DNA of 64,000 bases from Carex sylvatica. Taxonomy: Eukaryota > Streptophyta > Magnoliopsida > Poales > Cyperaceae. Under the pieces are notes generated by a model, which made no database searches, had not been told where the DNA came from, and saw nothing but the letters and a program-made list of their open reading frames with translations. The stretch is taken from assembly GCA_964058845.1 (NCBI GenBank), contig CAXKVR010000265.1, positions 1 to 64,000 of the forward strand. Reading direction: 5' to 3'. Made by a program: the position numbers and the translations under genes. Numbering within the stretch: position 1 is the stretch's first letter; every line of letters starts with the position of its first letter. Shown piece by piece: positions 1 through 64,000 of the stretch.

Positions 1-529
1 GAAAATAAAACAGAAAAAAGGAACAATGCTGAGAAGTGAGACAATACATCAAATAAAATGTCAGATAATCTAATTACAGCTTCCACATTCGTCCATAGCC
101 ACAGGCCACAGGCCACAATTCAGTCATACCAACTCTCTCTCATAAAAAAAGAAAAAGAAAAAAAATAAGTACACCTGCTGTTCTCTCCGCAAGAGTTTTC
201 TAAACTAAAAAGATCAGTAGAAAAATACCCTTCTACAATCGAATTCTGATCCAGTGTGATACCTGGCCGTGTAGAATGAGATCTGAGCCATCTGTTTTAA
301 TCTGGCAAGAATCTAGAAGCAGACCCTACAATCCAGAGCTAACTTTTCTTTTCCCACCCTTTTTAACTATGACATATCAAAAGAACTGAAAAATTCCTTG
401 CTGAAGCTTACTATAGCTGTATACGACACTTAAAAAAAAATAAAGTTCCTCTTTTGAAATTGGAAACACAAATAGAAAGCCTAGCTGCTTACAAAAATCT
501 GGAACTACTATCAATCTCTTTTGATTTCC
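1..529. other. Left edge, downstream of the PPR gene
   Basis: I see no coding region here. The sequence lies 3' of the minus-strand PPR gene and probably contains its 3' UTR (an AATAAA-like A-rich stretch lies around 430-440 in plus orientation). An A-rich run at 145-167 is the only low-complexity feature. Confidence 0.5.
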
Positions 530-1861
530 TTATGAGACAATCTCTTGAAATGATATAATTTCTTCAGATGAATACCAAGGAATTCTTCTATAAACTAATC
601 TCATAATTTCACTCGCATTTATATCTTTTGAGACTGCTCTTAGTCCCTTCAGCAACTTCTTTATTGTGTCCACACTTGGGTACCAATTCCTCTCCATACT
701 CTTCTTACAAAGTCTAAAAGCCAGACCAAAATCTCTCTCTTCACAAAGGTAATGTACCATTGTCTGATAAATCTTCCCATTTGGATCACAACCCCTTCTA
801 CTCATCGAATAAAACACATTGTTAGCCATTTTAATTTCACCCATTATGAAAAAACCCTTTATCATGAGATTATATGTCACCCCATCCGGCTTTTTCCCTG
901 ATTTATCCATGATGCGCACCAAATGATTTGCTTCAAAAGTTCTACGCTGATTAATCAAATATTGTATTCTAACATTATATGTGGTAAGAGTAGGATTACA
1001 ACCTCTAAGCCTCATTAAATTCCATAAACCATCACCGATCTTGCGCAGGCTTTTCTTATAAAAAGCCGAAATCAGAGTAGTGTAAGTTACAACATCAGGT
1101 TTGACACCTGATTTACCCATTTCCAACATGATCCTGTAAGCTGAATCCAAACTACCCATCTCACACATGACCTTGATAAGTGTATTGTAAGATATCTCAT
1201 CTAATTGAATTCCATAAATCTGAGGGGCGTTATCGAAAAGTTGGCACAGCTCATGAAACCGATTGGCTTGAGAGAGAACCTTGAGTGTGGCATTGAAAGA
1301 TTTTACAGTTCTCTTACAACCAAAAAAATGCATCTCCTGAAAAGTTTTGACAGCATGGTCTGGCATGTTGGCCCGGCCATACAGTGCAATAATCCTGATT
1401 ACAAAACCCTCTCTTCGACCTTGGGGTAAACCTTTCTGGCACTCCAAAATCTGCTCAATTAAGTCAAGCCGTTGAGCGCCAGCTAAGCGGGATACCACAT
1501 CCTCAAATATAAAACGATTTTCTACCACGATTCTGTTTTGGGCATTCATTTGGAACATCGAAAACAGTTTCTCTGGCTCCCTTTCTTTCTTTATTCGTAT
1601 AATTGCGGGCTCATTGGTGTTATCTTGGGGACCCAGATCATTATTAGTTTTGGGTTTTAAGGTCTGAATCTTGCCCTTCTTTAAGAGGGTAGCTCTGCAA
1701 GATTCAATTGTGGGGAAGTTTTCAGGATGGTGATTTGCAGAGTGTGCATAGTTGGAAATATCTCTTTTTTTCACTGATTTGGAGATACCAGCAGCAATAC
1801 AAGTAATGGCAACTGCATCAATAGCTGCACAAATTCTTCGAACTGTGCGAAGGGAAAGCAT
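530..1861 (-). CDS. P-class pentatricopeptide repeat protein, probably mitochondrial
   Basis: This is an intronless 443-residue ORF. From about residue 113 to 420 it consists of degenerate 35-residue helical repeats with PPR signatures such as SYNTLIKVMCEMG, VTYTTLISAFYKK, TTYNVRIQYLI and VTYNLMIKGFF, roughly seven to eight units ending with typical 'G.KPD' spacers. There is no E, E+ or DYW tail, so it is P class; such proteins bind organellar RNA and affect its stability, splicing or translation. Residues 1-35 are basic and hydrophobic with few acidic residues, which fits a mitochondrial presequence. The start at 1861 is the first ATG of the frame. The gene is head-to-head with the NifU-like gene at 2634, and site II motifs typical of nuclear genes for organelle proteins lie in the shared promoter. 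The RNA target cannot be deduced. Confidence 0.93.
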   Translation of the reverse strand: MLSLRTVRRICAAIDAVAITCIAAGISKSVKKRDISNYAHSANHHPENFPTIESCRATLLKKGKIQTLKPKTNNDLGPQDNTNEPAIIRIKKEREPEKLFSMFQMNAQNRIVVENRFIFEDVVSRLAGAQRLDLIEQILECQKGLPQGRREGFVIRIIALYGRANMPDHAVKTFQEMHFFGCKRTVKSFNATLKVLSQANRFHELCQLFDNAPQIYGIQLDEISYNTLIKVMCEMGSLDSAYRIMLEMGKSGVKPDVVTYTTLISAFYKKSLRKIGDGLWNLMRLRGCNPTLTTYNVRIQYLINQRRTFEANHLVRIMDKSGKKPDGVTYNLMIKGFFIMGEIKMANNVFYSMSRRGCDPNGKIYQTMVHYLCEERDFGLAFRLCKKSMERNWYPSVDTIKKLLKGLRAVSKDINASEIMRLVYRRIPWYSSEEIISFQEIVS

Positions 1862-2633
1862 AGTATCGGTGACAACACCCTCACTACTCGCTCATACTTA
1901 AATGTATTCAAGACATGAATTAGGATAGAGGGTTTGGGGTCAATCAGGCTAATTTTGGTGAATGCACCAAGGTCAAAATACATGAACAATATTAGCTCAA
2001 AAGTTCAATGAACAGAGAATGGAAATAGCACGAGAACCTAGCTGATAGATCCTCCGAGAAAAGGCACTGCAGCGTGTTAAACTAGTCGCTAAAATCAGAA
2101 CAGAACTAAGTTCCGTTTTCACTTTTCTTCTAATTTATTTCATTCGGATTCGATATCAGAAACGATTTGGGGATTGACTTGCGGAGATTATCCTATAACG
2201 GAGCGGAGGAAACGAGAAGCGAAAGCCGCAAGGGGAAAGGAACGAGAAAACGGGCGTTTCTCATCGCCGATCTCCATGTAGCAACTCTTGCCAAGTAAAA
2301 CCAGTGGCCCGATTAATAAGTCCAATTTGGCTGATATACGGCCCAAAATGTATAATGGGCTTGTCATTTCCTTTATTCTGACCGAGAGGCCCAAGGTTTT
2401 GGGTTCACCATTATACGCACTTGCGATCTCTTTTCTATTTTTATTCTATATTTATATGGCATGCCTTGCCTGTCAGTGAAGCACTGCACTATGAGTTATT
2501 ACGGACGAAAATCAGAGAATCTGAATTCTCTTGAGATAAGTAATTCTATCAGTATCTCAGTAATGGCCTTCCCGCCTCAAAACGAAGAAATCGGAAGAAA
2601 AAAAATAAGGAGAAGACATCGGAAATTTCAGTG
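1862..2633. promoter_or_regulatory. Shared bidirectional promoter region with site II motifs
   Basis: The 772-bp interval between two divergent ATGs carries four TGGGCC/T-type elements within about 90 bp (GGCCC at about 2306, GCCCAA at about 2342, TGGGCT at about 2356, GGCCCA at about 2390). Site II elements are known to be enriched in promoters of nuclear genes for mitochondrial and plastid proteins, which fits both neighbours. Transcription starts are not determinable by eye. Small ORFs inside the interval have no family features and are ignored. Confidence 0.6.
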
Positions 2634-3412
2634 ATGGCCTTGGTCTATCACATCCATCTGCATCCATTTTCTCCATCTTTACGCCGCTTCTCTTCTCCTT
2701 CTTCTCTCAATTCTCCACCGCTATATAACAAATTTCAGAGTTTGAAAACCATTACATTGAAGCACAGAAGCAATCGGTTTAGGAAGCAGAGATTGCGATT
2801 CAATTCAGTGTCGGCGTCTCTACCAGCACTTGATCTGACAGAGGAGAATATTTGTCAGGTCCTACTTGATGCTAGATCTGAGGTAGCCCTGTTTTTGTTT
2901 CCTCGCATTGCTTGCTTCATTTTATTATTTTTGTAACCTCACAAAAATTAACCCTTTTTGCCTTAATTTCAGTTAGGTCAGATCTTTGATACTTCAATTG
3001 GAATGACCGGTACATTTCATTTATATACTATACATATGGAATTAAGATAGTTATTTTTTTAACAATTTTTATTACCTTCCTTGGGTTGTCCATTGTAACT
3101 GTGTATTAAGATATTAACCATAATAATATAGGAGTAGTCGAACTTGCCGAATTGGATGGCCCCTATGTGAAATTGAGGCTTACAGGCAGATTCTGGCACA
3201 CTCGTGCCCTTGTTCTGGCGCGTGTCGGTAATTACCTGAAAAACCGCATCCCAGTAAGTTAACATCTTTCTCATATCACTATATTGTGTTATAATCCATG
3301 TTCCATGTTTCATTCAGAACATTGATTAGAGATGATGTTCTTTTGTTAGGAAATTTTGGAGGTGGAAATTGAGGATGAGAAACAACTGGATGATAGCCCT
3401 GCGAATTTCTAA
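2634..3412 (+). CDS. Plastid-targeted protein with a degenerate NifU C-terminal domain
   Basis: Four exons are assembled by GT-AG rules: 2634-2882, 2973-3009, 3132-3253 and 3350-3412, giving 156 residues. A reading from 2631 would start at GTG, so the ATG at 2634 is preferred. Residues 1-60 are Ser/Arg-rich with almost no acids, as in a chloroplast transit peptide. The rest follows the NifU C-terminal (NFU) fold: ENICQVLLDARSELGQIFD, then VVELAELDGPYVKLRLTGRF, then VGNYLKNRIPEILEVEIEDE. The Fe-S-ligating CxxC between these blocks is missing, replaced by WHTRAL. It therefore probably cannot carry a cluster like NFU1-3 and may be a structural or regulatory relative. The N-terminal prediction is weaker than the domain call. 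Confidence 0.78.
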
Positions 3413-6400
3413 GTTAGTTCCCGGATCTTGAGTTATCGTCCTGATTATTATTTTGAGAGTTAGCTTTGCTTTTTGTATTATATGATGTAATGTTTGTTAG
3501 TTCAATTTTTGTAAACAAAATCATATGGTTTGAAATTTGAAGGCCCAACAAAGCAAAAAAAAAAAAAATTGAGCCAGATTTAATGTAGCAAGCCGCACAA
3601 CAAGCAAAAAGTTTCTGCAGTCATTCATGTTATATGACATAATAAAAATCCTAAGAAAGTGTTTGGTTACGGAACAAAGTTCAGCTAATCCAAGTTATTT
3701 ATTTCAAGTTAGGTCGGTTTAACCTTTCTTATTTGGTTATGGAAAAAGGTTAGATTGCCTAAAGTTAAGCAAGATAGAGAAAAGGAGAAAAACATTCTTT
3801 TATTAAAAGTGAGCTCCACATGCGGCACAAATCTGAAGTTAAGCTTACGTCATTTAGGGTTAACAAAAAAACACGTAGCTCGTGATTTGTTTGAAGTCGG
3901 CTCAAAAACAGTTCGTAAATTGTCACTCAATCTAGATTTGAACTCAAAATAGATTGCTTGTTCTGTCTTGGTCTCTTGTTTGACGAGTTCAAGCTTGGCT
4001 TAACTCGGCTCAATTGTTAACGAGCTGGTATGAACTATTCATTATATTTTGATTTAGTCTGAACTGTTGACATGTTAGGGTTAACTATTACTATGTCTCA
4101 ACTTAGGACAACATATATGAGATATTGAGATTTGATGTTGTGAAAATTGATTTAGTAGATAACCAGTTCGGCTCTGCCTGAAGAATCGCGAGCCAGTATT
4201 TTCAGCTTCCAATTAAAGTCTTGCTTGGCTCAGCTCGTGATAGTCATGTGTTGGCTTCGAGTTTTGTCTAGCTCGACTCAGCTCACTTGTTTTCAGTTCT
4301 AACGTGTTCACAGCTTGATCTAACTATTTCATATTTGACAGTGCCCGGGTGAGGACTAAAAATTTTAGTTTTAGATTTAGTCCCATGGAAATAAATGTGC
4401 AAGCATCCCGTTGCATTGAATGTTTAAAAGATGAAGCCATGTAATATATAATGATAAATAAGTTCATGATGCTAGAATATTGATTAAACAGAATAAAGAT
4501 CTTTGTTTAATTGAACGCTAACAAACTTTTGTTCTAGTACATCTGTTTATGACATAGTATTGAGTGCATTTGGTTCAATCGTACCAATATTCCTTCCGAG
4601 TAATAATTGTAGTTATTCAAGTAGCTCTGTCATGATTATGGACCCTGAAAATTTGCTGTCACCCTGTTTAATCACTTGAAAATATTGGGGCTATGATGAG
4701 TGTACTTGTGCCTTTTTAGACGGGACCATTTTTTGATGGCCTTGATTGGACAATACTTTATTCTTTATTCATATCATAAATTGATTATACATTATCATTG
4801 AAACGGGGAAATAAAAGGGTAAAAGAAAAAAGAAATTCGGTACTGCCCAATCTCCTTACATAGTGGGCCAGGCCCAAATTTCCACATTGAAGCCCAGCAA
4901 CAGTCATTAAGGTAATGGTGTAATGGTATTACGTGTGAGTAAGATCCATATTTTTGTTGGGGTTGTGTGTTTGTGGAGTTCACATCCGGATCCGTATCCG
5001 TATCCGTATCCTTCCAGGTATGACTCAACACAATTGAAACGGGCGGCTCAGATTTACTCTCAGCCGGTCCTCGCTAGGGATGACAGAGGGAGCAGTATTA
5101 TTTGTGCTTTGAGATTCATACTAAGTTAAATATAACAATTTTGGACCATCTAATTTCAATTGTACTCAGTCCAGTAACCTGAGGGGATGTGAATTCGTTC
5201 ACATCCTCCCCCAGTACTGTAAAAGATAATCTTTTAGACTTAGTGAATCTAAACTTCTCTTTTAATTTTGTACGAATTTTAAAACAGAGTAAATCTCAAA
5301 CCGTAAAGTGAAGGGAATCTTTTACACATTTGAGACTTGAAACTTGAGAGGATTCTTCCGTATTTGTGTGGGTGGGGCCGGGGGGTTTGGATGGAATGAA
5401 TTCGTATCCTCTTCATTAACTCAAAAGGGGAATTTTTAGATCCGCACTAATATTAAAGACTCCTTATGTTATAGACAGAAACCGGATTAGCTCCGTTTAA
5501 AATCAGGCAGCTAAAATTCATTAACTCAAAAGATTCCCTTTTAAGTTAACGCCAAGGATACACATTCTGCATGGAGTATGGATTCTCTGAGGTTACTCAA
5601 AATTCGAGTTACCTTGGATTTAACTACAATACAAAGCAGCATAGTTGCAGCAATCAAAGTGACAAGACTCGCGAGAAATTAATGTATTATTCTTTTCTTT
5701 TTTATATTATCGAACGAACTCTGAATAAAACGCAACGTTTTATTCGCAAGAAAAAACTCAACAAAAAACTCAACAAAAAAAATCAACTTTTTTTTTGGTT
5801 TTTTTTTGTTTTATTTTTTTGTTTTTTTATTGAACCGAATTATTTTCGAATTATTCGTTTGTCACTATGACAGTAATAGGATCTAAATCAAAGAGGTACC
5901 ATATTTGGTACAATGAGCTTCAAAGAGGTGTGTGCGGCATGATTGCTTCAAAGAGGTTGATTTAGATCAGAGAATTAATATGAATGCGATTGATATTCTA
6001 AAGTTGCAACCCTGCAATTTGGTTGTTGTTTATTTATATTTTTCTTGTTTGTAATTCTTCTTGCTTTGATTTCTTAGCACACCTGGTAGACTGGTACTAG
6101 TGCACATTATTCAAGACTTGTTATGTGGTTCATGGCGAAATTCATTTTGCCTCTTGCCAAACTCCCAAGCGTTTACTCAAATATTGACAAATTTGCCCTT
6201 AACTTGCAAACGTGCAGCACGACCAATACAATACAACCGGTGAATTTTGTAGGCAGCGGCGGATTCAGAGTAGAATAGGAGCTGTTGATTTCGAATTTTA
6301 GTGGTGATTTATTGGTATTGATTGATTTTTTTTTCTCTGAATTTTTTTTGTCTCCTCTCGATGTTTGATTTGTAATTTTAGTTAAATTTAGTGTTAAAAT

Positions 6401-7890
6401 TAAAATAATTTTTTTGAATTATGATGGATAATTAGAATTATAAGTTAAAGCATCTGAAATTATTAGTCAAGGCATTGAAAAATATAAGTCAAATCATTAT
6501 TTATTTTCTCAAATATCTAATTAATTAATGGGTTTAAATCTAATAAGTTATTTAAATCCAATTCGATATTTTTTTGTCCCTCTCACAAAAATTATGGATC
6601 TGTCCTTGTTTGTAGGGTTAGTATTTTCTAGAATTTGTATTTGTTGGCACAAATCTTGACAAAGGTAACTCCGAATCAACCCTACACGTTTTCAGCGCGA
6701 TAGGTGATTTTATTTTTTAAACTCAAGAGTAATAAGTATCAATAATCCAGTAAATAAATAAAATTGGCTTTTTAAATCAAATTTAAATTTGATCCTATAA
6801 CTCTTAGCCAAAAAAGAAACTCTATTCTCACGATTAGTGCTTTTAAATTTACTAAAGATTATTTTACTTCCTTTTTCATAGGAGAGCCTATGAAAATAGG
6901 ATGTTCAAGATTAACCCTGCTTTATATATATAGCAGCTAATGACCTGTGCTAGTGAGGTCCCAATAAATACCAGTGCATTACGATAGCTGCTGTAGTAGT
7001 GCAAGCTATCATATAAAGCAATTTATGCTAAATCATAAATTAATACCGTACGTTTTGACATATATAACTATCAATGATACCAAACTCTTTAGTGCATAAC
7101 ATTAACGTAATTTTGGTACCAATTTATCTTATTTACTGCACTGAACATAAATTTGATAATAATCAGCTCTCAACAATAAAAAGCTACACAGTATACATAA
7201 AAAGTAGAATTAGGCACAGTATAAATTATCTGCCCCCAATCATTATTCATTGTTATAATTTATTAACAAATTATTTTATAATCATCGCATGATGAACTTC
7301 TTAAAAAAATTGTGCAGCTTGGCGACCGTTTTTTTTTTTTTTTTTTTTTTTTGAGGTAAAAACAAGCCACTAAATTTATTGATCAACAAAGATTTTGGCG
7401 ACCCTTATAAACTTTATATTAAAAGCTGATTTTTTTTTTTTTTCAATTTTCTCAAGTTTTTGGCAATTAGAATTCAGAAACGTTATAGTGGTGTTATCGT
7501 TTAATTTTAGAACAAAGATATCTAATAAAATCACTCAATAACTGTAGTAAAAAATGACACAAGTCATTGATAACTGCACGTTGAATGCAGCGACACGAGC
7601 TCTCGTCTTTTTTTAGAAAAAAACATGTTCAGTTTTAAAAAATAGTATTTAAAAGTTACTGTGTATCAAAATTCTATAATAAAAAAATATAATGCCGTGG
7701 CATGATCAAAGCTTCGGCAAATCTTTAAAGACATGAGTAGGCAATCTGGAATACTCAAACTCCCTTATGGATTTTAATAAAGAATATAAGTAATAGCGTA
7801 AGCACCGAAATTGATTATGAGTCTCTGAATTGAATCTAATATTTATAGTTCAATCTTAGTGTTGTTCCGCTTTCTGTTTTGATGTGCATT
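3413..7890. other. Gene-poor AT-rich intergenic region
   Basis: No gene with support was found. The first about 150 bp is likely the 3' UTR of the NifU-like gene. At 3655-4330 there are GAGCTCG/GGCTCA-type degenerate repeats typical of decayed hAT-like elements. At 4987-5010 there is a short (ATCCGT)n-like array, and long T runs occur at about 5787-5827 and 7330-7352. An ORF at 5571-5870 is composed largely of Lys/Asn and Phe runs and looks like low-complexity translation. Confidence 0.5.
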
Positions 7891-7900
7891 GGCATAAACT

Positions 7901-8273
7901 TCTGAAGTTTTTAAATGTACTATCTATTGAAAAAAATAAAAAAAATTATTTTTTGAAAAATTTAATTTCTGCCATGGTCGCACTTAGCAGATGCAGATTC
8001 ATTTATTGGAAGCCGCATCTAGCGAATGAATGAGATGCCAAGATAAAGTCCGCACTTAGTGGATGAGGCCTCTTTTTTCATATGAGATTTTTATTTATTT
8101 ATTGGAAGCCGCATCTAGCAAATGTATTCTGAGATCTCATTAGTTAGATGGGGACTCTATTCTGAAACCTCATCCGCTAGATACGGTGCAGCTATGACAG
8201 AAATCAAATTTTTAAGAAAAAAAAGGTTTTTTTATTTTATTTTATTTTTTAAAATGGTACATTTAAAAATTTC
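7901..8273. mobile_element. Foldback MITE with perfect 10-bp target duplication
   Basis: This 373-bp element is an imperfect inverted repeat along nearly its whole length. The left end TCTGAAGTTTTTAAATGTAC pairs with the right end GTACATTTAAAAATTTC, and the inner arms both carry the paired motif GCCGCATCTAGC. It is flanked by GGCATAAACT at 7891-7900 and again at 8274-8283. A 9-10 bp duplication with long arms points to a non-autonomous Mutator-like element. No coding capacity. Confidence 0.88.
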
Positions 8274-8283
8274 GGCATAAACT

Positions 8284-10598
8284 CGGTCATATTCAGACAA
8301 ACATTAAAGCAGTATCTGATTATGTGTTTGAATCGGTTTTATAATAATTACAGCTTCTAATCCATGGCTGGATATTTAGTTTTCTTTTTTTCTAATCATT
8401 TTCGTTACTTGCGCAACCATTTTTTTGTCTGTATTAGGGGCTGCGAAGGACCTTATTTAATATTTTTAAATATAAAAACATGTGAAGCCACGTGAATGAC
8501 ACGTGAGTCGCAAGAAGAACATGAAGCTGATGTAACAATTGTATGAATCTATACACATTATTGGTACAATTTCACATGTAAAATCATAATTATGAGCAGA
8601 GCTCGGGTGTGATGCACTCACTAATAAAAATTGGTGAGTATAATTCTAAAAATTTATTGAATTATTTTTAAATAATAAATTTAAATTGTTGAAATTCATC
8701 TACTTAATGAGTGATATATGTACACAGCCGGAAACACAATCTCCGAACCGTTTGATTCTTTGATTCGTTCATTTAGAAGATAGTTTTCAGATTTTATAAA
8801 TGTTATTTTTTTTATTATCGTATTTGACGAAAATAGTAAGGAAATGAATTGCTAATGTGTAATTATTTTGTCATTACGATTTTATAATTCATGGTTGTTG
8901 TTTTGGCAATAGCAATGGTGGATTTTCTCTATTACTTGACGGGAATCATTCCTTTTGGAAATTTTTTTTTTTTTAATAAAAGCCATTATTGATTTTTTTA
9001 AATTTTGATCGTTATTGTAATCTATACTAAAATCAAACATTGTAACATACATTTTCTCGGACGCTAAAACTAATAGTCATTTAAACCCAACATGATAATA
9101 GCACGATACTGTGAATGTCATTTCTTGATATTATATTTTTTAAAATTATAATATTCCACTAAATAATCTATAGCGTGAATCAAACGCTCTTTAGAATTTT
9201 AATGTGAATAATATCATACTAAATGATGACTTTTAAATAGTGCGGCATTGAGGTGCTAATTTTTTTTACAAGTACTAAATGCTTAAAAAGAAATTTTTTT
9301 TTTTTATCGTTATAGCTGATTATTAAAATTGTTATTTTACTATCAGCTATAGCTATTTTTTTTAAATATCCGCGCCATGTTAGGTGGATATTAATTTTGT
9401 CTTTTTATTTCAAATTATTAAAGAATGGTTTGTATTACTTTTTCTTGACTCTTCAATTATGTTTTATATTTTTATTTAAATGAATTTTGTTCAACCTATA
9501 ACAAAGATTGGATATATAATTATTAAACGATATCTGTGTCCTTTAATTTTATAGTAGTGTGATCATTTCTTGCACCTTGTACTGATGATTCATTTCTTGC
9601 TATTCGTATTTTAAAAATTAATATGTTTTATAGCTCTTCTTATGGGTATGTTTGGATGGATAAAGAATAGTTATTATTCAGATTAATAATATTTTGGACT
9701 ACTATTTTCTATTTAAGTGTTTTTTGATTAATAAATATGAAATATTTTTTTGTTTGTCTTTTATAATTTTTCTCACTATGTTATTAATCCAACACAATAT
9801 TGGATTAGCTACTATTCATAATATTAGAATTAGTTATTATTTTTAGTCACCTCTAATCAATATTCTTATGAGATTAATTTCAAAGCAATAAAGAAACATA
9901 GTAATTGAGATATGTATTTCAAAATTCATCAATGAACTCGATCCTCGAGAGAATTAACCTAATAAATTACAAATTATAAAATTATAAATTAAATCAACAA
10001 CAGCTAAAGCTACAAAGCATCGACAATTATTTATAATTTAATTTTTAGATTCAGAAAATTAGTGTTAGCGGAGAAAAAGGTTAAATATTTGTCTTATATT
10101 CAACTTGCATCGTGATGAAATTTTATACGGTTTATATACAACTACAACCATAATTGGAACGGATCAAACTATTCTCCAGTTTATTATAATTTTTCAAAGC
10201 ACATTCTGTGTTATGTATTAAAATCTTGAATTTTTTTAATTTTTATCATATAATTTACTTTAAATCATTTATATATATATAAATAATTCTAATTAAATGA
10301 GGTTTCAAATGTTTCATGTCTTTCATGTTTTATCATGGTTCACATTTTTTATTTATATTTTCAAATTTTATACAGTTGATCCGAACCGCTCAACAAAATC
10401 TCAACATTAAAATATAGTTGGAGACCAATTTTTTTTTATATATTTTTTAAAATTACTATGTTTTTAGATAGGTACAAAATCATTGTTTATGGACCATCTA
10501 AAAAGTAATTTTTTGCCTATCTAAAAAAAAGAAAAGAATAAGATATATTAAAATATAATATATATTAAAAAAAACTAGTCTTCAGAATGCAATATCGT
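8284..10598. other. AT-rich intergenic DNA with decayed repeats
   Basis: No ORF with family features. An isolated half-element around 10370-10530 contains the 'CCGAACCGCTCAACA' core that recurs in the MITEs at 10609, 11669 and 12856, so it is probably a truncated relative. A GTATGTTTGGATGG-type motif at 9646 resembles ends of hAT MITEs but no partner end was found. Confidence 0.5.
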
Positions 10599-10608
10599 AT
10601 ATTTAAAA

Positions 10609-10985
10609 GAGGAGGGATTCAATTACACATATTTTGGTGACATCGAATTACACTCTCGATTTTCAAAGTTTTTAAAGTCCAAATAGTCGATCCAAACCGT
10701 TCAATATAATGGATATATTAAAATGTACTTGCAGATCAAATTTTATATTTTTCGGATTTTTTTTTAATATTTATTAAGTATTTAACAAAATCACTATATT
10801 TAGACCATTGAATTTTGTACCCATCTTAATAAATAGTAAAAAAATTCAAAAAATATAAAATTTGATCTGCAAGCACATTTTAATATATCCATCATGTTGA
10901 ACGGTTTGAATCAAATATTTGGACTTCAAAAATATAAATTGTAATCTGATATCATAAAAAAAAAATTATAATTGAATCCCTCCTC
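10609..10985. mobile_element. Foldback MITE with perfect 10-bp target duplication
   Basis: The 377-bp element begins GAGGAGGGATTCAATTA and ends with the inverse TAATTGAATCCCTCCTC-like sequence. The arms continue inward through a shared core (CCGTTCAATATAATGGATAT against its inverted partner). Target duplication ATATTTAAAA lies at 10599-10608 and 10986-10995. It is non-coding and, by target length and arm structure, a Mutator-type MITE. Confidence 0.9.
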
Positions 10986-10995
10986 ATATTTAAAA

Positions 10996-11668
10996 TTTGA
11001 ATGTATAGATCCTTTGTGAATATAAAAACGTAAATAGCTAAACTTTTATATTTCTATAAAATAATGATGATATCCTTTGCGTCACGGACCAGAGGCCGCT
11101 AAGCCATGGCTGATGGTCCCCAAGTAAACCGGGTCCAGTTTTACGCTGATACGTGTTGTAAACTTGTTATTGCTTTGTGTTTGATGTGGAACGAATTTCG
11201 CTGCTCTTCAAACAAGAGAGCAAGACTTTATTATTTAAAATCTGACCATTTATTTGTGTTGAGATTCGTGCCGGAAACCTTTCTGGGTTGGCCACCTAAA
11301 TAAATTATTCAGCGAAACATCCTTCTCTGAGGCCCCGTATAAGTTTATTTTTTTAATTAGTAGGCATAGATCCCACAGCATCGATCATCATTCTAGGCTA
11401 TTGATTAGTGACAAATTATAATAAACAACTAATCAGCCAAGCCCACATGCAGAAGAAACTTCAAATCATGATTATATGTTATTTTAGCAAATCTAGGCAC
11501 TTTTGGTTCCGAACTATCCGGCTTTTACCACTAACTTTTTTATTTTAATCACACCTACCGACAGGGTTTTGTGACTTAAACATGACATTAATTGGTTAGA
11601 CTTGATAAAAACTTGGTCGGTATTCTAGGATTGTTTTTTGGTCGTTTAGAATTACGCATATTTCTTGA
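10996..11668. other. Intergenic DNA, nothing recognised
   Basis: A 65-codon plus-strand ORF at 11106-11303 has no recognisable domain and no supporting codon pattern. No repeat boundaries were found. Confidence 0.45.
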
Positions 11669-12094
11669 AAGATGAGGGTTAAAATGCCCTTATTATTTTT
11701 TCTCCATTTTTTACTAATTTATTGTGTTTTATATTTTATATTTTGTTTTTAAGATTTAAATTGTTGATCTGAACTGCTCAATATAATGTTTATATTAAAA
11801 TGTGTTTCAAGACTAAATTATATATTTTTTAAAACTCTTATTATTTTTTTAGATAGATACAACATTATTGTTTCTCGACTATTAATTAAAACGCAGTGAT
11901 TTTGTACTCACCTAAAATGTAGTTAACAATTTTTTTTAAAATATATAAAATTTAGTCTTTAAATATATTTTAATATGAAAATCATATAGAACAGTTCAAA
12001 TCGACTATTTAGATTTTAAAAATAAAGATAAAGAATGTGAGATACAATAAGACATAAAAGACACGAGACATTTTAATCCGGAATCCCTCCTAAA
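11669..12094. mobile_element. Older foldback MITE related to the 10609 element
   Basis: Inverted arms run from about 11670 (GATGAGGGTTAAAATG) to about 12094 (inverse GAATCCCTCCT). The inner core 'GATCTGAACTGCTCAATATA' pairs with its inverted copy near 11990. The same core occurs in the MITEs at 10609 and 12856, so this is one family. I could not see a clean target duplication, which suggests age. Ends are accurate to about 5-10 bp. Confidence 0.7.
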
Positions 12095-12846
12095 AAAAGT
12101 AATTTTAACAAACCGCAACTGAACGTATTCAAACCAAACCAAAATAAAATCGAATAAAGCAAAATTTCGTTTAAATATCTAATCAATTTAACCGAAAATA
12201 ATAAACGCAAGTGCCCATTCAGTGAACTAATATTTTCTTACGTGCAATTTTGTTATTTCAAAAGGTGTTTTGATGATTTGATCAACACTTCGTTTTCATG
12301 ACCATCGTTATTTTATAAAAGTATGAGAATAAGATTGAAAGCATCTAACTCGCATTAAATTTTGAATATCTATTTTTTTTCTTGGTCTTCGTCGTTCAAT
12401 TACTAAAAACAAAACAAAACTACACCATCCAGGTTTTGACCCAGATAAGTTGGGCCCCGCTAATGCCAAAATAGTCACGTCGCATCTATATCTCAAATTT
12501 TGAGTGATTTTTTGGAAAATCTCAACCATTCAAATACGTTCTGCATGAATCTCAAAGCACAAATAACACTGGCCCTTGCACTATATCCGAATAGGCACTG
12601 TACATGTCGGCCACACACTGTAATAAAAAACATTTGTGTAGGTCGATTAATAGATCAATTAGTCGTTAGAAGTGATCAATTATTATGGATTTTTTTAAAT
12701 CAGACGATTATTTTTAAATATAATTAATTATTTTTAATAATTTTTAAATAATTGTTTGGCGATACTTTGTTCGTTGGACGACTGTATACCGTTATTTACA
12801 ACAATGATCTAGAGAATACACACTCGTCAAATATACACTAATGTAT
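12095..12846. other. Intergenic DNA with hAT-like debris
   Basis: No gene. Stretches around 12640-12810 (GATTAATAGATCAATTAGTCG, CGTTATTTACAACAA) resemble the ends of the hAT-like element at 13549-15361, so this is probably a fragment of that family. Confidence 0.4.
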
Positions 12847-12855
12847 AAATTGTAA

Positions 12856-13284
12856 GGGTGAAGCTATGGTAATATGCTGCGTTATGGTTTTCTATTTTTG
12901 ATTTTTAAAATTCAATGGGCTTAAGTTATGGTTTTCTATTTTTGTTTTTAAAATTCAATGGTCAATTTAAGCCGTTCAATATAATCTTCAAATAAAAGCG
13001 TATCTATTGACTAAATTTTACATTCTTTTAAAAAAAATTTACCATTTATTTAGATAGATAGAAAATAAGTTAATTTGAAAATTATGTACTATCTGAAAGT
13101 AGTAGTTTTCTTTATATCTAAACAAATAATACAAAATTCTAAAATTTGATATGCAAATATATTTTCATATAAAGATCATATTTAATGATTCAGATCGATT
13201 ATTTGAAATATGAAAATACAAATAGAAATCCATAGCGCGGTTTGATTTATAATATGCGTTATGCATATCACCATAGCCTCACTC
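12856..13284. mobile_element. Foldback MITE, GTGAGGCTATGG family, 9-bp target duplication
   Basis: The 429-bp element starts GGGTGAAGCTATGGTAATATG and ends with the inverse CATATCACCATAGCCTCACTC. The arms share the same inner core as the 10609 MITE. Flanks AAATTGTAA (12847-12855) and AAATTATAA (13285-13293) form a 9-bp duplication with one mismatch. An interrupted second member of this family lies at 34113-37067. Confidence 0.85.
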
Positions 13285-13548
13285 AAATTATAATATGTTG
13301 AGTTTTATGTAAGCTGATATGGTTGTATTTTCCATGGAATTATGACAAATACAGTTTGAATCGAAAAAATAATATAACATCTTGCTTTTTCATTTTGTTT
13401 TCTTTTTTCTCTCTGAGAATGCTGTGTTGTTTTAGGCGTTTCTTGTGATTTGAGTTGAATTACTCGAATCGTTTATCAAATTTTTCTGTCAATTTTTAAT
13501 TATATACACTACAATTTATGTGAACCCTGCATATCACCTCTACCCAGT

Positions 13549-15361
13549 GTTATAAATAACGGTATGCAATTGTCGGACAGACGATGTACTATCAAGTGAT
13601 TAATTAGTATGCGGCTGATTAATCGAAATTATGCGGACAATTAATTATTTTTATTAAAATTATATGTATATATTCATAATTTATTCAACTCATCAAACTT
13701 ACCGAATAAATTTAATTTAACTTAATTATATTATTATAACAAGACACTACACTTATTTCTTCTTAACAACATATACACACTTTATATGTGCAAGTACACA
13801 TTTATTTAATACAAAAATAAATTCAAGAATTAAATTTTTTTAAATACTAATGAAATATTATTTGAAAGAAATTTAGCATTCCAACAAAAAATTACTAAAT
13901 TTAATTTATGATAATAAGTTAATTTCACATATGAACAGAGCGTACTAATTGTTGGCTTTTGGAGCCCTTGACTTGCTCGTTTGACTGAATTTGCAAAATA
14001 TATATAATTGCATTTTACAGTTTTTCTTCTTGAGACATGTGCAGGTTCATGACAACTAGATACAATAAGTACACATCGAGAATGAATTAATGAACTGCAA
14101 TATAACATCAATGATGTGGTCATAAAGCACAAGAGTATGGATAGTAAAATCATAACTCAAGATTAAGGACAATCAATCTATAAAATTGGTAAAATAAACT
14201 TGAGACTGAACTAAGTGAGATCTACCGTTGCAACGGAATATATAGATTCGCAAAAATGTTGTGCCGCATTAAATTGAAATTAAGCGACTCCAACCAGAAG
14301 TTGAGACAAAGACTTTCATTGTAGAGACCGTTGCATCCAAACCTGTTTGAACTACCCTACCGTTGTAACGGTCCATGTACCGTTGCAACAGTCAACACCA
14401 TTTACTTTCTTTTTGACAGCTCTCTATAAATAGAAGCTATATCAAGGTTTGGATTGACACTCTAGCTGCCTCCAACTTCAATATTTTGTATTTACAGATC
14501 TAGAGAAAGTCATTGTTGCTTGTGTGCTTAAACTTCAATACTCATAATCAATCTCAAACTTATTCAATCAATTAAATAACTCCTAGAGTGATCCTGCGTG
14601 ATCAAACCAATTACTACTTCGAGCCTTTGTGCTCACCCAACAATCCTTGAGTCCTTGCGAATCAGACTGACTACCCTGAGCCTTTAGTGCTCCTTGTTCG
14701 GACTGTGTGACTTCCCAAAAGATTGTAAGGGCTCACTGGTTCTACTTTGTAATAATTTTTCATTGGGTAAAGAAAGGTGCGCCATCTCGAAGGTCGCGAG
14801 CCCCAGAGACGTAGACATTAGTGTCGAATTCCATAAACAACTCTTGTGTCAAGTGTCTCTAAACCCTACTCTTTACTTTATTTATTTCATACTTTTAGTT
14901 TGAGACAAAGTTATTCTAAGTTTCCGCCAAGAATAACTTTATAACTTATGTTAAAATTCAAAAATGTCCTATTCACTCCCTCTATGTGTCTTTGGGACCA
15001 ACACTAATTGAAAAACTTACATCAATAAGTAAGAAAAATAGATGTTATATAAATAATAATTTCAAAATAAGTAAAATGAAAAAATATATATAAAAAATAT
15101 TGCATTGTATTCAAGTACAAATAAAACTATAATATAGAATTTATGAAACTTATTGTTACATGCAGTCACAGAAAAAAATATGAAAAAAATATTAACTGAA
15201 ATAAACGAAAATAAACGGATGATTAAACAGAAATAATCAGTCAATTAATCAAAAAAATCCATCAACATATCTCTGATTAATGTGTTTGTAACTGTTTGAC
15301 CACCATTAATAATTAAACAAGCATTTATTTAATTGACTATTAAGACTTTTTTTACAACACT
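13549..15361. mobile_element. Degenerate hAT-like element carrying a nested solo LTR
   Basis: The left end CAGTGTTATAAATAACGG and the right end inverse of CAGTGTTGTAAAAAA are hAT-like (CAGTG start). The arms share GATTAATTA-type sequence. Candidate 8-bp flanks CCTCTACC and TCTCCACC match imperfectly. After removing the solo LTR at 13950-15003 the element is about 750 bp and has no transposase coding, so it is non-autonomous or decayed. Confidence 0.6.
13950..15003 (+). mobile_element. Solo LTR, probably Copia type
   Basis: The 1054-bp unit starts TGTTGGCTTTTGG and ends GGGACCAACA (TGTTGG...CCAACA ends). It is flanked by a perfect 5-bp duplication CTAAT at 13945-13949 and 15004-15008. A TATA box (CTATAAATAG) at about 14425 followed by a leader places the promoter on the plus strand. 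No gag or pol coding is present, so this is a recombination-derived solo LTR. Palindromic ACCGTTGCAACGG-like motifs occur at about 14224, 14360 and 14381 in the U3 part. Confidence 0.88.
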
Positions 15362-15738
15362 GTCTCCACCTATGCTAGCACCGATTGTGAGTGCAGCTCT
15401 TATCACTTTTGTTTCTCGGAGGTAGCAACATGTAAATCGAGAATTTTGGGTCCACGGTTCTGTCATGAAAGAGTTGTTCGAGTGGTAAAATCGTACTCTT
15501 TTTCATGACTTATGTTAACAAAGTTTTATTCCTTTTCCTGCAGCAAACAAATTAGCGGATTCAAATTTCCTCAAAAAAAATCTAGCTAATGTCTGAAAAT
15601 CAGAGCCGGGGATGTGGGCCATGTGGCACCTAGTGCCTGAACCAAGGCCCCTCTTAGTAAAACATGTACTATATTGTATTTTATTGTATTGAAAATTTGA
15701 AACTGAAGGCGTTTGCAGTTTCGGCTGGTTTTCTGATA

Positions 15739-16122
15739 GAGTAAGGCTTGGCTGATATGAATAGTATAAGGTCATCTGTGTTATGATTTTAAAAACTTAT
15801 CGTATAAATTTTAAATTTTAATTTAAGTAGTTCAATAAATTAGTTATATAATAAACTTGTAAAATACTAATTTTTACTATTTTTTATGATTTATAAAAGA
15901 TAATAAAAATAATTATCAATATTCTAAGCTATTATTTGCCATCTTTCATAAATCATAAAAAATAAAAATAAAAATTAAAAATAATAAAAATTAGTATTCT
16001 ATAAATTCATTATATAACCAATTTACTAAACTACTTAAATCGAAATTTGAAGTTTCTACCATAAATTTTTAAAATCGTAGCATAGATGACCTTATGCTAT
16101 CTATAGCAACATAGCCTTACTC
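15739..16122. mobile_element. Foldback MITE in duplication copy A, perfect 9-bp target duplication
   Basis: The 384-bp element has long inverted arms (left GAGTAAGGCT..., right inverse AGCCTTACTC). Flanks TTTCTGATA occur at 15730-15738 and 16123-16131. The unoccupied site with a single TTTCTGATA is present in copy B at 18050-18058, which proves the boundaries. Non-coding, Mutator-type by target length. Confidence 0.93.
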
Positions 16123-16404
16123 TTTCTGATATGCACTGAAAAAAGTTCCAGAAATAGACAACTGTCTACCTCTGCAACACTGTAGCTCCGCCACTGATTG
16201 TGACTATTACCTCTTATCTATTTTGTTTCTCGGAGGTAGCAAGATGTAAATCGAGAATTTTGGGTCCATCGTTCTGTCAAAAAAGAGTTGTTCCAGTAGA
16301 AAAATCGTACTCTTTTTCATGACTTATGTTAACAAGGTCTCATTCAATTTCCTGCAGCAAACAAATTAGCGGATTCAGATTTATCTGGCTAATATATGAA
16401 AATC

Positions 16405-17924
16405 CGGCCACTTCTATTAATATCCTCCAAAAAAATTAAAATTAAAAATGTCCCTACAATCTGTTTTTTTTTTCAAAACTGCCCCGACTGCTAGATCCAC
16501 GGATGGACCAAAAATCCCACCAAACCGCCCCCATCATGGGCGGGTTAAAACCCTAGCAGACCACCCCTGCAGAGGTGGTCCACTTGATTTTTTTTATTAT
16601 TTTTAGAGATATTAATATTTTGATTTAAATTATTTTGTGAAGAATTTTTTTTCTTATATGCCAAAAACAAAGCTCTAAATAGCGTGCTCTAGCAGCGCAA
16701 TAGCGCGCTATAGCGGCGCAATTTAAAAAACGGTTCAGATTTTATAATTGAATCTTAGATATCTAGGATCTGAATTCCATACTCAAAGATCCTATTAGAC
16801 ATTTCATATTGTCACATGTGCTACTCAAATCACTTTTGCATTTTGGTCCCTGTATCAGTCCAGACTGGCCAGTCTGGACTGATTTACCAGTATAGATATG
16901 AACTGGTACAGGGACCCAACTGCAAAAGTAATTACACCAGCATGTAGAGAGCATACAGAAATACACAGAATTGACACAAATTTCAATTTATTTGGATTTA
17001 TCTACAATTAGTTATGAATTTCCAAAGTTCATGCTTTCGAAAAAACTTTAAATATCCATAACTTTGGCTAGAAAAGTCAGAGTTGCGCGTATGACCACTT
17101 TTCAAAAAGGAGAGAACGAGATGAATCCGAATTTTTCCCTAAAGAAAGCCCCGGGCATCGTGAGAGGCATCCGGAGTGTCAGAATTTTAAAAAAACATCG
17201 TTTAGTGCCTCAAAAATTTAGTTTAACTTTTCGTGTGGAGATTTTGTATGAAACTTTGCAGTCGTGTTCTATGATATCAAGAATCCATGTCAGTCAATTT
17301 TTATGATTTTTAGAGATATTTTGCTATGTTAAACAGGGTGCAAAGTTGGACTCAGAATGAAACTATGACTAACAGATTATTTTTTTAGTCATAAGCCTAA
17401 GAGATTATTCAAGAATCATTCATATAATTATTTTAAAATGCATTTACTATTTATTATGTCCATTTGCCTATCTCCGAGCAAATGGTATATGTCGACAATA
17501 ATCCAATAATTCAATTATTCTCTAAAAAAAAAAAGTTGACATCATTGAGACAATCTAATTATATTTCCTTGTATATATTTGAATAAAATAAATTATTAAA
17601 CAATCAAGGCCAATAAAACTTCATAAATGTATCCCATGCGCGTATCCTGTATAAATCGTAATAAGGAGTTACGACATCACTTCATAAATATGTCTTATTT
17701 TTTAGCGTACACTCTAAACAAAAAATCTTTTTCTTCACAAAATAATTTAAATCAAAATATTAATATCTCTCGAAAAAAAAAATTAAGTGGACTGCCCGCG
17801 ATGGGAGCGGTCTTGTGAAATTTTTGGGCCGCCCGTGAGCCTGACGGTCGGTGTAATTTTGAGAAAAAACATATGGGACATTTTTAAAATTTTCTTTTTT
17901 TTGGGTATTAATAAAAATGGCTGC
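16405..17924. mobile_element. Non-autonomous 1.5-kb MULE with about 230-bp terminal inverted repeats
   Basis: The ends (left CGGCCACTTCTATTAATA, inverse right GCAGCCATTTTTATTAATA) begin inverted repeats of about 230 bp. These end in the shared GATATTAATATTTTGATTTA block near 16612 and 17750. The 8-bp flank TGAAAATC is at 16397-16404 and 17925-17932, with the empty site at 15594-15601 in copy A. The interior 17220-17350 shares sequence with 28040-28190 of the large MULE (GGGTGCAAAGTTGG, TTTTATGATTTTTAGAGATA), which suggests it is a deletion relative that could be moved by the same transposase. The ORFs are short and unconvincing. Confidence 0.88.
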
Positions 17925-18072
17925 TGAAAATCAAAGCCGGGGATGTGGCGCCTAGTGCCTGAACCTGGGCCCCTCTTTAGTAAAACCTGCATATTTTATT
18001 GTATTGTATTGAAAATTTGAAACTGAAGGACTTGGCAGTTTCGACTGGTTTTCTGATATGCTCTGAAAAAAC

Positions 18073-18796
18073 AATTATATCCATCAAAGTCGGTTACTTA
18101 AAATAAAGACTCGTATGCTTTCTCGAAATTTGTCTTCATATACATGTGCTTGAGACAAATATTTTTTTATACTTTTGGGTAACGTTTTGTGGTCAAAGTT
18201 TTTCAACAATTTAATATTTAAAGGACATTTTCTTATTTGAATTTTAAACCTGTAATTTTCTACTGATGATACAAGATAAAGGTTGATTCTCAAAACAATA
18301 ATTTTTTTAGGCTAGCAACACCTGAGTTTAATTAAATCAGCAGAGTTTTTTTTTTTTTTTGTAAAATGAAGTCACCTACGGACCTTTGAGGTATGAAAAA
18401 AATAGAAAAGAAAACTAAATTAAGCTAATTGAAAATGATACTTTTTATCCGACTCTTAACATTCCTTGTCAAATTTTTTATTTTCACGTGACCCTTCAAT
18501 TTTCAAATTGTAAAGAGTTATTACTATTTCCCAATCGTAGATTAGGTTATTGCTATTGTGTAATTCAACGTCACTATTTTTTTTTATTAATTTGCAATTC
18601 AAACGCAATTTCTTTTCAGAATAAAAAAATGGTGTTATTCTATTAACTTAATATTTTCAAAACAAAAACTAACACCTTTTTTTAGTTATGCTATCCAGAA
18701 TAGCACTTTTCTTACATTACTTCATTCACTGTTCGAATTTAATAATATAATGAAAATGTTTTCCTCTGGTATTTTTATTTTAGTAAAAATTTGACG
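18073..18796. other. AT-rich spacer before the large MULE
   Basis: No gene or clear repeat boundary is seen. Poly-A/T runs occur at 18348-18360 and elsewhere. Confidence 0.45.
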
Positions 18797-18805
18797 TCAA
18801 ACTAC

Positions 18806-18991
18806 CCGACAATTTTAAAAATACCCAAAAAAAAAAACAAATTGTTAAAAATAACAGGGTTCCAGCCAAATTTTTAAAAATGCCCTGACCGCCTAAAAAT
18901 TGGGCGGTCCGGAATTAAAATTCCTAACCGTCGATAAATGGGGTGGTCCGGAATTTTAATTCCTGACCGCCAATAAATGGGGCGGTCCGGG
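18806..18991 (+). repeat. Left terminal inverted repeat of the large MULE
   Basis: This 186-bp repeat pairs with 32467-32651. After an AT-rich outer 85 bp it contains two to three units of about 44 bp, each with inverted GACCGCC...GGCGGTC arms followed by CGGAATT-type sequence. These are plausible transposase binding sites. The two terminal repeats differ at only a handful of bases, for example CAGGG against CATGG near 18855. Confidence 0.92.
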
Positions 18992-19123
18992 CCTATAAAT
19001 ACCCCCCCACAGCACTTTCTCTCTCCTCACAATTCATTTTCTAAAAATCTCACTCTCTCTCCTCCCCACCCGAATTTCTCCTCTTTTTTCTCCTCTCTTC
19101 TTCTCTCTTCTTCCAATTTGCAA
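18992..19123 (+). promoter_or_regulatory. TATA box and pyrimidine-rich leader of the PMD gene
   Basis: TATAAATA at 18994-19001, immediately inside the terminal repeat, is followed by a CT-rich leader. The leader ends at a consensus donor (CAA then GTAAGT at 19124), which makes it a non-coding first exon of about 100 bp. The matching acceptor is the CGTAG at 21251-21255 just before the ATG at 21257, giving a 2.13-kb 5'-UTR intron. Confidence 0.7.
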
Positions 19124-19230
19124 GTAAGTCCCTATATATATTTGAAATTTCATTTGTAGTGTAAAAAAATTATAGATTAGTCAAATTAAGTTAGTTAGTG
19201 CTAATTAGTTATAATTGTGATTATTTAATT

Positions 19231-19460
19231 ACGGTACCAATTTAGTGGTAATTAGCATTAATGTAGGTACCTAAAATATTTAAAATTAGTGATAATTATG
19301 GTACCAAAGTTAGTTTTAATTTTATTTATAATTATGATTATTTTATTACGGTACAAATTTAGTGGTAATTAGCGTCAATTAGGTACCAAAAATATTTGAA
19401 ATTAGTGATAATTATGGTACCAAAGTTAGTTTTAATTTTATTTTGAATTATTTAGTCCGA
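19231..19460 (+). repeat. Two-unit direct repeat of about 118 bp in the 5'-UTR intron
   Basis: The unit containing AGTGGTAATTAGC...GGTACCAAAGTTAG occurs twice, at about 19231-19348 and 19349-19460. It lies upstream of the larger array and shares its AATTAGC-type motif. Confidence 0.65.
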
Positions 19461-19536
19461 AATTTTGCCGTAATTAGCGTATTTTAGCATAATTTGACCG
19501 TAATTAGCATATTTTGAGAAATGTAGTATATTTTTT

Positions 19537-21128
19537 GTCGTAATTAACGTAATTTAGCCTATTTTTACCGCAAATATATTGTTTTAGTGTATTTCCGCTT
19601 GTTTTAGCATATTTTAGGCGAATAACATTTTTTTTTTATTCTAACGCATTATTTTAACATATTTTTACCGAAATTAGCATATTTAGTAAATTTTTGCCAT
19701 AATTAGCGTATTTTAGCATATTTGACCGTAATTATTGTATTTTATCATATTTTAGTATATTTTGTCCGAATAACCTTTTTTTTTCATATTAACGTAATTT
19801 AGCCTATTTTTACCGCAAATATATTGTTTTAGTGTATTTTCGCTTGTTTTAGCATATTTTAGGCGAATAACATTTTTTTTTTATTCTAACGCATTATTTT
19901 AACTGTTTTTTACCGAAATTAGCATATTTAGTAAATTTTTGCCATAATTAGCGTATTTTAGCATATTTGACCGTAATTATTGTATTTTATCATATTTTAG
20001 TATATTTTGTCCGAATAACCTTTTTTTTTTCATATTAACGTAATTTAGCCTATTTTTACCGCAAATATATTGTTTTAGTGTATTTCCGCTTGTTTTAGCA
20101 TATTTTAGGCGAATAACATTTTTTTTTTATTCTAACGCATTATTTTAACTGTTTTTTACCGAAATTAGCATATTTAGTAAATTTTTTCCATAATTAGCGT
20201 ATTTTAGCATATTTGACCGTAATTATTGTATTTTATCATATTTTAGTATATTTTGTCCGAATAACCTTTTTTTTTCATATTAACGTAATTTAGCCTATTT
20301 TTACCGCAAATATATTGTTTTAGTGTATTTTCGCTTGTTTTAGCATATTTTAGGCGAATAACATTTTTTTTTTTATTCTAACGCATTATTTTAACATATT
20401 TTTACCGAAATTAGCATATTTAGTAAATTTTTGCCATAATTAGCGTATTTTAGCATATTTGACCGTAATTATTGTATTTTATCATATTTTAGTATATTTT
20501 GTCCGAATAACCTTTTTTTTTCATATTAACGTAATTTAGCCTATTTTTACCGCAAATATATTGTTTTAGTGTATTTCCGCTTGTTTTAGCATATTTTAGG
20601 CGAATAACATTTTTTTTTTATTCTAACGCATTATTTTAACTGTTTTTTACCGAAATTAGCATATTTAGTAAATTTTTGCCATAATTAGCGTATTTTAGCA
20701 TATTTGACCGTAATTATTGTATTTTATCATATTTTAGTATATTTTGTCCGAATAACCTTTTTTTTCATATTAACGTAATTTAGCCTATTTTTACCGCAAA
20801 TATATTGTTTTAGTGTATTTCCGCTTGTTTTAGCATATTTTAGGCGAATAACATTTTTTTTTTATTCTAACGCATTATTTTAACTTTTTTTTACCGAAAT
20901 TAGCATATTTAGTAAATTTTTGCCATAATTAGCGTATTTTAGCATATTTGACCGTAATTATTGTATTTTATCATATTTTAGTATATTTTGTCCGAATAAC
21001 CTTTTTTTTTCATATTAACGTAATTTAGCCTATTTTTACCGCAAATATATTGTTTTAGTGTATTTCCGCTTGTTTTAGCATATTTTAGGCGAATAACATT
21101 TTTTTTTTATTCTAACGCATTATTTTAA
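19537..21128 (+). repeat. Tandem array of about 245-bp units, 6.5 copies
   Basis: The landmark GGCGAATAACATT recurs at 19617, 19862, 20108, 20353, 20599, 20843 and 21088, a period of 244-246 bp. Units are nearly identical, with one or two variant forms (AACATATTTTT against AACTGTTTTTT) that alternate in part, so some amplification may have been by dimers. Within a unit, shorter blocks such as TTAGCATATTT and CGTAATTA repeat. The array sits wholly in the 5'-UTR intron of the PMD gene. Confidence 0.95.
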
Positions 21129-21256
21129 CTTTTTTTTTTCTTACTAGGGTAGTTTTGTATTTTTTTGATATGAATTAGCTTATTTTATCATATTTTAACA
21201 GGAATGAGCTTATTTTAGTCAAATGTAGCATGTCTAATTTTTTTTTCAAACGTAGG

Positions 21257-24200
21257 ATGGCTAGGGGACGTCCTAGGAGACCACCACCACCCGACCCTAT
21301 TGATGAGCCCATTCCCGTGGATAGCACGGAGCATTTCAGTCCATTATTATGGATACCTCACAGTGAGCATCGAGTCTCACTAGCATCCCGAGAGGTACGT
21401 GATTATTTTTTTTTTTCTTTTTTTACGTTAAATTTTTTTAGAGTTCTCATATTTTCATATTTTTATGTTGTTTGTTTTTTTTTCAACGCAGAGTCAGGAG
21501 TCTCTAGAAAGCAAGTGTCGGGTTTATGGCATGCAGTACTACTCTCTGATGGACCCGTATCTACACAATCTGGGGTTGTACCATTTGGTCGATATATTGG
21601 AGATAGAGAGCAAGGCCATTAATGCGTCCCTCATTCAGGGGCTAGTGGAGCGATGGCGCCCCGAGACACACACATTCCATTTGCCGTTCGGAGAGATGAC
21701 AGTGACTCTCCAGGACGTGAGTGTCCTTTGGGGTTTGCCTATCCAGGGCGTGCCCATCGGTGGCATATCTGACCCCACTGACGAGAACATGATTAATGCC
21801 AGCCTCGCAGAGCTGTTGGGAGCAGAGCCAGATGTACGTGATAATGGTGGGAGATCGAGATTTCATCTGAAGAAGACGGCGCTGCGAGCTCTGTTTGCCG
21901 ATCGAGGTTTGCATTGGCGATCCACGCAGCATGACATTGAGAGGTACTTTTATAAACCATTATATATATATATATTTATTTTGTATTTTATTTCATTGCA
22001 AAAAATGGGTTGGTCCCTAATTTTGACATTTCAGATACACACGGGCTTTCGTGATGGACCTGTTTCGAGCGGTCATGTTTCCTGATTCGAGCGGTGATGC
22101 CATTCCGATTATGTATCTGGAGCTGTTGAGAGACCTTGGGTCATCAAGAAAGTACAACTGGGGTGGAGCCGTCCTGGCACATCTTTACTCCAACCTGTGC
22201 CATGCTTGCAAGGTCAGTATGTTATTGTTGTCTTATTTTTAAAAATTAACTTGTTCCGACGTCTAATATTCTTCAAATTGCAGCCTAAAAGTAAGAAGAT
22301 GTACGGGCCGACACTTCTACTGCAGCATTGGTCGTGGTCGCGCATACAAGTGGCGGTACCCGTGCAGAATGAGTCACTACATTCGGGAGAGCCCGATGAT
22401 GCATATCACCCGGCATTTGGCAAGAAATGGTACGGGGATCACCGCTACGTGGACACGCCTCACGGAAAGCCAGCAGGCATCAGGTTGGTCCGTGGTCAGT
22501 TGCAGAGTCTGGGTGACACGCAGGTGAGCTGGACTCCGTATGCTGAGTCATACTGTGAGGGGAGGCTGCCACAGATTATATCAGATGATGAGGAGATGTG
22601 GCTCTACAGGGGTCCGCTGATTTGCTTCTGGATAGTGGAGCATCACTATCCAGACCGGGTGCTCCGTCAGTTTGGACTTCCTCCACTCATCCCCGCAGAT
22701 CCAGACATCCCGAGATCTATTATCACGAGGCTACACGGGTACGTACAAGTTATATTTTTCTTGAATTTTGTATTTAATATTAGTTGTTGTAAACACTAAT
22801 TTGCATGTAACATATTAATTACAGGACGTACCACGGTAATCACGCCGATAGAGATTGGAGTACGGCTTTCCTGGAGCACTACGACATAGCAGGGACCATG
22901 AGGGAGAACTTGTGGCATATTGATCGCACGAGAATATATGCCAAAAAGTTTCAGTATAGCAAGCTATACTTCTTAAACCTTTGTTATACTCTGTCAATTC
23001 AGATAGCAAGTGAACTATCCTGTCGTTGAGTATGCTCAGGTATCGATCCACAGGGACGGAATAAAAACACTGGACTTATCCTAAAATCACTTGAGATTCT
23101 AGAAGTGAGAAGAATTTGGTTTGGTTTTAGTTCTAACAATTCTACTGATTAAAAGACAATAAGAGATAATTAAAGTTGTTTTCAATTGATAAAAGGGCGT
23201 TTCCAGGGTTCAGATTTCATTTCTGTTCAGTCTCAAGGCGTACGGCCCGTACAGATTCCCGTACGGTCCGTATGGCACCTCAAGTTAATGCTGCAGCTAC
23301 TGTTTCCTGTGTTGATACTGTGTTTAGGGTTTCTTTTGACCAGATCTAGATACCTAACCTCAACTTTCGCATTTTGGCCTGATACCCGATTACCGGACTC
23401 AAGTACTTCCCTCTTAGATGCGTTAAACCTCAACTTTCGCATTTTGGCCTAATTTATCTAAGTTATTTGTTAGTTTACTAAAAGTATCCAAGGACTTTCG
23501 CCTCAAGGAAAGTTTCGCCTTTCGGGTACTCCTTGGTTTCACCCTACTTCATATACTTTATTCGGTTGGAATGAATTTCATAGACTTGGCTCCACACTTA
23601 GATGTGCGCATTCATCTAACGGGATGACTAATCAGATTCAAGCAAGCACAAATAGAGCAATAAAAATACTACATAACAAAGTAAAAACCAAGCGTTCAAC
23701 ACAAAATCATAGTAGCATACAAGCAAAACTAAACTAGAAACTACATCTTATCCCTAGAAACAAAGTAAATTAGCTACTCATGTTCATAAGATAACACAAA
23801 TAACAAGAAATAAAAGAGTTCATGACAAAACAGTGGAAAATCCGAAGATCCGTGGAAAACTCGCGTTCTTCCCTTCTCTTCTTCTTTTCCCCTTGTCCAA
23901 AACCTAGCAAGAATGAATGATAGAATGAATGATCGGAAAGTTATTGATTGATTAGCTATTAATCCCCTTTCCTGCTGTGGAATATCTCCTTTAATGCCCC
24001 AGATCATGCCTCCAGGGGTTTCCTTTTCGGCTCCTCAAATTGTGCTCAATTCAGATTCCAGCTGGATTTTCCGAATCAGCTTTGTACGGCCCGTACACGA
24101 TCCCATACGGCCCGTATGCCTGGACTTTGACTTGGAGACTTTGTGCCTCTGTTGTGGATCCTTCTGTGTGGTTGGGCAGTTCTTGTACGGCCCGCACAGA

Positions 24201-27200
24201 ATATCATACGGGCCGTATGAAAAGTTGTCAGAACCAGTTTTTCGCCCTTTTTCCTGCAAAATATCAAACAAAACATAGCAGTACCACATTTCATCGAAAT
24301 ATAAGTAAAAAGTCCACATTAATAGGCTTTAAAGCACAGGTTTCATTGTAAATTAAGGCCATAATTCAGATATAATATGGAGATATCACATATGTCGGAG
24401 GATTATGAGACGCAGCTGCAGGGGTCTCCCCTACTGAGATACCAGGCTTGGTACCTGCGGGTCGGCATGGCATCAGTGTATCTTGAGGGAGATTACGGCA
24501 ATTATCTCCGCTCCAAGATCTTCGAAGATGATGGTTATACTCCCACTGGCAGAAAAGGGGCTCGTGATGTAAGTAATGCACCTAAAACAACTCATTTTGA
24601 CCATCTTTTTAACCTTTTTTTTCTAATGTTTCTTATTTTAATTTTTTTAGTTGCTACTAGCGGTTAAAGGTGGAGCACATTCAATCGTTTGTCTTGGAAA
24701 GCGTGGCTTCAGGGCTTTTGGACACACAATGTTGAACTACTTTGCGCCTTGTATTGAGGGCCACGGCCACGAGGCCAAGCTAGTCACGATGCTCAGAGAC
24801 GCCGGAGAGGACATCGATTGGCGCAGAGTACATAGGGATGAGCCCGACGCGCCACCTGTTATGACTGCTGATATGCCACCAGAGCCCGCAGACCAGCCAG
24901 AGTGGGACTACCACCGTTGGGTTCTGGGCATGTCTAGTTGGCACGCCTATTTTGACCAGTATGGACGTCCGTGTCTTCCCCAGGTTCGGTATTATTTATT
25001 TTATGTCAAGTTAGTTAACATTTTCTCATTCAGTAAAGTAAGTTAGTTAAAATTTATTGAATTATTTGTTTCCTTGCAGGGTCCTGCCTACATGCCGACA
25101 CAGCCTGAGCACCAGACTAGATCCCCGGAGCTTCCTCAAGTTCGGTCTTCTTTATTTTATGTCAAGTTAGTTAAAATTTTCTCCTGCAGTAAAGTACGTT
25201 AGTTAAAATTTAGTTAGTTAAAATTTATTGAATTATTTGTATCCTTGCAGGGTCTTGCCTACATTCCGACACAGCCTGAGCACCAGGCTCGATCTCCGGA
25301 GATTCAGTCTATGCATGAGTCTCAGGGCATGGAGTTCAGCCTTGCAGATCTAGCTCCAGGTGATCAGTGGGATACAGCCGCTTCTCCTGCACCGCATCAG
25401 CCGTATCCAGCGAGGGCTCACGATTGGGAGGCCTCTGGTAGCGGGACTCAGCCTGACTTATCCTTGTTTCATACCCCTCTGCCAGCTACACACGCCGCCG
25501 AGGATCCATGGGGTACAGCACTCACGATGAGCAGAGAGCCTGAGCCCGAGGTCGAGATCACACCAGCTCGTGTGGCGCAGGAAGGAGAAGTACAGTGGAA
25601 TAACTGGAATCGAGTTTTCACCAGAGAGAACAGTGTTGGGGTTTTGACAGTTCAAACCCATTGATTTGATTAAGTGCGGAAAGAACGTAAAACAAAATTT
25701 TTACTTCTAATCTTAATCCAAGGATTAAACGGGGTATGTCAGGAAACATTCCAAGGGGTCCACCTTCCGTATTCCTTTGACATCAGAACCCTATTTAATC
25801 CTTTTACAGATCTACTCCATAATTGATTTCTAAAACATTAATCTACTTACCAGTTAAATAGATTAATATAACTTGTATATACCTTGTTTCCAAATTCTGA
25901 TTGGAAAGCAGACCGAGCGAGAAGAGCTACACCAGGGAATGACTCGTCTCGGAGTATCACACGTGTGATACCTCTATCGGTTATTCACCAGGACTAACCG
26001 GAGAGCGGTTTATTTCTTATTGCCAGAAATACCGTAAACCGCGGTTTTCTGCAAAAATACTATTCACCAAGAAAAGGACGAAATAACACTATTCACGAAT
26101 TTGCAGTTATTCAGATTCACTAATGAGCAAAAACTGAAATACTGCGAAATTCGAGAAAACACTATTCACCGATCCCGTAAGTATACTTCTCAACAACCCG
26201 CAAGATTATACGTCAACTACGTATAACTTTCTTTTCCCAACCGAAACACTATTTGGGAGAGAAACCGAGAAAGAGAGAAAATAGAAACTCGAATCGATCT
26301 GACAATCTGATACGATGTGAATTAGCAAGTTTTTCTCTTACCCTCACCCCTCTATTTATAGGCATTTGAGGAGGTTCTGGAATTACGTAAATGTCATTTA
26401 CCAAAATGCCATTTACGGAAATGCCATTTACCAAAATGCCATTTACGGAAATGCCATTGAATGGATAAGGATGATGACATGTCATGTGTAAAAAGACCAA
26501 AATGCCCTTGTGGATAATGTTGATGACATGTATGGATAATGATGAATTTAAAAGACAAAATTCAATTAATATCCATATGTCATATATATAATTGTTCTGA
26601 ACAGTTATATTTCTTGCGGTTGTTGTTTCGGTAATTTTTATACAACGTGTCGTGCACGTTTATAATTTAACCATTGTTTTGGCTTGTCATCTTATATGAC
26701 ATTTATAATTTAATTATAACACGTATAATTAATTATAACCATCTTAATATTAATTATAATCAATTTATAATTAATCAATAAGATTCTCCAATTAGCTCCT
26801 ATACGGTGTGACCCAATAGGATCTGTGTTATGTTGGTAAATAGAATTAAAACTGTTTTAACTTCTATAATCATGAGAGGCATCTGGCATAACGCGTCATG
26901 ACCATCCAATTACACAGATGATGCTGTACTGTACAATATCACGATCCAGTAAACTATTTTACTCGTGTCAGTTCTTTCGTCTCATAGCTATCAGATCAGT
27001 TTCAAGGTAGGTGTGTGTCATCCTTGCAAACTTAATCTTTTCTTGATCTTGAGCAGATTATCAAATATAATTACTCTTGTAATTATACCGCTAGCAGATA
27101 ATCTTACTCTATCAAGGGGCCCAGTGATGCTATAGCTCGTATAGAGATACGATGGACAATAGTACTTTTGGTAAACCATCACTACCTCAGCTAAGCTATG

Positions 27201-27760
27201 TGTACCGAAAAGCTACCGTTATAACTGCGTTTTACCGACAGCGTTAGATAACAATCACACATACACATCTCTTAGTAGGAAAGATGAATACCTCATACTT
27301 TAGAACTTAACACTGAATGAAAACATTAATGACACATACACAATTCTATTTAATGTTTCATTCGGGGTCTGTCAAATACCATGTTCCTAGAACATGTATC
27401 TATGTGATTAAAATGACATCTCTTGTCAGTGGTCTGTAAAACTTGACCATCTTTTAATCCACATACTAACCTTGTAACGGTTAATTAGTGTTCCTGCTAA
27501 TTACCTCGGTTAGTGACTTTTAAGAATATATAACATCTATATTATGAAGTTTCACAATTCCAGTTATTGACTCTAGTCAGATAAAGGAATGATTCATAAA
27601 TGTAATAATATTCAAGACAACAAAATGACAGTTTATTTAATCACTCAATTCATGAACAAAGCTTTATGATAATTTATCGTATTATTGACTTCTAGATTAT
27701 TACAAACTAACAAACAGAGGCAGACCAGTTGACCGATATTCCGATTCGCGGTATCGTTGA
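21257..27760 (+). CDS. Plant mobile domain (MAIN/MAIL-like) protein encoded by the MULE, interrupted twice
   Basis: Exons: 21257-21394, 21492-21943, 22035-22212, 22284-22738, 22825-22939 continuing (after the insertion) at about 24374-24568, 24651-24983, 25080-25139, and 25251-25633 continuing at 27718-27760. All junctions are GT-AG and in phase, giving about 783 residues. It opens with MARGRPRRPPPP. The PMD (plant mobile domain, PF10536) pattern follows: GLVERWRPETHTFHLPFGEM, TLQDVSVLWGLPIQG, KYNWGGAVLAHLYSNLC and WSWSRIQVAVPV. The C-terminal about 260 residues are Pro/Glu-rich, ending in DRYSDSRYR. PMD proteins MAIN and MAIL1 act in heterochromatin silencing in Arabidopsis, and a transposon-borne copy might counter or co-opt silencing (inference). 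As it stands the gene is broken by two insertions; their removal restores one frame. Confidence 0.85.
22940..24370. mobile_element. Unclassified 1.43-kb insertion in PMD exon 5
   Basis: PMD coding stops making sense after ...RTRIY at 22939 and resumes at about 24374 (NMEISHMSEDYE) in the same phase. The inserted DNA has different composition and no GT-AG edges. It carries six copies of a palindromic TACGGCCCGTA-type motif (23240, 23262, 24085, 24106, 24185, 24208), a duplicated AACCTCAACTTTCGCATTTT (about 23358 and 23427) and a GTATCGATCCACAGGGAC motif at 23040. That motif resembles sequences I recall from plant LTR elements. A 4-bp ATAT duplication is possible. The class is undetermined. Confidence 0.65.
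24981..25310 (+). repeat. Tandem duplication of an exon with its intron in the PMD gene
   Basis: A unit of about 156-170 bp is repeated: CAGGTTCGGTATTATT...GGTCCTGCCTACATGCCGACA at about 24981-25135, and CAAGTTCGGTCTTCTTT...GGTCTTGCCTACATTCCGACA at about 25137-25310. It duplicates an intron plus the 20-codon exon encoding GPAYMPTQPEHQTRSPE, giving GPAYMPTQPEHQ...GLAYIPTQPEHQ in tandem in the protein. Both copies keep splice sites and phase. Confidence 0.85.
25634..27712 (-). mobile_element. Solo LTR of 2.08 kb inserted in the last PMD exon
   Basis: The ends are TGTTGG and CTAACA, with a perfect 5-bp duplication AACAG at 25629-25633 and 27713-27717. Excising it joins ...FTREN to RGRPVDRYSDSRYR and a stop, in frame. 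On the minus strand TATAAATA at 26353-26360, followed by a GGGGTGAGGGTAAG leader, marks the promoter, so the LTR points leftward. No gag or pol is present. The length suggests a long-LTR Copia (SIRE-like) or Gypsy family. A short array of TGCCATTTACGGAAA-type units lies at 26395-26460. Confidence 0.9.
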
Positions 27761-28226
27761 TAGAGAGTTTTTTTATTGTTTTCTTTGTAGTGTTTTATGT
27801 TTTATTATGTATTATGTACGCTGATAGCTTATTATGATTTTTGTTCTGAGTTTAGCTATGTTTTATGGTAGTATTTATACAACAGAAAAAATAATAAGAG
27901 AAACACTACATAATTAAGAACAAAAAACATACTAATAGAACCACTAAATCAAAAACAAAATAACACTAAACAAAAAAAACGAGGGTGCAAAGTTGGGGTC
28001 GGAATGAAAACGTCATCAGTTCGGGCTATTTTTGAGCTCTTATATCTCACGATCCGTTCGGAGATTTCGTATGAAACCTTACAGTCCTGTTTGGAAATGT
28101 CAACAATGCATGTCGCTCAATTTTCATGATTTTTGGAGATAGTTTGCTCCGAGAACGAGGGTGCAAAGTTGGGGTCAGAATAAAAATATCTTACAATGTA
28201 AAATTTAAACAAAGGCATTTAAAACC
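27761..28226. other. Convergent intergenic region of the MULE
   Basis: The region holds the 3' ends of both transposon genes. GAGGGTGCAAAGTTGGGGTC occurs twice, at about 27981 and 28156 (period about 175 bp). The sequence between the copies is related to 17220-17350 in the 1.5-kb MULE. Confidence 0.6.
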
Positions 28227-28466
28227 CTATTTCTTAAAAGCCGATTTCTTAGCAGCTGGCTTCTTATCAGCCGGCTTCTTATCAGCTGGCTTAAGATTAG
28301 TTACTCCCGATGATGTGCTCGCCTTACCAGATCCGTATGAATTTTCAACAAAGTCATCGTCTGAAAGGGGAGGATGAACAATAGGTTGCGGACCAAATCT
28401 TTTTCTAAGAAAACAAAATTTACAGTGACATTCTCCTTGCTCGATACCTCGGTTGCTATCGTTCAT
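28227..28466 (-). CDS. Small Lys-rich ORF downstream of the transposase, function unknown
   Basis: The ORF has 79 codons, starting at the ATG at 28466 just after a possible acceptor (TTGAACAG). It has a short Cys/His cluster (CHCKFC) and ends in a repetitive tail, KPADKKPADKKPAAKK, reminiscent of histone H1-like basic tails. It could be a 3'-terminal exon of an alternative transposase transcript or a separate small protein. No family is recognised and coding status is uncertain. Confidence 0.4.
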   Translation of the reverse strand: MNDSNRGIEQGECHCKFCFLRKRFGPQPIVHPPLSDDDFVENSYGSGKASTSSGVTNLKPADKKPADKKPAAKKSAFKK

Positions 28467-28649
28467 CCTGTTCAACAACAAAACAAACATACTATAACGT
28501 GAATAAGTCATATCATAAAATATTAAAACATAAATAAACCATAACATAAACTAATACAATCCATTTACATAAAATAATACAACACATTCACATAAAATAA
28601 TACAACATGTAATCAAACGATACAATACAACTATACAAATTATATTAAG

Positions 28650-31600
28650 TCATCGTCTAAAATTCAATCCCCTCAGCACACGAGATCCCCATGATGATGT
28701 GCTTCTTCTAGCTGGTTGTACTGCTTCTTCTTGCTGGTTTGCTGTACCAGATGGCCCTGCACCATATGTGCTCGTCCCTCCTAGTTGAGATGTGCTCCTC
28801 CTAGGTGGTTGCAAAGCTTCTCCTTCCTCGTGTGCTGTACCAGATGGTCCCGCGTGAGATGTGCTCCTCCTTCCAGCTTGAGATGTGCTCCTCCTTCCAG
28901 CTTGAGATGTGCTCCTTCTCCGCTGGGTAGTACCTGAATGCCCTTGCATCCCAACCACCTCTTCTCCTGTCAGTACTTCTCCCATTGCCTCCCTAAACAT
29001 CATAGTTGCATTTTCACGAAAGGTACGGCTTCTGGCTGTGCTGCGCCTCGACCCTTGCGATCCACTTGCCTCTGCCATAACTCGATCGTTTTCAGCTGCA
29101 TTTGCTGCGTTACGAGAATCTGCAGACCCAATAAATGATATAGTAAGTTATTGAAAAATGTAATAAAATATAATCATTGTTCAATATTACATACCTCGCA
29201 TCTGCCTGTCGGTAGTGGAACGGCGAGGACGGTGCCCTATTTGCCTACCTTGCATTTCATCCATGGTCATTGGTTGACGGATGTGTTTTCTCCTACCATA
29301 CCGTATCCAATCTTTGTTCGGCTCGTATTTTGGGGTAGTGGTCGTAGGCCATTCTTCAGGATTACCGTAGGGAACAAACAAGGCATTCCAAGTACTCAGA
29401 AGGTACTCCATTCTGTACCAGTGGGCAACAAATTGATCGGGGGACCAGCTGTTATGGCGAAAAACCGCTAACACATGAGCGCACGGAATTCCAGTTAGTT
29501 GGATACCTCTGCATTTACATTCCACTGCTCTATCAGCTCCGAATGTCGCAATATACTTGAACTTTCTATGTATAATGGACATAGTTCCATCCTGTGTTTG
29601 GACTACTGGGACATATTCATCTGGGCCCGTGACTTCGTACTTACCTTCGCCGTGCGAGTATGAGATGACATCCATACCCACAGCTTTCTCCCACCGTTTG
29701 GCAAGCTTATCTTGTACCCGTTTGGAAAAAGGCTTACAAGCAGTGCTGTGCTCCATTGCTGCCTGCCGCCGCTGAACAAACCACCTGTTGCACTTGTAGA
29801 ATGTCTCCTCAACAAGTGCAGCTACGGGCAACATTCGGGCCTCCTTAAAGACAGTGTTCAGGGACTCAGAGCCATTTGTTGTCATGATACCAAATCGATA
29901 TCCTCCATCACAGGTTTGAAAGATTTTCTCATAATTTGACGGCTCCATGACATCATTAGGACGTACTTTGCCCACTCTCTTTAAAAAAGCATTACACTTC
30001 GGATTTTGCTGCAATAGAACAAAGTAAAATTAGATGAAATATGCATGTCAAGGAAACAAAAATGATATAACTTAGACAATATTAGACATACCATGGCAAA
30101 ATCTTCGAACATCTCTTTCAGCCTTCTAGGCTTCTTCTTCCTGGCTCCTTGTTTGAACCTGGTTCCGTACCATTTGTCCTTTCCGCACGCCTGCACCAGG
30201 TTATCAGCAACATGCTGCATACAAAATCTGTGCACAAAATTATTCCCATCCCATCCGTATTCGGGTTTCAAAGCAGCTTTGATCGCCTTGTGTTGGTCTG
30301 ATATAACGCATACAAATCTATTAACACCAAGCACATGAATTCTAAACCACTGTAAGAAAAAACCCCAATTCTCTTCATTCTCCTTCTGTACAATTTCAAA
30401 TGCTAGAGGCAACAATTGATTCTCGGCATCATAGCCGCAGGCCATCAAAAGCCGTCCCTCATACCGTCCAGAGAGGAAGGCTGCATCTATACTGATCACC
30501 GGTCTCAAGTAATCAACTGCGGTGATGCATGGTCCATAAGCCCATGCGACGGCCCTGAATTGCTGCACATCTTGCTTGACCAGTCCTGTATTTTTATCGA
30601 TGCTCGGACTAGTCAGAAATTGGTGCCTCGAGCCGGGATTCTTGTCACATATCCCGATAAGCAATAGTTTCATAAAATTGTACGATTCCTCCCAACTCCC
30701 GAATTGTCGGGATACTGCAATCTCACGACCTCTCCAAAGTCGGTTGTACTTTGGGGTTATAGTTCGAAATCTAACCCTCACGCAGTTTGCCACACTCCGA
30801 ATGCTCATACAGGGGTCTTTCTTAATGCTATCCTCGATGATATCTGCAATGATTGATGCCGTGAGTTGTGCATGGTCAGTCCTGGTGTACTCTGACGTGC
30901 ATGTGTGAGGCGTGTCTTGCTCAGTTATTACCCATGTATCTTCATAATTTGTTGCTCTTGCCTTCAGGATAAAATGATAATTCTGAGTGTTGCATCTAAT
31001 TTCCAACCGGGATTTGTCACTTTTGTGAGTATATATCTCCTGATTCTTGTCAACATGGTGCTCTCTGATCTTTTTCGTCAGCTGTTTTTTATTTTCGAAG
31101 TACTGACCTTTTGCGAGCTCACTCTTGTATTCAACCCGATGACCGTAGTAAGAAACATCTGCTTCTCGAAAAGCAGATGTGTCATTGAAGTTTACGAACG
31201 GGTGAGTCTCAGAACGGCCACTTAATGGCATATTTCTATTCTGCCTCACAGTAGGCTGTGTGTATTCTCCTTCATCGGTATCATCTCCCTCATCATTATC
31301 GTCCCAGTGTTCTTCTCCCAATTCATCCCCAGTTTGTAGATTCTCCTCCGGTACTTCGTTCATAAATTCAAATTCTGACTCGTGTGGATCCTCCTGTACT
31401 GGTGGCGGTCTGGGGTGAGGATTTGGTTCAGGCCCAGGTAAGAATGAAGGACCTCTCGACACATATATAGGTGGGATAAAAGGTGGAGATTGTAGTCCGG
31501 GTGGGATCAAATGTGGAGGTTCAGGTGAATTACTATATATTTCTGGTTCTGGCGTTGGTTCGGGTACGAATATAGGAGTGTGTGGTTCTGCATTTTGTTG

Positions 31601-31963
31601 ATAATTTTCTGCAATATAATTTTGGCCTGAACTTCCAGACCCTGATCCTCTGTGAATCCTGCACGCAAAAACTTCGAAGCCACTATCACCGGACCTCACA
31701 GTCCTGTTGATCAGGCCTCTCAATGCCACATCATCTCCCAGTGCAATTCTGAGATACCTTCCTCCTTGGAGCACTCGGGCCATTATTTGTAATTCATAGC
31801 GGTTCCTATTGTAGCCGCTCAAATCGTAAATAAGCGTTTGCAACTCCTCAAATGAGAAATTTTCATCAACCCAACGCGTATTTACTGGAGGTTTGGAGTA
31901 ACGTACACCATACTGGTCAGTTGTGAACTTTCCTCCAAAATGTACGAAAATTCCAACAGACAT
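28650..31963 (-). CDS. mudrA-like: MuDR/MULE transposase (MURA-like), apparently intact
   Basis: Three exons: 31963-30092, 30008-29195 and 29119-28650, with phases and GT-AG sites agreeing, give about 1051 residues. The TTG two codons upstream is ignored in favour of ATG at 31963. Order of parts: N-terminal region 1-105; Pro- and acid-rich linker about 108-240; MuDR DNA-binding domain about 265-360 with a WRKY-GCM1-like HTC end (H353, C355); MULE catalytic RNase H-like domain with D493 (VISIDAAFL) and D556 (CVISDQHKA); SWIM zinc finger C788-x-C790...C800-x-H802; then a tail with three RRSTSQ/HAG repeats from about 900. The DNA-binding finger has C324 but lacks the usual second Cys (NYHF follows). 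It cuts and joins the element ends. No stop or frameshift was seen. Confidence 0.94.
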
Positions 31964-31973
31964 GGCCAATAAA

Positions 31974-32348
31974 CTACATTAATGAATGGTAAATATTTTG
32001 TTAGTTTACTAGTTCCAATTGTATACAGCTGCCATCAGTATTAAACAGTCCTAAATTAATGGTATGTGAACAGTTAATATGTACTTATCAATTTGGGTCA
32101 ACAGTACATACATAAATGAATAGTATGCGAACAGCAAATACGTAAGTGAATAATTTGTCAACATTAAATACGTAAGTGAACAGTAAATACGTACATTAAC
32201 AGTGCGTGAACAGTACGTGAACAGTAAATACGTACATTAACATTACGTGAACAGTACATACGTAAGTGAACAGTACGTGAACAGTAAATACATACATTAA
32301 CAGTACGTGAACAGTAAATAAAATATTTAAAAAATGAACAGTACGTAC
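31974..32348 (-). repeat. Transposase 5'-UTR intron filled with GAACAGTACGT-type repeats
   Basis: On the minus strand CTACAG is followed by the donor GTACGTAC at 32348, and the acceptor TGTAG ends at 31974, ten bases before the ATG. From about 32096 to 32340 the intron is made of short units (GTGAACAGTA, AATACGTACATTAACAGTAC) in repeated combinations. It parallels the repeat-filled 5'-UTR intron of the PMD gene at the other end. Confidence 0.75.
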
Positions 32349-32466
32349 CTGTAGCAGCTCCTTCTCCTTCTCTCTTTCTCTCTCTTTCTCTTTCTCCTTC
32401 TCTCTTTCCTCTGGCTGAAGGCACCTCCTCCTTATAAGGAAAAACCAGGGGAAAAAAAAAAAAAAA
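32349..32466 (-). promoter_or_regulatory. TATA region and leader of the transposase gene
   Basis: On the minus strand a CTTATAAG box at 32431-32438 lies about 30 bp inside the right terminal repeat. It is followed by a purine-rich GAGAAAGAGA leader that ends at the donor at 32348. The position is equivalent to the TATA box at 18994 of the PMD gene. Confidence 0.6.
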
Positions 32467-32651
32467 CCCGGACCGGCCCATTTATTGGCGGTCAGGAATT
32501 AAAATTCCGGACCGCCCCATTTATCGGCGGTTAGGAATTTTAATTCCGGACCGCTCCATTTTTAGGCGGTCAGGGCATTTTTAAAAATTTGGCTGGAACC
32601 ATGTTATTTTTAACAATTTTTTTTTTTTTTGGGTATTTTTAAAAATGTCGG
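32467..32651 (-). repeat. Right terminal inverted repeat of the large MULE
   Basis: This 185-bp repeat is the inverted partner of 18806-18991, including the repeated GGCGGTC...GACCGCC hairpin units. Homology stops abruptly after CGGTCCGGG in both. Confidence 0.92.
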
Positions 32652-32660
32652 TCAAACTAC

Positions 32661-33470
32661 TCAATTATTTAATATCTCTGTTATTACAATAAAAAATTTA
32701 TTCTATCAAAATTTCAAATCCGTAACCTCGCACTGATATTCTTCATATAGGCATGGATGCACATCTTTAATTTTGTTCTCGGAACATGCTGATCAGTAAA
32801 CTCATCCCACCGGCCACTCCTGAGTAATGCTATTCATTATAACAGAGAATCGGACCACTGCTTAGTACTAGTTGAAGCCATAATTTTACCAAGGATCAAT
32901 TTTATGTGTACCCCTAAAAAAACATTGAAATTACATATTTTCCCCTCCAAACTTCATAATATTGTAATATTGACCCTTCTAAAATTTAAAAACTCACAAA
33001 TTTACTAATCTTATTCTCTTCTATTATAACTTTGTAATTTCAAAAGTTTTGAGGGGTATACATGAAATTCTCCCTTTACAAAAGCCAGTGGGGCCAGTTG
33101 TCAGAGAATCAACGGTATAAGCAATGTTTATGGAAGCCAATCAAGCCATAAACAATCCGGTGCTCTGACAAGGGAAGGTACCTGACACTGACAGGAAGAT
33201 AAGGTCTGGCAGTGCTGTACACTGTACCCATCAGGGATGTGGTCTGTTCTGTGGAGAAAGAGAAACCCCACCAATGGTCTTTCAAAAAAAGAATCCCTAC
33301 CGAATATGTCACAAGAGAAACTGTTTCGGAGAGAGATTGGTTTCCTTTCTTTCGTTGGCTTCGGGTATCGGGATTCGGGAGTCATGGAGTTATCATGACA
33401 CAGGACAAAACAGATTTCTCGTAATGTAGTCTCTGATTCAAAAAGAACTAGAAAAATGAAGAAGAAAACA
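32661..33470. other. Intergenic DNA with a small foldback element
   Basis: A foldback of about 190 bp lies at about 32893-33085. GTGTACCCCTAAAA...GAAATTACA pairs with its inverse near 33050-33080, and the interior is AT-rich. The remainder (33100-33470) has ORFs on both strands with no family features, and I see no gene. Confidence 0.5.
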
Positions 33471-33479
33471 TATTTTTTT

Positions 33480-34093
33480 GGGGGAATTTCATATATATCT
33501 CTCAAGGGTTCTAATATTACGTATTTATCTCTTCAAAATCAGTAATTACATATTTATTTTTGAAAATTGTACAAACTCACATATTTATTCATTCTAACTC
33601 TATAACATATCAAACATCTTGAAAAATAATTAAATAATATTTCTAAAACTTTTAAATTTATTTTACAATATTAATTAATAATATATTGACCATTATGCCC
33701 TTAGATTTCTTTAGTTTGTCTGAGTTCTCTTCTTTGTAAGGCGCTAAACATCCCCCGCCTCTCTCTCCAAACGCGCCAAATCACAGATTTCTCTCCTCTT
33801 TTCCTAATCGCCTCCCCTTTCACATATTTATGCTGCTCCTCGCTGCTTTAATTTTTCATTTTCGTTTGGAGAGAAATACAGGAGGTTTGGCGCCTTAAAG
33901 AGAAGAGAACTTAGACGGACTAAAGAGATAAAAACGAAGAGCATAAGTTTTGGAGATATTTTATATGTTATAGAGTGAGATTGGATAAATATGTGAGTTT
34001 GTATGATTTTGAAGGATAAATATGTAATTATTAATTTTAGAGGGATAAGTACGTAATATTAAAGCTTTTGAGGGATATACATGAAATTGCCCC
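33480..34093. mobile_element. 614-bp full-length foldback element, 9-bp target duplication
   Basis: The arms GGGGGAATTTCAT and ATGAAATTGCCCC start inverted repeats that run almost to the centre, pairing CTTTAGTTTGTCTGAGTTCTC with its inverse near 33905-33925. Flanks TATTTTTTT occur at 33471-33479 and 34094-34102; their low complexity weakens the duplication. The centre is a GC-richer gap around 33770-33870 (GGCGCTAAAC, CGCCTCTCTCTCC). Non-coding, Mutator-type MITE. Confidence 0.8.
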
Positions 34094-34126
34094 TATTTTT
34101 TTTATAATTAAAGAGTGAGGCTACGG

Positions 34127-34554
34127 TAGGGGTTTCTAACGGGTAGGATACGGGCGGGTCGGGTACGGGTATGAGTCGGGTATGGGTATCACGGGTATAC
34201 GGGTACCACGGGCCGGGTATCACGGGTTTTTTTTTTCAAAACCCGTACCCTACCCGTCTTATACCCGTGCCCGTGGTACCCTTGACGAGTAGGACGGTCC
34301 GGGTAGGGTACCCGGTCCGATTTTTTTTTTTCTCTCTGTTTTTCGGTCCGGTTTGGTTTTTTTTTCTTCTTCTGTTTTTCTGTTGAACCGGCAGCAAATT
34401 CAAAATTTCAAAAAAAAAAAAATTTTTAACGGATCAGGTCGGATACGAGTCGGGCGGATCGAGTACGGATCGGGCGGGTCGGGTACGGGTCGGATCGGGG
34501 TACGGAGTACGAGTCGGGTACGGGCCGCCCGACCAGGGTTTTTGCAAAAGCCTA
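34127..34554. mobile_element. hAT-like non-autonomous element rich in GGGTACGGGTCGGG motifs
   Basis: The element starts TAGGGGTTTCTAACGGG and ends AAAAGCCTA. It is flanked by a perfect 8-bp duplication GGCTACGG at 34119-34126 and 34555-34562. The subterminal regions are filled with GGGTACGGGT and CGGGTCGGG repeats, in inverted orientation on the two sides, as in many plant hAT MITEs. It sits in the terminal repeat of the host MITE. Confidence 0.87.
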
Positions 34555-34664
34555 GGCTACGGTAATAGACACATTACTATATTAGCTTATTAGGGATCAA
34601 TCCGTGTGTTAATTCATTTTTTTAATTTAAAACTCTTAGGCAGAATTTATATCTTTATTTTTAA

Positions 34665-36741
34665 GAGAAATTTAGATATATATTCATCATAACTTCTTAA
34701 TTTATATATTTTCTCATCAAAACTTCAAAACTAGTTATTTCCCCATCTAAATCATTCATTTTATTAATATATCCATTTCTTAGTTTAATTAACAAAATAT
34801 CAATATGGACAAATTTACCCTTAGATGTAATGTTTGACTAGATTGTTTCGTCTCAAATAAATAATTTGGTACAGATTCAAAACCAAGCTTTTTTCTTCAA
34901 CGAATCAAAATTCACCAAATTTTGGGCAGCAATGCCGAGTAAAGGGGAGAAGACAGAGGCGTCAAAAATATTGAGTCAGGAAAATGCACTAGATCTCGCA
35001 GATTCCTCCCACCTCTCGACCTGTTGTCGCCGACTCCGATTAGTCCCCCTGGTTATGGTGAAGAGATACCTCAGTTAGCCCAACCAGTTGCGTGGTGCAT
35101 CAATTCTGCATTAATGGCCTTTTCTTCGTTGATGGAGGTGCGGAAAGGGGTCATCGGTGGAAACAAATCTGCTGAAATTCTGGGAATTTCAGGAACCTGA
35201 ATTTCTCATTTCAATGGTCTATATGTTTCAATATATATTTCGAGATTTGTGTATAAAAACTTTCAACTTTGAGATTCGTGTATGAAAAATTTAGACGGCT
35301 GAGTTTAGAATTTCAGAGTTCCTGAAAACTTTTGGGATTTCAGCAGATTTGATTCGGTCATCGGTGGGGTTGCAAGTGGAGTTGCATGTTAACTTTTTGG
35401 TGAATCAATTGGGTATTTGTTTAAAGAAATTGAACTTGAACTTTGAGGGTAAAATTTGGAATTGAAATCTAATGAAATTTTTGGCATGTGAACAGTATTT
35501 TTAAAATCTCTGAAATTCTGAATCAAGCTCTTCAATGTTTTCTCTACATACATCTTCAAAACAGCTGAATTTTTTGTACACGCATCTCGAAACAATTTAA
35601 AAATTGAATTTGAAAAGACAGAGATTTCAAAAACACTGTTCGCAGGAGAGAATTTCAGCAGATTCGTTTCCTAAAATTTGAATTAAAATTGCTGTCGTAT
35701 ATATCTTATTATTATTATTTTTTTCATCATGCTTGCATTTTTGTTTTTCTTGCTTTCTTTTGCAAACAAAAATTATTCTTAATCAATACTGAGATTGAAG
35801 CTAAATAGATGAAGAGTAAAGTACGCATAGAAACAAATGCAATACAATGTTTAGGGTGTGCTCCAGTTGGAGGTAGAAGTCCCTCATTAAAGAGAAGGGA
35901 GGAGAGATGCGCTCAGTCCGCTGCTGCTCGTTTAGTTTACTCGCTCTAAAAACGAGGAGATCGGAGAGGAGAGGAGGAGAGACGGCACTGTGGCAGGTAG
36001 GAGTAAATCAGGCGTAGAAAGTTGTGAAATTCGTAACTCTGATTCAAGATGTAGACAGAGTAACACGATCGCATTCTCCTTCCTTCGTCTTCCGTCCTCT
36101 TCTCTGCGCGACAGACTTCTAGAACACAGCCTTATCAGAAACCCATGATCAAGGACTGAGTTTGTCAAAAGAAAGATATGAACAACTAAACAAGCTATCA
36201 AAGTGGAAAGAAAAAACAGAACAAATTGGTATTAGTTTAACAACTACATATTGCGATTCGCTAAATATAATATAACAAACTAAGGTTGGTAAAAAATCTG
36301 AAGGAAAGGGGGAAAGAAAGTAATATTGACTTTGCAGTTAAAGATCTGTAACTTTTACTATCAAAAACACATTTGAAGACCAACCAGTTAATACGTTAAA
36401 AATTAAAAAGGAAAAATAGAAATATGCAAACAAGAGAGCGACATGAAATCACATGCTAATGTTGGGATGGGAAATAAAAGTGGTACAAGAATAAAAGGAG
36501 CGAAAAGACTGGAAATTGAGAGGAGAGTTAAAATTCAGTTTTAGAGGAGTTTGATCAGAAATGGGTAAATATGTCATTTCAATTTTTAAATTAATATTAA
36601 ATGTATGTTTAATTGTTTAAGATGGGAAATGGGTATATTAATAATACAAGTGATTTTAGATGGGGATATAACTAATTTTGAAATATTGATGGAAAAATAT
36701 CTAAATTAAGAAGTTATGATGGGTATATATCTAAATTTCTC
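34665..36741. mobile_element. 2.1-kb Mutator-like element, possible Pack-MULE
   Basis: Inverted ends GAGAAATTTAGATATAT extend about 190 bp each. A perfect 9-bp duplication TATTTTTAA is at 34656-34664 and 36742-36750. It has no transposase. At about 35005-35160 a frame stays open with unusual composition (LLSPTPISPPGYGEEIPQLAQ), a candidate captured gene fragment, and an Arg/Ser-rich ORF lies at 35932-36201 on the minus strand. The source gene is not recognised. Confidence 0.82.
35160..35355. mobile_element. 196-bp MITE nested in the 2.1-kb MULE
   Basis: The ends GAAACAAATCTGCTGAAAT and inverse GAATCAAATCTGCTGAAAT are flanked by a perfect 11-bp duplication GGTCATCGGTG at 35149-35159 and 35356-35366. 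It splits the candidate captured gene fragment. A second small inverted repeat (GAACAGT...ACTGTTC) follows at about 35490-35645 without a clear target duplication. Confidence 0.85.
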
Positions 36742-37076
36742 TATTTTTAAAGTTGAAATAGTTGATTCGAACCATCACACGTGAATTATGTATAAAAAAT
36801 ATATTTGCAGATTAAATTTTATATTTTTTTAAGCTTTTCGTAATTTTTTAATAGATAAAAACCATTATATTTGGGTTGTACAAAATTTTCAAACCAAGTA
36901 ATCTTTAATTTATATTAAAAAATAAAAATAAAAATAATGTAACTTTTTTCAAGTGCATTTTCATATAGAAATGATGGTAAAAAATTCTAACAACTGTTTG
37001 AACTTCAAAATAAAAATAAGAGTTCATAGCACATACCGTTATGTATTATATACATTAGGCCTCACTCTTAAGTAAA

Positions 37077-40000
37077 ATTAGGTGATTTGATAACATTGGG
37101 TGTTGCACATTGGAACCTTGAGTTAGGCGTAGCAAATTCAATATTATTTTATTTATAGTTGACATTTTAGACGAAAATTTTTTTTGAAAAAAAAAATATG
37201 ACAGATTTGAAAAGTTTATATATTGAAGCAAAGGGACAAAAATGTAGTATGAAAGGGACCAGTTATGACTTGTGTAACACGGATCAATTAAAATAGTAAA
37301 AAGCTCCAGAAACACAAAATAGTTTCCTACAATTGTTTTTATACCTGGATTAAATAAACTACTTGAACCGACTGTTTAAACATAAAAGAAGTTACAGAGT
37401 TGTCAGCATTTTCAGTTCAAAAGCCAGTAACACTGGTAAAACTCTCCCCCTCTACGATGATAAGAATCAGCATTTAGTCTAGTGATAAATGCACATAATC
37501 TCTATGTAAAATGTTATGAGTTTGAAATTCAAATAGAAGAAATCATTTGTTGTAATAACAAGAGTATTAAATAGTTGGACGGCTTGACCTCCAACATTTA
37601 CTCAAAAAAACTCTCCCCCTCGAATATGTTGAAAATCAAATCAGGGTTCTAAATAGCTAGCTATGGTTACATAATAGCTGTGTTATAGTTTTTTTCGGAT
37701 TTCAAAAGCTATAACGCTATATTCGCTATTTAGAACCTTGGTAGTAATTCAATAGATGTTTATATAAATGGGTAGAATTTTTTTTAAGTTAATCAAGTTT
37801 TAATGTGAGCTTAACTCAAAAATATATCATTTTTTTTAAACGACGAATTCAAACTGTTAAAACTGAGCTGCTTAATGAGTGGTGTTTTTACATGTAAAAT
37901 TTATAAATTTTTGAATTGATTTAGTATAAAGTCAAGCGGTCAAAAAATGATAAAAAATGAACGTATTAAAATTAACTTATAAACCATCTCTTTTTTTTTT
38001 TTACCACTTGACTTTATACTAAATTAATTCTATAATTTAGAAACTTTACATGCATCACTTGTGAAAGTAGATCGGTTTCAGTGATTTGGATGTGTCATTT
38101 GAAGCCAAATTCGATATGTTTTTGAGTTTTTATGATTAATATTTTAAAGATGGATTAAACTTTTCTGTTTGGTTCAGTTTAACTAGTTTTAAACCGAACC
38201 AAACAATATACATTATGTCGTAATTTTTTATTTTTTAAAATGTTTAGTTTGGACGGAGGATGGTTTAAAAATTTCGATCGGTTTGATCTAACTGGTTTTA
38301 ATATATCTAAATCGAACCGAATTTTTAAAGCGATTTTAAAAAATGAACCGAACCATTTAAACTAAACTCTTTCGATTCGGTTTAAAACCGATTACACCGG
38401 AGTCGATAAACATCCTTATTTACATATTGTCTATGGAACTTGTTAATTATATGATTCTCAAATTATAATAAATTTATATATTTGTTAAAAAGAAACTCAC
38501 TCTTAACTTTAATTTTGTAAAATGGAAGAATTTCATAGATGCATATCCAATAATTGTTCAGGATTCAAGAAGAAATGTTATTATTCTTTCCAACCATCAT
38601 AAATACATAATTTTGTTCTCTATAAGATTTAATATATAGATTATATTAAAAAGTTCATCTTAACGGTTTGATTTCAAATTTAATTAAATTGTACTTTGAT
38701 ACTAAATATATTTTTCTATTTTAAGTAATATTTTGCATCAAATTTGATTCAATACGATTCAGTTTTTTTTTTAATTAGCTAATTTGTTAATTCAAATTAT
38801 GTAAATTTCCACCAATATTATTTTTATTGAATCCTGAACAATTATTGTATATGCATCTATGAATTTCTTCCATTCTAAAATTTTTAATTAGCTAATTTGT
38901 TAATTCACATTATGTATTGGGTCCAAAGTCCAAACAAAACTAACAACGGTAATTATCAAATAAATTGATAGTATATAATTTTAATGAGAAAACATAACAA
39001 ATAAATATATGCATTAAATAAATAATGTATCTAATATCACAAAAATATTATTTTTATCTCATTTATAATTTTTAATCTCTAAATTATTTAAAAGATATAA
39101 ATTATATATTAACTAGATGAAATGATAAAAATATTATATAAATCAATCTTGTCAAAAAATATTAATTAAAAATCTACATAAAATGTTGAATAAATTATTT
39201 TATCTTAAATTACTAAATAAAAATATTATATAAAATATAATATTAATAATTTTGGTCGATTATAACTTAAACCACAAATTCTAATCAAACAAGAAATATA
39301 CCTCATTAATTAGGCCACCACTAAACATCACCTAGAGTTGTAAATGAAATATATATGAAGCCATGGTTAATGATTAAGTTGGGACAATCTTGTAGAAAAT
39401 TATTTTAATTTTGAAAACTTCGAACACAAGCAATTTTTTTTTTTTTTAAACAATGAAGATGTGTATAATGACAGTTGATGATCGAACGACATATTTAACA
39501 ATGCATCAAAAGAGTAAAAATAAATAAATTTTCAAATGAGAGGAAAGAAACTAATGCATACATGTCTGATTAAAATGTGGAGAACAAGATAGAATTGGAT
39601 GGATAATCATATAAATCATGTAGCATAAATAAAAAATTAAATTTAATAATTTATATGAATTATCATTAAGTCATGAAAAAGAAATATGGATAGACTTTGT
39701 CGGCTTGCTACAATTAATTTTCAAATCAATTCAAATAAGATTGAAAATAAAAGATAAATATATATATTATTCTACATACAGATAGTCGGTCCGACAATTA
39801 AATGTCGTAATACGTAAATATTATATGACTGTTAATTTTGGGTCGTTCGATCGAATTTTACTTGCGTACAACAATACATACATCAAATCTCATAATTATT
39901 GATAGACATAATATATTCGTATATAGATATTATATGTAATGTCAGACTTTAACTTTTAAACTTTATTTCTGAATATTGTCAAAAATATCAAACTAATTTT

Positions 40001-40894
40001 TTTTTTAGGTGTTTGGTTGACTTTTTGTGTAGACGTGTAATCATGATATAATACGAGCTTGTAACGACACGCAATAAAAAAAAAAAAATCCTTAGTTTTG
40101 TCATTTTCCTGGACTCCACAAGTAAACGAGATATTTGCTCTAATAAACGAGGTATTTAATAAATTTGACATCCTTTAATGTTAAAAAAAAATCCTTCATT
40201 TCATGTTTTAGCTGTTGGAAACGAACCTCGTTCTTTCTCATAATCTCTTGCAATGGACTATATTTTAAGTAAATATATAAATTAAAATGCTATGAACACA
40301 CTAAATTTGACGTCTATATATATATATTTATTTTCATAATTGATCCCATATATATATTTAATATTTTTAGCAAAAAAATTAATTAATTCTGTATGTATAT
40401 ATGGACCCTCGTAAGTTACATTCCTACCTCTCCGGAACCTCCGTTCCTGGCTGTGGCTGTGGGGACTGTGATTGGTGTGTTAGGCAGCATAGGTACTGAT
40501 CTATGCTAAGATCGATATATTTATGATCTCAAATTATTTTTTTTAAAACTCCACAGAAGCTACGGAGTTGTAAGGAAAGCTCGACTGCTCGAAGTTAAGA
40601 CTATTAATTAACCAGTCTTTAGAGTTTATTCTTCTAGCCAACTGTGTCCGCCCCATCTCTATATATGAGCTCAATGTCGTCAATGGCTTAAACGAGGATT
40701 TTTTAATACATTTTTTTTTAGAAAAAAATTGTCTTTTTATATATAAGATTTTGTTTTCTTTTGCGGGGATTATGGACCATAATTTATGGTCACACACACA
40801 TACAAGTTGGCTAATATCAAAATGTTTGTTTTGGAGTCGTGGTGCAACCAATTACTTTTTGTATTATTAAAGTTCAAACAGTCGATTCAAACTG
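37077..40894. other. AT-rich repeat-bearing intergenic region
   Basis: No gene. Three foldbacks are visible. One is 93 bp at 37645-37737 (GGTTCTAAATAGC and inverse). A second is at about 37883-38062 (TTTAGTATAAAGTCAAG and inverse). The third, at 38519-38878, has nearly perfect 50-bp arms (GAATTTCATAGATGCATAT and inverse). A GGTTTAAACCGAACC-rich hAT-like stretch lies at 38155-38400. A 31-bp sequence starting TTAATTAGCTAATTTG is directly repeated at about 38770 and 38884. Confidence 0.6.
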
Positions 40895-41376
40895 TTAGAT
40901 CTCCTTCAAGATTCGTGCAATATCAATCTAATTAGATTCAAAACTTTCACTGAAAAAAAAGGTGGAACTGGAGGGTCCAGTTGAGAGATTTCGGACCCTT
41001 TTTTTTCTCTCTCTCACGCGACAGAACCAACCCCCAGCCCCAATCCTCTCTTCCTCTCTCACGGTCCCAACATCTAAAAAGAGAGCTTACCGAAATTCTC
41101 GGTGGCGCTGTAGATTTCTTGCGAGCCACGGGGGAAGGAGAGGGGTCGCGTGAGAGGAGGTAGGAGCCGCGAGATAGGAGGGGAGAGCCGCTGGTCAGGT
41201 GAAATCGCCTCTCTGATGGTGGCGTCTCACGTGAGAGAGAGAGGGGGGTCGGGAAGAGGAAGAGAGGGGTCAAAATCTTTTAACTGGACGTCTTCAATTC
41301 TGAATTTTCTGAATTCCAACGACAATTGAGAGATCTAATCATATTGATATTGCACGAATCTTGAAAGAGATCTAAG
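40895..41376. mobile_element. 482-bp foldback element
   Basis: TTAGATCTCCTTCAAGATTC at 40895 pairs with the inverse at 41357-41376, and pairing continues inward (GGTCCAGTT near 40975 with AACTGGAC near 41280). The GC-rich interior is full of CTCTCTC/GAGAGAG runs and yields spurious ORFs on both strands. No clean target duplication was seen. Confidence 0.7.
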
Positions 41377-43999
41377 AGACCAAAATGTAAAACACAAGAG
41401 ACTCTTTACTTTGCAAAGTACGGTGGCCTTATTCTCTCTCTATATATATTATTTTACAAAGTACGTAATTAAGGTGATTATAATTATGATATACGCACGG
41501 CTAGCTTAAGCATAGCTTATGCTAAAGGGGATAAGTTACAAATTAAGCTCGATTGCTAGCATTTGAATATATACAGTATACACTTGCCCTTATGGAATTT
41601 AATTTGGTCGTCGACTAGACCGTACATCATCATTCTGGTTTTATCTTGACCGAACAAAAGAGGAATCAATGAAAATTGAAATCATTTTATTGATGGAAGA
41701 TTGGAAGGTCATGCATCATTGACTGGAGTAGAAATTTGGTCAAAGCAGGTGACGCATATATGGAAGGGATCCGTATCCTCCCAGGTACCTCTTTTGATTA
41801 CGAGGCAGAGAAAGATATATTGACGGTCAAAAGACTTATTCGAAAAGAAGGTTTATTTATTGTGCCAATTTTGAGAAATTGATGGGTTTAATGAAAAATT
41901 GAACTGAATTTAATGAAGAGATTCAAATATGAAATTGAATAGAAAAATAATAACTTGGTTTTTGATCTAGTGACATAAAATAGTACTTTTGACACAAGAG
42001 ATTGTTGGTTTGAAACTCAAATTGAATTATTTTTTGCAAATATTATATAATTCGTTGACTTGATTCCAGTCTTTGCTACAAAAGAAAAAGGAGAATTATA
42101 TGCATGAAATATAAATAAAAATATGGCGGGAGTTTCATTGTTCATTAAATGGCTTGAATTTATAATAATTAATATTAACAACATTTAGATGAATTATCAA
42201 TTCAAATTCAAATTTTATTAAACTTGACACACAACTAATTTATTAGATAAACAACATGTCTATACAATTCTATCTACTTTTAGCTTTCTGATTTTTTTTT
42301 AGAAAGTGCTACCAAAATCTTCAGTTTAAATTATTGTTAGGAGATCACTATCCTTAAATAGAAAACTATATTTAATTTGTCAGTTACCTCTTGAAAGTTG
42401 AAATTGTGAGATCACATGTTGTTTAAAATAAATACTATAATTAATTTATCTGTGTTCCTTTTGATTATGAATTTTTTTTTCTGTTTTCATCATGCAATAA
42501 TGCAAACTCTCACCAATAATATACAAGTCTCTCTCAACAAAACCTAACAAATGAGTTTATTAATTAGTACGAAATTAACCGATTAAAGAGATTAGCACCA
42601 TTGAAATTACTTTATACATAACCATATAACCTCTGCCACGATATAGCTCAACTGAAAAAAAAAAAAAAACATGTGAAAGAAAAGGCGGATGCAATTGCAG
42701 CGCACTACACCCAACTACAAATTTTGAACATTTAAGAAGCTGAGCTGGCTCATCGTCGACCGTCCACGTACACAAAAACCGCGCGATCGTCCGTTTAGTG
42801 ATTCGGTTCAGTACTGGCTTCCCTACGCATTTAGCAAATGCGAAGCATATCTGCTCGTCCACGTGGAAGCTCGACATGGCCCCATGTCCGAATTCGACGC
42901 ACCTATCTCTCTCGCTGGTACAACCGTTCATTAAAAATGGGGCTAAAAAACAAATTATTATTTCTCGTTAATATACAATAAAATCAATGCTTGGCGTGTT
43001 ACATATGCGCCCCCAGTAGTTCACGGTTCATATTCATATAATTGAAAAACATAGGAGAGCAAATTTTATACTGTTTCATCATTCAAGAGTTATAATAATA
43101 AAAATAAGTATGTAATTTATTGCAATTGAGTACAGTTTAAGCACTATTTCTTAATGAAGTAGACATCTTAATCATTCATCAATGGTGTACTCTTGGGTGC
43201 ATTTAGTAATTGTAATTAATGTCTCTTGCATTGCATTTAGAAAATGGAACAAAACGGGAAAAGTTAAAAACTTTAGAATTGTGATGCATCGAATTTGGAT
43301 GTCCAAAGGTTTAAATTGGATTATTCTCTTAAAAGAATCTTCCCAAAGAAGTTATTGACTAGTTAAGTACTTCGATCAATGTACAAAAGTGCATGTTAAA
43401 CAATTAATATTAATTTTATGGTCAATTACTTCTATGTCGAACTTTATAAATGCTCACTATACTTAATGTTCTTAACAAATTATATTATGATCCTAGTTCT
43501 TGTAAAACATGATAAAACAAGAAAATTTTCAAAAACAAAACAACCCGTTTGCGGTATACACTATTAACGTATACTATATGTCTATATGAGTACAGTAAAT
43601 TTTTATTCATTCAATTATACTGTCGGAAAAATATAGTTTGAATTTTTTTTAATTTATAGGCGCTAAAGGGCTGTGGACAAACTTCATTCAATGTTTACAA
43701 CTTGTCTGATCTGTGTTAAAATTTATACATATTATTTAGATTTATGGAGCATTCAGAGTTATTAAAATTAAATATGTTGGCACAAATTTTAAAGCAAATC
43801 ATGCAGTAAGGTTTGGCTTTAGATGAGATTTTGCTCAAAAAAAATAGTTTACATCACTTATCAATAAGACATAATTATCATCACAGATAATCAACCATAT
43901 ATATATTATGTTCGTTAGTAGCCTAAAGTTTTTGTTAATTCGGATGTATACCGAAGAAAATAAAATGGACTAAGAATTAAAAGAACTTGAGGGCCTATA
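41377..43999. other. Intergenic region upstream of the WRKY gene
   Basis: Apart from the WRKY fragment at 41789-41950, no gene is supported. A minus-strand ORF at 42575-42931 covers a GC-richer patch (about 42690-42930) but shows no family features. The rest is AT-rich, with decayed sequence around 43500-43900. Confidence 0.5.
41789..41950 (+). pseudogene. Stray fragment of the WRKY exon 3/intron 3 junction
   Basis: About 160 bp resembles 47543-47697 of the downstream WRKY gene. CTTTTGAT.A.GAGGCAGAG is followed by TTCGAAAAGAAGGTTT (the end of exon 3 and the GT donor), then intron sequence including TTGAACTGAATTTAATGAAG. Inclusion of intron sequence means it arose from DNA, not from mRNA. It is diverged and has no other WRKY exon around it, so it is a dead fragment. 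Confidence 0.8.
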
Positions 44000-45233
44000 A
44001 ATTTAAAAATAAAAAGGGTGCAAAAGGAAAGGGAAAAAAAGAGAGAGAAGGGGGAGGGAACAGCTTTGCCATCAATGCACAAACGAATCCTTCCTATTTC
44101 TCGCTCCTCGGTCAAACCGCTCCCTCTCCCTCTCCCTCTAGTTTCTCTCTCTCTCTCCCCCTCAGAAGAAAGCGTTGGAATTAAAAATAATTACAGAATT
44201 TTCTCTTTTCCCGATAGAGGCAACTCATGATTTATGTCTGATCCTTGTCTCTATCCCTCTTTCTTCTCTCTCTCTATCGTATCAAATCTGTTCTTCTTCT
44301 CTGCTCTTTCTGTTCCTGGGGTTTCGAACTGAGTGAAAGAGAACCAAAAGAGAAGAGAGAGAAGAAGAGACCAATCATTGGCTTTCAAACCCCTTGCCAG
44401 GTTTGTGCTTCCTTCTTTTCTTTTCATTGTATATTATGTTTTAACCTTTTTAGACGATATCTCAATTAATGGCGTCATTCTTCTGATTTGGGATTTCGTC
44501 TCTCTGTGCTGTGCTTATTGTTATTTTCGTGAAAACCTTTTGTTCTTGTTTTTTTTTTAGCTGGATTCAGTGCATAAGCCGTATGGATTGTCGGCACTAT
44601 TGAATGATACATAAAAGGTCATCTTTCAAATCTGTTCTTTCACTTAATCAACACAGACATACACAAAAAACGGGAGCTCTTCCTTCACTTTGTTTGGTTC
44701 AAGTTTCTTCTTTCTTTCTGATTTAGAACTCGGGGTCTATTGGGTCCGTGTTGTCTGGATTTGGTTGGTGTCGATATTAAATCTGCTAATTTCAGGTGTC
44801 CTGTTCATTTATTTCTTATCATTTTGTTTTGAATGTTTTGAATGTTTTGAATGTTTTGAATGTATTTTCTCCTTATGGCGTTTCAGCTTCTGCACAGTGA
44901 GTAAATATGATTATTTCTGGATATTCCAATTCCTCTCCTTTTCCTTCTTAATTTAATACCTTCTTTCCGTATATTTTGACAAACGACAGAAACCCAAAAA
45001 AGAAAAAGAACAATTTTGACTGAACTGATGAAACAATAATAGCTCATTAAATCCTTCATACGATATCCTAGAATTATTTATTATTTGAACTGAGTTGCCA
45101 AATAAAACTCTTGACCCATTCGTTGCCATTAATTCTGCAATAAACATTTTGACCCATCTTTATTTCGCAGGTTTGAACTGAAAAGTTGGTCTTTTCTTCA
45201 AATCTGAGCTCAAAATTACCCCCAAAATCCGGT
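44000..45233 (+). promoter_or_regulatory. Promoter and intron-containing 5' UTR of the WRKY gene
   Basis: CT-rich blocks at 44105-44165 and 44255-44300 look like a leader. A donor at 44401 (CCAG then GTTTGT) and an acceptor ending at 45171 (TTTCGCAG) would place one or two introns in the 5' UTR, with a possible middle exon ending near 44616. The ATG used is 45234. A run of TTTTGAATG units occurs at about 44826-44860. Confidence 0.5.
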
Positions 45234-48200
45234 ATGAATAACAGGACAACGATTTTAGATGAATGGATGCAACCAAACCCGAGCCCAAGAACCCTATTTG
45301 CAAGCTTTTTAAATGATGATTTCACCCCAAGAGCCTTAGCTGATCAATTAGCCCAAACCCGAACAGAGAATGAAATGGACATGAACACCGGTGAGGAAGC
45401 CGCTTCGTCTGAAGAAGAGGCCCAGTCAAAGGAGGTCAATTTCCCCCAAGAGTTTTCCCTGCAATCACACTTGCATGCAGCTGGGCCTAGACAGTTGAGC
45501 TCAAATGGAGGTTTGGCCGAGAGAATGGCAGCTAGGGCGGGTTTCAATGTGCCAAAGCTCAATACAAGCCGGGTTAACCAGGTGGCAAATGTGGTTGGGT
45601 CGTCAACTGAGGTTAGGTCACCTTATCTGACAATCCCCCCTGGACTTAGCCCAACTACTCTGTTGGAATCACCGGTTTTTCTCTCTAACTTGGTACGTAT
45701 CACATTTTTAACTTGATGTATTTGATATAATCAATATTTGATAAGGGTTCTTTTCTATATTTGTCTGTATTGGGATTTATTTGCAGGCAACTTGTCATTA
45801 GGATATAGAATCCTGAATTGACAGAAATTATTGAACCTGAGTAAATCATAACGGACATTGCAAGTAGTTTTTATTTTTTTGAATTGGAAAATTAAATTTT
45901 GCTAAATCTAGTAGGCAAGTTAATTTTTTTTATTTTGGATGTAGGTGCAACCTTCTCCTACTACTGGGAAGTTACCTTTTTTGCAGAGTAATAACATGAG
46001 TGCTAACCATTTTGGAGATGCGTCAGAATCATTTTCCTTCAAAACTTCTCTTAATCTGAAACCATCATCATCGTCCATCCCAGAAAAGAAGGTACTTTTT
46101 TTTTTTTTTCCTTTCAATTTTACGAATTTTGAGCTGTGCATTTTGCATGCAAACTTCTGCAGTTAGATTGGTTACAAAAACACCACCTCTAACAGGTTGA
46201 AAAAACGTGCGTCATCTTTAAATTACTTTTGTTGAAAAGAACAGACTAGATCTTTGTCAGTGGGATATTCATTCAGGTCCTGTGTATTAGTTGCTTTTGT
46301 TGTTTTAGACTTCATGCAATGCTAGAACATTTCTTAATTTCTGCAACTCTTATGAGGTTGAGTTGTTGAGATTTATCTTGTTCTCTACACAGCCTGTCCC
46401 AAGCCAAGAGAAAGGAGGTGGGTTGTGATAGGCGTGGCGAGCCAATGTAAAATACAGCCTTTTATGGAAATGAAACCCTCACGAAGACTCCGGTTGGGTT
46501 TCATTTCTAGCCTACCCCAACTTGTTTGGGACTAAAGGCTTTGTTGTTGTCGTCTGTAGCTGAACAATGTTGAAATTTTCATAACCTTAGATGAGTAAAT
46601 GCCATTTATCACCACCAAAACTAAAGGTGAAAGAAAAATATATAACCTACCTTATATCTTAGCTCACCTCGTCATCCCCCTTAGTCGATATAGCATAATT
46701 TCTGCTGATTTTGCTGAAAAGGACTACGTAGCGTTTCCTTGCGTCTTGTTAAAGTTCACCCCTTGTATTAATTGTACCCTTCTCTTTTTTTCCTTATTCT
46801 TTTGGAAAAAAACAGGATTCTTCCATATCATTTCCTGTTCAACCTGAGAATAAAACCACAACCACCACCAACAGGACTCAGGATGGCACCATTTCAAGCA
46901 ATCGAGAGTTCAACTTTAATACCGGGTTTTCAAATAGTAAACCAACCCAAGTTGATCCTGCTTCATCAACTGACAATGCTGACAACTCTCCCCCACCTGA
47001 TGATCCACAAGATTTTGAATCCGACTTGAAAGCTGACAACCTGGGTGGCACACCTGCTGATGATGGTTACAACTGGAGAAAGTATGGTCAAAAACAAGTC
47101 AAAACCAGTGAATTCCCGCGCAGTTATTACAAATGTACCCACCTGAACTGTCCTGTAAAAAAGAAAGTCGAGAGGGCACACGATGGACAAGTGACTGAGA
47201 TTATCTACAAGGGAACCCACAACCACCAAAAATCATCACCGAACCGCCGATCTGGCATACCTTTCTCTGACGGGTCTGAAAACTCTAATTTTCAACCAAG
47301 CCAACACCCGAATCAACCTGTTTGGGGCAATGGGCAGAATGGTAGTTCGCAGGAGGTGCAGGGCGAAGGCGTGCAAGAGGTGAATAGATCCGGTTCAGTG
47401 TCTATTCCAGCAGTGCCAGAGTTTGAACCGACCAATCAGGTGATGCCAGGTGGCAACAGGGCCCGCTCAGAGGGACAGAATATTGGTCTGGTGGATTTAT
47501 CTTCTACTGTTTCGAACGAGGAGGATCAAGTGACTCATGGTGCTTCTTTTGATAATGAGGCAGAGGAAGATGACAGTCAAGAGACTGATTCGAAAAGAAG
47601 GTTTGTTTCCTGTGTCAATTTTGGAAATTGATGGATTTAATCAAACGTTGAACTGAATTTAATGAAGTGATTCTATGATGAAATTGAAGAGAAAGAGGGG
47701 TCGATTCTCTTTTCACCAGACTCCATAATCATCTTAATATCCTTGTGTACATTTTACCAAAAGAACCCTAATGTCATAAGATATTACAAAACAGATACAT
47801 GGATCAAATATAGATGTACAAAATATAAGCCAAAAGTGAACAAACTCTCCAACAAAATAGATATTAATTAAGATTTGAGAAATTGTGTTTGAGATGTTAT
47901 AGTATTATCAACTTCTGTTATGTGGGAGTCATGTGGAATTCATAGTTTTTTTCTAAATTTTTAACAAATGGATAAACGTTGGGAGTTTACCTTATAAAGA
48001 AATCTGAGCTAGAAGAACAATGGGTTACCTTAATTATTATATGGCTTTCCTTCTATATGTATGAGAAGGTGCTGTGATTTTGATTTCTATTGTGAATTGT
48101 TCCACCTTTTCCTATCTTTATATGTCCTTTTCCCCTTTTGTGTTTCTATCCTTCTTTACATCCCCAAAATAATAAGATGTATTCAAATATAAACAGGTTT

Positions 48201-50064
48201 AGGTCATGCCAGCTTTCCTATATGCCCATTTGCACTACAAGGAAATGGAAGGGAAGATGATTACTATAAATAATTTCGTATAAATTCATTTATTAATAGA
48301 AATCATATAATAAAAGAAAAATTATGAAAAAAAGGAAAACCATTGATACAGAAACAAACAATTATTACATTATGTCTATTTCAAAAAAAAAAATAATCAG
48401 GAATACATAATAAATGAAACTGTTGATATTGTATCCTAAGATTTTGGGATAACATGAACCACCTTACCCAGTATACAATATGATATTGTATCTATGCAAC
48501 ATAGAGGACATTATTATAACTGAATAAAATCAATGATTTTAAGATTCCTGTATCTTGTTTTTTAGAAAAAGAGTTGATAAAATATCATTTGACTATTAAA
48601 AGTGTTTAATCAATAAATTAATGAATTTTCAGCAAGAATTCCTTTGGTCAGTTTAATCGGAAGTATATAAGATATGGTGCCAGAATGGAAGATATTAAAA
48701 AGATCAATGCATTTCAGAAATCAGCAACCCATGTTCTTTGTTTATTTGTTTGGGATAGGTTTGATAGTAGATATTTTGGTTAAGCACAGGTATTAAAGCC
48801 AGGAGAATCTCCAACTGTGGTATAAGATGTATACTGTTTGGTTGGTTAGTTACCTGACTGGTAGTGTTGGGGCCAGGATTGAGCTCCAATTGTGGTATTT
48901 AGATGAATACTGTCTAGTTGGTACCTGACCAGTACCATCAATTGGTAAATATCTTCTTTGTCGGTTGGCTTTTTTCTTGTTGCTCTTTGGGTGAACTATG
49001 GCAGAAATGGAACTCATTTTTTTTGTTTAATTTTCCAATTGTCTTAATTGAGGCTCGAAAATTAATACCGGTGCGGACCATCAGTATAAACCTACTTTAA
49101 CTTAAGAATCTACCTGACATGCAGGAAGTTGGAGGCATGTGCAGTTGAGATAAATGCGGCATCAAGAGCAGTTCGGGAACCGAGGGTGGTGGTGCAAACG
49201 ACCAGTGAGGTTGACATACTTGATGATGGCTATCGCTGGCGCAAGTATGGCCAGAAGGTTGTCAAAGGCAATCCAAATCCAAGGTATATAGTTTTGCAAT
49301 TCACCCCCGAACTTTTTCTGTTTCCAATTAGTCATGCACTGTTGAAGACACTAGTAAATAGTACATCTGGTTGGTTAGAATTAGTCTCTAGTTTGCCTGA
49401 TAATTGAGCCAAGCCATCAGATTATTTAACAGAAGTTTAAACATGACAATTCAGGAGTTATTACAAGTGCACAAACCCGGGCTGCTCGGTGCGAAAGCAT
49501 GTGGAGAGGGCATCTCATGATCTCAAGTCTGTCATCACGACTTATGAGGGTCGGCACAATCATGAGGTGCCAGCTGCCAGAAACAGTGGTGGCCATGCCA
49601 GCGCTGCCACAGCCCCACCAGCTGCTGCCATGACGCCACAATCCAGTACGTTTAGCTGTCGACCAGATCTAGGTACAGATAGTCTAGGTCGGTTTAACCC
49701 AACCAGCCTTCCTCTTGGCCCATATGGTCTCCCTCCCAGAGACCAGCTGAGCCAGTTTGGCCCAGGTGGAAACTTCTTCCGGATGGGACAGCCAGGCTTA
49801 ACCGGATTTCGGATGCCAGGTCTTGGACCCGTTCCACCTCTACAGTCTAAAATGACAGGGATGCCGATGCTTCCACCCAACATGGCTACTGCTTACTTGG
49901 GGCATAACGGGCAAGGAATGGAGGGGAGGTTTGTGATGCCGAAAGGAGAGATGAAAGAAGAGAACATGAATGATAGTGGGTTTCGAGCTTCCAATGGGGG
50001 CTCAACCTCTTCTGCAGTTTATCAACAGATGATGAACAGGATGCATATGGGGCCTCAGATGTAA
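45234..50064 (+). CDS. Group I WRKY transcription factor, WRKY2/WRKY34-like
   Basis: Five exons: 45234-45692, 45945-46091, 46816-47600, 49125-49283 and 49455-50064, giving about 719 residues. It has two WRKY domains: WRKYGQK at about 289 with finger CTHLNC-x22-HNH, and WRKYGQK at about 501 with finger CTNPGC-x23-HNH. The second domain is split by the conserved phase-2 intron after NPNPR. The N-terminus has the [11 protein letters not shown] and [16 protein letters not shown] motifs with Ser-Pro sites that MAP kinases phosphorylate in group I members. The C-terminal third is Gly/Met/Pro-rich. It binds W-boxes (TTGAC) in the nucleus. The N-terminal motifs resemble Arabidopsis WRKY2 and WRKY34 (pollen, germination and early-embryo polarity roles), but orthology is not proven. 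Intron 2 carries a SINE. Confidence 0.96.
46392..46552 (+). mobile_element. Au-like SINE in WRKY intron 2
   Basis: About 160 bp matches the plant Au SINE pattern I recall: GAGGTGGGTTGTGATAGGCG near the tRNA-related head, and the diagnostic tail CTACCCCAACTTGTTTGGGA followed by CTAAAGGCTTTGTTGTTGT. It lies in the sense orientation. No clear target duplication was seen. Confidence 0.82.
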
Positions 50065-50517
50065 ATAAATAGAAGTGATAGGATGATGTATGTTTATTAA
50101 AGAATGCTGATCTTTTTGTTAATTTTTGTCTTTTTTGACATTCTAATAGAGAGAGAAAGAGAGAAGAGAGAGAGAGAGTGAGAGACAGAAATGTTTGGTT
50201 TTCTTGTTATTTACCCTTTTAATAGAAGCAGTGCAGTATATGTGTACTTAGTCTGCATCCTAAAAGGAAAGGAAAAAAGATGCTATTAGTCTGTTTTGAG
50301 TGTGTGATCTTCTGTTATTGATTGATGCGCTGAAGGACGATACATTAAATAATAGTTTCAGGAGATATTAACCAACCGCCCAACCCCAGTTAACACTGCT
50401 TGGATAATTCTTAGAGCAACATTATCGTCTTTCATGATGCCCCTTCATGCTGTAACTTTGGGACGATTTTTCAGATGCAATGAGAGTCGAACTCTAAAAT
50501 GAAAGAAAAAAGAGAGC
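50065..50517 (+). other. WRKY 3' UTR and flank
   Basis: The region contains a GA-rich microsatellite at about 50146-50190 and AT-rich sequence. It probably holds the 3' UTR and polyadenylation region. No other gene is seen. Confidence 0.5.
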
Positions 50518-50703
50518 GAGTCTATGATACTATTCATATCACAGATTTTTTTTTTTACTATTTTTTAAGATTGATAGAAAATCACTGTTTTTGGATGGTC
50601 CAGAATTTTCAGATCAAGTGATTTTGGATCGACCATTAGAATTTTGAATATAAAGATAGTAATTCATATTATGGACCTGTGCTATGCATAGTACCATAGA
50701 CTC
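50518..50703. mobile_element. Small MITE related to the GTGAGGCTATGG family
   Basis: The inverted ends GAGTCTATGATACTATTCAT and GAGTCTATGGTACTATGCAT bound 186 bp. The right part resembles the right end of the 12856 MITE. No clean target duplication was found. Confidence 0.65.
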
Positions 50704-53700
50704 ATAAAAAAAATATGAAAGTATGGCCCAACTTCTCATTAATTTGCATCGAGAAAATTTCTCGTACTTGCGATTCTTGAATTTTCAGGTGAACGTAAAT
50801 CTCCTTTTATCTCCATAACAAACAATCTATTTGTTATAAGAAAGATTTTTCTCACTCATGTCCTCACTTTCTTCTTGCACTATTTCTATTAAAGATTAAC
50901 TAACTTAACTGCTAATAGTCTCGCTAATAACTGCCTTAACTAACTTTTGAATTAAATTATAATGTCCCCGCTAAAATACCGAATCTCTCTTTTCTGATTC
51001 AAATTTCAAAAGTCATTTTCTCCCCGCAATTTTTTTTTTTCTGACCACTGTTGGTAGAGAAGATTTGTCAATTCAGACGTACAATCAAAACAACCAAGAA
51101 TAAAGTATTTATCTTTGTCAAGTCCAAGTACTTATCATTATGTTTGTCAAGTATTTATTATTATTTCTGACATTATGATACATTGAGTTGATTAAATATG
51201 ACTTGTTGGCAAGTTCAATAATACAATATTCATTTTTGTCTTGCCAAGTATTTATCACTGTAACATAAAATATTCATCTAATATATTTAAGTCATAGATG
51301 TATTACTGAAAGTTGCAATTAAAATATTTAGAAATAAATGTTTATCTGTTTATTGATGTTCAAGAAAGTATTTATCGTTATGTCTGACAAGTATATATCA
51401 TTACTAGTTTTGTGCCCGTGCATTGCAACGAGAACATATTATGAGATTGAATAGAATACGAAGAGACATTTCTGTTGACAATAAAAGAAAACAGAAATCC
51501 AAATAAAACATGAAAAAAATAGAAATCCAAATAATAAATAACAATAAAAGAATTAATATAAAATGAAAAAAAAATCAAATATAACATGAAATTTTTTCTT
51601 GAAATATCATTACGATTTAATATCTAATTTTCTCTACAAACAAGACATGTCATTGAAGATTTAGAAGAGAAATGATATGTAAAGAAACAAAATTGAAAAA
51701 GATATGATTAAATGATCAAATAAGAATTTTCTCTACATATATATTCTTGATGGAAATTATTTTAACAATGAAAATTTCTCTAGATATCATTTCTCTACAC
51801 AAAAGTTCTAGATATCATTTATTTTCTCTCTAGATTAGAAATATATGATTGTTTCCATCAGCATAAGATCTGCTATTTATCTATTCACAAAGATACAATA
51901 ACCTTAAACAAAATCCAGAAAATATGATTATTTTCATTTTCATTATCAAAATTATAGAGAAAAATAAGAAATAAAACGAAACAATGGAGAAATAAGAAAA
52001 TAATAGGAGCGGAGTATGTCCAAATTAAAGCCATTTGGACTGCATCACTGTCCAAAGAGTTTCTTGACAGTCCAATTAAATTTTAATTGTAATGATGTAT
52101 TTATTCCAAATTTGAAGAGGAAATAATATCAATTTTGTTTTCTTATGAGAAGTGAAAATGTATTGGTTGTCTCGGTATCTTTTTCTTCTCCATACAATCA
52201 TTAAAAGAAAAAATTAATAAAAAGTATCGTGTGTCTATTTTTTTTAAGAGAAAGAAGCATGAAAAATTTAGCGGTTATAATAACACCTCTTTTACTTTGA
52301 CTTTTTCTTTTTTTTTAATTCTTTTTATTTTGCATTGTTAATTTTCAAAAAACTTTATCTCCACATTAAATATATTTTAAAAGTTTATAAGAATTTGCAT
52401 CTCATTTTTCTTTAGAAATTAAAAGGAGAAAATTAAAATCTGGACGATATATATAATGTTTGTGATTCTTAGAATTGACAAATATATATTTTATATGTAA
52501 TTAGTTGATAAGGAATATTCAAAATAGCAAAAGAAATAACAATTGATGAAATTGAAAGTTTTATTTACTTAAAGTATTTAATTAAAGTAAGTTCTTTTTA
52601 TGTCGTTGTTTTTTTTTTTTCAAATTTTTTTTTTTTTAATGTTTGTGAGACATGGAGGATTTGAAAAAATAATGGAGACTTCCATTTATAACAATAATGG
52701 AGATTTGTAAGAATGCATTGTGGGTTGGATTTTCAATTTGCAAAGGTGAAAATATTTTATTATTAATTAATGGCAGGGAGTAATTAATGCAAATCAAATT
52801 AATTAGTTACAAATGGAATAATCCTGTGGTGAAAATGTATATTTGGACAAATATGGTCCAAACGACTTCGGACAAGCTAAATCCAGAAATAATTCAAAAT
52901 AGCTGTAAGGAGAAATAAGGAAAGAGATTGCTAGAGATTTATTCAATTTTAACGTGATAAATCATATAACAGTTTGTGTGGCGAGTATGATTTTAACTAT
53001 ATTTAGACTACTGCAAATAAAATAGATGTATTTAATTAAAAGAAGACAGATTATGTGATTAGAGGATTGATATTCAATTTGAAAATTAATCTTTCAATCT
53101 CAGCCGTTGGCGGATCAGGACAACTATGTACATAATATAAAAATGGAGATGTATGACAAGCATTTATCATTATTCTGACATGATGGTACATTGATTTGAT
53201 TAAACATTACTCGTTGGTAAGTTCAAGAATAAAGTATTTATTTTTGTATCGGTAAGTATTTATTCTTGTACCATAAAATATTCATCTAATCTATTTAAGT
53301 CATAGATGATTTACTGAAAGTTACAATTAAAATATTTAGAAATAAATATATATTTGTTTATTGATGTTAAAAAAAATATTTATCATTGTTTCTAACAAGT
53401 ATATGTTCGAGAACTATTTATCATTGACGTTGATGTTTATTATTTAAAAATAAACGTATAAGTTTTGGACTCGATGTCTATTTAGTGGTCCCCGTAGTGT
53501 GGGGATGATACAGAGAAAAAAAGAATTTGCGCGAGGATAACTGATGGGCTTTTTTCTGCTTACATAAATAGTGTTCATTGCATAGGGATTAATACTTATA
53601 TGTTTGAGATAAATACTTTGATGCTTCATGTTAAATAATTGCCTTTTATTAATAATTTAGTGGTCCCTCATGGTAGTTATGGAAGTTAATGCGCGAATTA

Positions 53701-55091
53701 ATGCAGGGATTAGTGTGTGGAGATTGTTATCATAATGGAAAAATATGGACCATAAACAATTAAACTTTTCAGAAGTCTGAGAACTGAGATCATCTCTATT
53801 TGACGACGTTTCCATAACGAATCTAGTAAGCAATAATTTGTGAAACTAAACCAAAGCTTCTGACTTTATTACCGAGTTCCAAACAAAGGAATCAGGCCCA
53901 CCATTTAAGTTTACACTAAATCATATCAGATTATCAGCAAAGTTGACAAATGCCAAGTCAATGAACGACCAAACCAATTGCTACAAAAATGAAAAGAAAA
54001 TATTATTATGCCCCAGTGATTTTGACAGCATATGGAAATAATTATTTCCAAAAATAAATGCAATTATAATGGCAAAAAACCAAATTAAAGAGTCAACAGA
54101 ATGATCATGAAGAAAAATTGTATCACAAAATTCAGGAAATCAGAAAAGACACTTCTATAGAAATCAAACCTAATTAAAGAGTCAACAGAATGATCATAAA
54201 TAAAACTTGTATCACAAAATTCAGGAAATCAGAAAAGACACTTCCATAGAAATCCCGCACAAAAAAATTACGACAGGCTACATATCATATAAAGACCCTC
54301 AAAAGATAAACAAAATGTATATCAGGGTGCCTATGAAAATTACATGCCATGTACCAGCAACAACTATGACATATGAACTGACCCATATTAGCACGAATCA
54401 GTGACTTTTTCCATAATTTTTTTTGAGATCTGTACCAGAATCAAAGCAAATAACTCAGTTTCCATCCATAGTTATGGCACATTTGCATGTACCTGGCAGC
54501 AGATGACAAACTCACCGAACACATCATAATATCATACTGGTACCAATATTTAAAAAAAAAATGTGTTCTCTTTGAAGCCCGATAAGAATGTAGAGTAGGG
54601 TCAAAATGCGCCCCAAAAGGTTATTTTTAGGTACCATAGTCTGAAAAGGTAACCACTTTCGTGCATGTATACAAAGCTAAATGTGGAAATTACATAAGAA
54701 TCAGTTTCACTATAAAAGCTTGACAGTAACCATTATTTTAGGTGATCAGAAATAATAACCTCTTGATCAACTTCATCAAAATTACACATACCCACAAAAA
54801 TATGAGCTTCTCATCAGCTATCGTAATTTTACAACATAGGAGACTTGAGACATGCTTTGTTGCATTCGTAATACACAACTAATTAACTCATAAGATATAG
54901 TAAAGAATGATATATGGACATTGGATCGAGAAGACAAGCAGCTTAATGTTTTGCTAAACTGCTAAACTGTTTCAAAATTGGAACTTGATGAATTTTCTAT
55001 ATACGCTTGAACCTCTTATAGTAACGCAGTCAATATTGGCCCTCTGTTTGAAGGACTTTTGGTTTTAAATTTAATTTGATTTCTCTACCAT
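50704..55091. other. AT-rich intergenic region between the WRKY and CLC genes
   Basis: No gene. A direct repeat of about 255 bp occurs at about 51146-51401 and 53154-53406 (TTTAAGTCATAGATG... in both). A possible Helitron 3' end in minus orientation lies at 51400-51435, where CTAG abuts the hairpin CCCGTGCATTGCAACG. An 89-bp tandem duplication occupies 54083-54258. The last few hundred bases are likely the CLC 3' UTR. Confidence 0.55.
54083..54258. repeat. 89-bp tandem duplication
   Basis: AGTCAACAGAATGATCAT occurs at 54091 and 54180, and the following 70 bases agree almost perfectly (CACAAAATTCAGGAAATCAG in both). It lies about 0.9 kb downstream of the CLC stop, with no coding implication. 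Confidence 0.85.
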
Positions 55092-58000
55092 TCAATCTGT
55101 ATTTGTAGCTATCTGGAGCAACTCTTGTTCCCTCTGATATATGGCCTTCCAGCGCTCCACCTCCTCTCTATAAAATAAGAGCATGTTAGAATTTTAAAGT
55201 ACAAGAAGATTTATAAAGCGGATAAGAACGTATGCCTAGGAAGGAAAAAGTTCAAAATTGAAATCAACTGGTATGCAATCCATAGCAGAACCCAAAAAAA
55301 AAAAAAAAAAAAAATTGTTCCACCAAGCTACTGTATGTAATAGGATGCTAGTAGACTAGCGGTACACCATTAGGGTTTCATGTCCATTTCACAGCAAACT
55401 CAAGTGGGGGAGAAAACTATCATAAAGAAAAATTAAACATCTACTTGAAAAAATAATTATAAAGAAAAATTAAACATGGAGCAGTTAACTGAGATCTACC
55501 AAAAATATGTTTACAAAAACAGTAAGTTACTAACCGTAGGCATTGGCCAATATAATCGTAATAGAGAAGGCCGATGAGGCGGCGCTTGCCATCCCTCCCC
55601 CGACTCTTTCCACGCTTCACCACAGGAAGTTGCTTTATCCCTTTTGCCTCCATTAACTCTTTTGCGGTAGTCAAATCGGTGTCTTGAAAGCATGTTAGTA
55701 ATCCACGCTCACTTCCTCGGTATTGAAATCCTCTAGTAAGACACGATGAAATCAAAGAATTCCCCTGCATGTATGATTAATTGGATATATGTAAAATGCT
55801 ATATGTAAAGAAAGACCAGTGCCGCCTCAGCAACATGAGTGGTTTCTTTCATTTTATTAGGGCAGTAACATGTCAAATAACATCCAACAATAAGCAAACT
55901 ATCACACAAAAGGGAAAAAAAAAATTACATCTGGTGTGGTGGGTTGCTCTCCCCCATTAACAGAAGCCTCGCCAGGTGAGAAAAACCCATGTCGACGGAT
56001 ATCGCCAAATGTAACAATTCCTTCGAGATAATCTTCACCATCCACAACAAGAACACAGCTCTGATGTCTATCTTGCATTAATTTCACTGCCTCCTTTACA
56101 GAAATATTTGGTTTGACTTTTACATATATCTTAGACATTGCCTGGGATACCTGATAAAATGGAAGAGAAACGAAAAATCCTTTTAGAATGTAAGCATACA
56201 ACTTGTTATTTAAGTATGCAGAAGCTAATTTTCTGACCTTAAGGTCATCCAATAGCAGTTCTTCATCATTAGCCTCACAATGTAGAATGTCAGATTGTGC
56301 AATGGCAAGTTCTAGATCATCTCCACCATTAACCTTTACTAATGCTCCGTCTTTATATTCAAGAGATATAAGAGAATAACCATGCCTGGAGGACCCTTTC
56401 TCGAATAATTTCCCACCCTTGTGCCGATTCGTCACAGATGGGACCCATATTGCTAAACCAACTGCTCCCTATTACCACAAGTGCACAGAATAAAAAGTAA
56501 AAACAAGCAAGAATAATAATATATTGATTAACTTTAAAGTTGGACATATATGATGCATTGTTACCATCAGGGGCAGTAAAATACGGTAATCCTTGGTGAG
56601 CTCGAAGAGAAGCAATACTGAGGTTAACGGAACTGAACAAACAGAAGCCAAAGTTGCTGCCATTCCCACCTGTATGTTCTGGTTAATAGCTGTGGTAATT
56701 TTTTTACAATATTGATGATTATAAGGGCATAAATTAAATTTAGAATATTCAGCAGGCTTTTATATAAGGATATGTTATATACTGACAAAAAAGGTTGCAA
56801 ACTTATATGGTAAACATGACAACTGGTTCAACACTCATTGAAATCCAAAAAGAAAATAATAATAATAATTTGAGGTATGTACTCCATGATTTGGATAGGT
56901 GGTGCATCAAATTTAATTCAATTTGAAAATGAATTGATCATCAATCAAGTGACTTGAAAAATCAACAGTTCAGTTTTGTCAGCATTTGATTTGGTGCTCA
57001 AATGATTCTGACATTGGACCCAATTTAATACACAATCAATCTAGATTATATAGACACATTTACAACTTAGGCTCCTTGGGTAAATTAAAAAAAGTTGCTA
57101 GAATAGCATAGTTGGAAGAGTACGGTAGAAGCGTGGTAGTTGGAAAATGGAAGAGAGCTAGTGTGTTTGATAACCACAAATGAAATAGCACTGAGAAAAG
57201 TAAATTGATGATATTCTAGCACTATTCTAGGGCTATTCTGAGTAGTAAAATGATGATATTCTAGCACAATTCCATCCTTTCCTTAGAATAGCAAAATGAT
57301 GATATTCTAGAGCTATAATGAGTAGTAACTTTGTGTTTGGTAACAAGATTTGTACGGAATTGCATTGTTATTCGGTTAGTGATAAAATAGAGGGTTGCCA
57401 AATGACCCCTCAGTCATTACGGTTCTCAAATAAATTTGGTTGTCAATAATGGAAGGGTATTGACAACATATTTTTTTTGACAACCTCAACAGCTGACAAA
57501 GTTGTTGTCAAAATAAAAAGAGAGTAAAATTGTAGATATGTTTTCCATAGCCAAGATAGGCTGTGTATAAAATTTGATGCAATTTGGGAGTCGTCTAGCA
57601 ATTGCCCAAGTGCAGCTCAAACTGAACCATAAATTTTTCAAGTCACTTGATGGATCACGAACAAATTGCAAAGTGCACCGGATAAACAATTTATATAAAC
57701 TATAAAGAAGATATCTGTTATTTTACTTTTTGATTCTTATAACCCCTTGATTAGTTGTGGCAGTTGTCAATATAACCTATCCAATCAATGATATCACTAA
57801 CCTTTATGTAATGTTGTAAGATATATCAGTCAAGAACAGGCACAATATACTGATTCAGCCATTTTCTCCTCATGTTATATTCCCAAGTATTATACCATTT
57901 CATCAGTTAGCAAGTAAATACATCAAGATTTAGTTAAATGCAACTATACATGAGGGCGATATGGTGATTTTCCTCTTAATAGTGATAAAAAACTAAATAA

Positions 58001-61000
58001 GAATGGATCAAGCAACATATTCTTGGATGCATTCTAGAGACTTCTAATTTTCTACCAACTTACGAGTGCATAAGCTTGTGGCTGTGCAACAGCACTGTTA
58101 CCAGGTATAGCCGTGTTAATAATGTGTGCAGCAGAGCCACCAAAAACTGCCCCAATAGCAGCTCCAATCATTAAACTGGGAGCATAAAGACCACCAACAA
58201 GACCTGAACCCTTGCAAAGTGCAGTTGCAACAACTTTGGCTGCTGCAAGTTGAGCTACGAGCCAGATTCCAGGAGCAGAAGCACCTTTTCCAGTATGTAA
58301 AATTTCTTCTACATTGGTGAAACCCCAGTATAGTACACCTGGATACTTTAAGGCTATTAAACCAGCACCTAGACCACCGAGAGCTGGGCACACCACAGCT
58401 GGTAGATTGAATTTTTTCTTTATGTGGTCAAAGAACTTTGTGAACCAGATAACTAGCCGGGTAAAAACCACGCTTACAGCCCCACATAACATGCCTAGGA
58501 TGAGATAAAGGGGTAACTCTGCAAGGCAAAAAGAGGGATATCATGATAAATTGAAAACAAACTCAGGATAAAAGTGGAGAAAAAAAAATAAAAGAACAAA
58601 AATACAGCATCAAGCCATCAAGGCATCAACCATTGTTATTTTTGACAACAAAAAATATGTTTGGTGCATCATTTCTTTCTTTCTATTTTTGTTGCAAAAT
58701 GCCAAAATTAATATATTTAACTTATCATGGCTTGTTCAGTATCAACAATCGGGTGCTTTATGAGATAAGGGTTATACATATACCTGCCTTAACCAATCAG
58801 AGGGTATGGGTTGCCTTACCAGGTACTGGAATCTTACTATCATAAGCAGTAAAGGTGCACAAAAGTTCATTCTATGACGCTTGTCTTCTACCATTAATTG
58901 CTCATTTTTTGCCCTTCTTTTTCATTCTTTCCTAATATGTAATTTGTTTAATTCAAGTTTAGCTTCTTTGTTTTCCCTTCATTATTTATCAGGAAAACTG
59001 CAAACCACTACAAAAATGACTAATCGAGCAATCTGTGTTTGTTCCAACTCTTTAATGCCCCCCCCACCACATTTAGAATTCTATATTCAAATAATAATTG
59101 CTACGTTAACATAAAGAAGTGTTTCAGAACGAGATAAATACCAGCAGCAGATTTGAGTTCATACGTCGGGACAATAAATGCCGGCTTCTCTCCTAGTAGT
59201 ACATTTGATACAGTAGATGAAATAACAGATGCCAAAATAATCATAGCAGTTGTAAATGGAGGTGAATTCTCTGCTTGAAGTGGCCTCAACACCGTCTCTA
59301 TTGCAAAGAAGCATCCAGCAACAGCCGCATTAAAACCTAAGACAAAAGTAGATAAACTGAACAAATTAGTAAAGTGAAATTTGGAAGAAGACCTCCCTGC
59401 ATTACAAAAATGTTTCAGAAAATGGTCTCGTGATCATTAAGGAATTTAAATGTCATCATTCTAAGTTGGTTTATGACAATTTATATAATAACACATGAAC
59501 AAGCCAGATGATAAAAGGGTAATTCAGTCTTTTCTGATCACATTGATAAAGTGGAAGACTGGACTAACAGTAATGACTTGTAGACATTTAAAAGGACGAA
59601 CTCTCTTGTGAATAACAAAAAGAAAGGATCTTTTTTGTTATTTTATACACAATCTAGGGACTCAATTTCAAAAGGCTCGAATAATGAATAGCATTGCATC
59701 AACTTCTAGGTAACAAAAGTACCTGAAGCAATTCCAGCAGCTGCACCAGCCGCAAGCAGAGCAATCCTTCTCTCTCTGTTATTCTCCATCATTTCAGAGC
59801 AACCATTTGCGCAGGATTTGCCAATATCAACACTGGGCCCCTCTGGCCCAAGAGAACAACCAGTTCCTAGAGTAACTGCTGCCTGAACTGCTTTAATTGT
59901 AGGAAATACTGCTGCGAGAATATCAAGGGTTTTTCTCTGTGAGTTCCTCATCTGTCTTATTTGCTCAAAAATCTCAAGGAGGCCATGCATCATGCCAACT
60001 ATAACCCCACCTGTCACAGGGACGAGTAAAATACGGTGCCAGGTGTCAGCGAGTCGTTGGAGACGGAGCCATGCTGCCCCTTCGTTTGGCGTACCAGCCC
60101 AAGCCCATTCATGTATGACATGTACCTAGCAGAAGAACAAACAATGGCTTTGGTCTATCATGGAAAGTCATGAATCACAAAATGGCATTTTTTGCACAGT
60201 GGTAGATCGTTGAAAAGAAATAGTCAAAAGAATTACTATTACTTTGCAATATATCAAACAACTTCTAAGAAAATTTTATCAATAATTTCTTCAATCCCAC
60301 AATTTGTTTCCTAGGATAGTTTTTGATATTTCAGACCGACATAGAAGCCACTTATTTACTATAATAAAAAACATAATCTTCTAGTACAAGTTGAAAATTG
60401 ACATTTGAACTCTTTAGAAACTTTTGGCCATACCAAAGAAAACATAATGCTATTGTTATTTAACTTTGCCTATTGCAATTATTACTAATTTGCATAATCA
60501 CCTGATAAAAGCACCAAAGGAATGTGGGAAACTGAACCCACTGATACAATTAAAGTTGCGTAATTTTCAATTTGATGTGACCTTAGTTCAGTGCTGTATA
60601 TTCATTTATTAGGGTATCCTACACTACATAAGTTTTCTAGTAAATGGAGAGGAAGCAAAATCAGTATAATAGAAAGACAAAACAAGACTTGCTAATTTAC
60701 AAATTTCAAGAGGGACAAAACCACTTCAAAGCCCAGAGAAAACCAAAGTAGAAGGATCAAATAACAATAGCATTTTATCATTACTAAAATTCAGCGATTA
60801 ATTAATTAGTTCCTTCGTGCAGCACTCGGTCAACGCGAGTCTGTAAACCAATACCACAAAGTTTTACTTTAGACAAAAATAGAAGCAGCAGATCCAGAGA
60901 GGACATTAATGTTAAAAGGCAGAGGAATGAAAATCTAACCCCACGATTAAAGGCAGCGACGCATACACCAGTAGCAAGGCCAAGCAAGCATCCTATGAGC

Positions 61001-61374
61001 AGCAGGGCCCACTCAGGAGGACCCCCATCAGCCAGCTCATCCCTCACCACGCTACGTGGCGACCCCGCAGTAACATTTGGTTCTAATCGGGAAGACTCAA
61101 CATGGAGGCTTCGGCGCGTCAATCCTCCTGACGATAGTCTCAGTACTGTACGTGGAGTGCCCACATTGGCCTCGGCAACCGGCTCAGGTGATGTCTGTCT
61201 ATCCACGTGGAGCCGTGAAAGGAGCCCACGGGGCGTGCCCAAATTAGTGGAGTTAGCCACCTGCGGTAGTGAAGTGGATGGAGAAGGGGGGAACGAGGAC
61301 GAGGATGATAATGGATCGGATCTGAGGAGGGATCTTCGTTCGTCTTCTTCAGGAAGCAGATCCGAACCCGACAT
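55092..61374 (-). CDS. CLC-F: CLC-f-like voltage-gated chloride channel/transporter with CBS domains
   Basis: Nine exons: 61374-60940, 60125-59723, 59336-59142, 58518-58064, 56669-56565, 56468-56238, 56150-55929, 55764-55535 and 55167-55092, give 783 residues, the usual length for this family. A Ser-rich N-terminus (1-120) precedes the membrane domain. CLC signatures are GTGCSLGPEGPSVDIG (gating Glu about 240) and GSGLVGGLYAPSLMIGA. As in CLC-e/f, the first filter motif GxGIPE of CLC-a to -d is absent. Two C-terminal CBS domains follow (about 600-660, KIYVKVKPNISVKEAVKLM; about 690-765, LTTAKELMEAKGIKQLPVV). Arabidopsis CLC-f was placed in Golgi or plastid outer envelope membranes and moves anions. 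The first intron, in coding sequence, is 814 bp; intron 4, of 1.39 kb, holds repeats. The frame is intact. Confidence 0.96.
57060..57370. repeat. Repeat-like block in CLC intron 4
   Basis: The motif ATGATGATATTCTAG occurs three times (about 57205, 57250 and 57296), with GAATAGCA blocks between and a 'TGTGTTTGGTAAC' edge. It resembles a small decayed hAT-type element, but terminal repeats are not clear. Confidence 0.45.
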
Positions 61375-62637
61375 CAGGTGGGAGGTGGGAGAGAGTCTAG
61401 GATTCTTCTCGCATTCTGTCTGTGTTAGAAGAATTTGACTTCAGATTACTGCTACTTGTTAGAAAGTCGTCACTTGTGATCTCTCTGTTGCGCACGGATA
61501 TCGCCGCGAACATGGGCGCTGACTAACTGAAATTTTAAATTGACCAACTTAAACCGGCGAAGGTTCCCCCATCTTCTGCCGTATGATTTGCAACTTCGCA
61601 CTGCGGCACTGGCACCCCGTCCGAGTCAAATTAATAAGTATGCAACGCATCACATCATCATGTCGTGATTATTTAAGAGGTTTTTGGATGATCATATGAA
61701 GAACAGAAGAAAGATCCAAAATCTAACAATCACAACCATGATAGCTTAATACGAGTGTTCGCATCCGTACATGTTATATGTGTGCTCCCCCATAAAATTA
61801 ATTATCAGAATTATATCTTTGTTTAAACAAAATAAATTTATCTGATTTGAATCGTCAGTATCGTCCGTGTAACACAAGTACATAATAACATTTTTGCTAT
61901 CCTTATTACATGATTGGATTGTTCGGTTGGACGAGACAGAAGAACTATGATGGAATTGTATTGAAAATTTGAAATAGATGTCGAACGGTAATAAAAATAA
62001 ATAAATTTAGTAGTACTGAAAATTTACAGTCAAACTTCTTACTTTTGTACTTAATATCCTCCTCTATATGTGGAATATACAATTTCACGGTAATAAAATT
62101 AAATTTAGAATTATAGTAGAATAGAACGGTAAGTGAACAAAATAGACAATTTGACGGAGAGGTGAAATTGTGAAAACGGCTCTTTTCTAGAAAAATTAAT
62201 GGAAAAGGCACAATTCTACAAGTTGGAATTTTCGAAACAAAATTGCACTCTATTTCATTTGCAGAACAAGAATAGAATAGGGTAGAATTGATAAATTTTT
62301 CAAAAATAACAAAATTCTTAGCCCCCACTTCGAATTCCACCTATTTGCCGAAAAACCACATAGAAATTGAAGGACTGTAAAGTAATTATTTGATTATTTG
62401 TCTCACGACTTACTTCTTATTGTAGAATATAAGCTTACTCCTTTTCGTGTTGTATACAATTCATTCAACCAGCTCCTTTTAGAATTCATTATTTAAAGTC
62501 AATTATTATAATAAGAATTAAAGTTAATTTAAATCATCTGATCTAAAATAAATAGCTTGAGTATAAGCTTTCGACTGCTTTATAATTAAAAAAGTCTCTC
62601 TCTCTCTCTCTCTCAAATTCAGCAGCTAAACATAACT
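61375..62637. other. Promoter side of the CLC gene and AT-rich flank
   Basis: The first about 300 bp upstream of the ATG (61375-61650) is GC-richer and probably carries the 5' UTR and core promoter. The remainder is AT-rich with no supported gene. A (CT)n microsatellite lies at 62597-62614. Confidence 0.5.
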
Positions 62638-62640
62638 TTA

Positions 62641-62939
62641 GAGCATCTACATCCCAACAACTCAAATTAGTTTTTAAATAATTGTTAATCACATTTTAGA
62701 AATTAAATTACCTAAAGTTTCTAATTCTCACATGTTTAAATTAATTTTAGAGTTTCTATTAAGTCACGTCAGTAACAAATTGAAAAAAAAAAACAATTTG
62801 AGCCAATTATTTAACTAGCATAAAATTTATAAATAGTTTTCTAATAAGAAATTTGACTGCATAATTTCTAAATAAAAAATTCTTCTACATCTCTCAAATT
62901 AGATTAGAAACTCTAATAATATCAGAAATGTAGATGCTC
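62641..62939. mobile_element. Tourist-like (PIF/Harbinger) MITE
   Basis: The 299-bp element has terminal repeats GAGCATCTACAT and its inverse ATGTAGATGCTC. It is flanked by the TTA trinucleotide on both sides (62638-62640, 62940-62942), the target preferred by PIF/Harbinger elements. The interior is AT-rich with inverted subterminal TTAGAGTTTCT-type sequences. Non-coding. Confidence 0.85.
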
Positions 62940-62942
62940 TTA

Positions 62943-64000
62943 GATTACATCTCTTAGGTAGGTCCGTAGGCAAAAGATCTGCACAAGTAGTTGGATGTGA
63001 AAGGAGGTATACTAGTGCAATCCTCCCAGTGTACTAGTGCTGAAGGAATTGTTGGGATGTTTGGAGTTTCCTTTTTTCTTTTTTTTTGGGGGCCAAATTC
63101 AACTTATGATGTCTTGTTGCCGAAACTTTTTTAGCCACCATCGCAATATTTTATTGCTTTTTTAAAAAAAAATTCAATCTTATCATTTATGCATATCAAA
63201 TCTGCGTGGAATCAAAGGGTTCACACACATTGGATCTGCGTGGAACTTTTTTTTTTTTTTTTTATTATTATTATCCTTTTAGAAAATGGATGGAACCAAC
63301 TTTTTTTATTTGTAAATGGTTAATCTTAAGATAGAATCAGTACAAGGTATAAAACATTAGCGTTATATTTAAATTTTGCAATGAAACATAATACACTATT
63401 GTCGGGATTAATCATGGTACAAAACATTAGCGCGTCATTGATATTTTTACAATAAAACATTAGCGTGTCATTAATATTTTTACAATGAAACATTGATTCA
63501 TTGTTTTTAAAGTTTAAATAATCATAATTTTGAGTAGGAAATTCCAAATTGAGCGTTTGATCACAATTCAGAAAATTTGCAAATAGACTGAGTCCATCGT
63601 ATCTTGAGTATAGCCTTAGGGCATTGAAAAAAAAAATCAGAATTACTAAATTTTTTTATTTATTATGTATTTTTCTTTTTTTCAACTAGAAATGCTCTGT
63701 TACATCATAATATTTAATTTGACAATGACCAATGTCTTAAAATTAAGTACTAATATTTGAAGGTTTTTTCAATTTATTTTTGTCATTATATACCATGGGC
63801 TGTGAAATTTCTTTCTCCAAAAAAAAAAATATACGCAGATCCAGGCTGCATAACCATTTTCCAAAAAAAAAAAAAAAAAAAAATGTTCCACAAAGATTGG
63901 AACTGTGTGAACCCCTTGGTTTTGCGCAAATTGGATATGCATGGATGGTAATATTAATTTTAAAAAAAAAAAGCAGTGGTAAGATCAGAATTTTGAAATA
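62943..64000. other. Right edge, AT-rich, no gene
   Basis: T and A homopolymer runs (63247-63262, 63863-63883) and a short direct repeat AAACATTAGCG (about 63354, 63423 and 63457) are the only structure seen. Confidence 0.45.

Follow-up and report, generated by a model that had tools for sequence, protein, structure and literature searches.

Does a plant mobile domain (PMD) gene that faces a MULE transposase gene belong to the transposon, and if it does, what might its product do for the element? The question is raised by a MULE in Carex sylvatica (assembly GCA_964058845.1, contig CAXKVR010000265.1, positions 1-64,000, forward strand; this whole stretch of 64,000 nucleotides is called the window below). 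A sequence-only reading had described this element as complete, with 185-bp terminal repeats, a 9-bp duplication, and two convergent genes, and this anatomy is borne out (Table 1). The terminal inverted repeats, which are 186 bp long, are identical at 178 of 186 positions, and the target-site duplication (TSD) TCAAACTAC occurs in the 64-kb window only at the two places that adjoin the element, with no occurrence on the opposite strand. The transposase gene (PF10551, minus strand) faces the PMD gene (PF10536, plus strand). The transposase is intact and has exactly the 1051 residues predicted; it combines the PF10551 MULE domain (E 1.2e-16) with a SWIM finger, as MULE transposases do, both above the Pfam cut-off, while its DBD_Tnp_Mut match lies below it (22.7 of 25 bits). 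A search of the window with Rfam at gathering thresholds gave no matches.

Table 1. Coordinates of the element and its parts in the window.
Feature	Position	Strand	Remarks
Left TSD, TCAAACTAC	18797-18805		adjoins left end of MULE
Whole MULE	18806-32651		from terminal inverted repeats and 9-bp TSD
Left terminal inverted repeat	18806-18991	+	PMD side; internal 39-bp repeats
245-bp tandem array	19531-21137		6.6 copies; in apparent 5'UTR intron of PMD gene
PMD gene	21257-27760	+	8 coding exons; 770 aa in intact copies; interrupted in window
PMD exons 1-4	21257-21394, 21492-21943, 22035-22212, 22284-22738	+	
PMD exon 5	22825-24568	+	interrupted by insertion 1
Insertion 1	22921-24388		in PMD exon 5; 1468 bp; TG...CA; TSD CATAT; solo-LTR-like
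PMD exons 6-7	24651-24983, 25080-25139	+	
PMD last exon	25251-27757	+	interrupted by insertion 2; stop codon 27758-27760
Insertion 2	25634-27712		in PMD last exon; 2079 bp; TG...CA; TSD AACAG; solo-LTR-like
Small third ORF	28227-28466	-	between the two genes; 79 aa in window
MULE transposase gene	28650-31963	-	1051 aa; open frame
Transposase coding exons	30092-31963, 29195-30008, 28650-29119	-	
~30-bp tandem array	32100-32320		in apparent 5'UTR intron of transposase gene
Right terminal inverted repeat	32466-32651	-	transposase side
Right TSD, TCAAACTAC	32652-32660		adjoins right end of MULE

The PMD gene of this copy is broken. The 783-residue protein reported earlier does not exist as a frame, because one insertion interrupts exon 5 and another the last exon. 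Both insertions are private to the window copy, since all 16 other copies examined have empty sites at both positions, and both inserts recur elsewhere in the genome, often as LTR-like pairs. When the gene is read without splicing out the inserts, the frame stops at codon 476, with 440 native codons before the break; the PF10536 core, which spans residues 85-400 of the intact protein, lies upstream of the break, and it is matched both in the window gene and in the intact PMD protein of another copy (C60). The inserts may be removable from the transcript by splicing. The anatomy agrees with the suggestion that the promoter of each gene lies in its own terminal repeat: TATAAATA lies at 18994, and both genes have apparent 5'UTR introns (judged by eye).

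Elements with the same terminal repeats and both genes, which the sequence-only reading had proposed to look for, are present in the genome at different sites. Fourteen other complete copies were found, these being all that have both ends among 40 scored of 279 candidates. Each has long terminal inverted repeats and a perfect TSD of 8-9 bp with its own sequence, so that all 14, like the window element, fall within the 8-11 bp typical of MULEs; the family has been recently mobile. A further 10 loci have one end listed, and two of them (C201 and C179) were examined in part. The PMD gene is present in all 14 complete copies and in the two partial ones. It encodes 770 residues, and its frame is open in 13 of these 16 copies, over 770 codons in each but C116 (750 codons); the distance from the element end to the PMD start ranges from 1439 to 3698 bp (16 copies measured). 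Among loci with a transposase at least 97% identical, 20 of 21 have the PMD gene, counting one (C499) whose contig starts inside it. The other, C335, has no PMD match nearby among the matches listed. Its left end is absent among the listed terminal repeats, and it may for that reason be a damaged copy. Only C335 speaks for the idea that PMD came into a transposase-only MULE as an unrelated insertion; with the gene in every other complete copy, in both partial ones, and in the diverged families described below, this idea is rejected as extremely improbable.

Four copies have lost part of the transposase gene and retained an open PMD frame. Two distinct deletions are seen, one common to C107, C336, and C56b and the other in C116, and the four copies occupy four different target sites. 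In addition, at least 25 loci among the matches listed have PMD exon 4 at 95% identity or more, showing that the recent spread of the family took the PMD gene along. P elements have repressor-type regulatory copies, and the PMD-only copies could be regulators of that sort. The PMD protein would then act as a self-regulating repressor, using the host silencing pathway to keep the element's copy number down, as might be expected from host relatives that promote silencing (PMC5418596, PMC7156037). The recent spread with PMD aboard speaks against such self-restraint, and we regard it as quite unlikely.

The association extends well beyond this family. When 150 listed PMD exon-4 loci (of 166 matches) were compared with 150 listed PF10551 matches (of 305 candidates) and 10 transposase loci, 77 had a convergent MULE match within 6 kb, two a divergent one, and none a tandem one, with 71 having no listed match. 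With sets defined by Pfam only, the nearest MULE is convergent and within 12 kb for 59 of 117 PMD loci, as compared with a mean of 1.8 and a maximum of 7 in 200 random placements. Counted the other way round, a convergent PMD gene lies within 12 kb of 37 of the 49 merged transposase loci. Six of the 12 unpaired loci pair convergently in later match lists (C195, C196, C526, C141) or further off (C158 and C703, at 17.9 and 12.0 kb), and six (C335, C767, C565, C34:484314, C150, and C86:11267) have no PMD among the matches listed nearby. C335 has a near-identical transposase, and the other five have more distant ones. Families with transposases of only 43-50% identity show the same convergent layout. 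Because the pairing is old and many of the genome's MULE families have it, PMD is an old, integral gene of the element; it was neither captured by chance nor inserted separately.

The two genes have been inherited together. Across elements, transposase and PMD identities rise and fall together (Spearman 0.87, n = 40; 0.62 for the 21 diverged ones), with p values that are not to be taken literally because the rows are related copies. Pairwise identities between copies of the family were taken from equal-length sequences only (13 PMD, with C201 in and C116 out; 8 transposase). Within the family, the ratio of nonsynonymous (N) to synonymous (S) differences in PMD is 0.60 of opportunity (13 copies, p = 0.035; 13 of 17 sequences, leaving out the window, C282, C238 [frameshifts], and C201 [two stops]), and that of the transposase is 0.58 (10 copies, p = 0.04; 10 of 16, leaving out C158, C221, C336, C56b, C107, and C116). 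Constraint is not supported by the PMD differences common to at least two copies (11 N : 3 S); it is seen in those of the transposase (2 N : 8 S), for a copy set that partly differs. In the seven copies common to both sets, PMD has 8 N : 3 S shared differences and the transposase has no shared differences to count.

These unconstrained shared differences are what a functionless passenger might show, that is, a host gene captured as in Pack-MULE-like transduplication. MULEs do capture host genes, and capture of host PMD by MULEs has been argued for, with two captures of PMD-C inferred (PMC5418596). A passenger would hardly be expected to keep a frame of 750-770 codons open in 13 of 16 copies or to recur in the same layout beside transposases 43-50% identical, and the convergent census likewise disfavours this explanation, which we hold to be very unlikely. 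Joint divergence could also reflect partner proteins, and the PMD protein might be a MURB-type transposition cofactor that has no part in silencing and instead helps with insertion, nuclear import, or the pairing of ends. Its convergent position is that of mudrB, and work cited in PMC9168764 found no new MuDR insertions without mudrB. However, the PMD relatives MAIN and MAIL1 have roles in silencing and in the regulation of genes (PMC5418596, PMC7156037), and retention of PMD by transposase-less copies would be needless for a purely trans-acting cofactor, although only two deletions bear on this point. The cofactor role is thus a serious possibility but an unlikely one.

We favour another reading, with an overall probability of about one half: that this is a two-gene MULE with an integral PMD gene, whose product is most likely an anti-silencing helper. 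The family is laid out like MuDR. The transposase would carry out cutting and joining, and the PMD protein would protect the promoters of its own element from being silenced by the host, either by competing with or mimicking the MAIN/MAIL-PP7L pathway or by binding the leader repeats of the element, as VANC does. The window copy, with its PMD frame incomplete, would rely on sister copies. Counted in favour of this reading are the joint divergence, the census, the PMD frames kept open after transposase deletion, N/S ratios below opportunity, and the tandem arrays in both 5' leaders, as in VANDAL21 (PMC5735166). Counted against it are the shared PMD differences, C335 and the five distant transposase copies with no listed PMD, the 71 of 150 listed exon loci with no listed MULE match within 6 kb, the transposase-only Abermu elements (PMC9168764), the absence of common 10-base words between the leader arrays under the cut-offs used, and the failure of this family's PMD to match DUF1985.

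Comparison with known systems bears on several of these points. The element had been said to mirror mudrA/mudrB of MuDR, with mudrB replaced by a PMD gene. MURB is a protein different from PMD. The two-gene, MuDR-like layout with PMD in the accessory position stands; the replacement is a positional analogy only. Like maize MuDR, the element has two oppositely transcribed genes between long terminal inverted repeats, one encoding a MURA-type transposase (PMC9168764), whereas the accessory gene here is PMD by Pfam, and the likeness to mudrA and mudrB drawn here is one of layout. A second parallel is VANDAL21, a MULE with VANA, VANB, and the accessory gene VANC, whose anti-silencing product has its targets in dynamic tandem repeats, located upstream of VANA21 and within introns of VANC21 and VANB21 (PMC5735166). 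The two leader arrays of the window element share no 10-base words under the cut-offs used. VANC differs in having DUF1985/DUF287, neither of which is matched by the 770-aa PMD protein in a Pfam search at E up to 1. Seven of 42 PMD proteins do match DUF1985, the six listed being all eudicot and below the 35.1-bit cut-off (E 0.0017-0.2), so a PMD-DUF1985 link is only hinted at by these sequences. A wider conjecture would make antisense MULE PMDs in general the counterparts of VANC acting on leader arrays, PMD and DUF1985 distant homologues, MAIN/MAIL proteins domesticated or counter-adapted, and the third ORF a further module; this seems to us doubtful. The third ORF reaches 84 aa in other copies, with a CHCKFC motif and a Lys-rich tail, and is found at 24 places in the genome at 88-100% identity and at further ones at 45-76%; its strand differs between families, being that of the transposase in some and that of PMD in others.

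Antisense PMD genes in MULEs are already published. In Table 1 of Dupeyron et al. 2019 (PMC6446971), where "PMD" is taken here as plant mobile domain, groups 42 (MULE-Solanaceae_1), 47 (MULE-Monocots), 48 (MDR), 49 (MUDRAVI2), and 50 (MUDR) have PMD in most members, variously "sometimes" or "often" antisense, or antisense for most, and groups 45 (VANDAL) and 46 likewise list PMD. These are plant MULEs, several with a 9-10-bp TSD, long terminal inverted repeats, a SWIM finger, and antisense PMD; in the window element, too, PMD lies inside the element and antisense to the transposase. That table gives one cell per group, whereas number, layout, integrity, and joint divergence are described here in one genome. 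An anti-silencing role for transposon PMD has likewise been published as speculation (PMC5418596, PMC8616336), and in Arabidopsis PMD proteins act to silence transposons, the mechanism being called largely unknown in PMC8616336. The PMD-C/MULE proteins of grasses and Amborella (Ikeda 2017, PMC5418596) also join PMD with a MULE transposase, with anti-silencing proposed, but they are fusion proteins, in contrast to the two separate opposite-strand genes of C. sylvatica. Finally, the Mutator element Abermu has the transposase alone in 17 plants, including Carex littledalei, and polymorphic rice copies that lack the opposite-strand ORF suggested that this ORF may be unimportant for transposition (Gao 2022, PMC9168764). 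Abermu elements with this ORF (ORFR) resemble the present family as Mutator elements that occur in Poales, and are described as closer to MuDR than other MULEs; they differ in that the Carex Abermu is transposase-only, the text of PMC9168764 contains neither "PMD" nor "mobile domain", and ORFR is likened here by description alone. The present analysis adds the scale and depth of the pairing, the PMD gene kept in transposase-deleted copies, the third conserved ORF, and the VANDAL-like leader arrays.

The PMD tree that had been called for (unrooted) places the family's PMD among sequences of sedges and grasses, of which several lie inside MULEs of the C. sylvatica genome. The host genes may, as had been suggested, descend from transposon PMD genes, whereas PMC5418596 argues that MULEs captured host PMD. 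A separate clade (100/98) of 13 rows holds MAIL3, MAIL2-like, MAIN-like, and other eudicot sequences, one palm sequence, and eudicot fusion proteins; membership of the family in this sampled MAIN/MAIL-type clade is thus unsupported. Arabidopsis MAIN and MAIL1 are outside the sample, which holds no clearly cellular PMD gene of C. sylvatica; four PMD loci with no convergent MULE match in the Pfam-only sets (C251, C395, C61, and C120:99418, the last with a tandem match only) are candidate cellular genes. Carex proteins form two separate pairings in the tree, one with family A (98/89) and one with family B (100/100). Predicted PMD/MULE fusions are listed for Heliosperma, Vitis, Chenopodium, Actinidia, and Dendrobium; the first three sit among eudicot PMD proteins and so probably had separate origins, and the last two, with matched stretches too short, are outside the tree. 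A sequence search of solved structures with a Carex PMD protein gave no matches up to E 1.

Taken together, about half of the genome's listed PMD exon loci point towards a listed MULE transposase, and the pairing has outlasted a divergence of both proteins to about 45% identity. The young family offers a test system for what the PMD protein does: it has about 20 near-identical copies with both genes, elements that differ in whether the PMD frame is open or broken but are otherwise alike, and copies that retain PMD after a deletion in the transposase gene.

The element in the window is bounded by terminal inverted repeats of 186 bp, identical at 178 positions, and the target-site duplication TCAAACTAC is present at either flank, as expected from the sequence-only reading of a complete MULE. 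Its claim of a 1051-residue transposase is also borne out: the minus-strand frame is stop-free and encodes a MULE domain and a SWIM finger, together with a sub-threshold match to the MuDR DNA-binding domain. The opposing plus-strand gene is, as proposed, a plant mobile domain (PMD) gene (PF10536, E 1.1e-67, scored on the intact protein of C60, another copy in this genome). Among named database entries, Carex supplies the best relatives of the transposase and of the PMD protein alike, and Rhynchospora and grasses follow lower down; the nearest database proteins to the transposase are 84-85% identical. Host-like genes near the element encode pentatricopeptide repeats, WRKY domains (two ORFs), and a CBS domain.

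Features of the window, with strand where assigned
Feature	Position	Strand	Detail
MULE element	18806-32651		both ends marked by terminal inverted repeats
PMD-side tandem array	19531-21137		245 bp x 6.6, in apparent 5'UTR intron
Private stretch 1	22921-24388		TG...CA ends, 5-bp duplication CATAT
Private stretch 2	25634-27712		TG...CA ends, 5-bp duplication AACAG
Small ORF	28227-28466	-	79 aa, between the two genes
Transposase-side tandem array	32100-32320		unit ~30 bp, in apparent 5'UTR intron
Host-like gene	533-1891	-	
Host-like gene	46753-47628	+	
Host-like gene	49447-50061	+	
Host-like gene	55905-56468	-	

The PMD gene of this copy is broken. Comparison with 16 other copies reveals two private stretches within it, and both insertion sites are uninterrupted in all 16. 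The inserts have 40 (first) and 45 (second) matches in the genome, often as same-strand pairs spaced ~10.5 kb and ~7.4 kb apart, respectively, in an LTR-like arrangement. Read straight through, the frame ends at codon 476, after 440 native and 35 insert codons; the 783-residue protein once read here would require splicing out of both inserts. Because the PF10536 core precedes the break, a truncated PMD protein is possible.

A search of 64 Mb of genome with the terminal repeat gave at least 40 strong places (the best 40 of 279 candidates). The comparison took in every further element whose two ends are both among the matches listed, 14 in number, plus two partial ones. Each of the 14 complete sisters is flanked by a perfect 8-9-bp duplication, and their sites differ. 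Copies lacking the PMD gene, which would have marked it as a separate insertion, were sought, and all 14 complete and both partial copies carry it. It is convergent with the transposase in 15 of the 15 having any transposase sequence (C201 via the transposase search); C116 has none. Thirteen of these 16 copies keep an open PMD frame, of 770 codons except in C116, where the loss of 60 bases at the junction of exons 7 and 8 leaves 750; the other three are C282 and C238, each with a frameshift, and C201, with two stops. Among ten full-length transposase genes, the window's included, C321's contains a single stop and the other nine are open. Compared pair by pair, the DNA of the copies is 98.7-99.8% identical in PMD (13 sequences) and 99.3-99.8% identical in the transposase (eight sequences), and the family is therefore young. 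The two-gene MULE family is real, and the PMD gene is an integral part of it.

The pairing extends well beyond this family. When the best 51 of 731 transposase candidates were merged to 49 loci, 37 had a convergent PMD match within 12 kb among the matches listed, including families whose transposases are just 43-50% identical to the window's; spacing in diverged pairs is nearly constant (2051 bp in five, 2561 bp in five). For six of the remaining 12 a convergent PMD lies farther off or among later matches, and for the other six none was found among the matches listed. Using Pfam matches alone, the nearest MULE domain within 12 kb of 117 merged PMD loci is convergent at 59, tandem at three, divergent at one and absent at 54 (random placement, 200 trials: convergent mean 1.8, maximum 7). 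Of 150 PMD exon 4 loci listed, 77 have a convergent MULE match within 6 kb, two a divergent one, none a tandem one, and 71 no match; conversely, 75 of 150 MULE matches listed have a convergent exon 4 within 12 kb. Since copies are related, these are not counts of independent events. Transposase and PMD divergence run parallel (Spearman 0.62 over 21 diverged elements), and this together with the orientation bias points to joint inheritance of the two genes. Another MULE family lies on nine contigs (C35, C190, C321, C387, C584, C665, C700, C843, C877) with PMD matches of identical score, and MULE-domain matches likewise, which suggests either a burst in the very recent past or duplication in the assembly.

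Three copies (C107, C336, C56b) have lost most of the transposase gene through one common deletion, identical in its 5' breakpoint and in the sequence at the join. Each of the three sits at a site of its own with its own duplication, which implies two or more moves of the deleted form if gene conversion did not carry the deletion between copies. A separate transposase deletion marks C116, and the PMD frame is open in all four. Among high-identity loci (transposase >=97%, PMD exon 4 >=95% identical to the window family), the PMD gene is present at 20 of 21 transposase loci, counting C499, where exons 6 and 8 lie at the start of the contig; C335 has none among the matches listed. For six of the 25 PMD loci, the matches listed include no transposase. 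The evidence, with two deletions behind it, leans towards retention of PMD where the transposase is lost.

Overall constraint on PMD is weak. Differences among 13 open copies are 49 changing to 28 silent, 0.60 of the neutral ratio (p = 0.035), and among ten transposase copies 41 to 23, or 0.58 (p = 0.04). Differences common to at least two copies stand at 11:3 for PMD versus 2:8 for the transposase, in partly different copies; in the seven copies in both sets they are 8:3 for PMD, and the transposase has none. No constraint on PMD is visible in these common differences.

In a tree of 35 PMD domains, which is unrooted and gives no direction for capture versus domestication, the window family pairs with one Carex littledalei protein (98/89) and family B, another PMD-MULE family of this genome, with a second (100/100). 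Because each pairs with its own Carex protein, both lineages are probably older than the split from C. littledalei. As to the grouping with host genes that the sequence-only reading raised, the window family stands apart from a clade (100/98) of MAIL3, MAIL2-like, MAIN-like, other eudicot and one palm sequences and eudicot PMD-MULE fusions; Arabidopsis MAIN and MAIL1 themselves lie outside the sampling. Two grass proteins with PMD and phosphatase domains fall among sedge sequences, without strong support. Ten predicted proteins (P0158-P0161, P0173, P0211, P0213, P0253, P0255, P0264) from Heliosperma, Vitis, Chenopodium and Actinidia join PMD and MULE, whereas the available text of PMC5418596 names such fusions in grasses and Amborella only; the database fusions may be neighbours joined by gene prediction.

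Each gene has an apparent 5'UTR intron with a tandem array just inside the terminal repeat. Leader length varies strongly on the PMD side (1439 to 3698 bp, 16 copies) and spans 631 to 739 bp on the transposase side (14 copies). The arrays are comparable to VANDAL21's own repeats, targets of VANC (PMC5735166, available text). VANC anti-silencing proteins carry DUF1985; six eudicot PMD proteins (P0032, P0036, P0054, P0069, P0073, P0111) match this domain sub-threshold (E 0.0017-0.2), each at a similar position. The small ORF (74-84 codons, CHCKFC motif, lysine-rich tail) is preceded by a splice-acceptor-like sequence, and its exact start was found in 11 of 17 sequences, always between the genes. 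It occurs at 24 places at 88-100% identity and at others at 45-76%; of the 29 diverged places, 18 have a PMD match no more than 8 kb away, on the opposite strand in eight and on the same strand in ten. The ORF is conserved within this family as well as in more distant MULE families, some of which have it on the strand of the transposase and others on that of PMD.

The literature searched, beyond which papers may exist, yielded nothing on sedge MULEs that bear PMD. The PMD was first described with a rice MULE (PMC5418596), and the PMD-bearing MULE is a known kind, because PMC6446971 (Table 1), as far as its available text goes, lists several groups of plant MULEs with PMD in antisense; some Abermu elements have an opposite-strand ORFR (PMC9168764). 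According to the portions available, PP7L interacts with MAIN/MAIL1 and PMD-C is associated with TEs outside eudicots (PMC7156037), and an anti-silencing role was proposed in PMC5418596 and repeated in PMC8616336. Our best guess for the PMD protein of these elements, at a probability of about one half, is a helper or anti-silencing function, with a cofactor role the next candidate after it.
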